64,000 nt of DNA from contig PLTV01000391.1 of NCBI GenBank assembly GCA_003164635.1, positions 870-64,869 of the forward strand, read 5' to 3'. Position 1 is the first letter of the stretch; each line of letters begins with the position of its first letter. This document shows, one piece after another, positions 1 through 64,000 of the stretch. The position numbers and the translations under genes were made by a program. The notes under the pieces are model-generated. The model worked only from the letters and a program-made list of their open reading frames with translations, made no database searches and was not told the DNA's origin. The stretch comes from Acidobacteriaceae bacterium. GTDB lineage: Bacteria; Acidobacteriota; Terriglobia; Terriglobales; Acidobacteriaceae.

Positions 1-18
1 ATGATTACGCAGATTCAT

Positions 19-1326
19 CTATGCGGCTATCGATTTGATCGGTGGGCGAATCAAAAGAAAGAGAAAAGCGGTAGCGAAGAGAGGCATCGATCCCGCGACC
101 AGAAAAGCTGGTGCGTAAGAATAGCGATCAACCAGAATTCCGACGACCATGGTAAAGACTGCACCAACCAGGCCCGCGGCCAGTCCGCTAAGTCCGGTAA
201 CCGTTGCGACCACATCCTGAGGAAATAGATCGGAAGGTAGAGTTAGGCCCATGGTGGACCAACTCGCATAACCCCAGAGAGCAAAGCAAATCAATCCCAT
301 CGCAGCATAAACACTATGCACACCGGCGGCGGGAATTCCTGCAAGAATTGGGAGGCAACTAATGGCGCAGACCCAGGTGCGGGCCTTCACCACGGAGACA
401 CCGCGGCGGATGCAATAGCCGGAGATCAGGCCACCTGTGAAGTTTCCGATATCGGCGGCGATAAACGGCATCCAGGCAAAAAGGGCGATGCGCTTCAGGC
501 TGAATCCGCGCGCATCGCTCAAGTACTGCGGCAACCAGAAAACATAGAACCACCAGATGGGGTCAGTGAGAGCTCGGCCAAGAACGATGCCCCATACATT
601 TCGATCTCGTGCGAGCTGAAGCCAACGCTTGGGACCACGTTCAGCGGAGACACTGGGCACTTCCTGGCCGGAGCGAATGTATGTGACCTCGCCCGGCGTC
701 ACGCGCGGATGGCGGTCGAGAGGATGATAGACGCGCAACCATACAAGCAGCCAAACAAAGCCGAGCAGTCCTGAAAAGACGAAGGCTGATCGCCACCCAA
801 AAGCCAAAGCGATCAATGGGATCGCAATTGCTGCCACGGCGCCGCCCACGCTGGAGCCACTATCGAAGATGGCCACAGCGAGACTGCGCTCCTGGCTGGG
901 AAACCATTCGGCAACCGTCTTGCTTGCTCCGGGCCAGTTAAAGCCTTCTCCAATTCCAAGGAGGAACCGGAAAGACGCGAAGCCGAAAACCGAGGAAGCG
1001 AAACCGGTGAGCATGTTGATAACTGACCAGAAGACAACTGCCAGGGCCAACCCGAGACGTGTTCCTATAGCGTCAAGAAAGATGCCACCCAGAAGCCAGG
1101 TGACTGCATACGAAATCTGAAATGCGCCAAGGATTTTAGCCAGGTCGGTGTGCGTCAGATGATACTGCGACGAGATCAACGGCGCTAAAACGGAAAAAGT
1201 TTGGCGGCTGATGTAGTTGGTCACCGTGGAGAAAAACAGTGTCCAGACGATCCACCATCGAACGCGTCCTGTGCCGCGAGGCTTCGTCGATGACTCCGCT
1301 TGCCGCATGGCGCTCAATGGCTTCAT
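19..1326 (-). CDS. MFS transporter, hexuronate/ACS type
   Basis: Inner-membrane major facilitator transporter of 435 residues, the usual length for the anion:cation symporter (ExuT/GudP-like) family, which imports sugar acids with protons. About twelve hydrophobic segments are visible. The N-terminal half carries NYISRQ (37-42), a motif-A-like GGIFLDAIGTRLG (80-92) and RFLLGIGEGFNWPG (120-133), which closely resembles ExuT proteins. It is the last gene of the minus-strand operon led by the SIS isomerase, 27 bp after the Gfo/Idh gene. The position suggests it imports the sugar released by the neighbouring glycosidases, perhaps a sugar acid or amino sugar; the substrate is inference. The first in-frame ATG is used, and no strong ribosome site decides between it and an ATG six codons later. 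Confidence 0.9.
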   Translation of the reverse strand: MKPLSAMRQAESSTKPRGTGRVRWWIVWTLFFSTVTNYISRQTFSVLAPLISSQYHLTHTDLAKILGAFQISYAVTWLLGGIFLDAIGTRLGLALAVVFWSVINMLTGFASSVFGFASFRFLLGIGEGFNWPGASKTVAEWFPSQERSLAVAIFDSGSSVGGAVAAIAIPLIALAFGWRSAFVFSGLLGFVWLLVWLRVYHPLDRHPRVTPGEVTYIRSGQEVPSVSAERGPKRWLQLARDRNVWGIVLGRALTDPIWWFYVFWLPQYLSDARGFSLKRIALFAWMPFIAADIGNFTGGLISGYCIRRGVSVVKARTWVCAISCLPILAGIPAAGVHSVYAAMGLICFALWGYASWSTMGLTLPSDLFPQDVVATVTGLSGLAAGLVGAVFTMVVGILVDRYSYAPAFLVAGSMPLFATAFLFLLIRPPIKSIAA

Positions 1327-1353
1327 CGCATCTCGCTATCCAGATCGCTATCT

Positions 1354-2796
1354 TTATGCGACGTTCTTTCCGACGGGATGCTCGACGATCTGTTGGCTGT
1401 TTGGATCCCAGTAGAGTTTTTTGCCGCTCCAGTAGGACTGAGCCGCCATGATGCAGACCAGCGCATGCGAGAAGCCATGATCGACGGTGGCGTTTGGCTG
1501 AGTGCGCGTCTGCATCGATTGAAGCCAGTTCACAAGATGGCCTACATCGTCGTCATCCGGCCCCGTTGAGTTAGGCGCAGGCGCACCCGGGACATGGACA
1601 ATCTCCTCACCGTCTTGCGCGGGCCCTACGATGGGGAGTTTTGTGTAGACCGGCCCACCATCGAACGGATCGAATTCTTGCCTGCATCCTTCGCGGGTGA
1701 CGGTGAAGAGCGAAGCCCCTTCCCCTCCGTAATTCTCGATAGTGCCGTCGCGTCCGTGAATTCTGGAAAAGCTGCGGTAGCTGTTGCAGAAGATCGATTT
1801 ATACGTGTAGAGAAATCCCTTGGGATAGACGACGGCTGTCACGCAGGTATCGGGATTGTCCCGTCCGTCTTTCCAGGCAAATATGCCTCCGTTGGAAACG
1901 ACGCTTTCCGGGTATGCCTCGTCTGTCCAAAAATGTACCAGGTCGCATCCGTGGCTGAGCCACTGATCGAATATGCCCGAGGAAAAATCCTTATAGAGCC
2001 TGAATTCGAGATACACATGAGGATCGAAGGGACGATCCGGTTTCCCCAGCAACCACCGCTTCCAATCAGTGTCTTCTTCGCGAAGCTTCGAGGGCTGGCC
2101 ATGGAGCCATTGTTTCCACTCCATGTGGATGTCCATCAGCCTTTCCTTGTTGATACCGGTGTCCATCGGAGTGAATCTCCATCGCTCCTCATTCACATTC
2201 CATTCTTGCTCAATATGAACGATGTTGCCGATTCGCCCGGAACGAATGATATCCCGCACCGCAAGAGGGTACGGCTGGCTGCGGTGTTGCGTACCCATCT
2301 GGACAATCTGTTTTGATTGCTTTACCAGGTCGCGTGTCTCAATGGCTTCGGAGAGCACGTTGGCAAAGGGCTTCTCGACGTAGCAGTCCTTTCCCGCTCT
2401 CACCACCTCGGCACATAACTGGGCATGCTGAAAATCGCCCGTGGCAATCATCACGCCATCGAGGTCCTTCAGTTCCAGCATCTGTTCAGAGTATTTAAAG
2501 CTCTGAGGCTCGTGGTTGAATGCTCGCTTCACCTGGGCGGCCCTGTGCTCCCGCGCCAGGCTCCAGATGTCGCAGACCGCGACCACTTCCACCGGCATTT
2601 GTTTGGAGGCCAGCGTTACCATATGCACATGGCCTTCGCTGCGATCGCCGCAACCGAGTTGACCTAAGCGGATTCGATCGTTAGCTCCGAGGACACGCGC
2701 ATACGACTTGGCGCTCACGCTCGCCGCGACCATGGTGCCCGCGGCCTGCTTCATGAATGTTCTACGATCAGTTCCGGAAATCGGCTCGTCGGTCAT
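1354..2796 (-). CDS. Tat-exported Gfo/Idh/MocA family protein
   Basis: NAD(P)-binding Gfo/Idh/MocA family protein of 480 residues. A twin-arginine signal (RRTFMK, 11-16) precedes a hydrophobic stretch and a Rossmann fold with a glycine-rich loop (GQLGCGD, 45-51). EKPF at 141-144 matches the conserved EKP dinucleotide-fold motif. The Tat signal suggests it folds around its cofactor in the cytoplasm and works in the periplasm. Family members are sugar dehydrogenases; a subset (GH109) with the same fold and often a Tat signal cleaves alpha-N-acetylgalactosamine by an NAD-dependent route. Its place beside agaS- and nagB-like genes makes a glycosidase or oxidoreductase on a GalNAc-type sugar plausible, but I cannot assign GH109 from the sequence alone. 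It lies 67 bp downstream of the nagB-like gene. Confidence 0.88.
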   Translation of the reverse strand: MTDEPISGTDRRTFMKQAAGTMVAASVSAKSYARVLGANDRIRLGQLGCGDRSEGHVHMVTLASKQMPVEVVAVCDIWSLAREHRAAQVKRAFNHEPQSFKYSEQMLELKDLDGVMIATGDFQHAQLCAEVVRAGKDCYVEKPFANVLSEAIETRDLVKQSKQIVQMGTQHRSQPYPLAVRDIIRSGRIGNIVHIEQEWNVNEERWRFTPMDTGINKERLMDIHMEWKQWLHGQPSKLREEDTDWKRWLLGKPDRPFDPHVYLEFRLYKDFSSGIFDQWLSHGCDLVHFWTDEAYPESVVSNGGIFAWKDGRDNPDTCVTAVVYPKGFLYTYKSIFCNSYRSFSRIHGRDGTIENYGGEGASLFTVTREGCRQEFDPFDGGPVYTKLPIVGPAQDGEEIVHVPGAPAPNSTGPDDDDVGHLVNWLQSMQTRTQPNATVDHGFSHALVCIMAAQSYWSGKKLYWDPNSQQIVEHPVGKNVA

Positions 2797-2863
2797 AAGA
2801 CTTTCAATCCTTTCCTTAAGCGTTGATCGGTGCCGTTGGCTAACATCCGCGACCGTTACAGGC

Positions 2864-3715
2864 TCATTGAGAATCCAGAATGCCGCCTAATTCATTCGCC
2901 GATTCAAGATCTAGATAAACCGTTACATCTGGATGAGTGCGCAGGATCGTCGCGGGGCATGCCGTGGAGATTTGTTCCGTGAAGGCACGCCGAACAATCG
3001 TCACCTTGCGCTTTCCCGGCACAGAGACAATCAACTTAGGCACGCGCAACAATGCTGGAATGGTGAGCGTAATTGCATGCTGCGGAACGTCCTCGACACC
3101 TTTGAACCAGCCTTCCGCGGTTTGCTGTTGCCGGCATGCCCTATCAAGCTCAACAATCTTCACATCTACAGGATCGTTGAAGTCGGCGATGGGCGGGTCA
3201 TTGAACGCCAGATGACCGTTTTCTCCGATACCGAGGAGACACAGTTGCGGATCGGCGGCACGGATCGCTTCGGCGTACGCGCGGCAAGTTCCTTCAGGAT
3301 CATTGGCGCTTCCATCAATTTCAAGGAAATGCTTCATCTTCACTTTTTCGGTCAACCTCTCGCGAAGATAACGGCGGAATGAGGCAGGATGATCGGCAGC
3401 TATCCCTACATATTCGTCCATGTGGAAGCCGCGAATCTGGCTCCAGGGAAGGCTTTCTATGCGGGTAAGGCTTTTAAGAGTCTCTATCTGCGAGGCTCCT
3501 GTAGCGAAGATGACTGCAATCGCTTCATGAGTTCTTGCTAACTCGATCAATGCTCCCGCCGCCGCCAGCGCGGCAGCGGCGCCGGCAGCTTCACTGGTTA
3601 GATGGACTTCCAACTTCGCACTCCCGACCTGGTAGTGCTTCGCTTGAACGATTTCTTCCGTCAAGTCTGACTCCTTGTCAGTTGCTCCATGTTCCTGAAG
3701 GGCGCATTCCTGCAT
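2864..3715 (-). CDS. glucosamine/galactosamine-6-phosphate deaminase-like (NagB family)
   Basis: Cytoplasmic NagB/AgaI-family protein, 283 residues against about 266 in Escherichia coli NagB. The family converts amino-sugar 6-phosphates to ketose 6-phosphates with release of ammonia. The catalytic HMDEY segment (98-102), followed by VGIAADHPASF, matches the NagB MDEYVGLxxxHPxSY block, and GIGENGHLAFNDP matches the NagB GNDGHIAFNEP active-site loop. The first 20 or so residues before the conserved core have no NagB counterpart, so the true start may be a later codon, for example the TTG at residue 18. It sits between the agaS-like gene and the Gfo/Idh gene on the same strand. With a SIS deaminase/isomerase also present, one of the two probably handles galactosamine-6-phosphate; which one is not visible. 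Confidence 0.87.
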   Translation of the reverse strand: MQECALQEHGATDKESDLTEEIVQAKHYQVGSAKLEVHLTSEAAGAAAALAAAGALIELARTHEAIAVIFATGASQIETLKSLTRIESLPWSQIRGFHMDEYVGIAADHPASFRRYLRERLTEKVKMKHFLEIDGSANDPEGTCRAYAEAIRAADPQLCLLGIGENGHLAFNDPPIADFNDPVDVKIVELDRACRQQQTAEGWFKGVEDVPQHAITLTIPALLRVPKLIVSVPGKRKVTIVRRAFTEQISTACPATILRTHPDVTVYLDLESANELGGILDSQ

Positions 3716-3864
3716 GGGCTTCGCGATGTGTCGCGCTTATCGTGCCAAGCATGCGTAATGTTGCGAATGCAAACAAATACAACATGCCGTAGAAGATTCA
3801 AGCTGAAAACTGCGCCTTGCAATATGGCCTGGTGTCCGCGAGCTATCCGAATGCGCCGGTATCG

Positions 3865-4998
3865 CTACTTGCTTGAAGTTACAGTTTCCAATGGACGAGT
3901 TGGGTGAATCGTGACGCCTTGAACTACCCGATTGATAACGCCGTCCGGGCTTGGGTTATCGGGATTTAATCCGATGCGAAGACTCAAGTGATATCCGATC
4001 AACTGCGGGCCTAGGATCTCATAAGGCGTGCGCAGCGCGTCGATCATCTGCGGAGCCACGGCTGGAATGACCTCATCGAATAAACCTTTTGAAGCACCTG
4101 GATCCACGATACCGACGATGTATCCGATCTTTTTCGCTCGGAGCTCACAGATCAAATCTTCTTCATAACGCCGGCGCAGTGGATCGCTGGATAACAGACA
4201 AAGGACAAGCGTGTCAGGTTTAACAAAGGACATCGGACCATGCCGCAGGCCCAAGTGTGTTTCTGTGATGACGGGAAAGTGGCCAGCCGTCATTTCGAGC
4301 GTCTTGAGGCCGGCCTCACGGGCCCACCCAAGCAGCGGAGATGAGGACAAAATCACGATCCGGTCATGGGTGCGATCCGCCACGCGCCGACATGCTCGAT
4401 CGATGTCGGGGAACAATGCAATCGCGCGCGCACTCAACTCGTCTACTGTGGCCGCGACAGCCTCGGCCTGGACGAGGACAAGTCCGGCCAACACCAGATT
4501 GGAAAATGAACTGGTCATGACAAGGCCCTGGTCATTCGTGCGGGGGTCTAGGGTGATGACTCCGTTGAGACTGGAGTGAGATAGTGCGCCATCTTCATTG
4601 CAGACGATTGCGAACTGCAGAATGTCAGGCCGAAGGGCGCGAACCCGCTCGACAACAGCGACACTTTCAGGACTATCGCCGGACCGGGCCACAGAGATCA
4701 CTGCATCCACATCTAGCAAGTATCGTTCGGCGTCGACCAGCAGGTCGGTGGTTGGAACGGCATAAGCCCGAGGCCACGCCGAGGCGATGGCCATAGCCGC
4801 GTAGGCCGAAGTACCTGCCCCGGTCAGCAGGACGCGCGCATGTTGAAGTTTCGCTGCGAGTTGCAGGCGGTCTGCTGCGGCATGCACCTCTTTCACCGTA
4901 ACCGGCCAGAGGTGAGGCTGACGAAGGATTTCCGGCATAGTGAATTGAGGAGCGGTCTTAGAGAGATCCTCGGATTGGGCCCTGTCCTCGTGTGACAT
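3865..4998 (-). CDS. agaS: AgaS-like SIS-domain sugar isomerase/deaminase
   Basis: Double SIS-domain protein of 377 residues, matching AgaS length (about 384). AgaS-type proteins act on galactosamine-6-phosphate, giving tagatose-6-phosphate and ammonia. The first SIS domain shows TGAGTSAY (59-66) and SVARSGDSPES (102-112), the sugar-phosphate-binding loops. The second contains HLGLRHGP (248-255), close to the AgaS LGFRHGP signature. It is first in the minus-strand operon and divergent from the GH36-like gene. A TTGACG/TATCCT promoter with an overlapping ACGAAA-N13-TTTCGT inverted repeat lies about 80-115 bp upstream. The chosen ATG is the first one in the reading frame. AgaS is the best family match; a glucosamine-6-phosphate deaminase/isomerase of the same fold is the alternative. 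Confidence 0.87.
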   Translation of the reverse strand: MSHEDRAQSEDLSKTAPQFTMPEILRQPHLWPVTVKEVHAAADRLQLAAKLQHARVLLTGAGTSAYAAMAIASAWPRAYAVPTTDLLVDAERYLLDVDAVISVARSGDSPESVAVVERVRALRPDILQFAIVCNEDGALSHSSLNGVITLDPRTNDQGLVMTSSFSNLVLAGLVLVQAEAVAATVDELSARAIALFPDIDRACRRVADRTHDRIVILSSSPLLGWAREAGLKTLEMTAGHFPVITETHLGLRHGPMSFVKPDTLVLCLLSSDPLRRRYEEDLICELRAKKIGYIVGIVDPGASKGLFDEVIPAVAPQMIDALRTPYEILGPQLIGYHLSLRIGLNPDNPSPDGVINRVVQGVTIHPTRPLETVTSSK

Positions 4999-5079
4999 CT
5001 AAACTCCATTCCCCGTTGGCGGCCACTTCCATTCGCAAGAGCTTAGCTCGCATCGACAATTGAGCCAATATGAAGCCCC

Positions 5080-5104
5080 ACGAAAGGATATAATCACATT
5101 TCGT
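5080..5104. promoter_or_regulatory. Candidate operator 1 (ACGAAA-N13-TTTCGT)
   Basis: Perfect 6-bp inverted repeat ACGAAA (5080-5085) and TTTCGT (5099-5104) overlapping the predicted agaS-like -10 element. DeoR/GlpR-type repressors commonly recognise TTCG/CGAA palindromes, and a DeoR-family gene lies at 21072-21929. Binding is inference. Confidence 0.5.
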
Positions 5105-5113
5105 AACCGTCAA
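5085..5113 (-). promoter_or_regulatory. Predicted sigma70-type promoter of the agaS-like operon
   Basis: Read on the minus strand, TTGACG (5113-5108) is followed by a 17-base spacer and TATCCT (5090-5085). Spacing is ideal and four of six -10 bases match consensus. Transcription would start about 80 bases before the agaS-like ATG. The inverted repeat at 5080-5104 covers the -10 element and most of the spacer. Confidence 0.5.
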
Positions 5114-5283
5114 GACTTTCGTTTCCGCGGCTACAAAATCGGAACCTGAAAGCGCGTCGCACCTGTTCCAGCATAAAGACCGGGATTTGCTGTGCGGCGC
5201 TGAGAGGTCGGCCGTCGCCGAGAATGCTGAATTTATGGAGATAAACGTTGCCCGTCCTGGAATTACGCAAAAAAAAAATGCCG

Positions 5284-5312
5284 TTGACAAGGCTAGCTTG
5301 CCTGCATAGCAT
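5284..5312 (+). promoter_or_regulatory. Predicted promoter of the GH36-like operon
   Basis: A perfect TTGACA (5284-5289), a 17-base spacer and TAGCAT (5307-5312; four of six consensus bases). The leader to the chosen start at 5505 would be about 185 bases. The inverted repeat at 5314-5337 begins two bases after the -10 element and so covers the expected start site. Confidence 0.55.
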
Positions 5313-5313
5313 T

Positions 5314-5337
5314 ACGAAACACGCCCGAGTGTTTCGT
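5314..5337. promoter_or_regulatory. Candidate operator 2 (9-bp perfect palindrome)
   Basis: ACGAAACAC (5314-5322), six bases, then GTGTTTCGT (5329-5337): perfect 9-bp arms. The ACGAAA and TTTCGT halves are 12 bases apart, nearly the same as at operator 1. It sits over the expected transcription start of the GH36-like operon, a typical repressor position. Confidence 0.6.
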
Positions 5338-5504
5338 TTGTCTTCGACTACAGTTCAATCGAAAGCGATCGGAGCAATGGGACGAAAACCACTCCTCAGC
5401 CGGAATGAAGGCACCCCTTATTGAAGGTATAGGTCAGAGGGTCCGGCGCAGAACGACGAAATGCGCTCCCTGGAGTGCGATCGGCAAAGGGCGAAGGGAA
5501 ATCC

Positions 5505-8012
5505 ATGAAGCATTCGTATCAAAAGAGCATGTACGCAATTCTCCTTGCCGGTGCGGTCGCATCCGGACGCCCTGCAATGGCGAGCCAGTCCGAAGCAGGC
5601 CAATCTCGCACCGAAGGCCGGGTTTTAGGGTCGATCAAAGGGAAAGGCGTCTCCGTAGAAAGCAACTCAGACGGGTCGTACTCACTCGTCCAAACCGGCA
5701 ATCCGGGTCCATTGATGCGTTCCGATGTCGAGGCGGATGTCGATTCAGAGATTCTGCGATCTACGGAATTTCCAGATCACAGGACGGTGCAGTCGGACTT
5801 TCATGACGAATTCGGGTCAGGGTCAGTGCTGACCGTAACGCATACCGGCCTTCAAGGCAAGCCGGACCTGGTTTGCACGTTTCGTGTTTATCACGATCAG
5901 CTGTGGGGCGACTTCGAAGTCAAGGTGAAAAATAGCACGGGCCGAGCCATCACGGTCCATGCGATCCGCACGATTCACGCAACCGATGCACCCGTCATCA
6001 ACTTGAACGGTCCGGTTTCCGCGGACCGTATTTTGTCAGACAGCTACAGTGAGGACCGGCCTCAGCTGGCGATTCGCGACCTAAGTGACGGACGAAAAGG
6101 GATGCAACGCGCAGTGGGAAGCCAACTTATCTATAACCGCGAGAGCGGACAGAGCTTGTTTTTCGGTGTTCTGACTTCAGATCGGTTGCTGACCATATTT
6201 CATTTGAAAGAGCGAACGACGGACGCCGGCACGCAGATCGTGTCCTATGAAGCGGAGGCAACGGGCACGACCGAGATCATGAAAGAGGAATCTCTGCGAC
6301 ATTCGCCAGCCTCCGAGCACGTAAGTCTCAGCCTGCCTGTCAACTCCGGAGATAGCTTGTCGTCTGAGCGCCTGATGTTTGCCGTGGGGTCTGATTATCA
6401 TGCCCAACTGGAGGAATACGGACACGTCATCAAGCTCCTTCATAAAGCTCGCGTTGATACTCCGAGCCCAATCGGGTGGTGGAGTTGGACAGCCTATTAC
6501 TTTGGACTCAACCAGGGAGCCGCGATTACGAATGCAGCGTGGATGGCAGAGAATCTGAGGCAGAGCGGTTATAACTACTTTCACATCGATGAAGGATACC
6601 AATATGCGCGCGGCGAATACACGACGCCCGACGTGAATTTGTTTCCTCGCGGACTTGGTTATATTGGAGACGTGGTGCGCGACAAAGGGCTCACCTTTGG
6701 AGTGTGGACAGCGCCCTTCGAAGTATCGGAGCGCGCCTGGGTATACGAAAACCATAAGGACTGGTTGCTGCACAACGCCGCGGGTCAGCTGATTCACATT
6801 GGCGACGTGACGGAACATACCGATCTGTTATATGTGCTGGACACAACCAACCCCGGCGCCCAGGAATACCTGAAGCAGACGTACAGTACGCTTTATAACT
6901 GGGGTGTTCGCTTTATCAAGATGGACTTCATGGACGATTCGGCGGTGGAAGGCGCTTACTATCGCCCCAATACAACTGCCCTTGAAGCGCAACGAATCGG
7001 GCTGAAGATAATCCGCAGCGCGGTTGGCGAAGACGTCGTTCTGGACAAGGACGGCAGTACGATGCTCAATCCGGTGGGGATCGTCGATGCTGGGCGCATC
7101 TCACAAGACACGGGACATACCTTTGGAGCTTCAAGAGATGCGGCTTCGGGTATCGCAGCACGCTACTATATGAACCGCAATTATTTTGTCGCCGATCCGG
7201 ACGCTTTCACCGTATCGACGCAGACCGTCGATGACCAGTCATGGCATGGCGGACAGCGTCAGCTAAGTCTGGAGGAAGCTAAGGTTTCAATCGCCCTGGC
7301 GGCGGTGGCAGGGGGAATGTTTGAGCTCGGAGACGACTTGCCTACCCTGGGGGCGTCGCAGGATCGCCTGTCGCTCGTGAAGAATGCTGACGTGATCGAC
7401 ATGGCCCGGCTCGGACGTTCATCCACACCCACTGATTTAATGACCTATGCGGCAAGCGATGTGCAGCCGAGTATCTTCCTGCTGAAGGAAGACACGCGTC
7501 AGTCCATGCTTACGGTCTTCAATTGGTCTGACGGAGAGCTCAAGCGCGCTATCGATCTAACCAAGCTGGGCTTGAAAGAAACGGGCAGCTACCAGATCAC
7601 TGAGGTATTCGGCGATCAAAGCTGCTGCAATTTTTCATCGGCCACGATCAACCTGAATCAGCCGGCGCACTCGGTTCGCATGTTCAAGCTGATCGACAAC
7701 GCCGTGCCCGCGACTCCGCCTCAGTTTGAAGTGGAAGCAACCAACCAGGGCAAGGCGGGAGTAACTCTGGTCTTCAGCGGCCGGGGCGTACCGACCGAAG
7801 CGCCGGTGTTTACGTACCATTGGGATTTCGGTGATGGATCGTCTGCGGATGGAGTCAAGGTGCTGCACGCCTATACACACTCCGGCGAATACGACGTGCA
7901 TGTGACCGCAACGGGTTTGGAAGCAACGACAAGTTCGAAGGACATCAAAGTAAGAATTTCAGGGAACATCGCAACTCGATTCGTTCCGGCCGACAAGAAG
8001 CGACCCGAGTGA
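5505..8012 (+). CDS. Secreted GH36/GH27-like alpha-galactosidase family protein with PKD domain
   Basis: Clan GH-D glycosidase, 835 residues from the ATG at 5505, which has an AGGGA ribosome site and begins a signal peptide; a GTG ten codons upstream has no such support. After an N-terminal beta-rich domain comes a TIM barrel starting with IGWWSW (residues 323-328), resembling the GWCSW/GWNSW start of GH36/GH27 catalytic domains. FIKMDF places the likely nucleophile at Asp474. DTGHTF and the following RYYMNRNYFVADPDAF form the second half of the active site. A PKD-like fold with YHWDFGDG lies near residues 760-810. The family hydrolyses terminal alpha-galactose or alpha-N-acetylgalactosamine; the neighbouring genes favour the latter but specificity is not visible. 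It heads the operon with the kinase, 14 bp upstream of it. Confidence 0.88.
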   Translation: MKHSYQKSMYAILLAGAVASGRPAMASQSEAGQSRTEGRVLGSIKGKGVSVESNSDGSYSLVQTGNPGPLMRSDVEADVDSEILRSTEFPDHRTVQSDFHDEFGSGSVLTVTHTGLQGKPDLVCTFRVYHDQLWGDFEVKVKNSTGRAITVHAIRTIHATDAPVINLNGPVSADRILSDSYSEDRPQLAIRDLSDGRKGMQRAVGSQLIYNRESGQSLFFGVLTSDRLLTIFHLKERTTDAGTQIVSYEAEATGTTEIMKEESLRHSPASEHVSLSLPVNSGDSLSSERLMFAVGSDYHAQLEEYGHVIKLLHKARVDTPSPIGWWSWTAYYFGLNQGAAITNAAWMAENLRQSGYNYFHIDEGYQYARGEYTTPDVNLFPRGLGYIGDVVRDKGLTFGVWTAPFEVSERAWVYENHKDWLLHNAAGQLIHIGDVTEHTDLLYVLDTTNPGAQEYLKQTYSTLYNWGVRFIKMDFMDDSAVEGAYYRPNTTALEAQRIGLKIIRSAVGEDVVLDKDGSTMLNPVGIVDAGRISQDTGHTFGASRDAASGIAARYYMNRNYFVADPDAFTVSTQTVDDQSWHGGQRQLSLEEAKVSIALAAVAGGMFELGDDLPTLGASQDRLSLVKNADVIDMARLGRSSTPTDLMTYAASDVQPSIFLLKEDTRQSMLTVFNWSDGELKRAIDLTKLGLKETGSYQITEVFGDQSCCNFSSATINLNQPAHSVRMFKLIDNAVPATPPQFEVEATNQGKAGVTLVFSGRGVPTEAPVFTYHWDFGDGSSADGVKVLHAYTHSGEYDVHVTATGLEATTSSKDIKVRISGNIATRFVPADKKRPE

Positions 8013-8026
8013 TTTGATGGCATTGG

Positions 8027-9046
8027 ATGTATTCAAAAACAAGACCTATCGCGAATGTGGACGCAACCAGAACGATGAATAGCAAAATGCGCGAAGACGC
8101 TTTCGAGCGCCCCGACGTGGCAATTGTGGGTGAACTGAATCCCGACCTGATCCTCTATGGTCTGCCAAAGGAATTGCCGGAAGAGCGTGAGGTCCTGGCC
8201 AGCGGATTTTCCCTTACGCTCGGTAGTTCTTCCGCAATTCTCGCGCACAATCTTTCGCTCCTCGGCAGCAGCGTCACGTTTAGCTCGCGCATCGGTTGCG
8301 ACGCAATGGGAGAGATGTGTTGCCAAAAGCTGAGAGAGGCGGGCGTGGAGGTTGAACGCGTGGTGAGGTCCGCCTCTGGTGCCAGCACGGGGATCACTCT
8401 GATTCTTCCGCTCACAAGCACACGGCGCATACTTACTTATCCTGGCGCGATGTTCGAAATGGGGATCGAGGACTTCGACCTGGACTATCTTGCCACAGCC
8501 AAGCATTTTCATCTATCTTCCCTTTTCTTGCATCGCAAGCTCTCACCACATATTCCGGAGTTATTCAAGGAAATGAAGCGGCGCGGGCTGACCACCTCGC
8601 TGGATACCAACGACGATCCTGAAGGCAAATGGGGAGGTGTGTTGAGCGATGTGCTCCCGCTCGTCGACGTCCTGCTCTGCACCGAGGATGAGTTAGAAAA
8701 GATTGCAAAGGGCGGAGCCGCCGTAGAGCACGTAGCGGCAGAAGTTCCGTTGCTGATCGTGAAGCGCGGAGCACGCGGGGCATCTGCCTACACCGAAGGC
8801 CGCAGGATCGACCTGCCCTCTCTCCGAGTCGAGGTGATGGATTCTGTGGGCGCCGGGGACACTTTCGATGCGGGCTTTCTTCACCAATGGGTGCGGAAAG
8901 CTGATTTGGAAACTTGTCTGGCTTACGGAAATCTGGCTGGCGGATTATCCGTGACGCGCTCCGGCGGGATTGAAGCATTCAGCGACTCTTCCTATCGCCA
9001 GAGTTTCTTCCAACGGCACTGGCGGGAAAACACACTCGTGCCCTGA
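8027..9046 (+). CDS. PfkB-family sugar kinase
   Basis: Cytoplasmic ribokinase/PfkB-family kinase, 339 residues from the first ATG; starts at Met17 or Met21 are also possible because the conserved core begins only at VAIVGELNPD (31-40). The ATP/anion-hole signature GAGDTFDAG is at 275-283, with Asp278 the expected catalytic base. The family phosphorylates sugars or sugar phosphates using ATP. Only 14 bp separate it from the GH36-like gene, so the two are almost certainly co-transcribed. Next to AgaS- and KbaZ-like proteins, a tagatose-6-phosphate kinase or a free-sugar kinase role is reasonable; the substrate cannot be read from the sequence. Confidence 0.88.
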   Translation: MYSKTRPIANVDATRTMNSKMREDAFERPDVAIVGELNPDLILYGLPKELPEEREVLASGFSLTLGSSSAILAHNLSLLGSSVTFSSRIGCDAMGEMCCQKLREAGVEVERVVRSASGASTGITLILPLTSTRRILTYPGAMFEMGIEDFDLDYLATAKHFHLSSLFLHRKLSPHIPELFKEMKRRGLTTSLDTNDDPEGKWGGVLSDVLPLVDVLLCTEDELEKIAKGGAAVEHVAAEVPLLIVKRGARGASAYTEGRRIDLPSLRVEVMDSVGAGDTFDAGFLHQWVRKADLETCLAYGNLAGGLSVTRSGGIEAFSDSSYRQSFFQRHWRENTLVP

Positions 9047-9158
9047 GGTTCCCAAGTATCTTGATTTTAGCTTTCAGGTGTGAGCGTCCGGTGGAGTTAT
9101 CTGGTTGAGTGGCGCAATATATGTATTCGTAAATGAACATGAATGAACGGAGGTCATC

Positions 9159-10493
9159 TTGCAAGGACCTAAGACATCGACCGTTGAAGAATCGTCCGCA
9201 TCGCATTCCGCAGTCGGTGAGATGTGTCGCCTGCTGGCGGAAAACCGAGCAGGCAAGAGGCGCGGCATCTACTCGGTGTGCTCGGCAAATCGTCTTGTTC
9301 TTGAGGCAGCGTTCGCTCAGGCAAAACAGGATCAAAGCCCACTATTGATTGAAGCGACCTGCAACCAGGTGAATCAAGAAGGTGGCTATACCGGGCAGAC
9401 TCCGGCGCAATTCCGAGACTATGTACATACCGTTGCCCGAGAGTGCAATTTTGTCACGGACAGGCTGATTCTCGGGGGAGATCATCTTGGTCCGAATCCT
9501 TGGCGTACTCTGCCGGCAGAAGTTGCCATGGAAAAAGCAAGTGCGATGGTTTCCGCTTACGCTGCGGCAGGGTTCAACAAGATTCACCTGGATGCGAGTA
9601 TGCGGTGTGGGGATGATCCGCGGATCCTCGCGAACGAGGAGATCGCAGAGCGGGCGGCAAAGCTATGCGAGGTGGCAGAAGCGACAACGGCCAAGACGTC
9701 CCATAAGCCGGTCTATGTGATCGGGACTGAGGTGCCCACACCAGGCGGCGCGCAGGAGGAAATGGAGATCGAAGTTACCTCCACCGCGAGCCTCAAAGAA
9801 ACACTCGATGTGCACTATCGCGCATTCGCGCGTAGGGATTTGTTGTCGGCGTGGGAGCGGATCGTTGGGGTCGTTGTTCAACCGGGAGTTGAGTTCGGCA
9901 ATGAGACCGTCGCTGACTATTTACCGGCCAAGGCTGAGGAACTGATTCAAGCGATTCTGCAACGGAGAAGCATGGTTTACGAGGCTCATTCCACCGACTA
10001 TCAAACGGCCGACTCACTACGCCAACTCGTCAGCGGCCATTTCGGCATTTTGAAAGTGGGCCCGGAGTTGACATTCATGTTGAGGGAAGGAATCTTTGGA
10101 CTTGCCCGCATTGAGGAGGAATGGGTTTCCGGAGATCGGCGCTCAGCCATCCGTTCCGTCATCGATAGAGTAATGGTTGAAAATCCTGAAAATTGGAAGG
10201 GCTATTACCACGGAAATGAGAGCCAGCTGCGCATCGCACGGGCGTACAGCTTGAGCGATCGCATTCGCTACTATTGGCCGAACGCAGAGATATCCAGGTC
10301 TCTTGCCCGCTTGTTGCAAAACCTGCGAGAGCGTCCGGCACCGCTGCCGTTGGTGGCGCAATACCTTCCTCGACAGGCAGAGGCGATTCGGGCCGGAGCG
10401 ATAAACAACAATCCTGTCGCCATCATTCATCACAAGGTGCGAGAGTCTCTTGCCCGCTATGCGGATGCATGCGGGTTGGTGCCTGGCAGGTGA
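9159..10493 (+). CDS. kbaZ: KbaZ/GatZ-like tagatose-bisphosphate aldolase accessory subunit
   Basis: 444-residue KbaZ/GatZ-family protein, close to the family length of about 420-430. In enterobacteria this subunit is needed for full activity and stability of the class II tagatose-1,6-bisphosphate aldolase KbaY/GatY; some members were once annotated as tagatose-6-phosphate kinase. The family blocks IEATCNQVNQEGGYTG, GGDHLGPNPW and HLDASM are all present. A TTG start at 9159 is chosen because GGAGG stands six bases before it and no better codon fits. It follows the kinase by 112 bp and precedes the APC permease by 60 bp. No KbaY/GatY catalytic subunit is found anywhere in the window, so the partner is either elsewhere or this protein works differently. 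Confidence 0.9.
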   Translation: MQGPKTSTVEESSASHSAVGEMCRLLAENRAGKRRGIYSVCSANRLVLEAAFAQAKQDQSPLLIEATCNQVNQEGGYTGQTPAQFRDYVHTVARECNFVTDRLILGGDHLGPNPWRTLPAEVAMEKASAMVSAYAAAGFNKIHLDASMRCGDDPRILANEEIAERAAKLCEVAEATTAKTSHKPVYVIGTEVPTPGGAQEEMEIEVTSTASLKETLDVHYRAFARRDLLSAWERIVGVVVQPGVEFGNETVADYLPAKAEELIQAILQRRSMVYEAHSTDYQTADSLRQLVSGHFGILKVGPELTFMLREGIFGLARIEEEWVSGDRRSAIRSVIDRVMVENPENWKGYYHGNESQLRIARAYSLSDRIRYYWPNAEISRSLARLLQNLRERPAPLPLVAQYLPRQAEAIRAGAINNNPVAIIHHKVRESLARYADACGLVPGR

Positions 10494-10553
10494 GTAAAGT
10501 TTCTCAGGTTTCTCGGGGAGAAATGCGACAGGAAGAAAGGACTCACCAAGAGC

Positions 10554-11903
10554 ATGGATTCCGTTGGAGAACCTGACCAGGCTGCACCCGGCCTGCGGCG
10601 CACGTTGAAGCTTCACCACCTGATTCTCTACGGCATTATCATCATCCAGCCAACTGCGCCCATGAGCATTTACGGCGTTGTGAGTAACGCTGCCCGGGGC
10701 CACGTAGTAACGACAATCCTGATCGCAATGGTGGCCATGCTCTTCACCGCCGTGAGTTACGGCAGGATGGCGCGCGTATATCCGAGCGCGGGCTCGGCTT
10801 ACACCTATGTGGGCAAAGAGATTCATCCGCTTGCCGGCTACGTGGTTGGCTGGTCCATGCTCATGGATTACATGCTGAATCCGATTATCTGTGCGGTATG
10901 GTGCAGCGCGGCCGCGCAGAACATTCTGCCCCAAGTTCCCTATGCCGCCTGGGCCGTGGCTTTTGTTCTGGTGTTCACCGGCCTCAATCTACGCGGCGTG
11001 CAAACGTCAAGCCGCGTGAACGCTCTGCTGGCTATCGGCATGGGCATCGTTGTGGTTATCTTCATTGCTTACGCTATCCGCTATATCGCCCTGGTGGCAC
11101 GGCCGCTGGCGGGCCAGTGGTTGCTTCCGTTCTACGATCCTTCAACGTTTACACCTGGCCGGTTGTTCCACGGCGCATCGATCGCCGTGCTCACCTACAT
11201 CGGATTCGACGGCATCTCTACGATGTCAGAAGAAGTGGAGAACCCCCGCCGCAATATTCTGCTGGCTACCGTTTTGACCTGTTTTTCCATTGGCGTCCTA
11301 TCGGCGATCGAAGTGTATCTGGCGCAGCTTGCATGGCCGGCACGGAATCCATTTCCAGAAGCGATCGTCGACACGGCCTTTGTAGAAGTGGCTCGCCGCG
11401 TGGGCGGGCGCCTTCTTTTTCAATTGCTGAATGGAACACTGATGATCGCGAACATGGGTTCCGGTATCGCGGCGCAGTTTGGAGCGGCACGCCTGCTTTA
11501 TGGCATGGGACGCGCCGATGCGCTGCCGAAGAGATTCTTCGGAGCCGTGAGTCCAACGACCAGAATCCCGCGCAACAATGTGCTGCTGTTGGGCGCCGTG
11601 ACCCTGGTAGGCACCTTCTTGTTGACGTTTGAGCAGGGCGCTGAGCTGCTCAACTTCGGAGCATTCATCGCCTTCATCGGGGTGAACGCGGCCGCGCTCG
11701 TTCACTACAAGTTCCGCTCGCAGCAGAAAGTGCGGTTCCCGTTCCTGTCGCCGTTATGCGGTATTCTCGTTTGCACATTTATTTGGCTCAATCTCAACCT
11801 GAACGCCAAGCTACTCGGCGCTGGATGGATCGCCGTCGGACTTTTGCTTTACGTCGTCATGCGGAAGGCGAGGGGCAGCATAGCGCCGGAGTTTCCGAGT
11901 TGA
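10554..11903 (+). CDS. APC-family permease
   Basis: Inner-membrane amino acid-polyamine-organocation permease, 449 residues with about twelve hydrophobic segments. The first helix region (IIIIQPTAPMSIYG), the SYGRMARVYPSAGSAYTYVG block and IGFDGISTMSEEVENPRRN are typical of the superfamily. Members import amino acids, polyamines or related compounds by cation symport. It closes the plus-strand sugar operon, 60 bp after the KbaZ-like gene, and converges with the M20 hydrolase gene. The context suggests import of an amino sugar derivative, amino acid or small peptide that the M20 enzyme could process; this is inference. Confidence 0.88.
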   Translation: MDSVGEPDQAAPGLRRTLKLHHLILYGIIIIQPTAPMSIYGVVSNAARGHVVTTILIAMVAMLFTAVSYGRMARVYPSAGSAYTYVGKEIHPLAGYVVGWSMLMDYMLNPIICAVWCSAAAQNILPQVPYAAWAVAFVLVFTGLNLRGVQTSSRVNALLAIGMGIVVVIFIAYAIRYIALVARPLAGQWLLPFYDPSTFTPGRLFHGASIAVLTYIGFDGISTMSEEVENPRRNILLATVLTCFSIGVLSAIEVYLAQLAWPARNPFPEAIVDTAFVEVARRVGGRLLFQLLNGTLMIANMGSGIAAQFGAARLLYGMGRADALPKRFFGAVSPTTRIPRNNVLLLGAVTLVGTFLLTFEQGAELLNFGAFIAFIGVNAAALVHYKFRSQQKVRFPFLSPLCGILVCTFIWLNLNLNAKLLGAGWIAVGLLLYVVMRKARGSIAPEFPS

Positions 11904-11914
11904 TGGGACGGCTA

Positions 11915-11934
11915 CTCTCTTCCGCGAAGATGAG
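11915..11934. terminator. Hairpin between convergent genes
   Basis: CTC-TCTTC, a CGC loop, GAAGA, one bulged T and GAG form an eight-pair stem between the convergent APC permease and M20 genes. There is no clear T-run on either side, so this is at best a weak bidirectional terminator. Confidence 0.3.
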
Positions 11935-11976
11935 CGGCCCCCGGTGCGGTTCGAACTGAGCGCGTACTCACGGATG

Positions 11977-13266
11977 CTAGCCGTTCGCCCAATCGAGAGC
12001 GGTCGCCAGCAAAATCTCTGCAGTCTGCAGTACCGAATCGAATTCGACATACTCATCGGGGTTGTGGGCACCTGCGCCGCATGGCCCAAAAAGAAGAGTG
12101 GGAATTCCGAAGTCGCGATGCAACAGACCGGCATCGCACGGAAATGGCGCCGCGGTGATTATCGGCTTCCGCTTCAGCACCGCTGCGGCACTCCTTGCCA
12201 TACAGCGTGTCCAGCCATGATCGGCGGGAAGCTCGTGGCCCAGTAGCGGCGCTCCAATCAGTGGCGTCCACTCAATTGGATACTTACGGAAGAATGGGTC
12301 TTTGGCCGCAAATTGCTTGAGCGAATCTCGGACGGACCGAATCACTGCTTCCACATCTTCTTCCGGCAAGAATTGAAAGTAGACGCGCATTGTTGCCCGC
12401 GAGGGCACGCTCAACGGAGTTTCCGAACCGAGTTCGTTCGCCTGGATCGCCAGGACCTGCACGGGCACAGGATCGGAGAAAGTTGCGTATGGGCCGCGTG
12501 ACCTGATCTTCGCACGCGCTTTCGCGCAGGCCTCGACCCATCCCAGCAGACGACCAAAGGCAATCGCCGGGCTGATAACTTCGGCATTCGAGAAATAGGC
12601 GGCTGGGTCTCCAGCGGTGACTGAGAGATCTACGACGAATCCACCCCTGGTCGCCCGGTAGATGGCCAGTTGCGTTCCCTCTGGAATGACACAGGCATCG
12701 GCGCCGCCTTCGCGGATACGCGCGGCAATTGTCCCTCCGCCTCCGCCCCACTCCTCATCCACTACCGATTCAAAGAGAATGTCTCCTCCGGTTCTTATGC
12801 CGGCCTTCTTCAGCGCGCATACTACGGCTGCATTCGCGACCAGGCCGCCCTTCATATCGAAGGACCCCAAGCCGTGAATGCGTCCACCGTTGTACGCTCC
12901 CGACCAGGGCGAACGGGACCACGACGCCTTCCCTGCCGGCACGGTATCGATATGGCCATTGAGCAGAAGACTCTTCCCACGCCCTGTACCGGTAAGCCTT
13001 GCGGCCAAGTTCATTCGTCCGCGATAGGAACGGTTCTTCCTGACCAGCGGATTGCCCGATTTCTCAATGAAATCGGTGGCATAGAGTTGAGCGCGCACTC
13101 CGTGATCGCGGAGAAAACTCTGCAGCACCCGCTGCGCAGGGGTTTCATTTCCGCGCGGAGGAATTGCCACGCTGCTGGTCCGGACTAATTGCTGGAGCAA
13201 GCGCCGCAGGGCGCCCTTGAGGGGGCGGATGAGCCTGCGTACATCACGGGCTGTATCGCGGGTCAT
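11977..13266 (-). CDS. M20-family metallohydrolase (ArgE/DapE/ACY1-like)
   Basis: Zinc-dependent M20 amidohydrolase, 429 residues. The metal-binding and catalytic set is complete: GHIDTVP (His105, Asp107), SFDMKGG (Asp137), VVDEEWGG (Glu171-Glu172), PEGTQ (Glu196) and a C-terminal GAGAHNPDEYV histidine. Family members remove N-acyl groups from amino acids or cut dipeptides in the cytoplasm. No signal peptide is visible. The gene converges with the APC permease and is divergent from the TonB receptor, next to an amino-sugar pathway that lacks a visible NagA/AgaA deacetylase. A role as the missing deacetylase is possible; hydrolysis of a peptide or N-acylated amino acid brought in by the permease is equally possible. 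Confidence 0.9.
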   Translation of the reverse strand: MTRDTARDVRRLIRPLKGALRRLLQQLVRTSSVAIPPRGNETPAQRVLQSFLRDHGVRAQLYATDFIEKSGNPLVRKNRSYRGRMNLAARLTGTGRGKSLLLNGHIDTVPAGKASWSRSPWSGAYNGGRIHGLGSFDMKGGLVANAAVVCALKKAGIRTGGDILFESVVDEEWGGGGGTIAARIREGGADACVIPEGTQLAIYRATRGGFVVDLSVTAGDPAAYFSNAEVISPAIAFGRLLGWVEACAKARAKIRSRGPYATFSDPVPVQVLAIQANELGSETPLSVPSRATMRVYFQFLPEEDVEAVIRSVRDSLKQFAAKDPFFRKYPIEWTPLIGAPLLGHELPADHGWTRCMARSAAAVLKRKPIITAAPFPCDAGLLHRDFGIPTLLFGPCGAGAHNPDEYVEFDSVLQTAEILLATALDWANG

Positions 13267-13521
13267 CGGGGACCGCCAAAATGTGCTTGACCAGAATGCA
13301 TGCTGAGATTGTCACGCTAGCTTTGATTACAAGCGGGCTCGCAACGTAGAACGTAATAAAACGAAATATACAGAAAGATACTCCACTTTGTCCTCAGCGC
13401 AATGTGGGGGTAGAAATGCCTCGCAAGCAAAGGAGCCAGGCGAAGCTCCAACCGATTGCCTGATATCGGGGTATTCTGCGGCGCGGAGAACGCGGGCCAG
13501 CTCCGAGAGCCAACTTTTTCC

Positions 13522-13550
13522 TTGACAAAATGCCAAACTGACAGTAAAAA
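13522..13550 (+). promoter_or_regulatory. Predicted promoter of TonB receptor 1
   Basis: TTGACA (13522-13527), a 17-base spacer and TAAAAA (13545-13550, four of six matches). The expected start site coincides with the inverted repeat that follows, repeating the layout at 5284-5337. Confidence 0.5.
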
Positions 13551-13556
13551 CATCAT

Positions 13557-13576
13557 ATTTCGACAGAAAACGAAAT
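13557..13576. promoter_or_regulatory. Candidate operator 3 (ATTTCG-N8-CGAAAT)
   Basis: Perfect 6-bp inverted repeat placed at the expected transcription start of TonB receptor 1. It shares CGAAA/TTTCG halves with the sites at 5080, 5314 and 23712, though the halves face the other way round, closer to the GlpR-type TTCG...CGAA arrangement. Confidence 0.45.
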
Positions 13577-13650
13577 CAATGCTGCCGGAGTTCGCAAATA
13601 AACAATAGAAACAAGAGCACACACCTTTAACCGGTCGGAGACCAGCGCAT

Positions 13651-16600
13651 ATGAGATCAATTGAAAGAACCGAAAGCACAAAAAGCCGAATTCTCAGCCG
13701 CGTTTCGTGTAGGTCGGCATTCCTTTTCTCATCAATTGTGATTTTTCTGTGGGCATCGACCGCTGGCGCCCAGTACACCACCGCACGACTCAGTGGCACC
13801 GTTCAAGATAAAACCGGCGCGGCGGTCCCCGGCGCGGCAGTGATCGTGGAGCAGGCCGGGACCGGATACAAGCAGGAGGTCAAGTCGGGAGCCGCGGGCG
13901 AATATTTGTTCCCGAGCCTTCCCGTAGGTACTTACCAGTTGACAGTGGAAATGGCCGGCTTCAACACCTTTGTTGAAAAAGGCATCGGGTTGGAGGTCGG
14001 ACAAGCCGCCACCCAGAAGGTTACCCTGGCGATCGGAGCGATTACCCAGCAGGTCACGGTGGAAGGAAGCGCCAATCAGGTAACCACAGACGATGCGGCC
14101 ATCTCGCAGGTCATCGATGAGAAGAGCATGGAAAGCATGCCACTCAATGGCCGCGAGGCGCAACAGTTGGTGTTTCTGGTCCCTGGCGCGGTCGATGTAT
14201 CAGGACAGAACTGCGGCGCCAATTGTGAAGGCGGCGTGCTGCCTGGTGAGCAATATGCCAAAGTCAATGGCGGTGGCTCCAACGGCGTCTACTACCTGCT
14301 GGATGGCGTGGACTACAACGACATGTATATCAACACCAACTTGCCATTCCCCAGTCCCGACGCTTTGCAGGAATTCAATGTGCAGACGGATAACATGAGC
14401 GCTACTTATGGAAACGCGACGGGCGGAGTCGCCAATGTTGTAACTAAGTCGGGAACGGATCAAATCCATGGAGATGTCTTCGAATATCTTCGCAACTATG
14501 CGATGGATGCGAAAAACTACTTTGCTACTTCTCCAGACCCGCTAAGGCAGAATCAGTTTGGAGGCACGATCGGCGGACCGATTCTGAAGGGCAAGTTGTT
14601 CTATTTCGGCTCGTATCAAGGCACACGTCAGAACACCTCAGCGAACGGACTGAATTCCCAAGTACCGACTCAGGCGGAGCGTAACGGAGATTTCTCGTCT
14701 CTTCTGCCCGGTACGCCATTGACGAACCCCAACGCGAATTCGCCCTACCAATTTGACAGCAACAACATGATCAACCCTGCAGCTTTTGATCCAACGGCAC
14801 TCTATTTAATGAACCACATTCCGCTCCCCAACGACTCGCAAATGGGACCCAACTACCTGAGCTACAACGGTGCCCCGTCGATCCAGGATACGGATGAATA
14901 TCTTGTCAAGATTGATTACAACATTGGCAAGCACCATCTAAGCGGGCACTACTTCCAACTGAAATACACTGTGCCCATCATTATCCCACCGACCAGCAAC
15001 ATACTTGAGGGCAATAGTGAAGATCCACAGGTTCAGGCTCTGAAGAATATAAGCGTCGTAGACATTTACACGATCTCGCCTAACACACTCCTCAACAGTT
15101 ATTTCGGACTGACAAGGAAGACGGGACTGACGGAATCGCCGGCACCCTTCAATATAGCAGCGGCGGGCGCGAACATTGCTCAACCCACTAACTTTCCGGC
15201 GACGCTGAATGTGAATGTATCTGGAGAGTTTACGGTAGGAGAACAGCCTTCTCCGGGCACCTGGAATCACAGCGACATATCTGATCGTGAAATCGCCACC
15301 TTCATCAAGGGACCGAATGAGCTTCAATTCGGGGGCGAATGGGAACACTTGAACTTGCCGATGGGAAACTCCTATCAATCCGACGGCAATTACACCTTCG
15401 GCGGCAACCTAAGCGGAAACAACCTCTCCGACTTTTTGCTGGGAGCCGCGTCCGGCTTTGTCCAGGCAGGCGGGCTGTATTTGAACTTCAGCGGAAACGA
15501 CTGGAGTGCGTTCGTTCAAGATAATTGGCACGCGACCAAACGGCTCACCCTGAACGCCGGTGTGCGCTGGGATCCGTTCTTTCCCTATACAGATAGCGAG
15601 GGGCGCGTGGGATGCTTTGTGCCTGGAGCGCAATCGACGCGTTACCCGAACGCGCCTCAGGATCTGATCTTCGGCGGTAGTCATCATGATGCTGGATGTC
15701 CCACATCTTCGATTTACAACAACCTGAGCAATATTGGTCCGCGCGTGGGCTTCGCATATCAACTGACATCCGATGCCAAGACCAGCATTCGCGGCGGAGC
15801 CGGGTACTATTACCAGGCGCCCAATGGCGTGGCGTTTGAAGACGTTGTCGGCATTCCACCATTTGCTCCCATCGTGAGCATTACAAACACCAACTTCACT
15901 AACCCGTATACCGCTGCCGGCGTGACCAATCCGTTTCCCGCATCGTTTGGCCCAATCGATCCGGGAGCTTCGGTGACATTTCCTCAGAACATCGCATTTA
16001 CGCAAATCTTCGACAGACACTTCCGTCTTCCCCAAATCCTGACCTACAACCTGACTTTTGAGCATGATTTTGGCGCGGGTCTGTTCACACGACTCGAATA
16101 CGCGGGAAATCACGGTGCGCACCTTGGTGGCACCGGAGATCAGGAGGCAGGACTACTGCAGTTGAACCCATCCGTTTATATTCCGGGGCAGTCGACGGAG
16201 GATAACATTCAATCGCGTCTTCTCTATCCAAATTACGGTTTCATCGCTTCGATCAACTCCGGAGTCAACAGTAACTACAATGCCGGCCAGTTTGAGCTCG
16301 AAAAGCGGTTGAGTCACGGTCTTGCCTTCCAAACGAACTTCACCTGGTCGCGAGCATTGAATAACTATGGTCCCAATGGACAGCCGGGGATTTTCGGAGT
16401 TTACGGAATCAACACTTGCGGGTGCGGCCGCTCGCTTGATTACGGTCCAGACGCCGGTGACGATACCAAAGTCTTCAGATTTTCAGGGAACTATGCCTTT
16501 CCCCGTTTACGTTCGAAAGGGATCGTGGATCAGGCGATCAACGGATGGAACCTGAGTGCCATTACAAACTGGCAGACTGGTTTTCCCTTTACGTCGTTCG

Positions 16601-17001
16601 CCGAGGACGACAATTCCTTCAGTGCGATGGGGAATGACCGTCCTGACATCACGGTTGCAAACATAAGCGACACGCAGCTGAGCACGAAGCGCTCCCACTC
16701 TGCTTTGATTAATGAGTGGTTCAACACGGCTGATTTTGTTCCAAATGCGATTGGTACTTACGGGAACATCGGCAAGAATTCTCTTCGCGGCCCGAAGCTC
16801 TTCACAACAGATTTGGCACTTTTGAAGAACGGAAAGATCGGTGATCGCGCCAACTACGAGTTCCGTGCGGAGTTTTACAATGCTTTCAACAACGTCAATT
16901 TCGGCGCTCCCGATGCAGGGCTTCAAGACAGCAACTTTGGGCAAATCAGTTCCGCCAACGATCCTCGCATTCTCCAGATGGCTTTGAAGGTGGAGTTCTA
17001 A
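13651..17001 (+). CDS. TonB-dependent receptor, Oar-like with carboxypeptidase-regulatory domain (1)
   Basis: Outer-membrane receptor of 1116 residues. A signal peptide ending near AGAQ is followed by a carboxypeptidase-regulatory-like beta sandwich (about 43-125: GTVQDKTGAAVPGAAV, GEYLFPSLPVGTYQLTV), a plug domain, and a long 22-strand-type barrel ending in the aromatic residue Phe, as outer-membrane barrels do. In Acidobacteriota such receptors are numerous and are thought to import oligosaccharides and other large substrates with TonB energy; the substrate here is unknown. It lies next to the amino-sugar locus, with a promoter and CGAAA/TTTCG repeat upstream that match those of the sugar operons, so joint control is likely. 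A large hairpin follows its stop codon. Confidence 0.92.
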   Translation: MRSIERTESTKSRILSRVSCRSAFLFSSIVIFLWASTAGAQYTTARLSGTVQDKTGAAVPGAAVIVEQAGTGYKQEVKSGAAGEYLFPSLPVGTYQLTVEMAGFNTFVEKGIGLEVGQAATQKVTLAIGAITQQVTVEGSANQVTTDDAAISQVIDEKSMESMPLNGREAQQLVFLVPGAVDVSGQNCGANCEGGVLPGEQYAKVNGGGSNGVYYLLDGVDYNDMYINTNLPFPSPDALQEFNVQTDNMSATYGNATGGVANVVTKSGTDQIHGDVFEYLRNYAMDAKNYFATSPDPLRQNQFGGTIGGPILKGKLFYFGSYQGTRQNTSANGLNSQVPTQAERNGDFSSLLPGTPLTNPNANSPYQFDSNNMINPAAFDPTALYLMNHIPLPNDSQMGPNYLSYNGAPSIQDTDEYLVKIDYNIGKHHLSGHYFQLKYTVPIIIPPTSNILEGNSEDPQVQALKNISVVDIYTISPNTLLNSYFGLTRKTGLTESPAPFNIAAAGANIAQPTNFPATLNVNVSGEFTVGEQPSPGTWNHSDISDREIATFIKGPNELQFGGEWEHLNLPMGNSYQSDGNYTFGGNLSGNNLSDFLLGAASGFVQAGGLYLNFSGNDWSAFVQDNWHATKRLTLNAGVRWDPFFPYTDSEGRVGCFVPGAQSTRYPNAPQDLIFGGSHHDAGCPTSSIYNNLSNIGPRVGFAYQLTSDAKTSIRGGAGYYYQAPNGVAFEDVVGIPPFAPIVSITNTNFTNPYTAAGVTNPFPASFGPIDPGASVTFPQNIAFTQIFDRHFRLPQILTYNLTFEHDFGAGLFTRLEYAGNHGAHLGGTGDQEAGLLQLNPSVYIPGQSTEDNIQSRLLYPNYGFIASINSGVNSNYNAGQFELEKRLSHGLAFQTNFTWSRALNNYGPNGQPGIFGVYGINTCGCGRSLDYGPDAGDDTKVFRFSGNYAFPRLRSKGIVDQAINGWNLSAITNWQTGFPFTSFAEDDNSFSAMGNDRPDITVANISDTQLSTKRSHSALINEWFNTADFVPNAIGTYGNIGKNSLRGPKLFTTDLALLKNGKIGDRANYEFRAEFYNAFNNVNFGAPDAGLQDSNFGQISSANDPRILQMALKVEF

Positions 17002-17016
17002 CCAACCTATAATTCC

Positions 17017-17079
17017 TCAGGGTGCAGGGATACAGCTAAGCTGGCAGTGATGCCACTTGCCTGTTTCCCGGCACCCTGA
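17017..17079 (+). terminator. 63-nt long imperfect hairpin after TonB receptor 1
   Basis: Outer arms TCAGGGTGC (17017-17025) and GCACCCTGA (17071-17079) pair perfectly over nine bases. The stem continues with AGGGATACAG against CTGTTTCCCG (eight of ten pairs), an internal loop, and a terminal TGGCA-GTGA-TGCCA hairpin. It ends 40 bp before the next gene and has no T-run. It could terminate or attenuate transcription, protect the receptor mRNA 3' end, or be a small structured RNA. Confidence 0.45.
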
Positions 17080-17118
17080 TTGCTCGATGTCAAGAACGAT
17101 GTTCAGCCTGGGGGTTGA

Positions 17119-19092
17119 ATGGACTCCGCGAGCGCGAGACGCAGTCTAATAACTGTCGGAATACTGCCCTTCCTGTTCGGGACGGAGGTGGTTTCGATTT
17201 ATGCCCAGGTTAGCAAGCCTTACGTGGAGCAGGCACTTGCGCAGGCCTCGCGGGACGTTCCGTCGCGGCAGTATCAACTTCAGGAATTCTTATTGAAGCG
17301 GATCCCTCAGCTGCCCGTCCCCGCCACGCCCGCTTCATGGAGTGCGGAAGAGGAGCGAATCCGCAAGCACGTACTTGATGATCTTGTTTATCACGGCTGG
17401 CCTCGTGATTGGATCGATGCCGCTCCACAATTCGAGGAGATGGGGATTATCGAGACCACTCACGGATATCGAATTCACAAACTGCGTTTTGAAGTTGTGC
17501 CCGGCTTCCACTCTACCGCGCTTCTTTATGAGCCGACAAAGATTGTCGGTCGTGTTCCCGCCATTTTGAACCTGCTCGGACATGAGCCGGATGGGATAGG
17601 GGTGGAATACGAACAGAAGCGTTGCATCAATTTTGCCAAGCGCGGCATCATCGCCCTGGACCTTGAGTTCATTGGTTTCGGTGAGCTCGCGAATCCGGGA
17701 AACGCGCACGATTTTGCGTCCCAATTGAACCTCGTCGGTTCGAATGCGCTTGGGCTCTTCTATCTTTCCATGCGGCGAGGATTGGATTACCTGAGTGGGT
17801 TGCAGCAGGTCGATACGTCAAGGATCGGGGTAACCGGTCTTTCGGGTGGTGGATGGCAAACGGTGATGCTAAGCGCTCTGGACCCGAGAGTCGCGGTCGC
17901 GGTGGAAGTGGCCGGAATCGGTTCGCGCGAATCGAACCTCACCCATCCGGTGGATACGGACGAAACTGAAGAGGACGCGCCTGATTTGATGCAGCAGCAA
18001 GACTATCCTGAACTGATTGCATTAAGAGCGCCTCGCCCCACGATGGAGATTCATAACGGCGCGGATAGCTGCTGTTTTCGCGCGCCGTTGGTGAAGCCCT
18101 ATATCTATGACCAGGTGAAGCCATTTTTCCAACTCTACGGGGCTCCAGATAACCTGGCCTGGAGCGAGAACTTGTACCCCGGAACGCACAATTATCAGTT
18201 GGAAAACCGCAATCAAGCCTATCGATTCTTCAGCACGTATTTCAAATTGCCTTTGCTGGATGGCGAGATTTACAGCGACGATGAGATTCGGACGCCGCAG
18301 GAGCTTTCCATCGGGGTGCCTGCCGATAATCTGACCTTCGTCACTTTGGCGAGACACTTGGCAAAGCAGATCCATCATGAATCGCCGTCAACTGATAGTG
18401 AAGCGCGCCAGGCGTGGACAAAGGCAGAACGACAGAAACTGAAATCTGTGGTCCGCTATGAGCCGGTGTCCATCGTACGGGCCTTGCGCGTGGATAATGA
18501 CCGAGCCTTCGATTTTCGCACCCTGTCTTATCGTTTCGATTTTTCCAATGAACTCAGTGCCAACGGCATCTTGCTCCGCGAAGAAGCTGCCCCGGAGGAC
18601 GCGGCGGCGACCATCGTGCTCGATGACAAAGGCTACAAAGCTGCGACAAATCGGGTTACTCAGTACCTCGACCGCGGCGAACAGGTCCTGGCGCTCGATC
18701 TATTTTTCAATGGTGACTTATTGCCCGATCGCGGATCGTGGGAATTACTGACAGACAGCAGCGGTGCTCGTCCGTTGGGTTTAGAGGCCGCGCAGTTAGT
18801 AGCTATTGCACGCTGGCTGCATTCCACTACGGGAAAGCCCGTACAGGTGGAAACAGTTGGAATTCGCAATCAGGTCATTGCTTTGACCGCCGCCGCCATC
18901 GCGCCCGAGGACTTTTCGTTGGTTACGAGCGCAAATGGCATGAAAACCCTGAGCTATTTGATTGATACGCCGGTCCCGTTTCGCTCTGCGCCCGAGCTTT
19001 TTTGTCTCGATCTTTACCGTCACTTCGACATCAATACGCTCGAAGCTCTGGCGGCTCCCACAAAGATCGTCGCCCTCAGTAGTCTGCGTTGA
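17119..19092 (+). CDS. Secreted alpha/beta hydrolase, acetyl-xylan-esterase/dienelactone-hydrolase-like
   Basis: 657-residue hydrolase with an N-terminal hydrophobic segment (about 8-30) likely to be a signal peptide. The alpha/beta fold occupies roughly 115-375. The nucleophile elbow is GLSGGG with Ser242; Asp316 (HNGADSCC) and His357 (PGTHNYQ) are good candidates for the rest of the triad. Related proteins are esterases that deacetylate plant polysaccharides. The last 280 residues form a second domain that I do not recognise, making the protein about twice the usual size. It starts 117 bp after the TonB receptor gene, separated by the large hairpin, and is followed 129 bp later by the PQQ-type propeller gene. 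A role in removing ester groups from an imported or extracellular glycan is inference. Confidence 0.8.
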   Translation: MDSASARRSLITVGILPFLFGTEVVSIYAQVSKPYVEQALAQASRDVPSRQYQLQEFLLKRIPQLPVPATPASWSAEEERIRKHVLDDLVYHGWPRDWIDAAPQFEEMGIIETTHGYRIHKLRFEVVPGFHSTALLYEPTKIVGRVPAILNLLGHEPDGIGVEYEQKRCINFAKRGIIALDLEFIGFGELANPGNAHDFASQLNLVGSNALGLFYLSMRRGLDYLSGLQQVDTSRIGVTGLSGGGWQTVMLSALDPRVAVAVEVAGIGSRESNLTHPVDTDETEEDAPDLMQQQDYPELIALRAPRPTMEIHNGADSCCFRAPLVKPYIYDQVKPFFQLYGAPDNLAWSENLYPGTHNYQLENRNQAYRFFSTYFKLPLLDGEIYSDDEIRTPQELSIGVPADNLTFVTLARHLAKQIHHESPSTDSEARQAWTKAERQKLKSVVRYEPVSIVRALRVDNDRAFDFRTLSYRFDFSNELSANGILLREEAAPEDAAATIVLDDKGYKAATNRVTQYLDRGEQVLALDLFFNGDLLPDRGSWELLTDSSGARPLGLEAAQLVAIARWLHSTTGKPVQVETVGIRNQVIALTAAAIAPEDFSLVTSANGMKTLSYLIDTPVPFRSAPELFCLDLYRHFDINTLEALAAPTKIVALSSLR

Positions 19093-19221
19093 AAACGGTA
19101 GTTTATGCTCAACTGGATGCACCGCGACAAGATGCTTCTTCGTTGTTATGCCGTTCGCTGGGCCTCTCAACGAATGGGTAAATTGGAAATGCGAACTATC
19201 GAGATAAGTCACGGGACCAAT

Positions 19222-21045
19222 ATGAGCTGTATCGTGTGCATTGCAACGTCCTTGTTCTGCCTGACGGCGCCGATCGCGGCCTCTGCGCAGGTGGACGTGT
19301 TGACGAACCACAATGATCGAGAACATACAGGCGCGACCTTAAGCGAGACCGAACTCACCCCTGCAAATGTCAATGCCAGGCTGTTTGGCATGCTCTTCAA
19401 GCGGGTGGTTGACGATCAGGTTTATAGCCAGCCTCTGCTTGCGACGAACGTAAAGATTGCGGGCGGCTGGCATGATGTCGTGTATGTGACCACGGTCAAC
19501 AATAGTGTGTATGCGTTCGATGCCAACGACGCGGCAGCGACAGCTCCTCTTTGGCACGTGAACTTTGGGACGCCTGCCAGCGTCAACGATGCAAACTTCG
19601 GCTGCACTGACATCAATGACAAGATGGGCATCATTGGCACCCCGGTCATCGATCCCGAAAAGACCACGTTATATGTGGTGGCGCTGACAAAAGCTGGTGG
19701 CGGCTTCTTTCAGCGCCTTCATGCACTGGACCTTACCACTGGCGCCGACCTGCCCAACAGCCCGACTACCATTGATGGTCCTGGTTTTGACCCGCTGATG
19801 CAAAACCAGCGCACGGCGCTTGTTCTTTCCGGTGGGAATGTGTTGATCGGCTACGCTTCGCATTGCGACAAAGACCCCTATCACGGATTTCTATTCGGCT
19901 ACGACCAAACATCGTTGAATCAGGTGGGTGTATTTAATACTTCGCTGGGCGGAGAGGGAGCGAGCATCTGGCAGTCTGGTCAGGCGCCTTCCGTGGATGA
20001 GAAGGGCGACATCTACTTCATCACCGGAAACGGCAGTTGGAACGGCACTACGCAATTCAGCGAGAGCTTTATCAAACTCGATACTGATATGCATCTGCTG
20101 GATTGGTTTACTCCCACCAATCACCTTCAGCTCGATAAGGATGACAATGACCTGAACTCTTCCGGCGCCGTCCTGATTCCAGGAACGCACCTGGTGATAG
20201 GAGGTGGCAAGGAGGGTGTACTTTACAGCATCGATACCGAACACTTGGGCCACTTAGGGGATGAGCACGCCGTCCAGCACTTTCGCGTAACCAGTTCGCA
20301 TCTGCATAGCATGGTTTATTGGAAGAGCGCGAGGAATGGCGATGTGCTGTATCTGTGGGGGCAGCGAGACCGGGCGCGCGCTTACCGGCTCGTCGGGAAC
20401 AAGTTTGAAGAGACGCCATTCATGATTCGCCCGGACATCAATGATGGTCACCCCGGGGCGATGCTTTCTCTATCGGCTAGCGGTGGGAAGAACGGAATTC
20501 TCTGGGCAGCGATTCATGCTACGGGTGATTCCTGGAATGAGTCCCGTCCTGGCATTTTACATGCTTACGACGCGGATGATATCAATCACGAGCTTTGGAA
20601 TTCGCTACTGAACCCGCGACGGGACGACTGCAATAATTACTCCAAGATGGCGCCCCCCACAGTTGCGAATGGAAAAGTTTATCTCGCCAGCTTTGGCACG
20701 GAAAATGTGGGAACGGGACAGTTGTGCGTTTACGGATTGCTTCCCAATGGCCCTCCTCCTGAGGCTCCTATCGGTGTTCGTGCCATAAACAAGGGGCGGT
20801 TCGTCGAAGTGTCGTGGCGTCCGGTGCCTGAGGCAAAAACCTACACCGTAGTGTGCACGCTAGGCAGCGCGCACAGGGTTGTTTCGGGATTAACGCGTCC
20901 AGAACTCATCGATCCTGGGATCAACACAGGAGTGGTGCAATATGTAGTCAGGGCGGTCAATGCAAATGGACAGAGCATCCCATCGGCGACGGCACGCGCC
21001 GCAATCGATGTCGCTCCCACTCGTCACAGGATGAAAATGAACTGA
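19222..21045 (+). CDS. Secreted PQQ-type beta-propeller protein with C-terminal FN3 domain
   Basis: 607 residues from the ATG at 19222, which opens a clear signal peptide (MSCIVCIATSLFC...ASAQ). The body has repeats of the type DVVYVTTVNNSVYAFDAND and TTLYVVALTK, typical of PQQ/quinoprotein-like beta-propellers, but I see no evidence that PQQ is bound. A fibronectin type III domain lies near the C terminus (from PIGVRAINKG to the end of the conserved YVVRAVNANG segment). The open frame extends 39 codons further upstream, overlapping nothing, but those codons look non-coding. The protein is probably periplasmic or extracellular and its role is unknown. It is co-directional with the hydrolase and converges with the DeoR-family gene. 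Confidence 0.82.
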   Translation: MSCIVCIATSLFCLTAPIAASAQVDVLTNHNDREHTGATLSETELTPANVNARLFGMLFKRVVDDQVYSQPLLATNVKIAGGWHDVVYVTTVNNSVYAFDANDAAATAPLWHVNFGTPASVNDANFGCTDINDKMGIIGTPVIDPEKTTLYVVALTKAGGGFFQRLHALDLTTGADLPNSPTTIDGPGFDPLMQNQRTALVLSGGNVLIGYASHCDKDPYHGFLFGYDQTSLNQVGVFNTSLGGEGASIWQSGQAPSVDEKGDIYFITGNGSWNGTTQFSESFIKLDTDMHLLDWFTPTNHLQLDKDDNDLNSSGAVLIPGTHLVIGGGKEGVLYSIDTEHLGHLGDEHAVQHFRVTSSHLHSMVYWKSARNGDVLYLWGQRDRARAYRLVGNKFEETPFMIRPDINDGHPGAMLSLSASGGKNGILWAAIHATGDSWNESRPGILHAYDADDINHELWNSLLNPRRDDCNNYSKMAPPTVANGKVYLASFGTENVGTGQLCVYGLLPNGPPPEAPIGVRAINKGRFVEVSWRPVPEAKTYTVVCTLGSAHRVVSGLTRPELIDPGINTGVVQYVVRAVNANGQSIPSATARAAIDVAPTRHRMKMN

Positions 21046-21055
21046 GTAACTAGAT

Positions 21056-21069
21056 AGCCCCAGAGGGCT
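21056..21069. terminator. Short hairpin between convergent genes
   Basis: AGCCC-CAGA-GGGCT, a 5-bp stem with a tetraloop, fills the short gap between the propeller gene and the DeoR-family gene. It may work as a bidirectional terminator; no T-run follows. Confidence 0.3.
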
Positions 21070-21071
21070 TG

Positions 21072-21929
21072 CTACACGAGGATTAGATTGCAGCCTACGG
21101 CGCGCAGTTTCGTCTGGACCTCCTCGTCGAGGCCGGTATCGCTGATGATGGTGTCGATCTCGTTAAATGGCGCTATGCGGGTCATGCTGCGCTTTGAAAA
21201 CTTGCTGGAATCGGCGACCAAAATGATCTCGCGCGAAATCCGAAGCATCGCCCTGTTGACCATTGTTTCTTCCAAGTTTGCTCCGCTCACACCAAAATCC
21301 AAATCACATCCGGCCCCGCTGAGAAACAACTTGTCTGCCGAAAACTGATCGAACATTTCCTCGGTGAAGCGTCCGCTAATTGATGCGGATTCTCCACGCA
21401 CCGTCCCTCCAACAATGAAGACCTGTATGCCGCGCGCATCCAACAGCTCCGCGGCGATATTTACACCGTTGGTGATGACCTGAACGCCCTGCAACTTCTT
21501 TATCTGCCGGGCGATTTCGAGCGTGGTGGTGCCTGAATCCAGAATGATTGTTTCGCCATCGTGGACTAGGGAGACTGCCATGGCCCCGATGCGCCGCTTC
21601 TCGTCGGAAAACGCCTTCAGACGCTCCACAACAGGCGATTCGCGCAGGATTTTATCCGGCAGTACCGCTCCGCCATGCGAGCGAAGCACCAGACCCCGCT
21701 GATGAAGTTCATTTAGATCGTTGCGGATTGTGACCGCGGATGTCTTGAAGCGTTTGGTTAGCAGGTTGACTTTCACTCGACCTGCACTGCGTACGATCTG
21801 CAGGATCTGTGTCCGCCTCTCCTCAGCCATCATTCCATCTATTGGCGACTCGGAAACAGAGGTTTCCATGGTCGGTTCGTGGTGGATTGTTTTCTCGGCC
21901 GGATCCAATATCGGGCTGTCCTTCGCCAT
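21072..21929 (-). CDS. DeoR-family transcriptional regulator
   Basis: DeoR/GlpR/AgaR-type repressor of 285 residues from the ATG at 21929, preceded by GAGG at six bases; a TTG two codons earlier lacks this. The N-terminal winged helix-turn-helix is ERRTQILQIVRSAGRV...SAVTIRNDLNELHQRGLVLRSHGGAVL, including the family RxDLxxLxxxGxxxRxHGGA signature. The C-terminal sensor domain shows ILDSGTTTLEIA, the sugar-phosphate-binding loop of DeoRC domains. About 30 residues before the helix-turn-helix are a non-conserved extension. Such proteins repress sugar operons and release DNA when a phosphorylated sugar binds. It is the natural candidate to bind the CGAAA/TTTCG inverted repeats upstream of the sugar operons, receptor 1 and the gene at 22066-23634. 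Confidence 0.92.
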   Translation of the reverse strand: MAKDSPILDPAEKTIHHEPTMETSVSESPIDGMMAEERRTQILQIVRSAGRVKVNLLTKRFKTSAVTIRNDLNELHQRGLVLRSHGGAVLPDKILRESPVVERLKAFSDEKRRIGAMAVSLVHDGETIILDSGTTTLEIARQIKKLQGVQVITNGVNIAAELLDARGIQVFIVGGTVRGESASISGRFTEEMFDQFSADKLFLSGAGCDLDFGVSGANLEETMVNRAMLRISREIILVADSSKFSKRSMTRIAPFNEIDTIISDTGLDEEVQTKLRAVGCNLILV

Positions 21930-22065
21930 TCTCAACCTCGATCTTCCCTGCTATAGCCCCGCTAATCCAGTTTAATTGTCAAAATGAGGGAACGAGAAGA
22001 AAAGAAAAGAGACCGAAGAACAATCGGCAATGTTGAAGTACTTCGTTCCATTGCAATCAAACCTG

Positions 22066-23634
22066 CTAACCCATGTTGGAACGCAGAGTGAGCGATCCAT
22101 CTTCGTTGAGTTCTTGATGACAAGCCCAACGCACCGGATATCGCATTCCTTTCACTTCGATTTCCGCGCTAAGCTTCAGGCGTTGCCAATTTGTCTCCCT
22201 GGGAAGAACAAACTGAGCTTGCCGGATTTTGCCGGGCAACGGATAGCCGGCATCCAGGCATCCGCTGCAAAGGGCCTTTCCATCCTCACTCTCGACCGTT
22301 ACGCGCAACACGCCCGGAACCCCGGCAATGCCGTCATTGGCGAAGCCCACAATCAACCCCGCAAAGCCGTCATTCAGATAACTCCACAGGAAGGACGGCC
22401 GCACTTGATAGCCGATTCGGCGATTGATCCGGTCGAACCATAACGGAGAAGCCTGGTAGGAACGCTCAAGATTCTTTGCGCTGATCTGATGGAAGTTCCA
22501 AAGCGACCAATAATTCGCGCCGACATCCATGACGTGAGCGATCATATTCTCCGCCGGCGAGATGCCCTCCACGCGATTGCTCGGGTCCGGGGCTTTGCCT
22601 GGCAGCCCTTGCTCGAGGAGCGCAGCGATCCACGGTGGCCGATTGCTGAGAGCTTCAATTTGCTCGTTCTCAATAAAGATGGTGTCGCTGCGAATCCAGT
22701 TATTGCTGCGTACCGAGCGGTCGAGCAATTCGGAATTCCCGACGCGGCTGAAATCCGGCTGCGTATTCGTAAGCAATGGAGTTTTCGTGAAGCCTTCTAG
22801 TTGCAACTGGAGCATCTCAATCCAGGTACGTTCCGCAGTCTGATAGTCAGGGAATGGGCTGTTGCTGAAAGGCCACGTATGGCCTTCGCCCCAAAATCCA
22901 TACATGAACGTATCAATAAACTCGATAAGTGGATTTCCGTTAAACTCCGCTGCAAGCAGGCCTACGAGTTCACGAAAGGCTTGTTGAAAAGACGGATGAT
23001 CAAAGCGAGGCTGATAGCGTGAATGAGGATTATCTAAAAAGCGCTGTGCAGCGGCCTTATCTTGCGGGTTGGTAAGAAGCAGATCCACCTTCGGCACGCG
23101 GTCAAGCACAAAGTCAGGAAGAGCTGGTGCGCGCAAGTAATCCGGTGCGCTCATTTGGATACGCAAGCCAACTCTCTTGTTATTTTTCCTAGCCAGGTCG
23201 AGAACGAGTTTCAGATAATCGGGAAGCTCCAAACGGCCGGTGCGAGGCTGAACTTCTCGCCATGTGGGTCGAACATAGAGCTGCTGACCCAGGGGAAACA
23301 GGACCAGATCTTCAATGGCCTTCAAAACATCGTCCGACTTGATCTCTTCTGTTCCCATATCGGCCGTGACGTAGGTAACCAGGCCTCTTCCGTAGTTCGA
23401 GACCGCCTCCTCTGAAGGTGTTGTGGTCATCACCACTTCATCGCCGGGGATGGCCGCATCGGGCGCATATTGCGGAAAGGGTCCCTGGTTGAGGCGATCG
23501 GTGACGGGGGGCCCGGAGCCAAAATCGTAGTTCCCCCAGTTATGCGCGCGCACCGCTGCATGCGCAGGCCCCCCACTCATCTTGAGAGCGCCGTACACCG
23601 CGATGCCGTTTTTCAGAAAGTCTCTGCGCTTCAT
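22066..23634 (-). CDS. Tat-exported protein, possible clan GH-A glycosidase
   Basis: 522 residues with a Tat signal (KRRDFLK, 2-8). The middle resembles a TIM-barrel glycosidase of the beta-galactosidase/DUF4832 kind: a WREVQPRTG segment early in the barrel, then FMYGFWGEGH, where the Glu could be an acid/base residue, and later FIENEQ, a possible nucleophile strand. A beta-sandwich-like C-terminal region begins near GYQVRPSFLWSYLNDGFAGL. I do not recognise the exact family, and glycosidase activity is inference. Its predicted promoter (23777-23805) and a perfect 9-bp CGAAA/TTTCG-type inverted repeat (23712-23740) tie it to the sugar regulon. It lies upstream of the DeoR-family gene on the same strand with 136 bp between them. 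Confidence 0.82.
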   Translation of the reverse strand: MKRRDFLKNGIAVYGALKMSGGPAHAAVRAHNWGNYDFGSGPPVTDRLNQGPFPQYAPDAAIPGDEVVMTTTPSEEAVSNYGRGLVTYVTADMGTEEIKSDDVLKAIEDLVLFPLGQQLYVRPTWREVQPRTGRLELPDYLKLVLDLARKNNKRVGLRIQMSAPDYLRAPALPDFVLDRVPKVDLLLTNPQDKAAAQRFLDNPHSRYQPRFDHPSFQQAFRELVGLLAAEFNGNPLIEFIDTFMYGFWGEGHTWPFSNSPFPDYQTAERTWIEMLQLQLEGFTKTPLLTNTQPDFSRVGNSELLDRSVRSNNWIRSDTIFIENEQIEALSNRPPWIAALLEQGLPGKAPDPSNRVEGISPAENMIAHVMDVGANYWSLWNFHQISAKNLERSYQASPLWFDRINRRIGYQVRPSFLWSYLNDGFAGLIVGFANDGIAGVPGVLRVTVESEDGKALCSGCLDAGYPLPGKIRQAQFVLPRETNWQRLKLSAEIEVKGMRYPVRWACHQELNEDGSLTLRSNMG

Positions 23635-23711
23635 TGTGCTCGGTAATTCTTTGGATCACTTGTGGCTTTCAATCAGCACCGCCGCCATTTTGCCGCATGA
23701 GACACACAAAA

Positions 23712-23740
23712 GAAAACGAAACTCCGATATCTTCGTTTTC
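23712..23740. promoter_or_regulatory. Candidate operator 4 (GAAAACGAA-N11-TTCGTTTTC)
   Basis: Perfect 9-bp inverted repeat about 80 bp upstream of the Tat-exported protein. It contains ACGAAAC, as does operator 2, and lies some 30 bases downstream of the predicted start site, where a bound repressor would block elongation. Confidence 0.5.
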
Positions 23741-23776
23741 CTGCGACATTCCGCCAAGCTGTACCCGATAGTTGTT

Positions 23777-23805
23777 CTTATATATCTATTGCTTTACGTT
23801 GTCGA
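23777..23805 (-). promoter_or_regulatory. Predicted promoter of the gene at 22066-23634
   Basis: On the minus strand TCGACA (23805-23800), a 17-base spacer, then TATAAG (23782-23777; five of six matches). The leader would be about 135 bases and contains candidate operator 4. Confidence 0.5.
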
Positions 23806-23894
23806 GTGGAAGATTCTTCATCTCGTGCGACCGTCCTGCCGGATTCCCTGTCAGCATCGGCCGGCCGTTAAGCATTCTGGCAATGCTTTGTTTG

Positions 23895-25727
23895 CTACTC
23901 GCGGGTGAGTTCGACGCGCCGGTTGCGTGCGCGTCCCTCAAGCGTGTCATTGGTCTCGATGGGACGGGACGCGCCGAAGCCATTGGTCGAAAGCCGTTCC
24001 GGAGCGATGTGGTAGCGATCGACCAGCGCCTGCTTCACAGCAGCGGCCCTGCGTTTCGATAAGTCGAGGTTATAGGCATCCCCGCCGATGTTATCCGTGT
24101 GGCCTTCAACGGTCAGCTTCCAATCGGGATTGTCGGTCATGGCCTGGACAATTTCTTTGAGCACCTTCTCTGACTCCGGCTTGATGGTGTCTTTGTTGAA
24201 GTCGAAGTAGATACCGTAAGTGACTGCGCGTTTCTGCTCTGCGAGCTGCTTTTCAACCGTGTTAACCGCTTTCGCGACCTTGAAGTCGATTTTTACGACT
24301 TCGAGGCGGAACTTACCGTCGTGATAAACAGGATCTTTCACTCTCCAAAGAAGCACGAGTGGATCAAGAGGATCGTCGATGACATAGAGCTCGGACTGAG
24401 AGTGGTTGGGCCGATACTTCCTGGGTCGCGGGTCTGGACTTGGGGAGTCGGTAATTCCAGCTAAATGGATGGCGGGTAGAGTGACGCGCTCATCGTTCAC
24501 AATCATTGGATACGGAACGTCTTCGGGTTCGACGCGGGTGAGAACCCCAACATCGTGATACGGCTTTTCCGCATCGTCGTAGGATTGGAAACTCAGGTAG
24601 TCCATCGAGATTTTTCCCGTAGATTTGATCTCGCCGAAGGACTTATCAGACAGCCGAAGTCGCGTTGCGCCGTGAACGAGTGGCGGAACGTGGGTACCAT
24701 TCTCAGTGATGTACTTGATGCCGGAACGAACGTCATCGTTGCAGACGGTTGTCTGATGGCTGCTGGCCCCCTGCTCGCTTCCGTCGTCCTGCTTGAATTT
24801 GGGGGTGTCACTCGTCAATTCAAGAGAAGCCGGCGTGAGCTCCCTGATCGAAAGGGTGCTTTCCACGTCTTGATAGACAATGCCCCATGAGTTTGTGATG
24901 ACGGTTCCTTGCTCAAGTGGAATGCGCGCTCCCGTCTGAGCCGGATAGGGCGCAGGCGCACAAGGCTCGACGTGATCGCGTTCCGATACCGACTCAACTG
25001 GATCGCCTTGATCCTGGTCGCCATTGATCATGCTCGCGAAGCCCTCGAGCAGTCCGGCCGCGCCGTTTGGCGGATTTGCTGCGGGAGTTCCGGGCTTTTC
25101 GTCACTGTGGCCGGGCGTCGAAGGAACATCTGCCTGTCTCCCCTCAGGCAACGCAGCGTCCGCCTGGTGCAGCAAGGCAGTCGCTTTCTGCTTGACCTTG
25201 TAACCCACGTAGACAACTCCACCAACCACGAGCACGGCGATCAACGCAAGAACTGCGAGCCCGATCAGCAGCGCAGGCAGACAACTGCTTTTGGAACTCG
25301 TAGTCGGTTGCACCGGTGCAACACCGGCCGGAACTGGAGGAGTCGGCCTCCAGTTGGCGGCAGGTTGCGGTTCTGGCGCGACCGACGGCGATACAGGCGG
25401 CGCCTGGCGTTGGACAGGAGGGACCTGCGCGGGCGTAGGAGCCATCGACTGCCACTCATCCGCAGGCGCAACTTCCGCGGGCCGAGAGGGAGCATCTGAA
25501 ATCGTAGTGCCAATTGCCTCCCACTCCCCCTGCGGTGGCGGAGCTGCCGAAACAGGGCTCGTCAGCCATTCTCCTGCCAGGGACGCCTCCGCCTTCTCCG
25601 CAGGCGGCGCATCCGCTGGCTGCGCTGGCACGCTCGTTGCCAGTGCCGTAGCCACTGGACTGCCGCATCCAGTGCAGAACTTAAGACCAGACTCGAGCGG
25701 ATTGCCGCATTTCGTGCAAAAGTTCAT
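23895..25727 (-). CDS. Zinc-ribbon, membrane-anchored OmpA-domain protein
   Basis: 610-residue protein with unusual architecture. A cytoplasmic zinc ribbon (Cys4, 7, 18, 21) is followed by a Pro/Ala-rich linker, one transmembrane helix (about 150-174), a periplasmic region without recognised folds, and a complete C-terminal OmpA peptidoglycan-binding domain (505-610) with YFDFNKDTIK, VEGHTDNIG, LSKRRAAAV and RNRRVEL. The juxtamembrane VGGVVYVGYKVKQKA is nearly repeated in the protein at 28640-29626. It likely anchors an inner-membrane complex to the cell wall; the ribbon may bind a cytoplasmic partner. It is the last gene of the eight-gene minus-strand cassette, starting 6 bp after the stop of the lipoprotein gene, so coupled translation is likely. 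No partner or substrate can be named. Confidence 0.9.
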   Translation of the reverse strand: MNFCTKCGNPLESGLKFCTGCGSPVATALATSVPAQPADAPPAEKAEASLAGEWLTSPVSAAPPPQGEWEAIGTTISDAPSRPAEVAPADEWQSMAPTPAQVPPVQRQAPPVSPSVAPEPQPAANWRPTPPVPAGVAPVQPTTSSKSSCLPALLIGLAVLALIAVLVVGGVVYVGYKVKQKATALLHQADAALPEGRQADVPSTPGHSDEKPGTPAANPPNGAAGLLEGFASMINGDQDQGDPVESVSERDHVEPCAPAPYPAQTGARIPLEQGTVITNSWGIVYQDVESTLSIRELTPASLELTSDTPKFKQDDGSEQGASSHQTTVCNDDVRSGIKYITENGTHVPPLVHGATRLRLSDKSFGEIKSTGKISMDYLSFQSYDDAEKPYHDVGVLTRVEPEDVPYPMIVNDERVTLPAIHLAGITDSPSPDPRPRKYRPNHSQSELYVIDDPLDPLVLLWRVKDPVYHDGKFRLEVVKIDFKVAKAVNTVEKQLAEQKRAVTYGIYFDFNKDTIKPESEKVLKEIVQAMTDNPDWKLTVEGHTDNIGGDAYNLDLSKRRAAAVKQALVDRYHIAPERLSTNGFGASRPIETNDTLEGRARNRRVELTRE

Positions 25728-25733
25728 GGGATG

Positions 25734-27587
25734 TTATCCACCTTTCGGCGTTGCGCACTTGGAGGGAATCTGTGTTTCCCCGTGGAACAATCTCAGCGAT
25801 GGGCCTCTCAGGATGGAACCAGCGCGGTCAACCTTGTGACTTGTGAAAGGCGACAGGAAGAAGTTGATCGCGTCTGTAATTACGGCCGGCAACTGGTAAC
25901 CTACGCCCGAGTCGATAAATGCTTCAATCGTGCCTTGTCGACACGGGAAACCTATGTCGGGTGCCCGCAACATCGTTCCGGTGAAACGGATGCCGGCATA
26001 CACTCCAGTGCTGAATCCAAACGCGCCAATCCCAACCATCGTGCGTACGGAGAAGCCCATCACCAGCGAGTTGATACCCACCGAGATTCCCTCAGTAGAG
26101 TTGCCGAGGTCGGTGTCGGCCTTGAGATCCGTCGGCGTGGTGACGCGCCATCCTCCGTTCCAGTAGCCGGCGTTCACACCGCCACCGAACGAGTAGTTGC
26201 CTTCGGCGTTCAGCACGGATGTTTTAGCGCTGAAACCTGTACTCACCGTGAAGGCCGAGCTGAAAGTAAGCTCAAAGGGCATTCCGGCGGCGCCCAGTGG
26301 AATCGTCAGATCGATGGGCAGTGTCAGGGTCTTGTGAAAGTTGACCTTGAACTCCTGTGTGGCAGAGGAGTTCATGTGCAGCTTCAACCCGACCGCGCCA
26401 TTCAAACCCACTCCGCAGTCCTGAATCTTCGCGTCTTTGATGTGCAGGAAGAAATGAATTCCCGCGGTCTGAATGTTCAGCAATCCATATGCGTTCAGGT
26501 TGAGGCCATTCTTGTTGTAGAGATACTGCACTCCAATACCGTGATTGCCGGCGATCGCATGGGCCGCCACACCTTGCAGCTCAACTTCGGGCACCTGGCC
26601 GGTCGTCGCCGCGGGAGGGATATTCTGGATTGGTAGAGTCGGCGCATGGATGCCGCCGACGCCAGGCACTCCCGGCATCTGCAAACCGGCGTAGCTGGCC
26701 GAGAGCAGGCGTGGCCCAGCTTGACCGGCCCTTCTATTCGGGGAGAATTGCGCCTTATGCAGAGTGTTCGGTATCCATTTGGTCCCTTCTCTGCGAGAGC
26801 GGACCCGGCGTCCATCCGCGTATTTCCGGAGCATGGAATCGGGCGTCCATTTGCCGCTCGTGGATACGCGCGAGAGGATAAACTGCTCGTCGATATGGTC
26901 AGGCGATTCGTTCTTTGATGTGCTCTTCTTGTCGTCGCTGGCGTCCTGCGGTTCGGGATAGTCGGGAGCAACGTAGGAGATCATGTTGTTCATGTCGATC
27001 GCCTGGTCCATTGCGAAGTCGCCGTTGCGGATCACGTCAGTGATCTGCACTGGGCCCATGATCACCGTCGCGGTATCGCCGCTTCGCTTGATGCTCAGCA
27101 CCCGGCCCACGGCGCGGCTAGTGGCAAACACCACTTTGCCTTCCTGGAAGTCGCTCACCTGCGGCGCGTTGGCGTCGAAGGTCCACGTCATTCCGTCGCT
27201 GGCAATCGACTTGATTGCCTTGTCGCCCTGCTCCATCAAAATGACGTCGGGCTGATACTCGACTGCCGGGTCGCGCTTGGGAGAGATGCCGAACTTTACT
27301 TGCGATTCGGTCATCGAGTGCGGGTCAATGGTGTGGGCAATGGTCGCTTTTGGATGCGACTTCAAGTCGAACATCTCATCGATAGCGGCTTTGCTGGCGT
27401 GCGGATCTCCGCTGGAGAATGAATTCGCGGGTGTCTGGTCTCCTGACCCAGGAGAGCGGTGTTCGTTGTCGGGGGAGGCCGCATGCTTGCAGCCCGCAAG
27501 GACAAGACAAATCACAAGCACCTTTACCAGCACCCTGCCAACCTGGGATCGGCTCCGACTTTGAGATCGAATCATCGCGCTCCTCAT
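25734..27587 (-). CDS. Large predicted lipoprotein, unknown function
   Basis: 617 residues from the ATG at 27587, which has AGGA five bases upstream; a GTG directly before it and an ATG at 27575 (AGGAG, spacing 4) are alternatives. The N terminus has a basic stretch, a hydrophobic core and a lipobox LVLAGC, so it is probably a lipoprotein. I do not recognise the family. The central part has valine- and glycine-rich beta segments, and the C-terminal half has alternating patterns ending with a hydrophobic region, compatible with a large beta structure on the outer membrane. Its gene is nearly fused to the OmpA-domain gene (6 bp gap), which suggests that the two proteins act together at the envelope. 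Confidence 0.82.
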   Translation of the reverse strand: MRSAMIRSQSRSRSQVGRVLVKVLVICLVLAGCKHAASPDNEHRSPGSGDQTPANSFSSGDPHASKAAIDEMFDLKSHPKATIAHTIDPHSMTESQVKFGISPKRDPAVEYQPDVILMEQGDKAIKSIASDGMTWTFDANAPQVSDFQEGKVVFATSRAVGRVLSIKRSGDTATVIMGPVQITDVIRNGDFAMDQAIDMNNMISYVAPDYPEPQDASDDKKSTSKNESPDHIDEQFILSRVSTSGKWTPDSMLRKYADGRRVRSRREGTKWIPNTLHKAQFSPNRRAGQAGPRLLSASYAGLQMPGVPGVGGIHAPTLPIQNIPPAATTGQVPEVELQGVAAHAIAGNHGIGVQYLYNKNGLNLNAYGLLNIQTAGIHFFLHIKDAKIQDCGVGLNGAVGLKLHMNSSATQEFKVNFHKTLTLPIDLTIPLGAAGMPFELTFSSAFTVSTGFSAKTSVLNAEGNYSFGGGVNAGYWNGGWRVTTPTDLKADTDLGNSTEGISVGINSLVMGFSVRTMVGIGAFGFSTGVYAGIRFTGTMLRAPDIGFPCRQGTIEAFIDSGVGYQLPAVITDAINFFLSPFTSHKVDRAGSILRGPSLRLFHGETQIPSKCATPKGG

Positions 27588-27713
27588 CACAGTCCTGCCT
27601 TAGCAAAAACCCCACTCAATTGGCAGATTCCGACTGAGGGGCTGGCAAAATAACGCATTGGGTCTCCTCCTCAAACAAGCGAAAGCAAATCATTTCTCGC
27701 CGAAACAGGGCGG

Positions 27714-28052
27714 CTAAAAACACCCAAAACTGTGGCTTCCGTGACAAAAACACATGGTGTTTACCGAGAGGACCGAGAACAGCAGGAGCAAATGAGCGAA
27801 CGGAAGAAGGAATAGAAAGGGAGTCGGCGGTTTCCACCACGGGCGGTCCTTTCGACGCCCGAAGAGGTATGCGAATGCCACACAGTATCCCAGCGGATAA
27901 CTCCAGAGCCAGAGAACCCCCACCCATCTGGCCGCTTCAGCTGCGCCGTGGAGCGGTGCGTCGAAGATGAAAGCGCTAAAGAAAAAGACGATCGGCCACA
28001 GCACAACCAGCAGGGAGGAAAGAACAATCGAGATCACGGCGAATGCTTTCAT
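27714..28052 (-). CDS. Small integral membrane protein
   Basis: 112 residues from the ATG at 28052, with three hydrophobic segments (starting AFAVISIVLSSLLVVLWPIVFFF), a basic loop (GRRKDRPWW) and a Cys/His-rich tail. An in-frame TTG at 28091 overlaps the stop of the preceding zinc-ribbon gene (TTGA) and would add 13 residues by coupled translation; neither start has a strong ribosome site. The family is not recognised. It lies inside the minus-strand envelope cassette, and its hydrophobicity supports it being a real gene. Confidence 0.65.
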   Translation of the reverse strand: MKAFAVISIVLSSLLVVLWPIVFFFSAFIFDAPLHGAAEAARWVGVLWLWSYPLGYCVAFAYLFGRRKDRPWWKPPTPFLFLLPFAHLLLLFSVLSVNTMCFCHGSHSFGCF

Positions 28053-28087
28053 GTCCGCGTATGCCCCATGAGCAGAGCAGTCTCGAA

Positions 28088-28555
28088 TCAAAGCCCAGCC
28101 TGTTTTTCGGCAAGAGCACCAATGACCGGGAGGCGAAACTTTTTACCCTGGTAAGCGGCATACATCAAGTAAGCCCACAGGCAGAAACCTCCCAGCATGA
28201 GCACCAGATCAACGGGCATCTGGATGAGGAAGAAGAGGCCCTTGGTGATGGCGCTCAGCACCATGCCGACAATCATCCACACGAACCAAAACCCGATCCA
28301 TGCGACGTTGAAGAAGATCGACTGGAATGCGTGGAAGCGCACGAACGGGTCCTTCTTATAGGGATCGATGACGAGAAAGAGGATGCCGGTGATGAAGCCG
28401 GCTAGATAGGCCAGGGCGCCGGCCGCATTGACGCTCATGGCCGCCGGCTGCGCCGTTGCGGCAATCGCTATTGCGGGAGGAATGGGCGCTCCGCAGAATC
28501 CGCAGTTGTTCGATCCCTCACTCAACGACTTTCCACACGACAGGCAAAAACTCAT
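28088..28555 (-). CDS. Zinc-ribbon membrane protein (DUF4870-like)
   Basis: 155 residues from the second of two close ATGs (ATGAAGATG), chosen because GAGGGAG lies six bases before it. An N-terminal four-cysteine zinc ribbon (Cys4, 7, 18, 21) is followed by three or four hydrophobic helices: AGALAYLAGFITGILFLV, then DPYKKDPFVRFHAFQSIFFN. The last block is characteristic of DUF4870-type membrane proteins, where a conserved FVRFHAxQ segment follows the first helix. Function of that family is not established. Second of three zinc-ribbon proteins in the cassette, 85 bp after the gene at 28640-29626. Confidence 0.85.
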   Translation of the reverse strand: MSFCLSCGKSLSEGSNNCGFCGAPIPPAIAIAATAQPAAMSVNAAGALAYLAGFITGILFLVIDPYKKDPFVRFHAFQSIFFNVAWIGFWFVWMIVGMVLSAITKGLFFLIQMPVDLVLMLGGFCLWAYLMYAAYQGKKFRLPVIGALAEKQAGL

Positions 28556-28639
28556 CTTCATCTCCCTCTGCGCGGGGCAGGCATTGCTTTCCAGCCGGCG
28601 CACCGGCAAATCAAATTGTTTCTACGCGGACATGCGGGT

Positions 28640-29626
28640 TTAGAGGTGATTCGCAATCTCTTTCGCCAGCGGCTTGATCGCCGCGGTGGCACAGGGACAC
28701 GACATGTACATGATGCGAATCAGTTTGTCGCCTTTGCGCACGAACATCATTGAGTCCGCTTTCGAAAAGGCTTCATCGCCGATGCCGTCGATGGCGTCAA
28801 TGCCACCGATCCCACCCATGCCGAGCACCTTGGAATTCAAGCGCATCTGTTCCTCGGCATTGTTGGTGTCGATGCCAAACCCCAGCACGAGCGTGGTTCC
28901 ATCGGGCCGATCGTTTTCGTTTGTTTCGTTCTTGGGCACGCTGTTCCCGACCGCTCCGGCAAATTGCTCGAGCATCCCTTGCGTTTTCTTGTCGATGGTG
29001 GCTTTGGCGGAGACCATCGCGGTGGCGTGTTTGGCGGTCATGTCCACCGACGTGCCTTTGGCAAAGTAAGAGCAGCCGCCGTCTGCCGAAGCGGTGTCGA
29101 CTACCGCGATACCGATAGCATTGCTCACATCCTCTTTGCTTAGCAGCTTGCACGCGTCGCCGGTGAATCCGGAGCTCGCAGCGGAAGGAGTCGGATCGGA
29201 TGCTCGAGCCGCTGCACCCCCCGGCTTTTCAGACGCTGCCGCGGTCGGAGAAGCGGAAGGCTCGCCGAGCACCTCGCGCTTATATTCCTGCGCCTTCTGG
29301 CTCACCTTGTGGGCCACATAAATGACACCGCCGACCGCCAAGGCGCCGACGGCGAAGATAACGATCAAGACGACAACCAGAATCTTCACCCAGGCATTGG
29401 AGGATTTGGCGACAGGGGCTGGAACCGGGCTGCCCTGCGTCGCGGCTGGCTGCGCGACAGGCTGAAACTCCGGTTGAGGCGTCGGAATGACCGCCGGGGT
29501 TGCCACGGGTTGAAATCCGGACTGCGCTGAGGGTGCCGACGCCTGTTGCATGCTTGCACCGCAAGAACCGCAAAATCCTGCGCCTTCCGGAACTGGTGCT
29601 CCACATTTTCCGCAAAACTTGTTCAT
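28640..29626 (-). CDS. Zinc-ribbon, single-pass membrane protein
   Basis: 328 residues from the ATG at 29626 (AGGAGA eight bases upstream; a GTG two codons earlier is too close to that site). A zinc ribbon (Cys5, 8, 19, 22) leads into a Pro/Gln/Ala-rich linker, one transmembrane helix (about 79-104) and an extracytoplasmic domain from about 150 on. The juxtamembrane VGGVIYVAHKVSQKA repeats the motif of the OmpA-domain protein. The C-terminal domain opens with ACKLLSKEDVSNAIGI, the kind of helix-start seen in small secreted lipoprotein-like domains, and contains cysteines that could form disulphides (CSYF, SCPC). Family and function are not recognised beyond this. Confidence 0.86.
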   Translation of the reverse strand: MNKFCGKCGAPVPEGAGFCGSCGASMQQASAPSAQSGFQPVATPAVIPTPQPEFQPVAQPAATQGSPVPAPVAKSSNAWVKILVVVLIVIFAVGALAVGGVIYVAHKVSQKAQEYKREVLGEPSASPTAAASEKPGGAAARASDPTPSAASSGFTGDACKLLSKEDVSNAIGIAVVDTASADGGCSYFAKGTSVDMTAKHATAMVSAKATIDKKTQGMLEQFAGAVGNSVPKNETNENDRPDGTTLVLGFGIDTNNAEEQMRLNSKVLGMGGIGGIDAIDGIGDEAFSKADSMMFVRKGDKLIRIMYMSCPCATAAIKPLAKEIANHL

Positions 29627-29750
29627 AGTCACTTCTCCTGGTTGGCTCCACGATTGAGCCCGGTTGGTGCTTCAATTCGTGAAGTTGACTTGCAAAACGT
29701 TTCATTTTTGCATTGAAACGGATCGCGTCGACCATCGGTACCGCCTCCAT

Positions 29751-30221
29751 TTACTCGCAGACAAGGTGGGAGGCGTTCAAACTGACCATCTCCTTCTCAG
29801 TAAGCCCAGGCAGAAAATGCGCGTATACGATCGAGCTGGCGTTTACATCTTCGCCGTCCTTGCCTCGCGCCCCGGTTATGGAAACAGCTACTGTTCGATC
29901 GGCATTGTAAAATGAGTCCTGCGATCGATCGACTCCATACGCATATGCTTTATGAAATCCGGGAAGTTGGGCCGCGTACCAGGCGACGGTGGCACTGAGC
30001 TTGCCGGTATTCACGGTGTAGAAATTCGCCTGCATCTTGCTCTTGCACATCTGCGTTTCCGGAAGCTGCGTAGGATCGTTTCCGCCGATCATTTCACCCG
30101 AGGCGGTTGGAATGATCGGAAGCTTGGTGAGAGGGTCGGTGGTGAGAGTTGCGGCGCCGGCAAATGCCGAAAAGCCTAGGAAGACGGTGATTGCTACCCT
30201 TGAATTCCGTTTCATATTCAT
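29751..30221 (-). CDS. Small secreted protein, unknown function
   Basis: 156 residues from the ATG at 30221 (GGAG at five bases); an ATG two codons later is as good. A signal peptide (RNSRVAITVFLGFSAFAGA) is followed by a mature domain of about 130 residues with two cysteines near its ends (MCKSK, HLVCE) that may pair. No family recognised. Fourth gene of the minus-strand envelope cassette counted from its upstream end is the 28640 protein; this one is third, 125 bp before it. Confidence 0.75.
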   Translation of the reverse strand: MNMKRNSRVAITVFLGFSAFAGAATLTTDPLTKLPIIPTASGEMIGGNDPTQLPETQMCKSKMQANFYTVNTGKLSATVAWYAAQLPGFHKAYAYGVDRSQDSFYNADRTVAVSITGARGKDGEDVNASSIVYAHFLPGLTEKEMVSLNASHLVCE

Positions 30222-30282
30222 CTCCACTCCGGTGTGTCAGGATCCACCTGCCAGGCATAACCCGAACCTTGCCATTCGCCAG

Positions 30283-30747
30283 CTAGGGCGTATTCGATAG
30301 ACTGAGCGCGATTTTCTTTGCATCGTCTTCCGAGGCGCTTACAGGAAGTGTGATCTCGGCAATGCAGGAATTCACCCTCCCGGGGGTTTCTACGTGATAG
30401 CTGACAAGCGGTGGGCTCCCGCCTGGCCTGTTCACCCAAAACGCGCGGCTCGCCGAGTTCTCGAAAACCTTGTCGACATTCAGGACCTTGAGTGTTTCGG
30501 CTGAGAATGCGTGGTATTGCCTATGCCCCGAGGTCACGATGGTGGTCGTGCGTTGAGGCGAATTAGCGTATCCGGGGATTGAAAGCAGCGTCCAGTTTGG
30601 CGGCACAGAGATCTGGCAGGCGCCTGTCTTGTCCTTCACCGTTTGCAATCCGGATTGTGCAGTCAGAGCAGTTGAGCCGATGAGTAACGAGATCGTTACG
30701 ACCCCGCTGGGTACGATATGTTGTGCCCACCTGTAAAGCTCGCTCAT
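30283..30747 (-). CDS. Small secreted protein, unknown function
   Basis: 154 residues from the second ATG of ATGAATATG (AGGAG eight bases upstream). The reading frame is open much further upstream into the preceding gene, but those codons lie in the wrong frame of that gene and the signal peptide (VVTISLLIGSTALTAQ) fixes the start. The mature part begins with a short domain (GACQISVPPNWTLLSIPGYA) similar in style to secreted lipoprotein or PsbP-like domains. No clear family. Second gene of the cassette, 33 bp after the first. Confidence 0.72.
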   Translation of the reverse strand: MSELYRWAQHIVPSGVVTISLLIGSTALTAQSGLQTVKDKTGACQISVPPNWTLLSIPGYANSPQRTTTIVTSGHRQYHAFSAETLKVLNVDKVFENSASRAFWVNRPGGSPPLVSYHVETPGRVNSCIAEITLPVSASEDDAKKIALSLSNTP

Positions 30748-30779
30748 ATTCATTTCTCCTTGGACATCCCGTTGTGAGG

Positions 30780-31307
30780 CTAGTGAACGTTGGAAGGGGC
30801 CTGAACATTGCTGTACTCGTACCGGCTGGAAATTAGCCGGCCTTCGAAGCGAGCCTCGGATTTGAGCACGAGCCCATTTCCCCTGGCGATCCAAACCGTT
30901 GCATCGCCGCCGCTGGCCTGGTTATGCGACGTGTATTTAGTGGCGGCTATGCCGTTCACCGCTTCATCTGAAATGCGTCGACAGTCCCGCAACTCTTTGA
31001 CCGAGTCCGCGGTATCACGGGCAAATGCCTGCATGGAAGTCGTCGACCGGCGCCAGACGCCCCCCGTTCCCCAGAAGACTCCGCCGGGTAACACGATGTC
31101 TTCAGAGAGAACAGAGTGATTGCCACCCGTCTCAGTCGAGTAAGTATGGTGCGGGGTCCGCATCAACAACTGCTGAGCGTCGGCCTCGGCCTTGCAGGAG
31201 GCGTCCTGCGCAAAGGAATTAAGGCCGAAATAGAGCAGCAGGTATACCGGCCAAATCCCGGACTTGAGGCGGCGGAAGTGGAAACCATTCATTCGCATGG
31301 CTCCCAT
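30780..31307 (-). CDS. Small secreted protein, unknown function
   Basis: 175 residues from the ATG at 31307 (GGAG four bases upstream); ATGs at 31298 and 31292 are alternatives. The hydrophobic segment IWPVYLLLYFGLNSFAQ is a signal peptide, which argues for this strand. The mature part has a DGDATVWI-style beta region (ATVWIARGNGLVLKSEARFEG), as in small outer-membrane or LolA-like domains that end in strands around a hydrophobic core; this resemblance is weak. First gene of the eight-gene minus-strand envelope cassette and divergent from the winged-helix/TPR regulator. Confidence 0.72.
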   Translation of the reverse strand: MGAMRMNGFHFRRLKSGIWPVYLLLYFGLNSFAQDASCKAEADAQQLLMRTPHHTYSTETGGNHSVLSEDIVLPGGVFWGTGGVWRRSTTSMQAFARDTADSVKELRDCRRISDEAVNGIAATKYTSHNQASGGDATVWIARGNGLVLKSEARFEGRLISSRYEYSNVQAPSNVH

Positions 31308-31364
31308 CTAGCTCCAGGTCGACACCCGCGGTCAAACTAATCTCTGACCAACGCTGTACTAACC

Positions 31365-31410
31365 GCTAATGGTTTGCGATGCAGCTATTTGCGGGCACTT
31401 GCTAACGGTT
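31365..31410. promoter_or_regulatory. Direct repeat GCTAAYGGTT in divergent promoter region
   Basis: GCTAATGGTT (31365-31374) and GCTAACGGTT (31401-31410) are 36 bases apart in the 161-bp gap between the envelope cassette and the winged-helix/TPR gene. The first copy also overlaps AACC-GCTAAT-GGTT, a small palindrome. They may bind a regulator, perhaps the adjacent one. Confidence 0.35.
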
Positions 31411-31468
31411 CTTCCGGGAACTGCGCGCATGCTAGACTGGGTGGACCTGACGCGGGCCGACCTGGGCG

Positions 31469-34234
31469 ATGGACGAAACGAACCAAAAATCGGCTCCTTC
31501 GACCGATGCCGTGTACCGGTTCGGGCTTTTCGTCCTGGATGCTTCGGCGGGGTTGCTCTCCCGCAATGGCCTGCGTATCCGCCTGCAGGACCAGCCATTC
31601 CAATTACTCGCTTTGCTTCTTGAGAAGCATGGACAAGTCGTAACTCGCGAGGAGATTCGGCAGCGGCTTTGGAAGAGCAACACCTTCGTCGACTTCGACA
31701 AGAGCCTGGGTGTCGCAGTCCTCAAGGTGCGGGAAGCTCTGGGTGACAGCGCGGCAAATCCAAGGTTTCTGGAAACGGTGCCCCGGCGCGGTTATCGATT
31801 TATCGCCCCAGTCTCAGTCGAGGTTTCTTCGTATCAAGCGCACCCCGCCCTAAATGCCAACGTTTCAAGTCACCCGAGCGCCCAATCGTCCGCGGATTCA
31901 GTGGTTGCTCAGGCGAGCGCACCCGATGTGGCGGAAGCGCCGACTGCTCCGGCGCGACTGCGCATCGTCTGGTATACCGTGGCGGGAATATTCGCGGCAA
32001 TCGGCTTGGCTTTCACGGCCGGCCGCATCCATTCGCACGCACCAAAGGAAGAAGCGGGGCCGCCCACGACCACCGTCCAACCCAAGGTGCGTCGCTCCGT
32101 GGCTGTGCTGGGCTTTCGGAATTTGACAGGAGGCCCGGACCAAAAGTGGCTTTCCGCCGCTTTCACTGAAATGCTCAACACAGAGTTAGGCGCAAACGGC
32201 GATTTGCGCCTGGTGTCCGGCGAAGACGTCGCCAACGTAAAGCATGACCTCTCTCTGCCGGACGAAGATACGCTGGCCAAGTCCACTCTGGGGCGGATTC
32301 GGTCTAGTCTCGGGGCAGATGTCGTGGTTGTCGGTTCGTACACCCTCCTCAACGATGGTGAGAAGACCAAGGTTCGCCTGGACATCCGCGCACAGGACAC
32401 GGCTCTTGGGGAGACAATGTTTGAAGATGCACTTACCGGTAATGAGAACGATCTTTTCGATCTCGCTTCGCAGGCCGGTGCCCGGCTTCGCGAGAGCCTT
32501 AGCCCCTCCCTTAGCCTTGCCCCGGCGGCAGATGTTCCTCGATTCTCAGGGTCTTCGAACCAACTTGCATTGCAGTTCTACAGCGAGGGACGCTCGCGGC
32601 TTTATGAGTTTGATTTTGTGGGCGCGCGCGACCTGCTGAAGAGAGCCGTAACGGCGGACCCGGACTTTGCCCTGGCCCATTCTGCGCTCGCGAGCGCATT
32701 GACCAGTCTCGGCTATGAGGTGCAGGCACGCGATGAGGCGAAACGTGCCCTTGAACATGCACATGGCTTGCCATCCGAGATCGTGCTCACCATCCAGGGC
32801 CAATACCAGGAATCGATAGTTGACTGGCCAGCGGCGGAGCAGACGTATCAAAGACTGCTCCAGCTCTCTCCGGACAATCTCACCTATGGCCTGCAGCTCG
32901 CCAGGGCACAACTTCATGTGAATTCCGCGGAATCGGCAAAGACGCTTGCACGGCTGCGAATGCTTCCCGCTCCGGTGGGCGATGACCCTCGAATCGATCT
33001 GATGGAGGCTTCCGCACTGATGGCCCTGGATCTACCGAAGGCGCGCATGGCGGCGCAAAATGCAATCGCCAAGGCCTCAGCGCAACGTGCCTCGCTCATG
33101 GTGGCTCGCGGATACGGGATGCTCTGCCAACTGGACTCCGCGGCTGGAGTGCCCATGGACCAATCCATCTCGGAGTGCAATCTTGCTCGAAACAGTTTCA
33201 TCAGCGCAGGAGATCTAAACAACGCGGCCCGAGCCCTGAATGACCTCGCAGCTATCTATTATCGGCAGGGCAATCTCGTTCAGGCCCAGGCAATGTGGCA
33301 GGAAGCGATTGAAGTATTTCGCAAGGTAGGAGACAAAGAGGGGTTGGCAGCCTCTTCAAACAATGTGGGCGACGTTCTTCTGAATCGCGGAGAATTGAAG
33401 ACAGCCCGGAAATTGCTCGAACAGGCGCTCGATGGTTATCGGCTGACTGGAGATCGCGCGGGAATGGCGCTCGCGATGGTTGACCTTGGCCAGATTGATC
33501 TGCTGAAGGGCGAACTTGCCGCAGCCCGAACCAACTATCAGGAAGCAGTCACAATTGCCATTCAGGCCGGCGACAAGAGTGCGATTGCGTACGGTCAAGT
33601 CGGGCTCGGCGATATTTTCCTTGAAGAGGACAATCTGGCCGAAGCCCGCAAGCAATACGAAAAAGCGCTGCAACTCAGAAGAGATTTTGGCGAGAAACAA
33701 GCGATTGTTCAAACGAGAGTTGCACTTGCGCGCCTTTTGATCGAAGAGGGCCACGCCCCGGATGCCGAGCCGGAGGCACGCCAATGTCTCGAAGAACTTC
33801 ATCAAGAGCGATTGCCAGATGACGAAATCAGCGCTGGGATTGTGCTCTCGGAGACAATGCTTAACCAGACTAAGAACGATGATGCGAAGAAGGAAATCGA
33901 TGCTTTGCGTCCCCTTGCAGAAAAGACGCTCAACCGGGAATTGCAGCTGAGATTCTCGCTCGAATTCGCGCGAGTTCTGCTTGCGGAACACATGCTCGGT
34001 TCATCGCGAACAGTGTTGGGCCAGGTGTCGACCGGTGCGGTATCAGAAGGATTTGCAAGCCTTGCGTGGGAAGCGCAGATGGACCTCGCGCGGGCGCAGG
34101 GCGAAGGCGGCGATGCGGCAGGCGCGGTAATGGTGCTGAAGTTCTTGAATGAAAAAGAACGCAGATCGGGTTTTTTGCTTCTTGCCCGGAAGGCAGACTC
34201 AATCGCAAGACTGTGGCACAACGCACACAAGTAG
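31469..34234 (+). CDS. Winged-helix, membrane-anchored TPR regulator (CadC-like architecture)
   Basis: 921 residues. An OmpR/PhoB-type winged-helix DNA-binding domain (about 17-115: LQDQPFQLLALLLEKHG, REEIRQRLW, VSVLKVREALGD-like segment, PRRGYRFIAPV) is followed by a linker, one transmembrane helix (about 170-188, TVAGIFAAIGLAFTAG), a TolB-N-like segment (RRSVAVLGFRNLTGGPDQKWLSAAFTEML), and many tetratricopeptide repeats to the C terminus. The layout is that of ToxR/CadC-like one-component regulators with a periplasmic sensor, common in Acidobacteriota in TPR form. The ligand is unknown. It is divergent from the envelope cassette, so it may regulate it. A hairpin (34261-34285) follows its stop. 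Confidence 0.9.
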   Translation: MDETNQKSAPSTDAVYRFGLFVLDASAGLLSRNGLRIRLQDQPFQLLALLLEKHGQVVTREEIRQRLWKSNTFVDFDKSLGVAVLKVREALGDSAANPRFLETVPRRGYRFIAPVSVEVSSYQAHPALNANVSSHPSAQSSADSVVAQASAPDVAEAPTAPARLRIVWYTVAGIFAAIGLAFTAGRIHSHAPKEEAGPPTTTVQPKVRRSVAVLGFRNLTGGPDQKWLSAAFTEMLNTELGANGDLRLVSGEDVANVKHDLSLPDEDTLAKSTLGRIRSSLGADVVVVGSYTLLNDGEKTKVRLDIRAQDTALGETMFEDALTGNENDLFDLASQAGARLRESLSPSLSLAPAADVPRFSGSSNQLALQFYSEGRSRLYEFDFVGARDLLKRAVTADPDFALAHSALASALTSLGYEVQARDEAKRALEHAHGLPSEIVLTIQGQYQESIVDWPAAEQTYQRLLQLSPDNLTYGLQLARAQLHVNSAESAKTLARLRMLPAPVGDDPRIDLMEASALMALDLPKARMAAQNAIAKASAQRASLMVARGYGMLCQLDSAAGVPMDQSISECNLARNSFISAGDLNNAARALNDLAAIYYRQGNLVQAQAMWQEAIEVFRKVGDKEGLAASSNNVGDVLLNRGELKTARKLLEQALDGYRLTGDRAGMALAMVDLGQIDLLKGELAAARTNYQEAVTIAIQAGDKSAIAYGQVGLGDIFLEEDNLAEARKQYEKALQLRRDFGEKQAIVQTRVALARLLIEEGHAPDAEPEARQCLEELHQERLPDDEISAGIVLSETMLNQTKNDDAKKEIDALRPLAEKTLNRELQLRFSLEFARVLLAEHMLGSSRTVLGQVSTGAVSEGFASLAWEAQMDLARAQGEGGDAAGAVMVLKFLNEKERRSGFLLLARKADSIARLWHNAHK

Positions 34235-34260
34235 TTTCATGGTTTCTTGCTATCCCGCAT

Positions 34261-34285
34261 GCAATTGGATCCACGATCCAAATGC
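34261..34285 (+). terminator. Hairpin after winged-helix/TPR gene
   Basis: GCA-A-TTGGATC, loop CAC, GATCCAA-A-TGC: ten pairs with one A/A mismatch, 27 bp after the stop codon. No T-run follows, so it may be a factor-independent terminator of weak form or only an mRNA end structure. Confidence 0.4.
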
Positions 34286-34445
34286 CTCAGGTGTTTCGCA
34301 AAGCAAAAAACGAAAGGTGGAGCGGCATCGCGAAGATTTGCGAGGAAGGTAGCGCTCTCCGCCTGAACGGCAGAGTCATTCCTGGCGTTGCCTTTGTCTC
34401 GGTAGGGTCCGTTCGGGGCGCTCGGCGGCAACAGTGGAATTGATT

Positions 34446-34461
34446 CCGAAGTTCGCTTCGG
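34446..34461 (+). promoter_or_regulatory. Leader hairpin with TTCG loop
   Basis: CCGAAG-TTCG-CTTCGG, a perfect 6-bp stem closed by a UUCG-type tetraloop, 110 bp before the receptor start at 34572. A second stem, GGCGG-CTG-CCGCC, follows at 34514-34526. Together they could fold the 5' leader; role unknown. Confidence 0.3.
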
Positions 34462-34571
34462 CCTGTGAATACAGTGATTGGTACAAAGCAATGACAAATC
34501 CCTAACAATCTGCGGCGGCTGCCGCCTCATACTCAGCCTCAATGCGACACAAACCTTTGAGAGCCAAATGT

Positions 34572-37500
34572 ATGAAAAGCCACTCGCGGCGGTGCATCTT
34601 CTTCCTATTGGCAGCTTACTTCTTTGTCGTTGCAAGCTCGGCGTTGGGACAGACTCCTGGAACAGGCGCCATCTCCGGCGTGGTGTATGACCCCGGCAGC
34701 CGAGTGGTCGGAAACGCCGTAGTGTTGACGGTGAACGAAGCTACGCGCATTTCACGCGCTGTAGTTTCAAACGCGGAAGGCGAGTTCCGCGTTTCATTGC
34801 TGAGCCCGGGAAGCTACTCCGTGAGCGTCAAAGCGCCGGGATTCGCGGAGCGCACGGCCCAATCGATTCAGGTGACCGGGAGCGAGACAACCGCACTCGG
34901 CGTAAAACTGGAAATTGCAACAGCGAGCGCCGGCGTACACGTGACCAGCGATGCCGAGATGGCTTCAATGGATAGTTCAACCCTGGGTCGCGCAGTCGAG
35001 CAGGACACAGTGCAGGCGTTGCCTCTGGCCAACCGGAATTACACCCAGATTCTCGCGCTGTCCCCAGGAGTTATCGTAAGTTTGCCGGATGCGACCGCGC
35101 TGGGTCGAGACTCGCAGAATGTTACTTCCAACGGCGCGAAGACCACATCGAACAACATCCAGTTCAACGGGATCGACGCGAATAACCTGTCGCAGAATTC
35201 GGCCGCCAACGACGGCGAAGAGGTGGGCACGGCCGTTCCCGCGCCAGACGCGATTCAAGAATTCAAAGTGCAGACCGCGAACTTCGACTCGGCGTACGGT
35301 CGCGGGGCAGGCGCTAACGTCGACTTCGTGAGCAAAAGCGGTACTAACCAAAACCACGGGAGCGCCTGGGAGTTTGTCCGCAACAACCTCTTGAATGCCA
35401 ATGGCTTTTTCTCGAAACTGGATGACCAGCAACGACCCACCCTGAAGCAGAACGAGTTCGGAGCTTCAGTTGGAGGGCCCATCAAGAAAGACAAAGCATT
35501 CTATTTCGTCGAGTACCAGGGAATCACTTCGGTCAATGGAGAAGGCGATGAAGTAACAACCACGCTTCCGCAACTTACGCCGGATCGCTCGGCTGCGACG
35601 CTGGGCGCACAGTTCTGCCCGGCGAGCAGGATGAACTTGTCTGGGTATCTTACCAACGCGGGTGGAACACAGGTAGCGTGCGACGGCTCGAATATCAATC
35701 CTGTTGCTCTCGCGTTGCTCAATTTCAAATTCAAGAACGGCGCGTATGCCATTCCCAGCCCCCAGGTGAGCCTGCCGGCGCAGGCGGGACAACTGCCGGT
35801 TGGTCAGTCGACCTTCGCTCCACCCGCGAGATACCAAGAGAACCAGTTTAGCGTGAATATCGATCAAGTGATGAGCGACAAGAACACGTTGTCAGGCAGG
35901 TTCTTCTACTCGCGAGCGCCGACTACTGAGCCGTTCTCCCCCAATGCCGCAAATCTGCCTGGATGGGGTACGAACGAGCTCGATCAAAATACGATGTTGG
36001 TTCTCGCGGACACGCATGTGTTCAATTCGAATCTCGTTAACCTGGCGCGATTTGGATACATGCGGTTCGACGGCATTTCATCCGTGTTAAATCCAATTCT
36101 GGCGTCGGACGTGGGAATGGATACGCCGACCGGAGTTCCCGGCACGACAGCTTCAGCGCCGGGCGTGAGCATCGGTGGCCTATTCACGACTGGCGATGCC
36201 GGTACACCATCGCAGTGGCAAAACACGAACAGCTTCATCTGGCAAGACACGCTCGCGCACACGCATGGCCGCCACGACACAAGGTTCGGGCTGGAGATCA
36301 AGAGACATGAAGTCGATGTGTATGCGCCCTTCAGCGCGGATGGATTGCTGCAGATTGCCACGTTTGAAGACTTTCTTCTGGGCGAGAACGCGATACAAAA
36401 TGGCAGCCCCATCGGGGTCAGCAACGTAACAAGCAGTACGGGCAGCTCCGGAATTTTTCGCAAGGACGAGCGCTATACCGATATCGCCGCATTTTTACAA
36501 GACGACATTCATCTGACTCATCGACTCACGGTCAACGCGGGCGTTCGTTATGAGATATTCGGCCCTCCTTCCGAGATCCATGGGCGTCTTCCGAGCTTCG
36601 ATCCCTCGATTGCGGAAGCCCAGGTGCCGATCACAGGATCTCTCAGCGGATATACTTTGCCGGCTAACTTCTCAGGCACCATTCCCACAGGAGTCAGAAA
36701 GACCGCCACATCCGGCCTGTGGGAAGTTGACTACCACGATATCTCGCCGAGGCTCGGTTTCTCGTTGCAGTTGACAGAAAAGCCGATCCTTTTGCTCCGC
36801 GGAGGATACGGCATCTATTTCGACCGGCCTTCCGCCGGCTTTGCGGAAGCGCAGATTGGGCAGCAGCCGTTCTCGCTGCAACAGATTTCTTTCAATGCGC
36901 AGAATGCGGGAGCGACCCTGGCGAGCCCGTTTGATCCATTGCTTCCGGACGTGTCGAGTTTTCCCATTTATCAGCCAAGAATTGCTGAGGGTGGTGCGTT
37001 TACGTCCGGCGTATCGCCACACGTGATAGACCCCTACACGCAGGAATACAACTTGAACCTGCAATATGCTTTCGCGAAAGATTTCCTTCTCGAGGCGGGC
37101 TTCGTTGGCACGCACACGACTCATTCGCCCGGGAGCATTGAATTCAACCAGGCACTTCTTGCGAGCGCGGGAGCGCCGGTGAACGGAACGACGATGAACA
37201 CAGCGGCCAACGTGATTCAGCGGCTTCCCTTCGCTGGTATCGCTACCGGATCACTGTTTTCGGGCACTGAATTCGAGGCAAACTATAACTCGCTTCAATT
37301 CAGCCTGACTAAACGGCTTAGTCGTGGATTGCAGTTTTTGGGCAGTTACACATGGTCAAAGATTCTTGATGAGACCAGCGGCTCGGGGGGAAGCAGCGTC
37401 TTTGAGCTCTGGCTGCTGACCAACGACCAGAACAACCCGCGTCAGGCATACGGCTTGACCGACTTCGATCGTGCCCAGAGAGCTGTGGTCAATTTTACGT

Positions 37501-38063
37501 GGGACGCTCCACAAATGCAGCAGGCGCCATCGCTGATTCGCCGATTGGTTTCAGGTTGGCAAGTGTCAGGCATTGGTGTGATCCAGTCCGGCAGTCCTGT
37601 AACGGTTCTTGACAGCAACGCCGGCATTGTTTACGGCAACTTTGAGAACAGAGCACAACGCACGGGATCGAATCCATCCACTCACGGTTCGCTGCATACT
37701 CGAGTGCTCAACGGCTATCTCGACCCGAATGCATTTACGATAGCGCCCGAAGCGCCGAACGGAAGCGGGCCTGGAGACACGGGCTTCGGCAATAGCGGTG
37801 TTGGCGTTGCGCGCGGACCCGGCCAGCATAACTTGGACATGGCCGTCGAGCGAAATTTTCCTGTGACCGAGGGGCGCAGTCTGCGGCTCCGCGCGGAATT
37901 CTTCAATCTCACGAATACCCCACAGTTCGCCAACCCCAATAGCAGCCTTGATTTCACGTCGGGCCCAAATGGTCCAGTGAATCTGAATCCGTCGTTCGGC
38001 ATGATTACGGCCACCTCGGCGAACCCGCGCATCGTTCAGCTTGCACTGAAGTTTCTGTTTTGA
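34572..38063 (+). CDS. TonB-dependent receptor, Oar-like with carboxypeptidase-regulatory domain (2)
   Basis: Outer-membrane receptor of 1163 residues from the ATG at 34572, chosen because the signal peptide (SRRCIFFLLAAYFFVVASSALGQ) starts there; an ATG ten codons upstream is possible. A carboxypeptidase-regulatory-like domain (GVVYDPGSRVVGNAVVL, GEFRVSLLSPGSYSVSV) precedes the plug, which has NRNYTQILALSPGV, and a long barrel ending in LKFLF with a C-terminal Phe. It differs clearly from receptor 1. A 27-bp gap links it to the HPr-kinase-like gene, and the MFS gene follows, so the three form an operon. Substrate unknown; the operon suggests one compound taken across the outer membrane, then across the inner membrane by the MFS protein. 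Confidence 0.92.
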   Translation: MKSHSRRCIFFLLAAYFFVVASSALGQTPGTGAISGVVYDPGSRVVGNAVVLTVNEATRISRAVVSNAEGEFRVSLLSPGSYSVSVKAPGFAERTAQSIQVTGSETTALGVKLEIATASAGVHVTSDAEMASMDSSTLGRAVEQDTVQALPLANRNYTQILALSPGVIVSLPDATALGRDSQNVTSNGAKTTSNNIQFNGIDANNLSQNSAANDGEEVGTAVPAPDAIQEFKVQTANFDSAYGRGAGANVDFVSKSGTNQNHGSAWEFVRNNLLNANGFFSKLDDQQRPTLKQNEFGASVGGPIKKDKAFYFVEYQGITSVNGEGDEVTTTLPQLTPDRSAATLGAQFCPASRMNLSGYLTNAGGTQVACDGSNINPVALALLNFKFKNGAYAIPSPQVSLPAQAGQLPVGQSTFAPPARYQENQFSVNIDQVMSDKNTLSGRFFYSRAPTTEPFSPNAANLPGWGTNELDQNTMLVLADTHVFNSNLVNLARFGYMRFDGISSVLNPILASDVGMDTPTGVPGTTASAPGVSIGGLFTTGDAGTPSQWQNTNSFIWQDTLAHTHGRHDTRFGLEIKRHEVDVYAPFSADGLLQIATFEDFLLGENAIQNGSPIGVSNVTSSTGSSGIFRKDERYTDIAAFLQDDIHLTHRLTVNAGVRYEIFGPPSEIHGRLPSFDPSIAEAQVPITGSLSGYTLPANFSGTIPTGVRKTATSGLWEVDYHDISPRLGFSLQLTEKPILLLRGGYGIYFDRPSAGFAEAQIGQQPFSLQQISFNAQNAGATLASPFDPLLPDVSSFPIYQPRIAEGGAFTSGVSPHVIDPYTQEYNLNLQYAFAKDFLLEAGFVGTHTTHSPGSIEFNQALLASAGAPVNGTTMNTAANVIQRLPFAGIATGSLFSGTEFEANYNSLQFSLTKRLSRGLQFLGSYTWSKILDETSGSGGSSVFELWLLTNDQNNPRQAYGLTDFDRAQRAVVNFTWDAPQMQQAPSLIRRLVSGWQVSGIGVIQSGSPVTVLDSNAGIVYGNFENRAQRTGSNPSTHGSLHTRVLNGYLDPNAFTIAPEAPNGSGPGDTGFGNSGVGVARGPGQHNLDMAVERNFPVTEGRSLRLRAEFFNLTNTPQFANPNSSLDFTSGPNGPVNLNPSFGMITATSANPRIVQLALKFLF

Positions 38064-38090
38064 CTGTGTGCCTCTGCGAAAGGACATCCC

Positions 38091-39101
38091 TTGATCGAGA
38101 TTGGAGAAAGAGAATCTGTGCGACGGAAGCCGCCAAGCCCCATAGGCCTGAAGCACCCGCTGGAAGTTCCGGAGCTCGGCTTGAGCAGCTGGTTTTATCC
38201 TCTCGGTTTTCCAATTGAGCTGAGGACCAACAGCCTCGAGATTCTAGCGTTGGCTGATGGGCTTTGGTCGATCAATGAGCACCGCTTCGACACGAGAAGA
38301 ATTCGTGTCGATGTGCATGTTCTTGATGGCGATTCCACGGAATGCCCTCCGACGCCGCAGGTGCGAATCGCAGCTCCACTCCTGATCAATGTTGCAGATT
38401 CTGAAAACTACAGCATCGCCAACCTCGAAGAATTAACAACGCAGGTCTTCGTGTCGCGCGGAACACTCCGGCATGGCGCCTATATGGAGTATTTTCTGGT
38501 GGGAAGCGCGCCGTTATGTCACATAGCCTCGTCTCACACAACTCCGGTTCATGGAGCGTGCGTGGCTTGCAACGGCCGCGGAGTGTTGCTCTGCGGCGAT
38601 TCGGGCGCAGGCAAGTCTTCCCTTGCGTATGCCTGCGCGCGCGCCGGCTGGACCTATACAAGCGACGATGCAAGTTTTCTGCTAAACAAGGCAGATCGCA
38701 GGACAGTGGTCGGCAACTGCCACCAGGTACGCTTTCGTCCGTCAGCCATTGAACTCTTCCCCGAAGTGGAAGGACACGTCGTGACACCACGTGCGGCGGG
38801 CAAGCCGTCGATCGAGGTACCCACTGTGACGATGAATGGGGTCAACTGTTCGCCGACGGCAGAAGTCGACTTTCTTGTGTTTCTCAACCGTAAGGCTTCA
38901 GGCCTTCCGAGACTGTCGCGTTTCTCAAGAGACGCAGCGCGTCAATCTTTGCGGCAGGTACTGTACGGTATGCCTAAGACGATCGCCAGACAGGGAGCGG
39001 CCCTCGAGCGATTGCTTGCGATCGATGTATTTGAACTTCGTTATCGCGACCTGGATTGGGCTGTGAACCGGCTGGAGACACTGGTTCGCGAGGGATGCTA
39101 G
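38091..39101 (+). CDS. HPr-kinase/phosphorylase-like P-loop protein
   Basis: 336 residues. The Walker A GDSGAGKSS (169-177) and the TSDDASFL segment (190-197) match the catalytic C-terminal domain of HPr kinase/phosphorylase-like proteins. The first 150 residues have no recognised match and are not the HPrK N-terminal domain. TTG at 38091 is chosen for AAAGGA six bases before it. Proteins of this kind act outside PTS control too, for example phosphorylating serine in some lasso-peptide clusters or unknown partners beside membrane proteins. Here it sits between a TonB receptor and an MFS transporter with minimal gaps (27 bp, then a one-base overlap), so it may modify or gate these or their cargo. 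No HPr or PTS gene is in the window. Confidence 0.82.
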   Translation: MIEIGERESVRRKPPSPIGLKHPLEVPELGLSSWFYPLGFPIELRTNSLEILALADGLWSINEHRFDTRRIRVDVHVLDGDSTECPPTPQVRIAAPLLINVADSENYSIANLEELTTQVFVSRGTLRHGAYMEYFLVGSAPLCHIASSHTTPVHGACVACNGRGVLLCGDSGAGKSSLAYACARAGWTYTSDDASFLLNKADRRTVVGNCHQVRFRPSAIELFPEVEGHVVTPRAAGKPSIEVPTVTMNGVNCSPTAEVDFLVFLNRKASGLPRLSRFSRDAARQSLRQVLYGMPKTIARQGAALERLLAIDVFELRYRDLDWAVNRLETLVREGC

Positions 39102-40441
39102 TGGAACAGTTGAATGACGCCGCGGGTTTAGCTGAGGTGTCAGCGGCGGATGTCGACCCCTCAATCATCGTGCCAGCAACCCTGACCAGAAAGAAGCTCG
39201 GCCGAGGCTTTTGGGTCTTCTTCGCTGTCGCGTTTTTCTTCGACCTGGGGTTCGCCGTTTATTTCTTTCTGTTCAATTTGTATCTTCTCGACCTTCACTT
39301 CAATGAACGGAGCCTCGGGCTCGTTGGGGGCGCACTGACCCTGGGGTCGGTGGTGGGAACACTTCCGGCCGGATGGCTGGGGCGCAAACTCGGTCTACGG
39401 CCCCTGTTGGCATTTTGCCTGGTTTCTGCTCCGATCTTGGGGATTGCTCGGGCGCTTGTGTTCGCGGAATGGGAACACATCGGTCTGGCGTTCATGGCCG
39501 GATTGGCAATGTGCCTATGGGGAGTCTGTTTTCTCCCCATGGTTGCCGCGCTCACGGATGAGGAGAATCGCGCAACGGCCTTCGGTTTGATTTTTTCAGT
39601 GAGCATTGGTTCCAGCGCGGTGGGCGAACTTGTGTGCAGCTATTTACCGCATTGGCTCGCGGTGGCCGGGTTCGCCTTGCAGGCCGCAGAAACGAAACGG
39701 GGCATTTTGATCGCCGCATGCTGCGTGGCCATGGCAGGCCTCATCCCCTGGTTTCTCTTGCGCGATCCGTCGCAAAAGAGCGATCCCCCGGGTGCGAGTG
39801 GTGCAGGAAAGAGGACCCGGGAAGTGAATGGATTCCTGGTACGATTCTTACCGGCGATGGCGTTGTGGTCAGCTGTTGCAGGTGCTTTCGCCTCCTTCTC
39901 AAATGTGTATCTATCGAAGAGTCTGCACATTCCGCTTCCTCAAATCGGACTGGTTTTTTCCGCTGCGCAGGTACTGCAGTTGTGCGTTGGGCTAATGACA
40001 CCGCTCTTCTTTCGGTGGTTGAGCCTGGAGCGGGGAGTTTTGGTTGCGCAAGTATCTTCAGCTATCGCCCTGGGGCTGCTTGCCGGGACGAAAGATCGCG
40101 GATTGGCAATTGGTCTATTCTTGAGTTTCTCTGCGACTCAATGGATGAGCTCACCGGGGTTGTATAACGTGCTGATGAGCCGTGTTCCGCCGCAAGAGCG
40201 CGGTTGGGCATCGGCGGCGACTCTGTTCTGCAATGCTGTTGTTCAGTCGGGCTTAACAGCATGCGCGGGGATCTTGATTGTTCGTTTTGACTACTCCCGC
40301 ACTCTTGCCGGAGCCTGCGGGTTGGCGGCGATGGCAGCTTTGCTATTTGCGATTTTCGTTGTCCCCGCGAGGACTTGGGTTGGGAAAGGAAATCGCCGCC
40401 AGGCTGCAAAAGTCTTCAACTCCGGGGAAAGCACACTATGA
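39101..40441 (+). CDS. MFS transporter
   Basis: 446 residues from the GTG at 39101, whose G is also the last base of the preceding TAG stop; GAGGG lies six bases upstream. An ATG two codons earlier overlaps the stop instead. The protein has twelve hydrophobic segments: AVAFFFDLGFAVYFFLFNLYLL first, a motif-A-like GWLGRKLGLRP, and a cytoplasmic central loop with RDPSQKSDPPG. It fits no MFS subfamily I can name. The tight coupling to the HPr-kinase-like gene means the two proteins are made together. It may export or import the ligand of TonB receptor 2. Confidence 0.87.
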   Translation: MEQLNDAAGLAEVSAADVDPSIIVPATLTRKKLGRGFWVFFAVAFFFDLGFAVYFFLFNLYLLDLHFNERSLGLVGGALTLGSVVGTLPAGWLGRKLGLRPLLAFCLVSAPILGIARALVFAEWEHIGLAFMAGLAMCLWGVCFLPMVAALTDEENRATAFGLIFSVSIGSSAVGELVCSYLPHWLAVAGFALQAAETKRGILIAACCVAMAGLIPWFLLRDPSQKSDPPGASGAGKRTREVNGFLVRFLPAMALWSAVAGAFASFSNVYLSKSLHIPLPQIGLVFSAAQVLQLCVGLMTPLFFRWLSLERGVLVAQVSSAIALGLLAGTKDRGLAIGLFLSFSATQWMSSPGLYNVLMSRVPPQERGWASAATLFCNAVVQSGLTACAGILIVRFDYSRTLAGACGLAAMAALLFAIFVVPARTWVGKGNRRQAAKVFNSGESTL

Positions 40442-40506
40442 TGTTGTGGTGTGGAATGCTTCGGAGCTGAACAAAAGCGGGTGAAAGTGTGGGCCTTGTA
40501 AGTCAA

Positions 40507-40524
40507 ATGTCACTGTTTTGTCAT
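40507..40524. promoter_or_regulatory. 11-bp-period direct repeat upstream of two-component operon
   Basis: ATGTCACTGTTTTGTCAT: two TGTCA boxes at 40508 and 40519, 11 bp apart, as in sites bound by OmpR/PhoB-type regulators. The site lies just upstream of the weak -35 position for a TAGCAA -10 element at 40553-40558, which suits an activator. It shares ATGTCACT-N4-TGTCA with the site at 49556-49572. Confidence 0.5.
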
Positions 40525-40600
40525 TTTCGGGCATCTTCCCCTCTTCAACGGATAGCAATCGGGTGACAATCAGAACATGTTACAGAGCGAGAAGGTAACA

Positions 40601-41320
40601 ATGGCTTTCGGCTCGGCCGACGTACACATGGACGCGGCGCGTCTCAATGTTCTGGTCATTGAAGATGACCCACACATCCAGAAAATTCTGGAGAGAGTGT
40701 TTCGCGAGCAGGGGTACCCTGTGACGGTTTGCGGCGATGGGAAGGCGGGGTTGGACGCGTTCCGTTCAACAAGACAGTCGGTCGTGATTTTAGATCTCGT
40801 GTTGCCCTCAATCGTTGGGCGCGATCTTTGCAAGATCATGAAGGCCGAACAACCGGGCGTCCCCGTGATCGTCCTCAGCGCGATCAGCGAAGTCGCCGAC
40901 AAGGTGCTGCTGTTGGAGTTGGGAGCGGACGACTACATGACCAAGCCGTTTAGCCCGCGTGAGCTGATGGCCCGGGTTCAAGCGGCCTGGCGCAGGCCTC
41001 GGGTCACGACGGCCTCGGGAACGACTTGCAGGTTTGGTGAATGTGAGATTGACTTTGCCAAGATGAGTGCGCGACGCGCGGGGAAGGCAGTTACCTTGAC
41101 AGCACACGAATTCAAGCTTCTCAAATATTTCGTTGAAAATGCGGAGCGGGTTCTTGGGCGCGAAGAATTGCTGAATGAGGTTTGGGGTTACAACGCCTAT
41201 CCGACAACGCGAACGGTCGATAATCAGATTCTGAAGCTTCGCCAAAAACTGGAGCTTGATGCAGCCGACCCGCAGCATCTGCAAACCGTGTATGGCGCTG
41301 GATACCGATTTGTCCCGTAG
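40601..41320 (+). CDS. OmpR-family response regulator
   Basis: 239 residues from the ATG at 40601, chosen for the GAAGG before it; an ATG eight codons upstream is possible. Receiver domain with the acidic pair EDD (21-23), phospho-acceptor Asp65 (VVILDLVLPS), a Ser at 93 and Lys115 (DDYMTKPF). A winged-helix DNA-binding domain follows (FGECEIDF, TLTAHEFKLLKYFVENAERVLGREELLNEVWGY, TRTVDNQILKLRQKLE, TVYGAGYRFVP). KdpE-like by receiver sequence. It probably binds the direct repeats at 40507, 47010 and 49556 once phosphorylated by the kinase encoded next. The kinase gene starts 16 bp later. Confidence 0.92.
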   Translation: MAFGSADVHMDAARLNVLVIEDDPHIQKILERVFREQGYPVTVCGDGKAGLDAFRSTRQSVVILDLVLPSIVGRDLCKIMKAEQPGVPVIVLSAISEVADKVLLLELGADDYMTKPFSPRELMARVQAAWRRPRVTTASGTTCRFGECEIDFAKMSARRAGKAVTLTAHEFKLLKYFVENAERVLGREELLNEVWGYNAYPTTRTVDNQILKLRQKLELDAADPQHLQTVYGAGYRFVP

Positions 41321-41336
41321 CGGTGGAGAGGAATCT

Positions 41337-43130
41337 GTGTCAACCGGGAAGCGCGTTCCAGGAATCCGGACTCGCGTACTGCTGCTGACGTCGCTGGTCT
41401 TGATTATCGCGGGTACAACTGCATCCAGCCTATACATTATTCGCAGTCGGCTGCAACAACAGGTGCAAACGGCTTTAGAGTCGGACCTGACACATTCGGT
41501 GGAGACCTTCCAAGACCTAGAGGCAGGGCGCCGGGAGTTGCTCGAGCGTGAAAATGCTCTGATGGCCGACCTGCCCAAACTCAAGGCATTGATGACCACC
41601 AACGATCCGCGAACCATTGCGGATGATGCGGTGGAATTCTGGAAGACCAGCGGCAACGACCTATTTGCCTTGGCAGATGGGGATGGAAAGGTTCAGGCCG
41701 CATTTGCCAGGGGCATCGCTAAGACCGATGTATTGAGCCATGACGTACAGGAAGTTATCTCTGATCCTTCAAAGCATTACCTTTTGAGTGATAGCCGCCT
41801 TTTTGAATATTCCGTGCAGCCTCTGTATTTCGGTAGCAGCGCGAATGGTTCGCTACTGGGCTACGTCGTCAGTGGGTATGCAATCGACAGTAAATTTCTT
41901 CGCGAAGTAGGACGCGGAGCCGGGGCGGAAGCAACTTTTCTTGCCGGCGATACAGTCACTGTGAGCACGTTGCCGCCCGACAAAGAAACCGCTTTGCGGG
42001 CCGCGGAACATTCGCTTCAGAGCAAACATACGGCGACGGTGATGATCGCGGGCGAACGCTACCTTACCGTTGCAGAAGATCTGACCGGTGGCGCGGATAC
42101 CTCGTTACGGCTCGTAGTGATGAAGTCGTTTGCTTCTGCCGACCGTGCTGAGAAAGAGATCGATCTGCTCATCTTCTGGGTGAGCCTGCTGGCCATGGCC
42201 GCGGGCTCCGCTTTGATGCTTCTGTTGGCGAGGATGGTGACCCGGCCTCTTGAAATGCTCGCTGCCGGCGTGCGCGCCTTCGGGGAGGGCGATCGACGAC
42301 ATTCCCTTCCCTCGGACGGCACTCAGGAAGTGCAGTACCTCAGTCAGGTATTTGCGCAAATGCGCGATGAGATTGAGAAAACAAATCGGGCGCTGCTGGA
42401 GTCAGAAAGATTGGCGACCATTGGGCGCATGGCCAGCTCTGTTTCTCACGACCTGCGGCATTATCTCGCGTCAGTCTACGCGAATGCCGAGTTCCTTGCA
42501 TCGCCGACAGTACCGGCTAACGAACGCGCGGAGCTTTACGAAGAGATCCGCCTGGCGGTGAATGGAACCACCGACATGCTGGACTCGTTGCTGACGTTCA
42601 GCCGGACCGGGACCGCTCTCCATCGCGTGCCAACTTCGATGTTTACGCTTGTGGACCGCGCAGTCTCTATGGTGAAGGCGCACCCCGACGCGGAACTTGT
42701 CACGGTTCAGTTGGAGGAGTGCAGTAAGGATTCGACGGCTGCCTTGGACATCAAGCAGGTGGAACGCGCTGTGTATAACCTGCTGCTGAATGCTTGCCAA
42801 TCGGCTCGGGAAACTGCTGACCGGCACGAAGTTCGAGTGCGCGTGAGCGGCGATGCGCATTTTGTCAGCGTCACGATTATCGATAGCGGGCCGGGCGTTG
42901 CGGATGGAATTCGGGAGAGCCTGTTCGACCCGTTCGTGAGCCAAGGAAAGCAACGGGGGACGGGATTAGGTTTGACATTGGCCTGGAGCGTTGCTCGCGA
43001 GCACAACGGCGATGTGAGGCTTGTGAGCAGCCGGCCAGGCGAAACGATTTTCCGGTTGAACGTGGGCCGACATATTGAGCCATTAACCATGAACGGCAGC
43101 CCTTCACGGAGCAAAGTCTTCACGCCATGA
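41337..43130 (+). CDS. Membrane sensor histidine kinase
   Basis: 597 residues from the GTG at 41337 (GGAGAGG five bases upstream; the frame is open 27 codons earlier inside the regulator gene). Two transmembrane helices (near 14-36 and 275-300) bracket a periplasmic sensor region of unknown fold. A HAMP segment follows (RMVTRPLEMLAAGVRAFGEGD), then the phospho-acceptor SVSHDLRHYL with His371, an N box (NLLLNACQSA), a G1 box (IDSGPGV) and a G2 box (GTGLGL). Its partner is the upstream response regulator. ATGA overlap with the next gene means the porin-like protein is made from the same transcript. The signal sensed is unknown; the operon and its apparent regulon point to metal, respiration or envelope stress. 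Confidence 0.92.
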   Translation: MSTGKRVPGIRTRVLLLTSLVLIIAGTTASSLYIIRSRLQQQVQTALESDLTHSVETFQDLEAGRRELLERENALMADLPKLKALMTTNDPRTIADDAVEFWKTSGNDLFALADGDGKVQAAFARGIAKTDVLSHDVQEVISDPSKHYLLSDSRLFEYSVQPLYFGSSANGSLLGYVVSGYAIDSKFLREVGRGAGAEATFLAGDTVTVSTLPPDKETALRAAEHSLQSKHTATVMIAGERYLTVAEDLTGGADTSLRLVVMKSFASADRAEKEIDLLIFWVSLLAMAAGSALMLLLARMVTRPLEMLAAGVRAFGEGDRRHSLPSDGTQEVQYLSQVFAQMRDEIEKTNRALLESERLATIGRMASSVSHDLRHYLASVYANAEFLASPTVPANERAELYEEIRLAVNGTTDMLDSLLTFSRTGTALHRVPTSMFTLVDRAVSMVKAHPDAELVTVQLEECSKDSTAALDIKQVERAVYNLLLNACQSARETADRHEVRVRVSGDAHFVSVTIIDSGPGVADGIRESLFDPFVSQGKQRGTGLGLTLAWSVAREHNGDVRLVSSRPGETIFRLNVGRHIEPLTMNGSPSRSKVFTP

Positions 43131-44692
43131 AATCTATTTCAAACCACGATGACGACGTGCACATTGTCAAGGATCGTCGCTGGGACATCCTATTCGTGCC
43201 GGCAGCTATCCTTCTGTGTTTCTGTTCGCCGCTTCCGCGAGTGCAGGCGCAGAACGGGCCTGCGCAGGCCACGTCGAGCGAGACGAGCGAACAGAAAGTG
43301 GATTCCCTGACCAAAGCGATGGCGCAGGCTCAATCGCAAATGGAGACGGTTCAAACGCAGTTGGCTGAATTACGCGCTCAACTGGCCGCGCTGCAGCAAC
43401 AAATCGCGACGGAGAAGGCCAATGCACCGGCCGCAACGCAACACGCAGCCGCGAGCGGAGACACGACAGAGTCAACTTCCGGACCTGCCGCGGCGCTAGA
43501 TGAGATTCGAGAACGCCAGGCAATCGAGGAATCTCAAATTGCGACACATGACGTGGCCAAGGTTGAGACGGATTCCAAGTATCCGCTGAAGGTAAGTGGG
43601 CTTTTGTTGCTCAACGGCTTTGTGAACACGAGGCAGGTTGACGTTGCTGCGGCTCCGACATACGCACTTCCGGGGTCGGGCAGCACGGGGCTCTCGATCC
43701 GGCAGACGGTGTTAGGGCTCGATGCACGCGGGCCGCGTCTGGCTGATGCAGCCAGCCGGGCCGATCTGCGTGTGGACTTTTTTGCAGGTGAAACCTCCGC
43801 GGACTATCCCGGCGGCGTTCTCCGATTGCGAACGGCTCACGCGGCGCTTGACTGGAAGAATACGGAGGCATTCTTCGAACTGGATCGGAGCCTTCTTGAG
43901 CCGAACGAGCCTTCCTCGTTGGTTGCCATTGCACAACCGGAACTGGCGTGGGCGGGGAATCTTTGGAATTGGAATCCGCAAGCCGGAATATCCCACCATT
44001 TTGCGCTTTCAGATTCAGCGCGGATGAAGATTGAGACGGCGTTCATTGATGCCTCAGACCCCATTCCACCGGGATTGACGGCAAGTGCGCCATCCGTGAC
44101 GCAAACGGAACGAAGCCGCTGGCCGGGCGTAGAGGCTCGGATCGCTTTCCAGCACGGAGAGAGTGGGATTGGGACGGAAGTTGGAGTGGGCGGATATTTC
44201 AGCCCGCATCGTGCGGGAGACGGCAACACCTTCAACGCATGGGCTGGAACAGTGGATTTGAAAATGCCGCTGAGCCGATATTTTGAATTGACGGTCAACG
44301 GATATCGCGGTCAGGCGCTCGCCGGACTCGGCGGCGGTGGATACGTGAACTACTACGATCTTTACGAAGGATCGGAGGAGTACGCACACGGACTAGACGA
44401 CGCGGGGGGCTGGGCCCAATTGAAGGCTCGACCCGCGACGCGTTTGGAGATCAACGCGGGGTTCGGCGTTGACAACCCATTCGCAAAGGAGATTCAAGCA
44501 TCGATGGCATCCGCTGGAAGTTCGAATTACCCGGGGCTGGCACGCAATCGCGGTGTCTATTCGAATGCCATCTACAGTCCAAGCGCATATCTACTTTTCT
44601 CCGTCGAATACAGGCGGCTTTGGACAAATTACAGTTCGGGTCCAACCGATTTCACCGACGTGATTGGAATTGGGGCGGGGTACAGGTTCTGA
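43127..44692 (+). CDS. Coiled-coil porin-like outer-membrane protein
   Basis: 521 residues. A signal peptide (ILFVPAAILLCFCSPLPRVQAQ) and a long alanine/glutamine-rich coiled coil (about 56-105: VDSLTKAMAQAQSQMETVQTQLAELRAQLAALQQQIA) precede a beta-barrel-like region rich in alternating hydrophobic residues and ending in GAGYRF with a C-terminal Phe. The layout, with a coiled coil before a barrel, is that of DcaP-type or related porins. The start codon overlaps the kinase stop as ATGA. Function likely outer-membrane channel; the substrate is unknown. Inclusion in a two-component operon suggests it is a target controlled by, or part of, the same response. Confidence 0.85.
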   Translation: MKSISNHDDDVHIVKDRRWDILFVPAAILLCFCSPLPRVQAQNGPAQATSSETSEQKVDSLTKAMAQAQSQMETVQTQLAELRAQLAALQQQIATEKANAPAATQHAAASGDTTESTSGPAAALDEIRERQAIEESQIATHDVAKVETDSKYPLKVSGLLLLNGFVNTRQVDVAAAPTYALPGSGSTGLSIRQTVLGLDARGPRLADAASRADLRVDFFAGETSADYPGGVLRLRTAHAALDWKNTEAFFELDRSLLEPNEPSSLVAIAQPELAWAGNLWNWNPQAGISHHFALSDSARMKIETAFIDASDPIPPGLTASAPSVTQTERSRWPGVEARIAFQHGESGIGTEVGVGGYFSPHRAGDGNTFNAWAGTVDLKMPLSRYFELTVNGYRGQALAGLGGGGYVNYYDLYEGSEEYAHGLDDAGGWAQLKARPATRLEINAGFGVDNPFAKEIQASMASAGSSNYPGLARNRGVYSNAIYSPSAYLLFSVEYRRLWTNYSSGPTDFTDVIGIGAGYRF

Positions 44693-45417
44693 TGCTCGTA
44701 GCGATTCACAAACGTTTTTTCTGGTTGCTGCTTCCAGCCAGTCTGTTGTCGTGCTTCGCCGCGCAGATACCGTCAGCGCCTGGAAGTCCCATTAAAGCGA
44801 TCGCCAGACTCGCGCCGAACCCACACGACTCAACGCATAAACCGGCGAAAGCGCCTCCAGCCGTGATCTGGCTAAATCCGGTCGAGACAAGGCTTAATCA
44901 GCCCTTCCTTCCCGGCAGCTTCACCCTTCTGCAAAAGAACAAGATGTTTACGCCGCACTTGCTGGTATTGCCGGTCGGAAGCACCGTTTCATTCCCCAAT
45001 GCCGATCCGTTTTTTCACAACGTTTTTTCTCTCTTCGATGGGAAGCGATTCGACCTCGGATTGTACGAGGCAGGCTCAACTCGCAGCGTTGTTTTTTCCC
45101 GTGTCGGCGTCTCCTATATTTTTTGCAATATTCATTCCGAGATGAGTGCGGTGGTGATTGCACTGGAGACCCCGTATTTTGCGATCGACGATGCGCACGG
45201 AGTATTTCTTCTGGAAAACATGCCTCCTGGAGATTACGATCTGCATGTGTGGATCGAGGGCCAGAAACAGGCTTCGCTGGATACACTCACGCGCCGGGTT
45301 CGCGTTCGAGGAGAAGTTACCGATCTTGGCGAGATCCGCGGAGGCCAGCCTGAACCGAAGACGCACGTGAACAAATTCGGCCGGCCCTACAACCCTGATC
45401 CGCGCCCCATCTATTAA
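44692..45417 (+). CDS. Cupredoxin-like predicted lipoprotein
   Basis: 241 residues from the ATG that overlaps the previous stop (TGATG), so translation is coupled. SLLSC (17-21) may be a lipobox. A single cupredoxin-like beta sandwich spans about 55-155. His109 (FFHNVF), Cys145, His148 and Met151 (CNIHSEM) have the order and spacing of a type 1 copper site, so mononuclear copper binding is likely. A short carboxypeptidase-regulatory-like beta region follows (VFLLENMPPGDYDLHVWIEGQK). Such proteins are electron carriers or copper handlers. It is the last gene of the two-component operon and faces the cytochrome/barrel pair on the other strand. Confidence 0.85.
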   Translation: MLVAIHKRFFWLLLPASLLSCFAAQIPSAPGSPIKAIARLAPNPHDSTHKPAKAPPAVIWLNPVETRLNQPFLPGSFTLLQKNKMFTPHLLVLPVGSTVSFPNADPFFHNVFSLFDGKRFDLGLYEAGSTRSVVFSRVGVSYIFCNIHSEMSAVVIALETPYFAIDDAHGVFLLENMPPGDYDLHVWIEGQKQASLDTLTRRVRVRGEVTDLGEIRGGQPEPKTHVNKFGRPYNPDPRPIY

Positions 45418-45431
45418 CAATAGATCTCCTC

Positions 45432-45452
45432 CTTTCACCTTTGGGGTGAGAG
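45432..45452. terminator. Hairpin between convergent operons
   Basis: CTTTCACC-TTTGG-GGTGAGAG, an eight-pair stem with one T-G pair, in the 60-bp gap between the cupredoxin-like gene and the small cytochrome gene. A likely shared terminator, though without a T-run. Confidence 0.4.
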
Positions 45453-45477
45453 CAGGGTGACGGTTCGGTCCGCGCGC

Positions 45478-45762
45478 CTAAGGGTTAAAGAATCGCAGGA
45501 GCACTTCGGTATCGTGCCGGCTGAGTTGTGCGCGAATCCGCATGTGCTGCACGATCGTTCCTGAAATACGCGGCGAAAATCCATCGGGCGCAGAGTGGCA
45601 GCGAGAACATTGTTGCTCGAATATCCGCTGGCCTCCGTCTTGCGTACGCACCTGGCTTTTGTATGGTTTCGTTCGCGGTGCTCGATCTTGCTGCGCTGTC
45701 AGCGCAAACGCAGAAACCTCAACTGCAATGAGGACGCTAGACACAATATGTTTGAGATTCAC
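45478..45762 (-). CDS. Small c-type cytochrome
   Basis: 94 residues from the GTG at 45762, which overlaps the stop of the barrel gene as GTGA. An N-terminal signal-type hydrophobic segment (HIVSSVLIAVEVSAFALTAQ) precedes one heme-binding CSRCH (52-56). Met74 is a possible axial ligand (VQHMR). Fewer than 50 residues surround the heme, so it is a very small class I type domain. It probably moves electrons in the periplasm, perhaps with the neighbouring copper proteins. The start further upstream (45819) is not used because the signal peptide begins at the GTG. Confidence 0.82.
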   Translation of the reverse strand: MNLKHIVSSVLIAVEVSAFALTAQQDRAPRTKPYKSQVRTQDGGQRIFEQQCSRCHSAPDGFSPRISGTIVQHMRIRAQLSRHDTEVLLRFFNP

Positions 45763-46826
45763 CGTAGTTTGCCTTTCCACGCGGGAAATAAGAAGCGATA
45801 GACAATCCCTGTCTCCCACACATTGTGATTTTCAGTGGATGAAAACTGACGCGCATAGCTTGTGATGATCCTCGTGTTGTGTGGCAAGTTGTAATCGAGC
45901 CCAAAGTCGGCCCGCTGTGTGTTGACCGAAGGCAAGCCGTCGGTTGCTGTCGTATCTCTGCGAAAAGTCTGCTGCATGCGAAACACGGGCTCGAAGCGCC
46001 CAATAACACTGTCGAGGCCGCCGAATGCCTTCATGCGGTAGTCGGCCTCGATCCAGTAACCCTGCGCGTGGCTGCCACGAGCGAATTCAGACCTGAGTCG
46101 AAACGCCGTATCCGCGGGCTCCCACCAGACATGGGCCCCGTAGAAGTTCTCGTGTTTGCCTTGCAATTGGCGGTCGTACGAAAACCCCGCCTCAATGCCT
46201 TTTTCGGGCAAATAGAAGCTGACGCGGCCGCCGGTCCCGCGTTCCGCGCTGAACTGCGCATTGCCACTTCGAACAGAGTAGAAGTAGCTATAGTCAACTG
46301 AGATTTTGCTTCGCGCAATCGCGTTGCCGCGCAACATGCCGCCCAAACCGCTGCCGCTCGAGAGAGTGCCAAGCGCAGTAATCAACGGGCCGTCTTGAAA
46401 GTTGCCGATCCACACGGGTGATAGCCGCTCGATGTAGGTGTTGAAAGGGATGAGGAAATCGCCCGCGACAAATGAGAAATCAGAAGAAGCAATCACGTCC
46501 CCTTGCAGATAAGACAAACCAATGAAGTGGGCGTGGTTGTAACCATTCTGATTGTTCGCCTGGGGGGCAAAGGTCTCCAGAAGTGCCGCACGCGACTCGA
46601 TGAGGACGCGAGGCCCAAGAGGAGCGGCGAGGAGAGGCTCAATGATAGGCAAATAGGTTGTGTTGCCTGCGTTGGTATTCGAGAAAAACGCGACGCCGCC
46701 CGAAATCAGCGGCGCATCCTGAGCAAGACCATTCTGCACAAACACGGCAAACAAGCCGATCACAATTGTGCGACGGAGAAAAATTGGCGTCGTGTGATGC
46801 ATCCAACGTAGAGCCGGGAAGAACAT
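45759..46826 (-). CDS. Outer-membrane beta-barrel protein, unknown
   Basis: 355 residues. A signal peptide (RTIVIGLFAVFVQNGLAQ) is followed by a mature chain with alternating hydrophobic and polar strands, aromatic girdle residues, and repeated GYxxAHFxG/YWIEADYRM-type strands that suit an outer-membrane barrel. I do not recognise the family. It overlaps the following cytochrome gene by four bases (GTGA), so the two proteins are likely made together; one may carry electrons through, or load, the other. No ribosome site is evident before the first ATG, and Met9 is an alternative. Confidence 0.8.
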   Translation of the reverse strand: MFFPALRWMHHTTPIFLRRTIVIGLFAVFVQNGLAQDAPLISGGVAFFSNTNAGNTTYLPIIEPLLAAPLGPRVLIESRAALLETFAPQANNQNGYNHAHFIGLSYLQGDVIASSDFSFVAGDFLIPFNTYIERLSPVWIGNFQDGPLITALGTLSSGSGLGGMLRGNAIARSKISVDYSYFYSVRSGNAQFSAERGTGGRVSFYLPEKGIEAGFSYDRQLQGKHENFYGAHVWWEPADTAFRLRSEFARGSHAQGYWIEADYRMKAFGGLDSVIGRFEPVFRMQQTFRRDTTATDGLPSVNTQRADFGLDYNLPHNTRIITSYARQFSSTENHNVWETGIVYRFLFPAWKGKLR

Positions 46827-47175
46827 GACTACGAAGTTAAAGGATTGCCCAGAGCCGTGTGTCGCGTGAACGTCTGTTGTTTGTCAAACGATTGTCTGCG
46901 CCCAGGGGCCTGAATCAATGAAACTCTCTGACCTGACTTCGTTGCGCCTTCCGAGAAAACATGCGCCCTCCGCCCGGTTCCACTGAGCGCAGGGCTCGCA
47001 GCAATGCAGTGACAATCGCCTTACAGAGACTTGACAAGCATCGAATCGCATCCGAATAAGGTCGAATAAATGGTAGCGACTCCGATCAATGAACCTGATT
47101 AGCCGACCCACCGACCGGGGACGTCAAGCGCGGGTGATAAAGATCGAGCGCATCCTCTATCCGAAAGGGCTAAGC
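46827..47175. other. Divergent intergenic region, barrel/cytochrome vs CuA/cytochrome
   Basis: 349 bp between the minus-strand barrel gene and the plus-strand CuA gene. It contains the 11-bp-period repeat (47010-47036) but no gene; a 75-codon minus frame here has no recognisable features. The promoter of the CuA gene is probably near TTGACA (47031-47036) although the -10 match is poor. Confidence 0.45.
47010..47036. promoter_or_regulatory. 11-bp-period triple repeat upstream of CuA operon
   Basis: TGACA (47010), TTACA (47021) and TGACA (47032) recur every 11 bp. The last box lies inside TTGACA. Compare the sites at 40507 and 49556, where TGTCA/TGACA also recur at 11 bp. A divergent barrel/cytochrome operon starts on the other side, so the site could serve both. 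Confidence 0.45.
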
Positions 47176-47541
47176 ATGGAAGCCAAAGCTGCGATGAAGT
47201 TGATATGCACCGGTATTCTTTTTTCTACGCTCTTGCCAGTTCTGACAGCTATCGCCCAAGCAGCACCGCGGCGCATTGAAGTTACGGCGAAGCGCTTCGA
47301 ATTCTCGCCTAGCGAAATCACGTTGAAGCGAGGTGAACCGGTGGTGCTCATCATTAAAAGCGCTGACGTGCCGCACGGAGTCCGTTTCCGTGAACTCGGG
47401 GTCGAAGTGAGGACGGGAAGGGGTGAAGCCAGTGAGGCTGCGTTCACACCTGCTAAAGCAGGTACTTTTGTTGGCCAGTGCTCCGTCTTCTGCGGAGCGG
47501 GGCATGGGAAGATGAAGCTCATTCTCCACATTGTGGACTAG
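47176..47541 (+). CDS. Free-standing CuA-domain protein
   Basis: 121 residues from the ATG at 47176 (AAGGG six bases upstream; the frame is open 29 codons earlier but without features). A signal peptide or membrane anchor (LICTGILFSTLLPVLTAIAQAA) is followed by a cupredoxin domain. The ligand set matches CuA centres of cytochrome oxidase subunit II and nitrous-oxide reductase: His67 (VPHG), Cys102, Cys106, His110 and Met113 in C-S-V-F-C-G-A-G-H-G-K-M with exact canonical spacing. The usual Glu at the third position is Val, which is tolerated because only its carbonyl binds copper. No oxidase subunit I is in the window. It is followed three bases later by a cytochrome c gene, so the two likely exchange electrons. 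Confidence 0.88.
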   Translation: MEAKAAMKLICTGILFSTLLPVLTAIAQAAPRRIEVTAKRFEFSPSEITLKRGEPVVLIIKSADVPHGVRFRELGVEVRTGRGEASEAAFTPAKAGTFVGQCSVFCGAGHGKMKLILHIVD

Positions 47542-47544
47542 ATC

Positions 47545-48036
47545 ATGGCAAAGTTTGCGGCTCTGATTGTTGCAGCAACTCTCCTGTCGCTGTTGCTCGT
47601 CGCGCTGATCGGCATTCAAGTTCTGGGTTGCAAAGCGGACCCGCCGAGCAGATCGGAGACGGCCATCATGAATTGGATCAAGCACCGGCTGTTGGTGCGC
47701 GGAAAAGACGATAAGAATCCGTTAAACGATAGTGTGGCCGATGGCAAAGAGGCGTTCTCTCATTATTGCGTTGCGTGCCATGGGCTCGATGGGCAGAATA
47801 CCGGGGTGCCGTTCGCTGACCGAATGGCGCCTCCCGTCCCCTCACTCGCGGGAAAAGATGTTCAGTCATACACGGACGGGCAACTGAAATGGATCATCGA
47901 CTACGGCATCTGGCCTTCGGGCATGCCGGGATCGAAAGGCATGTTAAGCAAGGATGAGATTTGGTCGATAGTGACTTTCCTGCGCCATTTACCGCCGGCC
48001 GGAAGTGCAGGGAGCCCCGAGATGTATAGCCACTAA
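47545..48036 (+). CDS. Membrane-anchored cytochrome c
   Basis: 163 residues. A single N-terminal transmembrane helix (about 4-28) anchors the protein, and a class I cytochrome c domain follows with CVACHG (75-80) and a distal GMPG (Met about 127). The sequence DRMAPPVPSLAG and WIIDYGIWPSGMP resembles cytochrome domains of copper-dependent oxidoreductases. It starts 3 bp after the CuA gene. It most likely takes electrons to or from the CuA protein in the periplasm. Confidence 0.9.
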   Translation: MAKFAALIVAATLLSLLLVALIGIQVLGCKADPPSRSETAIMNWIKHRLLVRGKDDKNPLNDSVADGKEAFSHYCVACHGLDGQNTGVPFADRMAPPVPSLAGKDVQSYTDGQLKWIIDYGIWPSGMPGSKGMLSKDEIWSIVTFLRHLPPAGSAGSPEMYSH

Positions 48037-48056
48037 GACATTAACCGGCCGTCCGG

Positions 48057-49466
48057 ATGAATAAACGAAAGAACAATCTTATGCTGACATTTTCCTTCCA
48101 ATCCGCATACGCATCGGTGCGAATCCCGAGCGAGGTCAAGGCGCTTCTCTTCGCTCTTCAGCTCAGAGATCCCGACTTATCTCAGCTTATTCGCTTGGAT
48201 GACGACGGATGGACTAAACTTCTCTCCTATTGCGACGTTGCCCATTTGACTTTGACAGTTGCGCAATTGCCTGCGGGCTGCATGCCGCATTGGGTTGCGA
48301 AACGACTCAACGGGAACCTTGCTGATAATGCTCTTCGTTTCGAACGGGTGAAGGCGACATACCGAGAAGCACGTGCAGCGCTCGACAGAGCGAGTGTCGA
48401 ACATCTGGTGATCAAAGGTTTTGCGCAATCGCCGGATTATGTTGCGGACCCTCGGTTACGAGCTCAGTCGGATATTGATGTTCTCTGCTTGCCGAAATGC
48501 ATTGAAACTGCATCGAAGGCCTTGCAGTCTATTGGCTATCGCCCCTCGGACGCAGAACCCAGTTATGTTTTGGCCGACCATGCGCCGACACTCGTGCGCA
48601 TCGGCAATTGGACGTGGAGGGGCAACTCATTCGACCCAGAAATGCCGCTCAGTCTTGAGTTGCATTTTTGCCTGTGGAACGAACCGGTCTCACAAACTCC
48701 TATGCCGGAGGTCCGTGCGTTTTGGGAGCGGCGGTCTCACCGCGAACTTGATGGGCTCGTCTTCCCGAGCCTTAGCGGCGTGGATCAACTCGCTTACATG
48801 ACGCTCCATATCCTGCGTAACCTCTTCCTACGAGCCTGGATCATCCACCATGTTCGTGAACTGGCAGTCTTCCTTAACAACCATGCCGATGACGATGCGT
48901 TCTGGCATAGCTGGAGCAAGATTCATTCATCGAGAATGCGATCAATTCAGGCAATCGCGTTTTACTACGCGCGCGCATGGTTCAACTGCCGTCTTCATCC
49001 TATGGCAGCGCACGAGATAGATACACTTCCCGCGAATCGGCGGAGCTGGCTTGATTGTTTCTGCGGGTCTGCGCTCGAATCAATGTTTCGCCTCAACAAG
49101 GACTTTATGTGGCTGCAACTGACGCTCGTTCCTACGATGGCGGGGAAATGGAAAATACTCCGGCGTGCCTTCTTTCCTGCGCGCATCGCCCGAATCGGAG
49201 TTTTGCCCATTCGAATCGAAAACAGACGAATTGTTCCTTCGCGCGCGGCGAGCCATTGGCAGCAATACATCGCATACCTTTACTCGCGAACTTTCGCGTA
49301 CGCCCGCTCGAACATGGCCACGCTCGCACGAGGCTTTGGCTGGTACGTATCGCGCGTGGTTTTCTCAGCCGAGGCGGGTATGCGCAAAGGTTCCAAAGAT
49401 CCAGGTAAGGGATCTACCGATTTCGGTCTTGCCGGCGAGAGACTCGACGATGTGCATCCATTCTGA
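48057..49466 (+). CDS. Nucleotidyltransferase-fold protein (NTP_transf_5-like)
   Basis: 469 residues with no signal peptide. HLVIKGFAQSPDYVADPRLRAQSDIDVLC in the N-terminal half matches the conserved KG...Y.DP..R...DIDLL block of the uncharacterised nucleotidyltransferase family often called NTP_transf_5. The remaining 300 residues are helical and of unknown role. In other bacteria such genes occur near lasso-peptide and polysaccharide clusters. Here the gene is 20 bp after the cytochrome c gene, which suggests co-transcription with the CuA operon, but a link in function is not obvious. Substrate unknown. Confidence 0.8.
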   Translation: MNKRKNNLMLTFSFQSAYASVRIPSEVKALLFALQLRDPDLSQLIRLDDDGWTKLLSYCDVAHLTLTVAQLPAGCMPHWVAKRLNGNLADNALRFERVKATYREARAALDRASVEHLVIKGFAQSPDYVADPRLRAQSDIDVLCLPKCIETASKALQSIGYRPSDAEPSYVLADHAPTLVRIGNWTWRGNSFDPEMPLSLELHFCLWNEPVSQTPMPEVRAFWERRSHRELDGLVFPSLSGVDQLAYMTLHILRNLFLRAWIIHHVRELAVFLNNHADDDAFWHSWSKIHSSRMRSIQAIAFYYARAWFNCRLHPMAAHEIDTLPANRRSWLDCFCGSALESMFRLNKDFMWLQLTLVPTMAGKWKILRRAFFPARIARIGVLPIRIENRRIVPSRAASHWQQYIAYLYSRTFAYARSNMATLARGFGWYVSRVVFSAEAGMRKGSKDPGKGSTDFGLAGERLDDVHPF

Positions 49467-49555
49467 TCACTTATAGTCGTGTTGTACTTCCATATGGCGC
49501 TCCCGGCCACCGATCCCGTCCCTGCTGTGTATCTCGATAGGACGCGACAATCCTA

Positions 49556-49572
49556 TGACATTCGAGTGACAT
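49556..49572. promoter_or_regulatory. 11-bp-period direct repeat upstream of NHL-type propeller
   Basis: TGACATTCGAGTGACAT: TGACA at 49556 and 49567, 11 bp apart. Its reverse complement shares ATGTCACT-N4-TGTCA with the site at 40507-40523. Located 120-136 bp before the start of the next gene. Confidence 0.45.
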
Positions 49573-49691
49573 GCCGCAGGCGCAATTGCGAGTAGCATAA
49601 GCGGCGATGGACTTGATTGCTGTGACCGAGCTATAAGTCGGTCTTCACATTTTTCCAAGGCAACATCGAACGAACTTCAGAAGGAGATGGC

Positions 49692-50837
49692 ATGTCATCG
49701 AAAGCGATTCTGAACGAATGCAAAGCGAGTGTGCTGAACATGAGCTATAAATGCGTGCGAGGTTTCCGCGCGGCAGAAGTCGCAGCGGCGATTTTGGCAC
49801 TGACACCAGGACTTATGCACGCTCAGCAACCCAGCGCGGAAGATGCTTTCTTGCCCAGCCCGGTAAGGGTCGTCTCTACGGTCCCGGCAAATGGAGATGT
49901 GAACCCGTATGGTGTTGCGTTTGTTCCTGGGAACTTTGACACCAATTCAGGGCCCTTGAAGCATGGGGACATTCTCATTTCAAATTTCAATAGCAAGAGC
50001 AATCTGCAAGGGACGGGATCAACCATCGTGCGCGTTCCCGCGAGTGGATCGGCAAGCTTGTTTTTTCAAGGCGGAGCGGGACTTGGGCTTTCGACGGCGC
50101 TGGGTACCTTGAGGGCCGGCTTCGTGGTTGTGGGCAACGCTCCGACCAAGGATGGGTCCTCGGCGACGGCGAGCGCAGGTTCGCTGCTCGTAATTGATAG
50201 CCGGGGCAAGCTTGTCCAGACGATTGCGAATGACTGGATCCAGTACCCGTGGGATATGGCGCTTGTCGACCATGGAGACTCCGCGACCGCGTTCGTGACG
50301 AATGCATTGAATGGAACCGTGAGCCGGTTAGACTTTAAGGTAAGCGCGAGCGGTCTCACGTTACTCAGCGCGATTACCATCGCATCTGGATATGTTCATC
50401 GCGGCGATCCGGTAGCGCTTTTTGTCGCTCCAACCGGGCTCGTTTATGATGGCAACCGCGATCGGCTCTATGTGGCGTCGACGGGAGATAACGCCGTGTT
50501 CGCGATCGCAAATGCCGCTGAGACACACACAGACTCCGGAAGAGGAGCGATTATCTACGAGGATGATGCGCACCTTCACGGGGCGCTCGGACTGGCCGCG
50601 GCTCCCAATGGTCACTTGCTGGTGAGTAACAATGACACGGTCAATTCGGATCCCAAGCAGCCAAGCGAGATTGTTGAGTTCACCAAAGAGGGCGAATTCG
50701 TGAAGGAGTTATCGGTGGACCCCAGTCAGGGAGGATCGTTTGGGTTGGCTGTAAGGTCGACCAGCGACGAGTCAATTTTTGCAGCGGTGGACGATAATGC
50801 TTCCACGCTTATCATTTGGACGCTGAACCTGCCGTAG
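49692..50837 (+). CDS. Secreted NHL-type beta-propeller protein
   Basis: 381 residues from the ATG with AAGGAG six bases upstream. A signal peptide (VAAAILALTPGLMHAQ) precedes repeated beta blades: NPYGVAFVPG, GDILISNFNS, DRLYVASTGDNAVFAI, HGALGLAAAPNGHLLVSNND and SFGLAVR. This is an NHL/SMP-30-like six-bladed propeller, probably periplasmic or secreted. No catalytic residues are obvious. The direct repeat at 49556 suggests control by the two-component system at 40601-43130. Confidence 0.85.
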   Translation: MSSKAILNECKASVLNMSYKCVRGFRAAEVAAAILALTPGLMHAQQPSAEDAFLPSPVRVVSTVPANGDVNPYGVAFVPGNFDTNSGPLKHGDILISNFNSKSNLQGTGSTIVRVPASGSASLFFQGGAGLGLSTALGTLRAGFVVVGNAPTKDGSSATASAGSLLVIDSRGKLVQTIANDWIQYPWDMALVDHGDSATAFVTNALNGTVSRLDFKVSASGLTLLSAITIASGYVHRGDPVALFVAPTGLVYDGNRDRLYVASTGDNAVFAIANAAETHTDSGRGAIIYEDDAHLHGALGLAAAPNGHLLVSNNDTVNSDPKQPSEIVEFTKEGEFVKELSVDPSQGGSFGLAVRSTSDESIFAAVDDNASTLIIWTLNLP

Positions 50838-50913
50838 TCGCCAACCTGCATCGATCCACGCAACAGTGGCATCGCTGCGAGAAGCGAAGCCCTCACTTAA
50901 CTGGCCATCAAAC

Positions 50914-50932
50914 GATCGCGCCGGGGCCGATC
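50914..50932. terminator. Weak hairpin between convergent genes
   Basis: GATCG-CGCCGGGGC-CGATC, a 5-bp stem just before the end of the GH106 gene and after the propeller gene. A possible shared terminator, low support. Confidence 0.2.
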
Positions 50933-50935
50933 AAG

Positions 50936-53900
50936 TTACTCTGCCGAAAAAGAAGAAAGAGTCACCGGCCCCAGGAGTCCGGATGCCACCAGAGGTGAAT
51001 TGACCTTATAGGGCTTTACGGTTGTAAAGGTGTATTGCTTCGCATTCGGCTGTTGATCGCCAATGAGCCGATTCACCCACGCATTCGTCACCTTGATTGC
51101 GACCTCGTTCCTGCCCGGCTTCAAAGCGGTTGTCACGTCGACACGGTATGGTTTGTGCCAAACGACGCCGAGCGGCTTGCCATTGACTATGACCTGAGCA
51201 AGGTTGTCGACCTCCCCAAGATTCAGCCACAGATGCGTAGCTCTCCGGAACCACTCAGGCTTTGCATCAATATCCTTTGTATAAGTGCCCGTGCCGGAAA
51301 AATACTTGACGCCTTCATCGGCGTTGTCGCTCCACGAGGAAAGGCTTGCCATGGTTGTGGAAGGGGGAGCACCTCGTTCCGGTTGGAAGGCCACGTTCCA
51401 CGGGCCTTCCAGAGTCATGAGTTGTTTCTCAGTTTCAAAGGGCAGCGTGCGGGACTTCTCCTGGGTTGTCTTGCGAAAGACGACAAAGACCGTACCCCAC
51501 GGTCCAAGTTTGATGGGAACGGTGGTTCGACCATCGGCAATTGTGAATGGGGCGGGAACTGATTTTCCAGTCTCGGCGTACCATAACTCAGGCGCCTTGC
51601 CACCTATTCGAAAGCTGGCGTTGAAGACTTGATCGTAGTCACTCCTGTTGTCGACGAAGTAGAGATCGCCATCGCTGAGCTTGCGGTGAACAAAGGGCAG
51701 GCGAACGTCGCCTTCCGACTTTGTGTAATCAAAGTCTGGTGCGATTTTCAGCAGGGCCAGCGCTTCTGCTGGGGATTGCCCTGCGTAGACAGCGCCCTTA
51801 CCCACTTTGTGAATTCCGGAGCCATCGCCAAATAATTCTTCGTTGAGCTTTCGGAATTCGGCCTGATCGTCGGCAAGACTCGGATCGTCGATTGGTTTAG
51901 AGCCAACAATGACAGCTCCTTCGACCACTAGGTTACGAATCGCACGCAGTGCGGGTAAAGACATGTGCCGGCTATAGGGGTCAAGCCCCAGCAGACGGTA
52001 GCTCATTCCGCTCTTTGTGGTGATTTTCCCGTCTGCGACGGTAAGTTCGTGGATAAGACCGTCGGCGTTGATGTAATCGAATCCATAACCCGCGGGCAGG
52101 TCGGGCGACTTATCGCCAAAGATTGCGGTAAGGTTGGAATCTTCGCCATAGAAGTAGAGCAGATCCGCGCCAAAATGACCCTGCTGGAGGAGATAACTGG
52201 TTCGGGCTAGATAGTCGATCCAGGGTCCTGCCTGGTCTGCCCACGTCTCATTGCGGTTGAACCATTGACCATAAGGCCCAAGGGTCAGTCCAGGCGCTTT
52301 GTTGACCAGCGGTTGGTGGGCCGATTCGTGAATGACGATTCGGTTGATGCCGTTGAGGAACTCCTGGTCGGCGGTGGGCTTGAGCGTAGCCGGCGACCAT
52401 CCCCAGGGCGCCTCTGAAGCGGTCATGGATTCTGCGGCTGCCAGGTTTTGTCCGTAGATATGGGCCACTGAGGCCGACTCGCGGTCGTCGGCGTTGTAGC
52501 CGTATGTCTCTTTATTGACGCCGGGCCTCTGGGTCCACATTGCCGACATGGGAACCTCGTTGAGTTTCTTTACTTCCATGCCGTCGGCGATCAAGGCGCG
52601 CCCGGATTCATGCGATTCCCCATAATGGCCAAGGTTGTGAGCATGGATGGACGCTTCAACCTGCGCGTAATGCTCATCGGAAGTGAGGTCGGCGATTGTT
52701 TTTCTCAGGTCCCACAGGAATCGATCACTGGCCGCTGCGCTCTCGACGACATGACCCGCCAGGACGGGAAGCCATGGGGTTGGATCGTAGCCTCGATATT
52801 TCTTGAATTGGGCGATCATGTTATCAGTCCAGTTTTGCGGACCGGCTTCCCAACTGTCCGTAATGATGAATCGCAGGCCACGTTTCCCCATGAGGTCTGG
52901 CCCGACCGTGTGCTCGTATGTATCCAGATAGGTGTCCATGTAATGGCGGACATAGCGGCCGTCGAGCTTGTCGACCTCGAACCCCGTGGCTTCGCGGGTT
53001 GCGGGGTGATTGCGAATGCCGAGCAAAGAGTAACCCAGGCGCACGACGACCCAACGGCCTGGGGGCGGGGTCCAATCCAAGGTGCCGTCGGGCTGCATTT
53101 TGCTGGTGAGATCGACGATCGAATTCTTGTCGATAGCCTCAGACGCCGGCACGGTTGGTGTGGCCAACCCGTATAGGTCGTCCATGGTTGTGAAGGCCGC
53201 TTTATCTTCGAATCTGTTTACACGAGCGCCGGTGTAAAGCACGAGTTCGGCGACATCTACTGAAGCTGGCGCTGGGGCTTTCGTTGCGAACGTGATGCGG
53301 AAGAAGCGCGCGGTTACAGGAGCGAATGCGGTCGTGGTCCCAACATCTCCGTTTTCGATATGGACAACATTTCGAAAGGTCTGGCCGTCATCGCTGGCTT
53401 CGAGATCGCATCCGTTTTCGCCGCTGCCCTCGCAGATCTGCATCGCGTCGCGAGAACTGGCCATGTGCAACGTGATGGCCTGGATGCGCACAGGCTTCTC
53501 AAACTCGTAAAGCAGCCAGGACGGAACACCCGCCTTAGCGGAGGAAAACGTTATGCCGTGGACATCGTCTCCATCGGAGAGCGGGGTGGGATCGATCGGA
53601 ACATCGGGCGCTGCGCTGGTGGTCACCTTGGGATGCAGTGTGAAGATGGCGACATCATCTTCGGGAAGCCGATAAGCAACGACTGCACTGTCGGCATAGT
53701 GCACCGGGTCGGCCGCTGCGGTCAAATAGTCTGGCAAGTCATGGTTGGGCAGGTTCTGGAAGGCTCCGGTGTTTGAGGGGGGATGCGGCAGAACTCCGTG
53801 AAACGGCTTCGAGCCTTCGACCTCGATCTCACTCCATACATATTTTTTCATCGCTTCCGCTGGGGGAACCCAGGGACCACCGGTCTCGCTCCAGCCGGGC

Positions 53901-54265
53901 GATCCTGCGATGGCTTCTTCCATACCAAATTGATCGGCGAGAGTCGTTGCGTATTTGAATGCGTCTTTCCACTCCGGGGTCATGTAAGCAAGACGATGAT
54001 CGACGACCTGGGGGGTATCGAGAGCCGCGTCGAAGTTCTGAAATCCGCCAAGCCCGATGCGGTGCATCCACTCCAAATCCAGTTTGATTCCTTCTTTGGT
54101 GATGTTCCCGTTCATCCAGTGCCACCAAACGCGGGGCCGAGCGCTTTCAGGCGGATTTTCAAATCCGCTCTTGAGGGGATCAGTCGGGTTTTGCTGTTGG
54201 GCTACGGATGGAGCTATACATACCAGAAGGACGGACAGGGCGAGTCGTATTGCCTTGGAATTCAT
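50936..54265 (-). CDS. Secreted GH106 alpha-L-rhamnosidase
   Basis: 1109 residues from the ATG at 54265, chosen because AAGGGG lies before it and a signal peptide begins there (AIRLALSVLLVCIAPSVAQ); an ATG eight codons upstream lacks both. RPRVWWHWMNGNITKEGIKLDLEWM followed by GLGGFQNFD, LAYMTPEWKDAFKYA and GSPGWSETGGPWV is the characteristic start of GH106 catalytic domains. A family-like VHESAHQP block and a C-terminal beta-sandwich (LWLNLGEVDNLAQVIVNG) of glycoside-hydrolase family 2 type are present. GH106 enzymes remove alpha-L-rhamnose from plant glycosides and rhamnogalacturonan. Probably periplasmic or extracellular. No other rhamnose gene is adjacent. Confidence 0.93.
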   Translation of the reverse strand: MNSKAIRLALSVLLVCIAPSVAQQQNPTDPLKSGFENPPESARPRVWWHWMNGNITKEGIKLDLEWMHRIGLGGFQNFDAALDTPQVVDHRLAYMTPEWKDAFKYATTLADQFGMEEAIAGSPGWSETGGPWVPPAEAMKKYVWSEIEVEGSKPFHGVLPHPPSNTGAFQNLPNHDLPDYLTAAADPVHYADSAVVAYRLPEDDVAIFTLHPKVTTSAAPDVPIDPTPLSDGDDVHGITFSSAKAGVPSWLLYEFEKPVRIQAITLHMASSRDAMQICEGSGENGCDLEASDDGQTFRNVVHIENGDVGTTTAFAPVTARFFRITFATKAPAPASVDVAELVLYTGARVNRFEDKAAFTTMDDLYGLATPTVPASEAIDKNSIVDLTSKMQPDGTLDWTPPPGRWVVVRLGYSLLGIRNHPATREATGFEVDKLDGRYVRHYMDTYLDTYEHTVGPDLMGKRGLRFIITDSWEAGPQNWTDNMIAQFKKYRGYDPTPWLPVLAGHVVESAAASDRFLWDLRKTIADLTSDEHYAQVEASIHAHNLGHYGESHESGRALIADGMEVKKLNEVPMSAMWTQRPGVNKETYGYNADDRESASVAHIYGQNLAAAESMTASEAPWGWSPATLKPTADQEFLNGINRIVIHESAHQPLVNKAPGLTLGPYGQWFNRNETWADQAGPWIDYLARTSYLLQQGHFGADLLYFYGEDSNLTAIFGDKSPDLPAGYGFDYINADGLIHELTVADGKITTKSGMSYRLLGLDPYSRHMSLPALRAIRNLVVEGAVIVGSKPIDDPSLADDQAEFRKLNEELFGDGSGIHKVGKGAVYAGQSPAEALALLKIAPDFDYTKSEGDVRLPFVHRKLSDGDLYFVDNRSDYDQVFNASFRIGGKAPELWYAETGKSVPAPFTIADGRTTVPIKLGPWGTVFVVFRKTTQEKSRTLPFETEKQLMTLEGPWNVAFQPERGAPPSTTMASLSSWSDNADEGVKYFSGTGTYTKDIDAKPEWFRRATHLWLNLGEVDNLAQVIVNGKPLGVVWHKPYRVDVTTALKPGRNEVAIKVTNAWVNRLIGDQQPNAKQYTFTTVKPYKVNSPLVASGLLGPVTLSSFSAE

Positions 54266-54583
54266 TGCTTCCCCTTGTGATCGGAACATCGCATTCGGGT
54301 TGGGCGAATTAATTGCTCTTGATTGCTCAGGCTGCGTCGGCGCGGCTTCGCAATCGCGGCTTCCATTGAATGTGGGTGATCAACGCTTCTGATCGGCTCC
54401 AGATCCAGGAAACCTTTCGCGAACATAGTAAATGAATGCGGAACAATCAAGTAAGGCGGCAGGGATTCGAAACCAGGATCGGCAAGGAATCTGAGACCGA
54501 GACGCGGCCTCGAAGATTTGTTGCGCGTGCGAACGGCAGTGCGCCGGAGCTAGGCAGCTCCGGCGCGTTGCGGCTAGCTCAAG
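54266..54583. other. Intergenic region between two minus-strand genes
   Basis: 318 bp between the GH106 start and the phosphoesterase stop. Apart from the strong hairpin listed separately near its right end, I see no gene. A short 62-codon minus frame overlapping the GH106 leader has no recognisable features. Confidence 0.4.
54541..54566 (-). terminator. Strong hairpin, likely terminator of the phosphoesterase gene
   Basis: GCGCCGGAGCT-AGGC-AGCTCCGGCGC: a perfect 11-bp GC-rich stem with a tetraloop, 18 bp beyond the phosphoesterase stop on the minus strand. It is the strongest perfect stem I find in the window. No T-run follows, as is common in GC-rich genomes. Confidence 0.6.
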
Positions 54584-56656
54584 TCAGTTCGCGGGGAAGT
54601 TGAACAGACCGAAGAGGTCGTCGAGAGCCGGAGAATTAACCGGAACGTATGGGTTCTGAGTTGAGGCGATAGGGTTGGGGAAGTTATCGCGGCTGCGGTT
54701 GGTAATGGTGGGAAGGCCCCAGTTGGCCTCAATGAATTTGTCGATCGACACGTGATCGGCATACTCGTGGGCAACGTGGCCTTGCTTTGCAAATGGAGAT
54801 ACCGCAATGAAGACAATGCGGGTGCCGTCGCCGAAGAAGTCGAGCGGCTGCACGTAGCCGGAGTCGTAGTAGCCGCCGCCTTCATCTTCGGTGATGAATA
54901 TTGCGGTACTCGCCCAGAGCGTTGGATTCTCCTGAACCGCCTCAACGATCTTCTTGCTGAAGGACTCGAACAGATCGAGTTTCGAAGAACTGGGATGCCC
55001 GTCAACCAGACCGCTCGGCTTTACGATGGAGACCGCTGGAAGGGTTCCACTTTGAATGTCACTGTACAGGTTGGCAGTGTCCTGTATGTGAGCATTGCGC
55101 ACGGTTGCGTTGGCCATGATAGAGGTGTCGTACTGGAATGGATTGCAGATGGTGCAATACTCGTCAGTCTTCGCTCCGATGGCAGCGTAGTTGAGCTGGT
55201 AGGGATCGGGAACATAGTTATTCCACTGATCGCCGTAGTACTTCCAGGACACGTTGGCCTTGATTAGATCGTCGCCAATACTGGGCACGGAGGAAGGAGG
55301 AATGGTAAATGGTGTGTTGTCGACGTTGTTGTCGGTGTAAGCGTTGTTGCCATTGCCGAAGTAGCCGGGGTTGTAGTTGTTGAGCAGATAGAAGTGCCCC
55401 TTTTGGCAGCGAGAGTCGATGGGGTTCGGGAGGGAGCTGAGGTAATTAAGGATGGGAGCTACGCCAGGCTGCGTGGAATCCGCGCAGTTCGAATAGGAGC
55501 CTCCACCGTAAGCAGAGGATCCGAATGCGCCGCCGCCGTAACCGTCTTCCGCATACCAATTGTTCGTCTTCGGAGCCGGATTGGGATCTTCGACTTCATT
55601 CACAACGCCGGCGTTCTTGGTGCCCTTGTAGACTTCCACGTTTTCAGGAGGCATCTTCGCATTGCCCTTGCCGTCGCTGAACCAGATGGCATCGGCATGC
55701 CCGAACATGATGTGGTTTGCACCGGTGCCACCGTTGACAGACTGGTGGAAGTTGTCGCTGATGGCGTAGGTGTCGGCGAGTTGTTTGAAGTAGGGAGCAT
55801 CGCCGTTCTGCATGTTGTAAAAGCCCATCGAGGTTGAGCCTTCACCCGTTGTAACGGCCGTTGGAGAATACTCGGTGCTGAATTCCGAGGGCTGGGGCAA
55901 GCCGTTGGTACCCGCGCCCACGGTGGTTTCAACCCAGGGAAACAGGGCTGCATCGCAACCAGAAGGATTGTCTTCAGTGGAGCGATCGATGCTGCAGTCG
56001 AGTTGTTGCCACATTTGATAGAAGCGGTGCACCGGGCTTGCCGCATACGAGTCATACGTAAAGGTCTTGCCGTTGGTGAGTTGGAAAGGACCGGCCGGCA
56101 GCGAGTCGACGTCGGTGATGCGAACGTCGGGCACATGACTCTTCTGCCCGGTTCCGCCCGAAACGAGATATTGATAGCCGTCTGCGGTCAGGCCGTTCTC
56201 AGACGCCTGGGCCAGACTAAGGCTGTCACTCGAAACATAGGAATCTGTCGGCCCACCGGTGAGCGGCGCGGGAAGATTGTTGGTCGGGAATGAACTTTTT
56301 TCTGGACTGAGCAGGAATGCATCGGGTTTCTTATCGGCGGCGGCGCTTTGTGCAGCCTTGGCCCAGTTCGCGCCCGGCTTTCCTTCGGCCGTGATAATTC
56401 CCTCGGAAAGCAAGTTTTGGACGTGCTCGGTTGATTTGGGCGGAACATACGTCGCGAACACGTGATCGAAGCTGCGGTTCTCACCGATAATCACGATGAC
56501 ATGCTTGATTGGTGTCGCCGTGTAGTTGTCGCGTGATGGGGTTTGCGCGGTTTCTGCAGCGAAGGCATTGCCAAGAACGAACTGGAACATCGCAATCGAG
56601 ATCAGTCCATTCTTGACAGCCTTCAGCGCTTTGCGTGCGAAAAGCTTGAAACTCAT
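54584..56656 (-). CDS. Phospholipase C / acid-phosphatase-like phosphoesterase
   Basis: 690 residues from the ATG at 56656 (GGAGG six bases upstream). A signal sequence (LISIAMFQFVLGNAFA) precedes the phosphoesterase family core: IKHVIVIIGENRSFDHVFATYVP near the N terminus supplies the metal-binding Glu-Asn pair, followed by GHADAIWF, and FITEDEGGGYYDSG near the C terminus supplies Glu/Asp ligands of the alkaline-phosphatase-superfamily site. This family includes bacterial non-hemolytic phospholipase C and AcpA acid phosphatases. Likely secreted, acting on phosphate esters or phospholipids. It stands between the MCO gene and the GH106 gene on the same strand, but the large gaps suggest separate transcription. 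Confidence 0.9.
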   Translation of the reverse strand: MSFKLFARKALKAVKNGLISIAMFQFVLGNAFAAETAQTPSRDNYTATPIKHVIVIIGENRSFDHVFATYVPPKSTEHVQNLLSEGIITAEGKPGANWAKAAQSAAADKKPDAFLLSPEKSSFPTNNLPAPLTGGPTDSYVSSDSLSLAQASENGLTADGYQYLVSGGTGQKSHVPDVRITDVDSLPAGPFQLTNGKTFTYDSYAASPVHRFYQMWQQLDCSIDRSTEDNPSGCDAALFPWVETTVGAGTNGLPQPSEFSTEYSPTAVTTGEGSTSMGFYNMQNGDAPYFKQLADTYAISDNFHQSVNGGTGANHIMFGHADAIWFSDGKGNAKMPPENVEVYKGTKNAGVVNEVEDPNPAPKTNNWYAEDGYGGGAFGSSAYGGGSYSNCADSTQPGVAPILNYLSSLPNPIDSRCQKGHFYLLNNYNPGYFGNGNNAYTDNNVDNTPFTIPPSSVPSIGDDLIKANVSWKYYGDQWNNYVPDPYQLNYAAIGAKTDEYCTICNPFQYDTSIMANATVRNAHIQDTANLYSDIQSGTLPAVSIVKPSGLVDGHPSSSKLDLFESFSKKIVEAVQENPTLWASTAIFITEDEGGGYYDSGYVQPLDFFGDGTRIVFIAVSPFAKQGHVAHEYADHVSIDKFIEANWGLPTITNRSRDNFPNPIASTQNPYVPVNSPALDDLFGLFNFPAN

Positions 56657-56800
56657 CGAAGTCCTCCGGGGAAGGCCGAGTTGATTACCTCGGCTGGAGG
56701 AACCATAGACGCAGAAAATGAATAGCACACGCAAGGGCTCTTAACAGGAGATGAATTCACTTTCAACGTACCAATGGGGCGCAATTTATTCGCTGGATTT

Positions 56801-58654
56801 TCATTGACGCGCAGTGAGATTGGAGCATCGTGATTCGGCTGTATTGTTTTCACAACTGCGCGCAACGTTCTGATCTGTTTTCGCGGACGGCGAGACTACC
56901 CGGATCGTACCCATCATGCCCTTATCTTCATGTTCGAGAATGTGACAGTGATAGAGGAATGTTCCGATCGTTTTGGGGTCGCGAAAATCCATGCGCAGAC
57001 GCACGCTGGGATAAGCAAGCGAATGACCATCGTAGTAGGGAACGTTCACCGTATCGCGAAGGAAATTTTCTTGAAGCGAACGGCCTTGATATTCGAGCAA
57101 AAGAAAATGAAGCTGATGGATATGAAAGTCGTGCAGTTCCCGGGAACGATTTTCAATGATCCAATCTTCAACAGTTCCCTGCTCTGTAACGATATTGGGC
57201 ACGTCGGAAGTCATTTCAAACATTTTGGGTTCCTGCCCGTCAACGGTCAGATAGAACTCAACTGCGCTTGTCGGATCGTTGGGATCATCGAGCTTTTCAG
57301 AAAAGTAAAGACGCCGCGTGCGAACGGGCTGCACATCGCCCAACCATGCCTTCTCCGCTGATGGCGTGGGACGCAAAGCGGGCTGAAGGCTTGAATGGGG
57401 TTGCGGCGCATCACGCGGGACCTCGATTGTTGCCAGCATTCGGTTGGGATCGTTCTCTCCGCCGGGACCTGTATCGACACTGCGCGTCACGAGCAGCCCA
57501 GATTGACCTTCTGAGGGAGCAGTGACAATGAATTCGACGCGGGAGCCGGGTGGCACGCCAAGATGCGTCTGCCAATCCGCACCTGCGCTCTGTGTATCGA
57601 TATGGTGCATGGGCACACCATCTATCGCTACCAGTCCCAGGGGCTGCGGTGCGTTCAGAATGAGCATTTGCAAGTTGAGATAGGTGATCGCGGAGGCGTT
57701 GAGCACGCGCCACAACTGTCGCTCACCCGCGCGCAACTTGATAATTGCGGGAGGGTAGGCGGGATAGGGAACGGGAACAAAATTGATGGAGAGATCTTTC
57801 GCCGGTTTGCCGAACCCGGTGCCCGTATTGGCAGCATCCCCGTCGCGATCGACAAGGAATTTTGGGATTACGGGCTCAGATTTCGCGGGCTGCGCGGCGG
57901 GATCCATCAGGTCCTGGTCGCGGATGATGAAAACGCGTTCGGGCAATCCCCCGAGGCTCGGCTCGGAGCGCTCAATTCCTTCGACGATCAATGCGCCAGA
58001 AGCTCCGCCGAGCAATTGCTGCTTGGCGAACCCGTGGATGTGTGGGTGATACCAATACAGACCGGGCGGTTCGTCCTGGGGAATTGTGAACCGGTATTCG
58101 AAGGGCGGATCGCCGGGCTGCACTGAGGTCGTGAGGACCTCGTCCTGATGACAGACCGGGGGAATGGTGAGCCCGTGAAAGTGAAGGTTTGTGGAGATTG
58201 CGGTCATTGCCCCACTGGAGCACGCATGGCCATTCATTGGATGGATGTGGGGATGTATTGGAGTAGTCGCAGCTACGCCAAGGTTAGGCTCGGTGAGCTC
58301 GTTGTTCAGGTGAAGAACGATGAGATCGCCGGGGTGCACACGAAGGTTCGGGGATTGATGACCTGCGTCATCGGTATAGCAATAGCGGACAGAGCCATCG
58401 GGCCGTACCGAATTCTGCACGGATAGCGTTGTCTCGAGAACTCCATTGACGCTGCGAAGGTCTGCAGGCTCCTCCACGAGACTGCCGGGGAGCGGACGCG
58501 GACAGACTGTGGTGACCGCCTGCACTGCGAGCGCGTTGAGACTGCAAGCCACCGTTGCGCAACCTAAACATGCAAGGCAGGCAAATTTCTGTATTCGTGA
58601 GCGGCTCAAGGGGAGAAAGACGAATGGGGAAGGATTAAGACTGCATAGTTTCAT
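56801..58654 (-). CDS. Secreted multicopper oxidase
   Basis: 617 residues with a signal-type hydrophobic segment (FACLACLGCATVACSLNA). All four copper-binding motifs are visible: LHFHG, WYHPHIHG, HDFHIHQLHF and YHCHILEHEDKGMM. The last contains the T1 cysteine and axial methionine. Three cupredoxin domains in one chain match bacterial laccases and CueO-type enzymes, though the length is above CueO. Methionine-rich loops typical of CueO are not obvious. Likely periplasmic, oxidising phenolics or cuprous ions. It is divergent from the DODA-type dioxygenase gene; both could act on aromatic compounds. Confidence 0.92.
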   Translation of the reverse strand: MKLCSLNPSPFVFLPLSRSRIQKFACLACLGCATVACSLNALAVQAVTTVCPRPLPGSLVEEPADLRSVNGVLETTLSVQNSVRPDGSVRYCYTDDAGHQSPNLRVHPGDLIVLHLNNELTEPNLGVAATTPIHPHIHPMNGHACSSGAMTAISTNLHFHGLTIPPVCHQDEVLTTSVQPGDPPFEYRFTIPQDEPPGLYWYHPHIHGFAKQQLLGGASGALIVEGIERSEPSLGGLPERVFIIRDQDLMDPAAQPAKSEPVIPKFLVDRDGDAANTGTGFGKPAKDLSINFVPVPYPAYPPAIIKLRAGERQLWRVLNASAITYLNLQMLILNAPQPLGLVAIDGVPMHHIDTQSAGADWQTHLGVPPGSRVEFIVTAPSEGQSGLLVTRSVDTGPGGENDPNRMLATIEVPRDAPQPHSSLQPALRPTPSAEKAWLGDVQPVRTRRLYFSEKLDDPNDPTSAVEFYLTVDGQEPKMFEMTSDVPNIVTEQGTVEDWIIENRSRELHDFHIHQLHFLLLEYQGRSLQENFLRDTVNVPYYDGHSLAYPSVRLRMDFRDPKTIGTFLYHCHILEHEDKGMMGTIRVVSPSAKTDQNVARSCENNTAESRCSNLTARQ

Positions 58655-58792
58655 ACCCTATAGTTTTCCTGACGAAGATGAACGGACGGTAAACAGCCGC
58701 ATCGACTGGGATTCCAGCAGTGGAGGGGTTGGCTAAAATGGTTGAAGTCCCGCCGCGTATTTACGAAACCACGGACTGTGGAGAGGTTTGCG

Positions 58793-59575
58793 ATGACGGA
58801 GAGAATGCCAGCCGTGTTTTTCGGACACGGAAATCCAATGAATGCGCTGTTCACAAATCACTACACCGAAGCGTGGGCCGGCCTCGGCAACGCCATGCGA
58901 CGCCCGAAAGCAATTCTTTGCCTGTCTGCGCACTGGTACGTTCCGGGCGCGGCCATCACGGTGAGTACTGCGCCGCGAACGATTCACGACTTCGGCGGCT
59001 TCCCGCCCGAGCTTTATCACGTGCAGTATCCGGCGCCGGGAAGTCCCGAGCTTGCCTCGCGCGTGCAGAGCCTGCTTGCTCCGCTACCGGTAAGGAGAGA
59101 CGAGCATTGGGGGCTCGATCACGGGACGTGGTCTGTGCTTTGCCATGCGTATCCCCATGCGGACGTGCCGGTGGTGCAACTTAGCATCGACGAGACACAG
59201 CCCGCGGCCTTTCACTACGAAATCGGCCGACGCCTTGCTCCTCTGCGCGAGGAGGGCGTGTTGATTATCGGAAGCGGGAACCTGATCCATAACTTGCACG
59301 CATATGCGTGGGGACAACATCGACCTGAGCCTTACGACTGGGCATTGCGATTTGAGGGTAGGGTGCGGGAATTGCTTCTGGCAGGCGAAAGCGCTCCGCT
59401 GGTGCAGTACGATGAGAAGCTTGGACGTGAGGCATTGCTGGCGGTACCGACTCCCGATCACTACTTGCCTCTGCTTTATGTGCTGGGAACGCGCACTGCA
59501 GCCGATCAAATCAGCTTTCCTGTCGAAGGCATCGATGGCGGATCGATTTCGATGCTCACAGTGCTCCTGGACTGA
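58793..59575 (+). CDS. ygiD: DODA-type aromatic ring-opening dioxygenase (YgiD-like)
   Basis: 260 residues from the ATG at 58793 (GGAGAGG six bases before it), matching YgiD length (about 262). RMPAVFFGHGNPMNAL, LCLSAHWYVPG, IHDFGGFPPELY, WGLDHGTWSVLCHAYPHADVPVVQLS and IGSGNLIHNL are the family blocks, with metal-binding histidines in GHG, SAHW and DHGTW. The family includes extradiol 4,5-DOPA dioxygenase of E. coli; zinc and iron forms exist. Cytoplasmic. It faces the multicopper oxidase gene across 138 bp. Confidence 0.92.
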   Translation: MTERMPAVFFGHGNPMNALFTNHYTEAWAGLGNAMRRPKAILCLSAHWYVPGAAITVSTAPRTIHDFGGFPPELYHVQYPAPGSPELASRVQSLLAPLPVRRDEHWGLDHGTWSVLCHAYPHADVPVVQLSIDETQPAAFHYEIGRRLAPLREEGVLIIGSGNLIHNLHAYAWGQHRPEPYDWALRFEGRVRELLLAGESAPLVQYDEKLGREALLAVPTPDHYLPLLYVLGTRTAADQISFPVEGIDGGSISMLTVLLD

Positions 59576-59584
59576 TCTCGATTC

Positions 59585-59614
59585 TTGACACACCTATTCA
59601 TCTAGGGATAGAGT
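59585..59614 (+). promoter_or_regulatory. Possible promoter of the ADOP permease
   Basis: TTGACA (59585-59590), an 18-base spacer and TAGAGT (59609-59614; four of six matches) about 50 bp before the permease start. Fair support only. Confidence 0.35.
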
Positions 59615-59664
59615 TTCCTTACCAAGCCGTCTAGGGGTTTAGCCGCGGGTGGTCGAGGTGGCCT

Positions 59665-62322
59665 GTGCCGATTTTTCGCCGACTCAAGAATCTGTTCCTG
59701 CGTGCGCGTGTCGATAAGGAAATCGACTCTGAGCTGCGCGCGCATCTGGCCATGCGGATCGATGACTATCGGGCTGCCGGCATGACGGTGGAAGAAGCGC
59801 GGCGCAATGCGCTCGTCCGCTTTGGAAATCCTACGGCAATCAAAGAACGCACAACGGCCGCTGACGCCGCATTGACGCTGGATAGTGTGGGCCGCGATGT
59901 TCGCTACGCACTGAGGCAACTTCGCAAAGCGCCGAGTTTCACGTTTGTGGCGCTGCTGACGCTGGCCCTGGGCATTGGAGCAACGACGGCGCTTTTTAGC
60001 GTGGTCGATGCAGTGATTCTGAAGCCGCTTCCCTTTCCAACCGCGGCGCGTTTAGTTATGCTTGAGTCGTTGATTCTTTCCAGCCATCGTGGCGGCGGCG
60101 CCTCGTATCTTGATTTTCTCGACTGGCGCACGCGGAATCATTCGTTTGAGGGGATGGCGGCATTCCGCACCGGCGATTACACGCTGATCGGCGGGCACGA
60201 CCCCGAACATCTGCAGGGAGCGGGTGTATCGGCGCAGTTGTTTTCGTTGCTGGGGGTGACACCCGCGTTGGGACGCAATTTTATTTCGCAGGAAGATGAG
60301 TTAGCGGCGGCGGGCGGAACGAATGCGGTGATCCTGAGTTATGGCCTCTGGCAACGCGACTTCGGCGGGGACACATCCATCCTGGGCCGCGTTCTTCAAC
60401 TCGGCGATCAACGCTGCACAGTGGTGGGCGTGATGCCGAAGAAGTTCCAGTTTCCCATACAGGCTGAACCCATTGAGTTATGGACGACATTGGCCATGGA
60501 TACGAAAGGTGGCGCCAACGCGCTGACCGCGCAGCGTGGCGCGCACTATCTGGATGTAGTCGCTCTGCTGAAGCCGAAGATCTCGCTTCAACAAGCCGAA
60601 GGGGAGATGGTTGCGATTGTCAGCCAGCTCAACAAGGAACATCCGGAGAATAAGCCGCGTACTGCGCAGCTCGTTCCAGAACTACAAATGCTCACCGGCG
60701 ATCTGCGAACTCCGATGTTTGTTCTGTTGGGGGCGGTCTGCTGCGTGCTATTTATTGTGTGCGCCAACATTGCGAACCTGCTCCTGGTGCGCGCGACGGG
60801 CCGACACCAGGAGATTGCGCTACGCATTGCCCTGGGCGCGAGCCGCGGGCGGGTGGCGGGCCAGCTCTTGGCGGAGAGTCTTGTGCTGAGCCTGCTTGGA
60901 GGCGGTTTCGGCCTTCTGCTGGCAGTCCTCTCGCTGCGGTCTCTTGTCGGGATTATGCCCCCCGACATTCCGCGGATGGAGTCGATTGGGCTTGATGCAC
61001 CTCTTCTCGGCTTTGCGTTCCTGGTTTCGCTGGTGGCAGGCATCCTCTTTGGTCTCGCGCCAGCAATGCAGGCGTCAAAAGTCAACCTGACGGAATCGCT
61101 GAAGAAGACAGGGCGCGGGGGAGGTAGTGCTGACAAAGGAAGGTTGCGCGCGGCGCTTGTTGTGAGCGAGGTTGCTATGGCTGTGGTTTTGCTTCTGGGC
61201 GCTTCTCTGCTGTTGCAAAGCTTTCTGCATCTCACGCGCGTCGATCCTGGATTTGATCCGCATCATGTTTTGACTTTTCAGCTGGACTCGCCGGCAGGCA
61301 TGGACAGCAAACAAATCCCTGAATTCTTCAAGGAAGCTGTCGAACGGATGCGCACAATCCCCGGAGTGCTTTCAGCCAGTGCTTCTGCCTATCTGCCGCT
61401 CACCGGAGATCACATTCGTACGAGCGTGGAAATTGGGGGCCAGCCGCTCGCGTTGGGCTCCCGGCCAATGGCGGACCTGAATATTGTGTCGCCTGGATTC
61501 TTCAGGACATCTGGAACGGCGTTGATGAATGGCCGAGATTTTTCTTCGCAGGACGATCTGAAATCGATACCGGTCGCGGTCGTGAATCGGGCATTCGTGC
61601 GCCAGTTCTTTCCCAACGAGAACCCGATCGGAAAGCAGGTTCGCCCAGGCATCGGGAATGGATACGGGCCCGGCGAGCCGCCCATGCGTGACATTATCGG
61701 CGTGGTGAACGACGCAAAGCAGGACGGTCCTTCTGCGGACCCTACGGCAGAGGTCTATGTACCAATAAGTCAATGCTTTTACGACACCATGTCGATCTTA
61801 ATGCGCACCGAGAACGAACCTGCCGGAGTGGTGAAAGCAGCGCGGGCGCAAGTAGACTCCCTCGACAAGAATCTGCCCATTTATCACGTGAAGACGCTCG
61901 ATCAATATTTTGCCGATTCGCTGGCTTCGCCGCGCTTCAACTCGTTCCTACTGGTGAGCTTTGCGGCATTGGCTTTGCTTCTCGCGCTTCTTGGAGTTTA
62001 CGGCGTGGTCTCGTATGCGGTAGCTCAACGCACACGTGAAATCGGCATTCGCATCGCGTTAGGAGCGACCAGCGCGAATGTGATTCGATCGACGTTATCG
62101 CAGGGCGTGCTGCTGGCGCTTATGGGTGTGGCGCTGGGTGTCGCCGGCGCTTTCGGGCTTGTTCACTTGATTTCCACCATGCTTTTCGGGGTGCGCGCAA
62201 CCGATCCAGTGACGTTTGCTTTGGCACCGCTCGCGCTGCTAGGCGTTGCCGTCATGGCGAGTTACATTCCGGCACGGAGAGCGGCGAAAGTGAATCCGAC
62301 CGTAGCGTTACGAAACGACTGA
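59665..62322 (+). CDS. ADOP-type MacB/FtsX permease
   Basis: 885 residues from the GTG (GAGG nearby). The first 85 residues form the permease-prefix domain (RLKNLFLRARVDKEIDSELRAHLAMRIDDY, MTVEEARRNALVRFGN). There follow a MacB periplasmic core and two FtsX domains, with about eight transmembrane segments: LTLALGIGATTALFSVVDAVILKPLPF first and YGVVSYAVAQRTREIGIRIALGA near the end. This is the Acidobacterial duplicated orphaned permease type, thought to act with an unlinked ATPase in lipid or peptide export or efflux. No ATPase gene is next to it. Function unknown. Confidence 0.92.
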   Translation: MPIFRRLKNLFLRARVDKEIDSELRAHLAMRIDDYRAAGMTVEEARRNALVRFGNPTAIKERTTAADAALTLDSVGRDVRYALRQLRKAPSFTFVALLTLALGIGATTALFSVVDAVILKPLPFPTAARLVMLESLILSSHRGGGASYLDFLDWRTRNHSFEGMAAFRTGDYTLIGGHDPEHLQGAGVSAQLFSLLGVTPALGRNFISQEDELAAAGGTNAVILSYGLWQRDFGGDTSILGRVLQLGDQRCTVVGVMPKKFQFPIQAEPIELWTTLAMDTKGGANALTAQRGAHYLDVVALLKPKISLQQAEGEMVAIVSQLNKEHPENKPRTAQLVPELQMLTGDLRTPMFVLLGAVCCVLFIVCANIANLLLVRATGRHQEIALRIALGASRGRVAGQLLAESLVLSLLGGGFGLLLAVLSLRSLVGIMPPDIPRMESIGLDAPLLGFAFLVSLVAGILFGLAPAMQASKVNLTESLKKTGRGGGSADKGRLRAALVVSEVAMAVVLLLGASLLLQSFLHLTRVDPGFDPHHVLTFQLDSPAGMDSKQIPEFFKEAVERMRTIPGVLSASASAYLPLTGDHIRTSVEIGGQPLALGSRPMADLNIVSPGFFRTSGTALMNGRDFSSQDDLKSIPVAVVNRAFVRQFFPNENPIGKQVRPGIGNGYGPGEPPMRDIIGVVNDAKQDGPSADPTAEVYVPISQCFYDTMSILMRTENEPAGVVKAARAQVDSLDKNLPIYHVKTLDQYFADSLASPRFNSFLLVSFAALALLLALLGVYGVVSYAVAQRTREIGIRIALGATSANVIRSTLSQGVLLALMGVALGVAGAFGLVHLISTMLFGVRATDPVTFALAPLALLGVAVMASYIPARRAAKVNPTVALRND

Positions 62323-62420
62323 GACGAGTAGCGGCGTTTCAGCTGCGTAAACGGTTCTTCTTCTGAATGCAGAGTGGTACATTCAGTTTGGATGGAATCC
62401 CGCGAGCGGAGGCGTTACAC

Positions 62421-63773
62421 ATGCGTGGTAGGTTTCTCGTTCTCATTTTCTCTTCGTGGACGCTTTTATCGCTTCAGGCACGCGCACAATCGGCGGCAGA
62501 ACTGGGCGATCTCAGAGGACTCGCACCAGTGACGGTTCTCTTGACCTCGCCGGAAGGCAAAGCTGCGCTCGACGCGAACCTCAAGGTGACAGGCGGCATC
62601 CAAACGGGCACCATCCACCAATCCACACTTTTGCCGTTTCCCGAGGAGCAAGAGCTGGCTTTACAAGACGCAACCATCACGGGCGCCAATCTTGCAGATC
62701 TTGCCGATGGCCTGGGAACGACGCTGGGAGCGGCCTATCTTGCGCGTGCACATTGCAGCGACGCGAAGCACTGCACCGAAATCTCCAAGGCAGTCGCAGA
62801 GATAATCGCGTACGCGACGACGACTTCGGGTTCTCATTCGAATGCGGGAAAATATCTCTTCGCAAATGAGACCAAGGACGGGACTGCGCCGGTCTCGGAT
62901 GCGGCAGCGGAGATTTTGAGCGAGATGCAGGGGCAAACGGATGTGTTCGGCAAGGCCTATAACCTGCCCGCCGGAAGCCCTGGAGCGGACAAGTTCGGAG
63001 ATTCTCGACCGTTTCAAACAGAGCCGACAGTTACTCGCTTTGAAGGGACGGACTACTTCAATGTCCGCACGGACAATACCGCATACAATCGCGGTCCGAT
63101 GATGAACCTGGTTGATAGTCCCAGTTACCCCAGCGGCCACACGACGTATGGCTATACGGGTGCTTTGCTTCTGGCGCTGATGGTGCCTGAACGTTACCAG
63201 CAAATGATTGCGCGCGGAGCTGAATACGGAAATGATCGGATCATAGTGGGCGCCCATTATGCGATGGACGTGCTCGGCGGGCGCGCGCTGGCAATGCACG
63301 ACGTAGCTCATCTTCTTGCCAACGATCCTGAGTATGCGGGACAGACGGTCAGAGGTGTCTCGACCATCAGGGACTTTCGGGCAGCCCTCGCGGCGGCTCG
63401 CACTGAGCTGACAGCGGCGTTACAGGCCGGATGCGGTAAGAAAATCAGCGAATGCGCGCGGGAAGATATCGGCCGATTCAGCAATGCGGCGGCAAATGCG
63501 GATTTCTATGGAGAAACGCAGACCTACAATCTTGGAGTCGTCTACGCGCAACAAGAGAACTCCGTGGAAGATGTCGGCAAGCTTGCTCATGAAGCGGGCT
63601 ATCTTTTAACCTTCGCGTTTCCTTCTTTGACGTTGGAGCAAGCCGACCGGATTTTGACAGAGACAGAAGGACCGGGGGGCGGATTCCTGGACACCGGGTC
63701 GGAGTTCGGCGTTTATTCGCGGCTCAATTTGTACGCAGCGGCAGAGCGTGCGAAGGCGCTGGAGACACGGTAA
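62421..63773 (+). CDS. Secreted PAP2-family phosphatase
   Basis: 450 residues from the ATG at 62421, which starts a signal peptide (GRFLVLIFSSWTLLSLQARAQ); the open frame begins 18 codons earlier without support. The PAP2/vanadium-haloperoxidase active site is present: SPSYPSGHTTYGYTGALLLA with the catalytic-site Ser-Gly-His and RIIVGAHYAMDVLGG with His and Asp. Likely a periplasmic class A-type acid phosphatase or lipid phosphatase. It lies 98 bp after the ADOP permease gene, perhaps in one transcript. Confidence 0.9.
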   Translation: MRGRFLVLIFSSWTLLSLQARAQSAAELGDLRGLAPVTVLLTSPEGKAALDANLKVTGGIQTGTIHQSTLLPFPEEQELALQDATITGANLADLADGLGTTLGAAYLARAHCSDAKHCTEISKAVAEIIAYATTTSGSHSNAGKYLFANETKDGTAPVSDAAAEILSEMQGQTDVFGKAYNLPAGSPGADKFGDSRPFQTEPTVTRFEGTDYFNVRTDNTAYNRGPMMNLVDSPSYPSGHTTYGYTGALLLALMVPERYQQMIARGAEYGNDRIIVGAHYAMDVLGGRALAMHDVAHLLANDPEYAGQTVRGVSTIRDFRAALAAARTELTAALQAGCGKKISECAREDIGRFSNAAANADFYGETQTYNLGVVYAQQENSVEDVGKLAHEAGYLLTFAFPSLTLEQADRILTETEGPGGGFLDTGSEFGVYSRLNLYAAAERAKALETR

Positions 63774-63869
63774 GCGCTCCGACTCCGGGCACGCCATCGT
63801 TTCGTCGAAACTGCGACATCATGAAAAGTGGTGATGGAAGACGACACAGCAATCGATTCCCGGAAGGTC

Positions 63870-64000
63870 TCACCGCTGTTCCGTCTCGACTGCGGCGATA
63901 AGCGCATCGAGTGCAGATGTTTGTCGCGTCGCATCTCCGGAATCGAACGGTCCTTGCCAGTTCATCCCCAGTTTGTGATTTTCTCCCTGATCTTTCTGCC
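63870..64000 (-). CDS. 3' end of an unidentified minus-strand gene (partial)
   Basis: The last 42 codons of a frame that enters from the right edge and ends with TGA at 63872-63870. The translation ends in SALDALIAAVETEQR and looks like ordinary coding sequence, and the gene would converge with the PAP2 gene at a 96-bp distance. The family cannot be identified from this fragment. Confidence 0.5.
   Translation of the reverse strand, partial: QKDQGENHKLGMNWQGPFDSGDATRQTSALDALIAAVETEQR

Follow-up and report, generated by a model that had tools for sequence, protein, structure and literature searches.

A twin-arginine Gfo/Idh/MocA protein from a conserved hexosamine gene context in Acidobacteriaceae lies outside GH109

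The window, a 64,000-nucleotide stretch of contig PLTV01000391.1 from an Acidobacteriaceae bacterium, carries near its left end a gene cluster with two divergent arms (Table 1). The leftward run reads AgaS-NagB-subject-MFS, with gaps of 149, 67 and 27 nt, and the divergent rightward arm encodes a GH36-type enzyme, a PfkB kinase and a KbaZ-like protein. The subject, the third gene of the leftward run, is an open reading frame with exact coordinates and an ATG start. The true start of the GH36-type gene may be an ATG at 5505, after which a signal-peptide-like stretch was read by eye. The KbaZ-like protein is the so-called non-catalytic aldolase subunit, and no catalytic KbaY was noticed in the cluster; across the genome, the model for catalytic KbaY (TIGR01858, cut-off 443.55) scored 21.9 bits at best, a result that says little in an assembly approximately 70% complete. 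Beyond the KbaZ-like gene lie an APC permease and then, on the opposite strand, an M20 peptidase. The AXE1-like alpha/beta hydrolase further along shares 55–65% identity with proteins in seven other loci, and in several loci a relative of it is encoded immediately downstream of the subject's ortholog. Two other proteins encoded in the window gave no Pfam match: that at 19105–21045, with 74–77% identity to proteins in L054, L057 and L071, and that at 22066–23634, with 78% identity to one protein in L095. A GH106 alpha-L-rhamnosidase of 1117 amino acids occupies 50936–54289.

Table 1 Coordinates of the features discussed (window positions unless another locus is given)
Feature	Position	Strand	Basis
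Subject, Gfo/Idh/MocA oxidoreductase with twin-arginine start, 480 aa	1354..2796	-	ORF, Pfam, AlphaFold2 model
Twin-arginine stretch DRRTFMK, residues 10–16	2749..2769	-	Read directly from translation
EKP motif, residues 141–143 (Lys142)	2368..2376	-	Translation and family alignment
DQWLSH motif, residues 277–282; Gln278 replaces the usual Asp, His282 kept	1951..1968	-	Alignments
Asp415 to His420, near the GH109 GGHGG-loop part of the chain	1537..1554	-	Family alignment; register versus GH109 uncertain
MFS transporter; best NCBIfam D-galactonate transporter (TIGR00893), 240.8 bits, below cut-off 395	19..1326	-	
NagB-like hexosamine-6-phosphate deaminase (PF01182)	2864..3715	-	Pfam, NCBIfam
AgaS-family SIS-domain protein (PF01380); best NCBIfam agaS_fam, 245.2 bits, below cut-off 529.2	3865..4998	-	
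476-nt region separating the two divergent arms of the cluster	4999..5474	.	
GH36-type (melibiase-like) enzyme with PKD domain	5475..8012	+	Pfam
PfkB sugar kinase	8027..9046	+	Pfam, NCBIfam
KbaZ/GatZ-like tagatose-bisphosphate aldolase subunit	9159..10493	+	TIGR02810, 598.2 bits, above cut-off 568.8
TonB-dependent receptor-like outer membrane protein	13651..17001	+	Pfam
Alpha/beta hydrolase (AXE1-like)	17119..19092	+	Sequence comparison with other loci
DeoR-family regulator	21072..21935	-	80–83% identity to DeoR proteins of loci L054, L055 and L057
GH109 of the window's genome, on another contig	L052 1207–2565	-	C-terminal domain search

The initial annotation had listed for the subject a Tat signal, a dinucleotide fold, an EKP motif and a run with agaS- and nagB-like genes, and each of these features is present, the two neighbours lying on the same strand. 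The N-terminus, MTDEPISGTDRRTFMKQAAG, is of the twin-arginine type (D10-R-R-T-F-M-K16), the pattern RR.[FL] was counted in 84 of the 87 rows of the subject family's alignment, and the window's genome encodes TatC; from these we infer export through Tat. Three Pfam models match above their cut-offs, PF01408 with 46.2 bits, PF22725 with 37.6 and PF02894 with 28.4. The protein is thus a member of the Gfo/Idh/MocA superfamily, with the PF01408 Rossmann domain, an alpha/beta C-terminal domain and fold matches reaching a Z of 36.5. The AlphaFold2 model has a pLDDT of 87.0 and a pTM of 0.87, with residues 1–38 below 50. Residues 226–253 (window 2038–2121) contain EWKQWLHGQP and then DWKRWLLGKP, which together resemble an internal repeat; the mid-clade protein of locus L029 lacks the first of the two copies.

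Relatives were gathered by a scan of one genome per species over 84,980 species, the best 80 of 148 relatives being kept. The family alignment comprises the window protein and 86 of 89 candidates (L085, L094 and L102 left out; the candidate list itself excludes the eight loci L063, L079, L080, L081, L092, L131, L104 and L113), sorted into 59 close, 17 mid and 11 distant rows. Lys142 is kept in 86 of the 87 rows and His282 in all of them; by column, strict EKP occurs in 85, with Arg for Lys in one row and Ala for Pro in another. A DQW.(S/V)H-type motif is likewise found in 85 rows, and Gln occupies position 278 in 85 (close 59/59, mid 17/17, distant 9/11). The aspartate of the D-x3-H pair, a usual but non-defining feature of the superfamily, is absent from the subject, where Gln278 aligns with the Asp of the Alistipes enzyme AL3 described below. 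Neither this Asp nor the EKP Lys defines the superfamily, for GH109 lacks the Lys, reads LYPTH and still matches PF01408. Further along the chain, every one of the 76 close and mid rows has Asp415 and His420, as against 2 and 3 of the 11 distant rows; the two residues lie near the part of the chain that holds the GH109 loop in a profile alignment that is loose at this point. The subject belongs to a conserved, uncharacterised family with the signature EKP ... DQWxSH; among the titles listed in a search of open-licence papers, for a clade that has no searchable name, none concerns it.

The gene's surroundings were counted with five close relatives added to the scan set, leaving out the window's own locus and six duplicate-contig loci (L063, L079, L080, L081, L092 and L131). 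Loci with an ortholog at 58% identity or more were taken as orthologous (n = 63) and set beside related clades at 43–57% identity (17 loci) and 33–42% identity (9 loci); the loci differ in length and several end at contig ends. A NagB-like gene occurs somewhere in 35 of the 63 orthologous loci, versus 1 of 17 and none of 9 in the two related clades, and in 25 of the 63 it lies directly upstream on the same strand. The association of the gene with NagB exceeds chance, the hexosamine link is real, and it is conserved in related Acidobacteria; the GalNAc-type surroundings that had been proposed therefore stand, as a galactosamine or hexosamine context. NagB is not present in the remaining 28 loci, some of which are cut by contig ends, and other genes of the cluster are rarer among the 63: MFS in 26, GH36-type in 13, AgaS in 11, PfkB in 6 and KbaZ in 4. 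The slot after the subject's ortholog varies, holding an amidohydrolase_2 protein, an alpha/beta hydrolase or a GH36-type enzyme. The compact form in locus L086 consists of NagB, the ortholog, an amidohydrolase lipoprotein and MFS; further on, the other strand carries another Gfo-type gene as well as an ApbE relative. Glycosidases are also encoded close by in other loci with NagB, L070 having a GH28 and L098 a GH38. Within the genus the gene is sporadic, occurring in 17 of 80 genomes with the window's own counted; Edaphobacter lichenicola (strain X5P2, locus L057) and Granulicella mallensis are cultivated species with an ortholog. In a related Gfo/Idh clade (33–42% identity, DQWLVHQID; L028, L031–L033 and L035–L037) the gene adjoins one of approximately 350–375 amino acids, which in L035, where it was scanned, is DUF6807 (example coordinates L035 7753–9123 and 9116–10165).

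The step from this context to a GH109-type enzyme cleaving alpha-GalNAc linkages, which the initial annotation had taken, does not hold. GH109 and the subject share the superfamily, a GalNAc context and, in places, the same cluster, and the profiles of the two groups align with 99.6% probability, as expected of homologous groups; the family profile also matches the N-terminal domain of the solved GH109 enzymes 6T2B (9.1e-16) and 2IXA (1.1e-12). Together with the twin-arginine start and the GalNAc-type neighbours, this is what speaks for a true GH109 alpha-N-acetylgalactosaminidase, a reading that we regard as very improbable. PF21252, the GH109 C-terminal domain, has no match in the subject up to 0.001, and neither a GGHGG-type loop nor YPTHG(L/V)GP occurs in any of the 87 family rows. 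Both solved GH109 enzymes contain YPTHG(L/V)GP and the loop, as GGHGG in 6T2B and GAGHGG in 2IXA; Teze is said to have studied the GGHGG loop in 2020. The EKP motif had been counted in favour of GH109, but it is a dehydrogenase-type motif and argues against that family, because the solved enzymes lack the Lys and read EVP or EVS at this position (VEVP in 6T2B, MEVS in 2IXA). Of 12 GH109 rows taken from related genomes, none contains E-(K/R)-P or the DQW motif, 12 contain the loop and 10 YPTHG(L/V)GP; because E(V/I)P(A/G) and HGG had served as the selection patterns for these rows, they are not independent for the EKP position and the loop, so that the solved enzymes are the independent test of the EKP and loop difference. 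Of the 12 GH109 loci fetched, 11 passed the pattern selection, and L049, which did not, was excluded. In a tree of 57 hand-picked rows, built by a quick method and with long branches flagged, the 12 GH109 rows lie on one side of a branch with an SH-aLRT of 100 and 20 target rows on another with 99.

GH109 genes proper exist alongside the family. The window's genome has its own on another contig (Table 1), divergent from a neighbour that has no Pfam match and on inspection by eye resembles NagX, and at least 4 of 80 loci (L054, L057, L091 and L119, the last with two copies) have GH109 and the subject's homolog within one stretch. The cluster is GalNAc-like, and where GH109 is present it is a gene separate from the subject. 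We also considered a complementary distribution, with the gene replacing GH109, and rejected it: the six genomes with an ortholog at 73% identity or more (G000, which is the window's, G001, G013, G019, G029 and G032) comprise two with GH109 (G000 and G001) and four without, with no pattern. With PF21252 and the GGHGG loop absent and the tree position apart, assignment to GH109 is refuted, while the Gfo/Idh-type protein, its Tat-like start and its conserved hexosamine context remain from the earlier interpretation. Of 60 related genomes, 13 have the PF21252 domain, with no more than two copies per genome; a genome survey, in the portion available, describes GH109 together with GH74 as the GH families most prevalent in Acidobacteria (PMC5900883), with genomes and method that differ from those used here.

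Among solved sequences, the closest to the subject are those of the Alistipes glucoside 3-dehydrogenase AL3 (8tdf and 8tdh; phmmer 2e-10, profile 1e-31). The profile alignment extends into the C-terminal domain, where the two share a W...G.P.RP...FR..DF..G....H stretch and the conserved His; the subject's C-terminal part alone (281 amino acids) has no match to PDB sequences up to E = 1. The best NCBIfam model is the BT_2158_fam glycoside 3-dehydrogenase (NF058561), at 68.8 bits, far below its cut-off of 750 and over residues 11–197 only. Inositol dehydrogenase models score close by at 65.2 bits, and over seven aligned family members the best E values are 2.4e-21 for inositol dehydrogenase and 1.5e-20 for BT_2158_fam. 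Where AL3 has Asp four residues before the His, the subject has Gln, and it lies in a hexosamine context, whereas BT2158 is a periplasmic enzyme serving disaccharides and glucosinolates, according to the accessible part of its description (PMC11300592).

Structure comparison places the predicted model within the superfamily at large. The matches include the WlbA dehydrogenase (Z 36.5), the GH188 structure 8qc8 (36.2), levoglucosan dehydrogenase (35.8), glucose-fructose oxidoreductase (GFOR; 1rye 34.2, 1h6d 34.1), aldose-aldose oxidoreductase (5a02, 33.3) and AL3 (33.3); in Foldseek the top match is a 1,5-anhydrofructose reductase, and the first ten rows include GH188 and AL3. GH109 is absent from the 50 matches listed in either structure search, which is no evidence of a difference. 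Dehydrogenases and GH188 tie, and since the fold matches the superfamily at large, it does not choose a reaction; with the values for WlbA, GH188 and AL3 so close together, we discarded structure comparison as a means of telling a dehydrogenase from a glycosidase.

We tentatively favour, with a probability of roughly 0.4, an exported, NAD-carrying Gfo/Idh/MocA oxidoreductase of a galactosamine or hexosamine cluster whose substrate would be an amino sugar or a glycoside of it, with C3 as the probable site of action. This position appears likeliest because it is the one on which both GH188 and the closest exported kin act. The protein would fold with NAD in the cytoplasm and leave through Tat, as GFOR exits the cytoplasm with its cofactor bound. 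Outside, Lys142 and His282 would bind and deprotonate a ring hydroxyl of the amino sugar or glycoside, probably that at C3, and hydride would pass from the sugar to NAD. The activated product could then go to an exported hydrolase encoded nearby, which depending on the species would be the GH36-type enzyme, an alpha/beta hydrolase or an amidohydrolase, and after uptake of the amino sugar, NagB, AgaS, PfkB and KbaZ would be among the enzymes that degrade it. The motifs, kin and neighbours are consistent with a hydride-transferring enzyme on a hexosamine or its glycoside: the AL3 match, BT_2158_fam as the best model, the near-invariant Lys142 and invariant His282, the hexosamine context and TatC point this way. 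Counting against it are the distance of the BT_2158_fam score from its cut-off, the comparable scores of inositol dehydrogenase models, Gln278 in place of Asp and the loci that lack NagB. Breakdown by way of 3-keto glycans was reportedly described by Nasseri and others in Nature in 2024. The neighbour proteins scanned, which are part of all neighbours, include no 3-keto-glycoside hydrolase of the DUF1080 type, and the two copies in the window's genome are both on other contigs; nor was a route for re-oxidising NADH outside the cytoplasm identified. Both points count against a plain dehydrogenase.

An exported enzyme that does not recycle its NAD should be redox-neutral, and this consideration speaks for the alternative of an NAD-dependent glycosidase outside GH109, which would transiently oxidise C3, eliminate the aglycone, add water and reduce the product with the same NADH, releasing a hexosamine. 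We consider it a doubtful but substantial alternative. GH188, an NAD-dependent sulfoquinovosidase (SqgA, PDB 8qc2–8qc8), is among the best structural matches, and in the part of the source available its Lys107 and His193 contact O3, Glu189 contacts O4 and His321 stands at O1 (PMC10755693). The ArSqgA pair at O3 may correspond to Lys142 and His282, a tentative likeness by motif position. Four residues before the His, however, Glu189 of GH188 gives way to Gln278 in the subject, and the second catalytic His, His321 in GH188 and His404 in GH109 by the same partial account (PMC10755693), has no placed counterpart in the subject, where Asp415 and His420 are no more than candidates. The subject's cluster contains no gene recognised as one for sulfoquinovose. 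Among the listed neighbours of the L086 run no glycosidase was recognised by eye, a point in favour of this reading, but the window already has its GH36-type enzyme, L070 its GH28 and L098 its GH38, and dehydrogenases cannot be told from glycosidases by their structural Z values. In its fuller form, which we hold to be more speculative, the EKP...DQWxSH clade would be an undescribed family of NAD-dependent glycosidases with a mechanism like that of GH4, GH109 and GH188, Asp415 or His420 replacing the His of the GGHGG loop; it would release hexosamines from glycoconjugates outside the cell and form, with NagB, a secreted hydrolase and MFS, a compact cassette with which soil Acidobacteria scavenge amino sugars.

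The same frequent amidohydrolase_2 or alpha/beta hydrolase in the slot after the gene could instead serve an oxidoreductase acting at C1, like glucose-fructose or aldose-aldose oxidoreductase, that would turn an (amino) sugar into a lactone outside the cytoplasm, for the neighbouring hydrolase to open and the MFS protein to import as the acid. The fold of these enzymes is alike (Z 33–34) and the MFS protein resembles D-galactonate transporters; the transporter score, though, is below the cut-off (Table 1), identity over aligned residues is 14–16%, and nothing identifies the hydrolases as lactonases, the L070 amidohydrolase having no match to a solved structure in the PDB up to 0.01 and no NCBIfam match. 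NagB and AgaS, moreover, act on amino-sugar phosphates, not aldonates, and we judge this reading unlikely. An enzyme unrelated to glycoside cleavage, be it a redox-neutral epimerase, for example one inverting C4 between GalN- and GlcN-type sugars, or some other oxidoreductase of carbohydrates or cyclitols, would explain both the frequent pairing with NagB and the variable pairing with hydrolases, and the inositol dehydrogenase models do score near BT_2158_fam; with no epimerase noticed among the matches listed, we take it to be quite unlikely. The oxidoreductase probably acting at C3 is the reading that we carry forward.

The published prevalence of GH109 in Acidobacteria, as given in the available portion of the survey (PMC5900883), may include other Gfo/Idh proteins, which we offer as a lead and not as a refutation. 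NAD-dependent glycosidase families are few, those named in the part of the source at hand being GH4, 109, 177, 179 and 188 (PMC11701701), and a true glycosidase at this locus would add one more beside them. If the subject is a true 3-dehydrogenase, the 3-keto route would be extended to amino sugars in soil bacteria. Either way, fold, Tat start and context alone are insufficient to call Gfo/Idh proteins beside GalNAc genes GH109.

Follow-up and report, generated by a model that had tools for sequence, protein, structure and literature searches.

Operators of the OmpR/PhoB family of response regulators are direct repeats with a period of about 10-11 bp. In E. coli, the Pho box has the consensus CTGTCAT-A(AT)A(TA)-CTGT(CA)A(CT) (PMC3465305, PMC10294691). 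In the Salmonella PhoP promoters, head-to-tail boxes may face either way and keep set distances from the -10 element, where they take the place of the -35; no reversed box of the PhoP regulon was observed at less than 24 nt from the -10 (PMC3335776). The locus described here lies in a stretch of 64,000 nucleotides (the window) from an Acidobacteriaceae genome and contains several repeats with an 11-bp period. By their sequence and conservation, these repeats have the layout of OmpR/PhoB-family operators, and very probably the neighboring two-component regulator uses them as its DNA switches.

The gene cluster and its repeat arrays

The regulator consists of a receiver domain and a Trans_reg_C winged helix, both with Pfam scores above the cut-off. 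The genes of the cluster and its surroundings are the following:

34542..38063, + strand: Oar-like TonB-dependent receptor, first gene of a TonB receptor / HprK-like / MFS block
40577..41320 (start 40577 or 40601), + strand: OmpR/PhoB-family response regulator (Response_reg 1.3e-26, Trans_reg_C 2.1e-26)
41256..43130 (longest ORF), + strand: sensor histidine kinase (HAMP, HisKA, HATPase_c; weak CHASE4 match)
43127..44692, + strand: porin-like protein (coiled coil, then a beta-rich part)
44698..45417, + strand: secreted cupredoxin with plastocyanin/amicyanin fold (invariant H107, CNIHSEM copper-ligand pattern)
45478..45819, - strand: small c-type cytochrome in the barrel transcript (Cytochrome_CBB3 below the curated cut-off)
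45759..46826, - strand: predicted outer-membrane beta-barrel protein, without Pfam match
47089..47541, + strand: CuA-type (COX2-like) cupredoxin
47545..48036, + strand: c-type cytochrome
48057..49466, + strand: NTP_transf_5 nucleotidyltransferase-like protein
49692..50837, + strand: NHL-repeat propeller protein

The true start of the kinase is probably near 41340. For the porin-like protein no class is claimed, since its structure model is of low confidence (pLDDT 36). The order regulator, kinase, porin-like protein, cupredoxin recurs across the Acidobacteriaceae: in the 20 relatives of this family that were examined, the kinase adjoins the regulator in every context (20/20), the porin-like gene is present in 19/20 and the cupredoxin in 17/20, with two further contigs ending before the cupredoxin position. 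In the closest relatives (L038, L039 and L040), the TonB receptor, HprK-like, MFS, barrel, cytochrome, CuA and nucleotidyltransferase genes also keep the same order. The cupredoxin with its CNIHSEM pattern stays with the regulator throughout the family, also in genomes that lack the cytochrome and CuA genes, and for this reason it may be close to the sensed signal.

Two other gene groups can be observed in this region. HprK-related and NTP_transf_5 genes (38091-39101 and 48057-49466 in the window) recur in relatives beside radical-SAM and PhyH genes (L203-L214), a grouping resembling a peptide-modification cassette. Beyond the NHL gene, the minus strand of the window (50936-58654) encodes a GH106 alpha-L-rhamnosidase, a phosphoesterase-family protein and a multicopper-oxidase-like ORF; no operator match is listed near the genes of 50936-58654.

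The repeat arrays and the -10 elements that belong to them are as follows, where A to D are putative operators and E is a probable one:

40497..40523, + strand: operator A, TGTAA/TGTCA/TGTCA with 11-bp period, 5' of the regulator operon; candidate -10 TAGCAA at 40553-40558
46860..46897, - strand: operator B, AGACA/TGACA/AGACG/CGACA, four boxes read toward the barrel gene; -10 TAACTT 20 bp beyond the last box, within 46834-46864
47010..47036, + strand: operator C, TGACA/TTACA/TGACA, read toward the CuA gene; -10 TAAGGT 20 bp beyond the last box, at 47057-47062
49545..49571, + strand: operator D, CGACA/TGACA/TGACA, read toward the NHL gene; -10 TAGCAT 21 bp beyond the last box, at 49593-49598
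34481..34507, + strand: operator E, degenerate GTACA/TGACA/TAACA before the TonB-dependent receptor; -10-like CATACT at 34528-34533

A, C and D are triple 11-bp direct repeats of TGTMR boxes with N6 between the boxes. An initial annotation of this DNA had listed boxes at 11-bp steps before the regulator, CuA and NHL genes, and all of these are present in the sequence. It had also correctly seen that ATGTCACT-N4-TGTCA is common to the regulator and NHL sites when opposite strands are compared. These two sites had been described as two-box sites; the boxes are indeed there, but both sites are triples. Overlooked were the arrays B (barrel and cytochrome genes) and E (TonB receptor, weaker), as well as the reversed orientation of the own-operon site and the likeness of the boxes to the E. 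coli Pho box. The interval from operator A to the start of the regulator also holds one TGACA and one TTACA box (40564-40584 of the window); they stand 16 bp apart, which is off the spacing of the motif.

The repeats are rare in their own assembly (4.82 Mb in 398 contigs), which is 70% complete and may therefore lack additional sites. In all contigs together, TGTCA-N6-TGTCA is found at two places, and both belong to these sites. When up to one mismatch is allowed, the three-box pattern yields three matches, exactly the operators A, C and D, against an expectation of 0.28 genome-wide and 0.004 per 64 kb, and the proposal of the initial annotation survives this comparison with chance. With two mismatches there are three more matches, all on other contigs, which equals the reversed-pattern control (3).

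Promoter geometry and the sign of regulation

In the aligned sequences, the last box ends 20-21 bp before a TAnnnT in 9/9 barrel, 9/9 CuA and 9/17 NHL promoters. No -35 element above chance was found at 16-18 bp from the TAnnnT in the barrel, CuA and NHL promoters. At the own operon, the boxes are reversed relative to the other sites and are located about 28-46 bp from the candidate -10s, at a distance that varies and is 29 bp in the window.

The best explanation, in which we have high confidence on the sequence evidence, is that the repeats are the operators of the regulator encoded at 40577-41320, with phosphorylation by the kinase, binding to arrays, activation of the targets and autoregulation. 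From the observed repeats, their conservation, the promoter geometry and the co-occurrence with the regulator, the following course of signal, phosphorylation, binding and activation may be proposed. The adjacent kinase would sense a cue and phosphorylate the regulator. The regulator subunits would line up head to tail along three or four TGTMA boxes, with roughly one box for each helical turn. Once bound at the barrel, CuA and NHL promoters, and probably also at that of the TonB receptor, the regulator would recruit RNA polymerase, most likely resulting in activation. At the own operon autoregulation is probable, and positive autoregulation would be likelier than negative. For the barrel, CuA and NHL promoters, it is the fixed distance of 20-21 bp to the -10 together with the missing -35 that suggests activation.

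The same operators and the same regulator could also serve repression: the regulator would then shut down the barrel, CuA and NHL promoters by covering their -35 region, and would activate at most its own operon. The last box does cover the -35 position, the target boxes face the way that, close to the -10, gave no activity in the PhoP study (PMC3335776), and PhoB has been described as a dual regulator (PMC10294691). Since the PhoP study reports no reversed box at less than 24 nt from the -10 (PMC3335776), the geometry of the targets is unusual and leaves some room for repression. However, these promoters have no usable -35 to block, and a distance of 20-21 bp to the -10 that stays fixed over many genomes is typical of polymerase contact, not of blocking. 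Repression is therefore considered unlikely, although it deserves to be kept in mind, and activation from these arrays is the preferred reading.

Conservation and the link to the adjacent regulator

Among genomes other than that of the window, a TGTMA pair at exactly 11 bp is found in 24/34 regulator promoters (Fisher P 7e-12), 25/29 barrel promoters (P 6e-15) and 15/29 NHL promoters (P 1e-7), where the P values refer to the promoters of paralogous OmpR-type regulator genes as controls (0/40 with the pair) and the related genomes are not independent. Spacings besides 11 and 22 are nearly empty. About 30% of the regulator promoters do not contain the strict pair, including those of the close relatives L039 and L040. 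In one genome (G040), the NHL gene is located on another contig (C5) than the regulator (C9), and the NHL site is still present. In a relaxed scan (at most 4 mismatches of 20), four boxes with 11-bp period precede 28/30 barrel genes, while 0/900 shuffled sequences reached the threshold; in 25 barrel promoters the TAnnnT follows exactly 20 bp past the four-box array. The barrel promoters L148, L161, L163 and L166 seemed motif-less under the strict rule, but turned out in the relaxed scan to have four-box arrays. The degenerate triple of operator E has the same position and layout in L038 and L039.

Two profiles were used to connect the motif to the regulator: R1 was built solely from the regulator promoters of other genomes, and R2 from the target promoters of other genomes. 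In the own genome, R1 finds two sites, both in this cluster and with operator B as top match, and R2 finds solely sites of this cluster (best match: operator C, E 4.6e-4). These genome searches scored 150 candidates per genome, and weak sites could therefore be missed. Within the window and with filters off, the top ranks are B, D and A for R1, and C, B, D and E for R2 (E with 9.9 bits). Across 20 regulator-bearing relatives, R2 yields 127 matches, six of these genomes having supplied training sequences; the other 14, from which no training sequence was taken, account for 60 matches, 15 of them with E <0.01. The 20 relatives without a close regulator orthologue have 3 chance-level matches, none better than E 0.24. 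Of 30 further genomes with the barrel gene or with motif matches, 29 were found to have the regulator. The residues of its recognition helix are nearly invariant among 64 orthologues. One regulator gene (L297) was suspected to be broken; this was dropped, as the stops precede the true start.

Because of the 127 matches in regulator-bearing versus 3 in regulator-lacking genomes, the motif appears tied to this regulator and not to OmpR-type proteins generally, as a correlation and not as proof of binding. That the regulator uses the repeats at its own operon, in the CuA/barrel region and at the NHL gene, as the initial annotation had put forward, gains support from the conservation of the sites and from their co-occurrence with the regulator. 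Co-occurrence is correlational, and with tens of OmpR-type regulators per genome, another one with the same binding preference might be the user of the sites. This is improbable: in most genomes the sites are present in the promoter of the adjacent regulator itself, and the targets lie next to its gene, while the 40 paralogue promoters are without sites and the regulator-lacking genomes are without the motif despite their many paralogues.

A further possibility is that the sites form a local phosphate regulon, with the regulator as PhoB and the boxes as Pho boxes. The TGTCA-N6-TGTCA half sites are present as in the Pho box consensus, with the same 11-bp step as the E. coli box (PMC3465305), and the regulator reaches 189.6 bits against the NCBIfam PhoB model TIGR02154. 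However, this score is below the curated PhoB equivalog cut-off of 296.2, and a TGTCA-containing 11-bp pair was found upstream of 0/29 pstS genes, where the four pairs that do occur are all TGTAA-TGTAA. Moreover, another OmpR-type paralogue is located about 3 kb from pstS in several genomes, and the targets examined are not phosphate genes. The low PhoB score and the pstS promoters without TGTCA pairs led to the rejection of this identity, which is now highly improbable. The regulator is PhoB-like and would work like PhoB or PhoP, but it is not PhoB. Upstream of pstS, several promoters of the family (L237-L266) contain TGTAAC-N5-TGTAAC; this 11-bp repeat is akin to the motif without being identical to it, and may be the true Pho box of the family. 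A TTTGC repeat was also considered for this role, but the pstS promoters did not confirm it.

Chance repeats or tandem -35-like elements without any regulator can practically be dismissed: some boxes do read TTGACA (the sigma-70 -35 consensus) in gene direction, but three to four boxes at exactly 11 bp, the TTACA and AGACG variants, a distance to the -10 of 20-21 bp and not 17 bp, the assembly-wide counts, and the family-wide conservation with its dependence on the presence of the regulator all contradict this.

Wider targets and comparison with known systems

In the relatives, strong matches stand beside genes for B12/radical-SAM proteins, PhyH dioxygenases, GT87, polysaccharide-export proteins, a CHRD/PEP-CTERM protein, a glucose/sorbosone dehydrogenase and a TonB receptor. 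Together with the cytochrome, CuA and barrel genes, we read these putative targets as a surface and exported redox programme. As a tentative extension, which may well prove too broad, the regulator would act across the whole family as an activator from reversed arrays of three to four boxes, 20-21 bp from the -10 and without a -35, and would co-ordinate exported electron transfer and surface assembly (cytochromes, CuA protein, cupredoxin, TonB receptor, radical-SAM and polysaccharide-export genes). Weak R1 matches are also found just past the cupredoxin gene, on the opposite strand, in L048 (14463-14489), L059 (14669-14696) and L063 (6139-6168).

No description of this circuit was found in the literature searched, including searches aimed at Acidobacteria. 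The gene circuit is apparently undescribed, although its principle is well known. As the motif has a fixed geometry and follows one regulator, it provides a testable regulon across a whole family, and the circuit would connect surface and redox genes without a functional name to one signal. It also presents a case of PhoB-type half sites in an unusual orientation, and a caution that not every TGTCA-N6-TGTCA site is a phosphate box.

Among regulators of known structure, RegX3 (2oqr), MtrA (2gwr) and KdpE (4kfc) share the domain architecture, with 153, 146 and 131 bits, respectively. Their gene neighborhood differs, and the regulator is below the NCBIfam cut-offs for MtrA and KdpE. The Salmonella PhoP promoters are alike in that boxes are used both ways, with set distances to the -10 and in place of a -35; they differ in their half site and in the distance of reversed boxes, as the arrays described here end 20-21 bp from the -10. 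For this reversed, -35-less architecture at 20-21 bp, no report was found for PhoB or PhoP. E. coli PhoB shares the TGTCA half site, the 11-bp direct repeat, the domain architecture and a regulator gene with its own box. In contrast to PhoB, the regulator is below the PhoB cut-off, the targets examined are not phosphate genes and there is no link to pst genes, while the target boxes read TGACA toward the -10 and form arrays of three to four.
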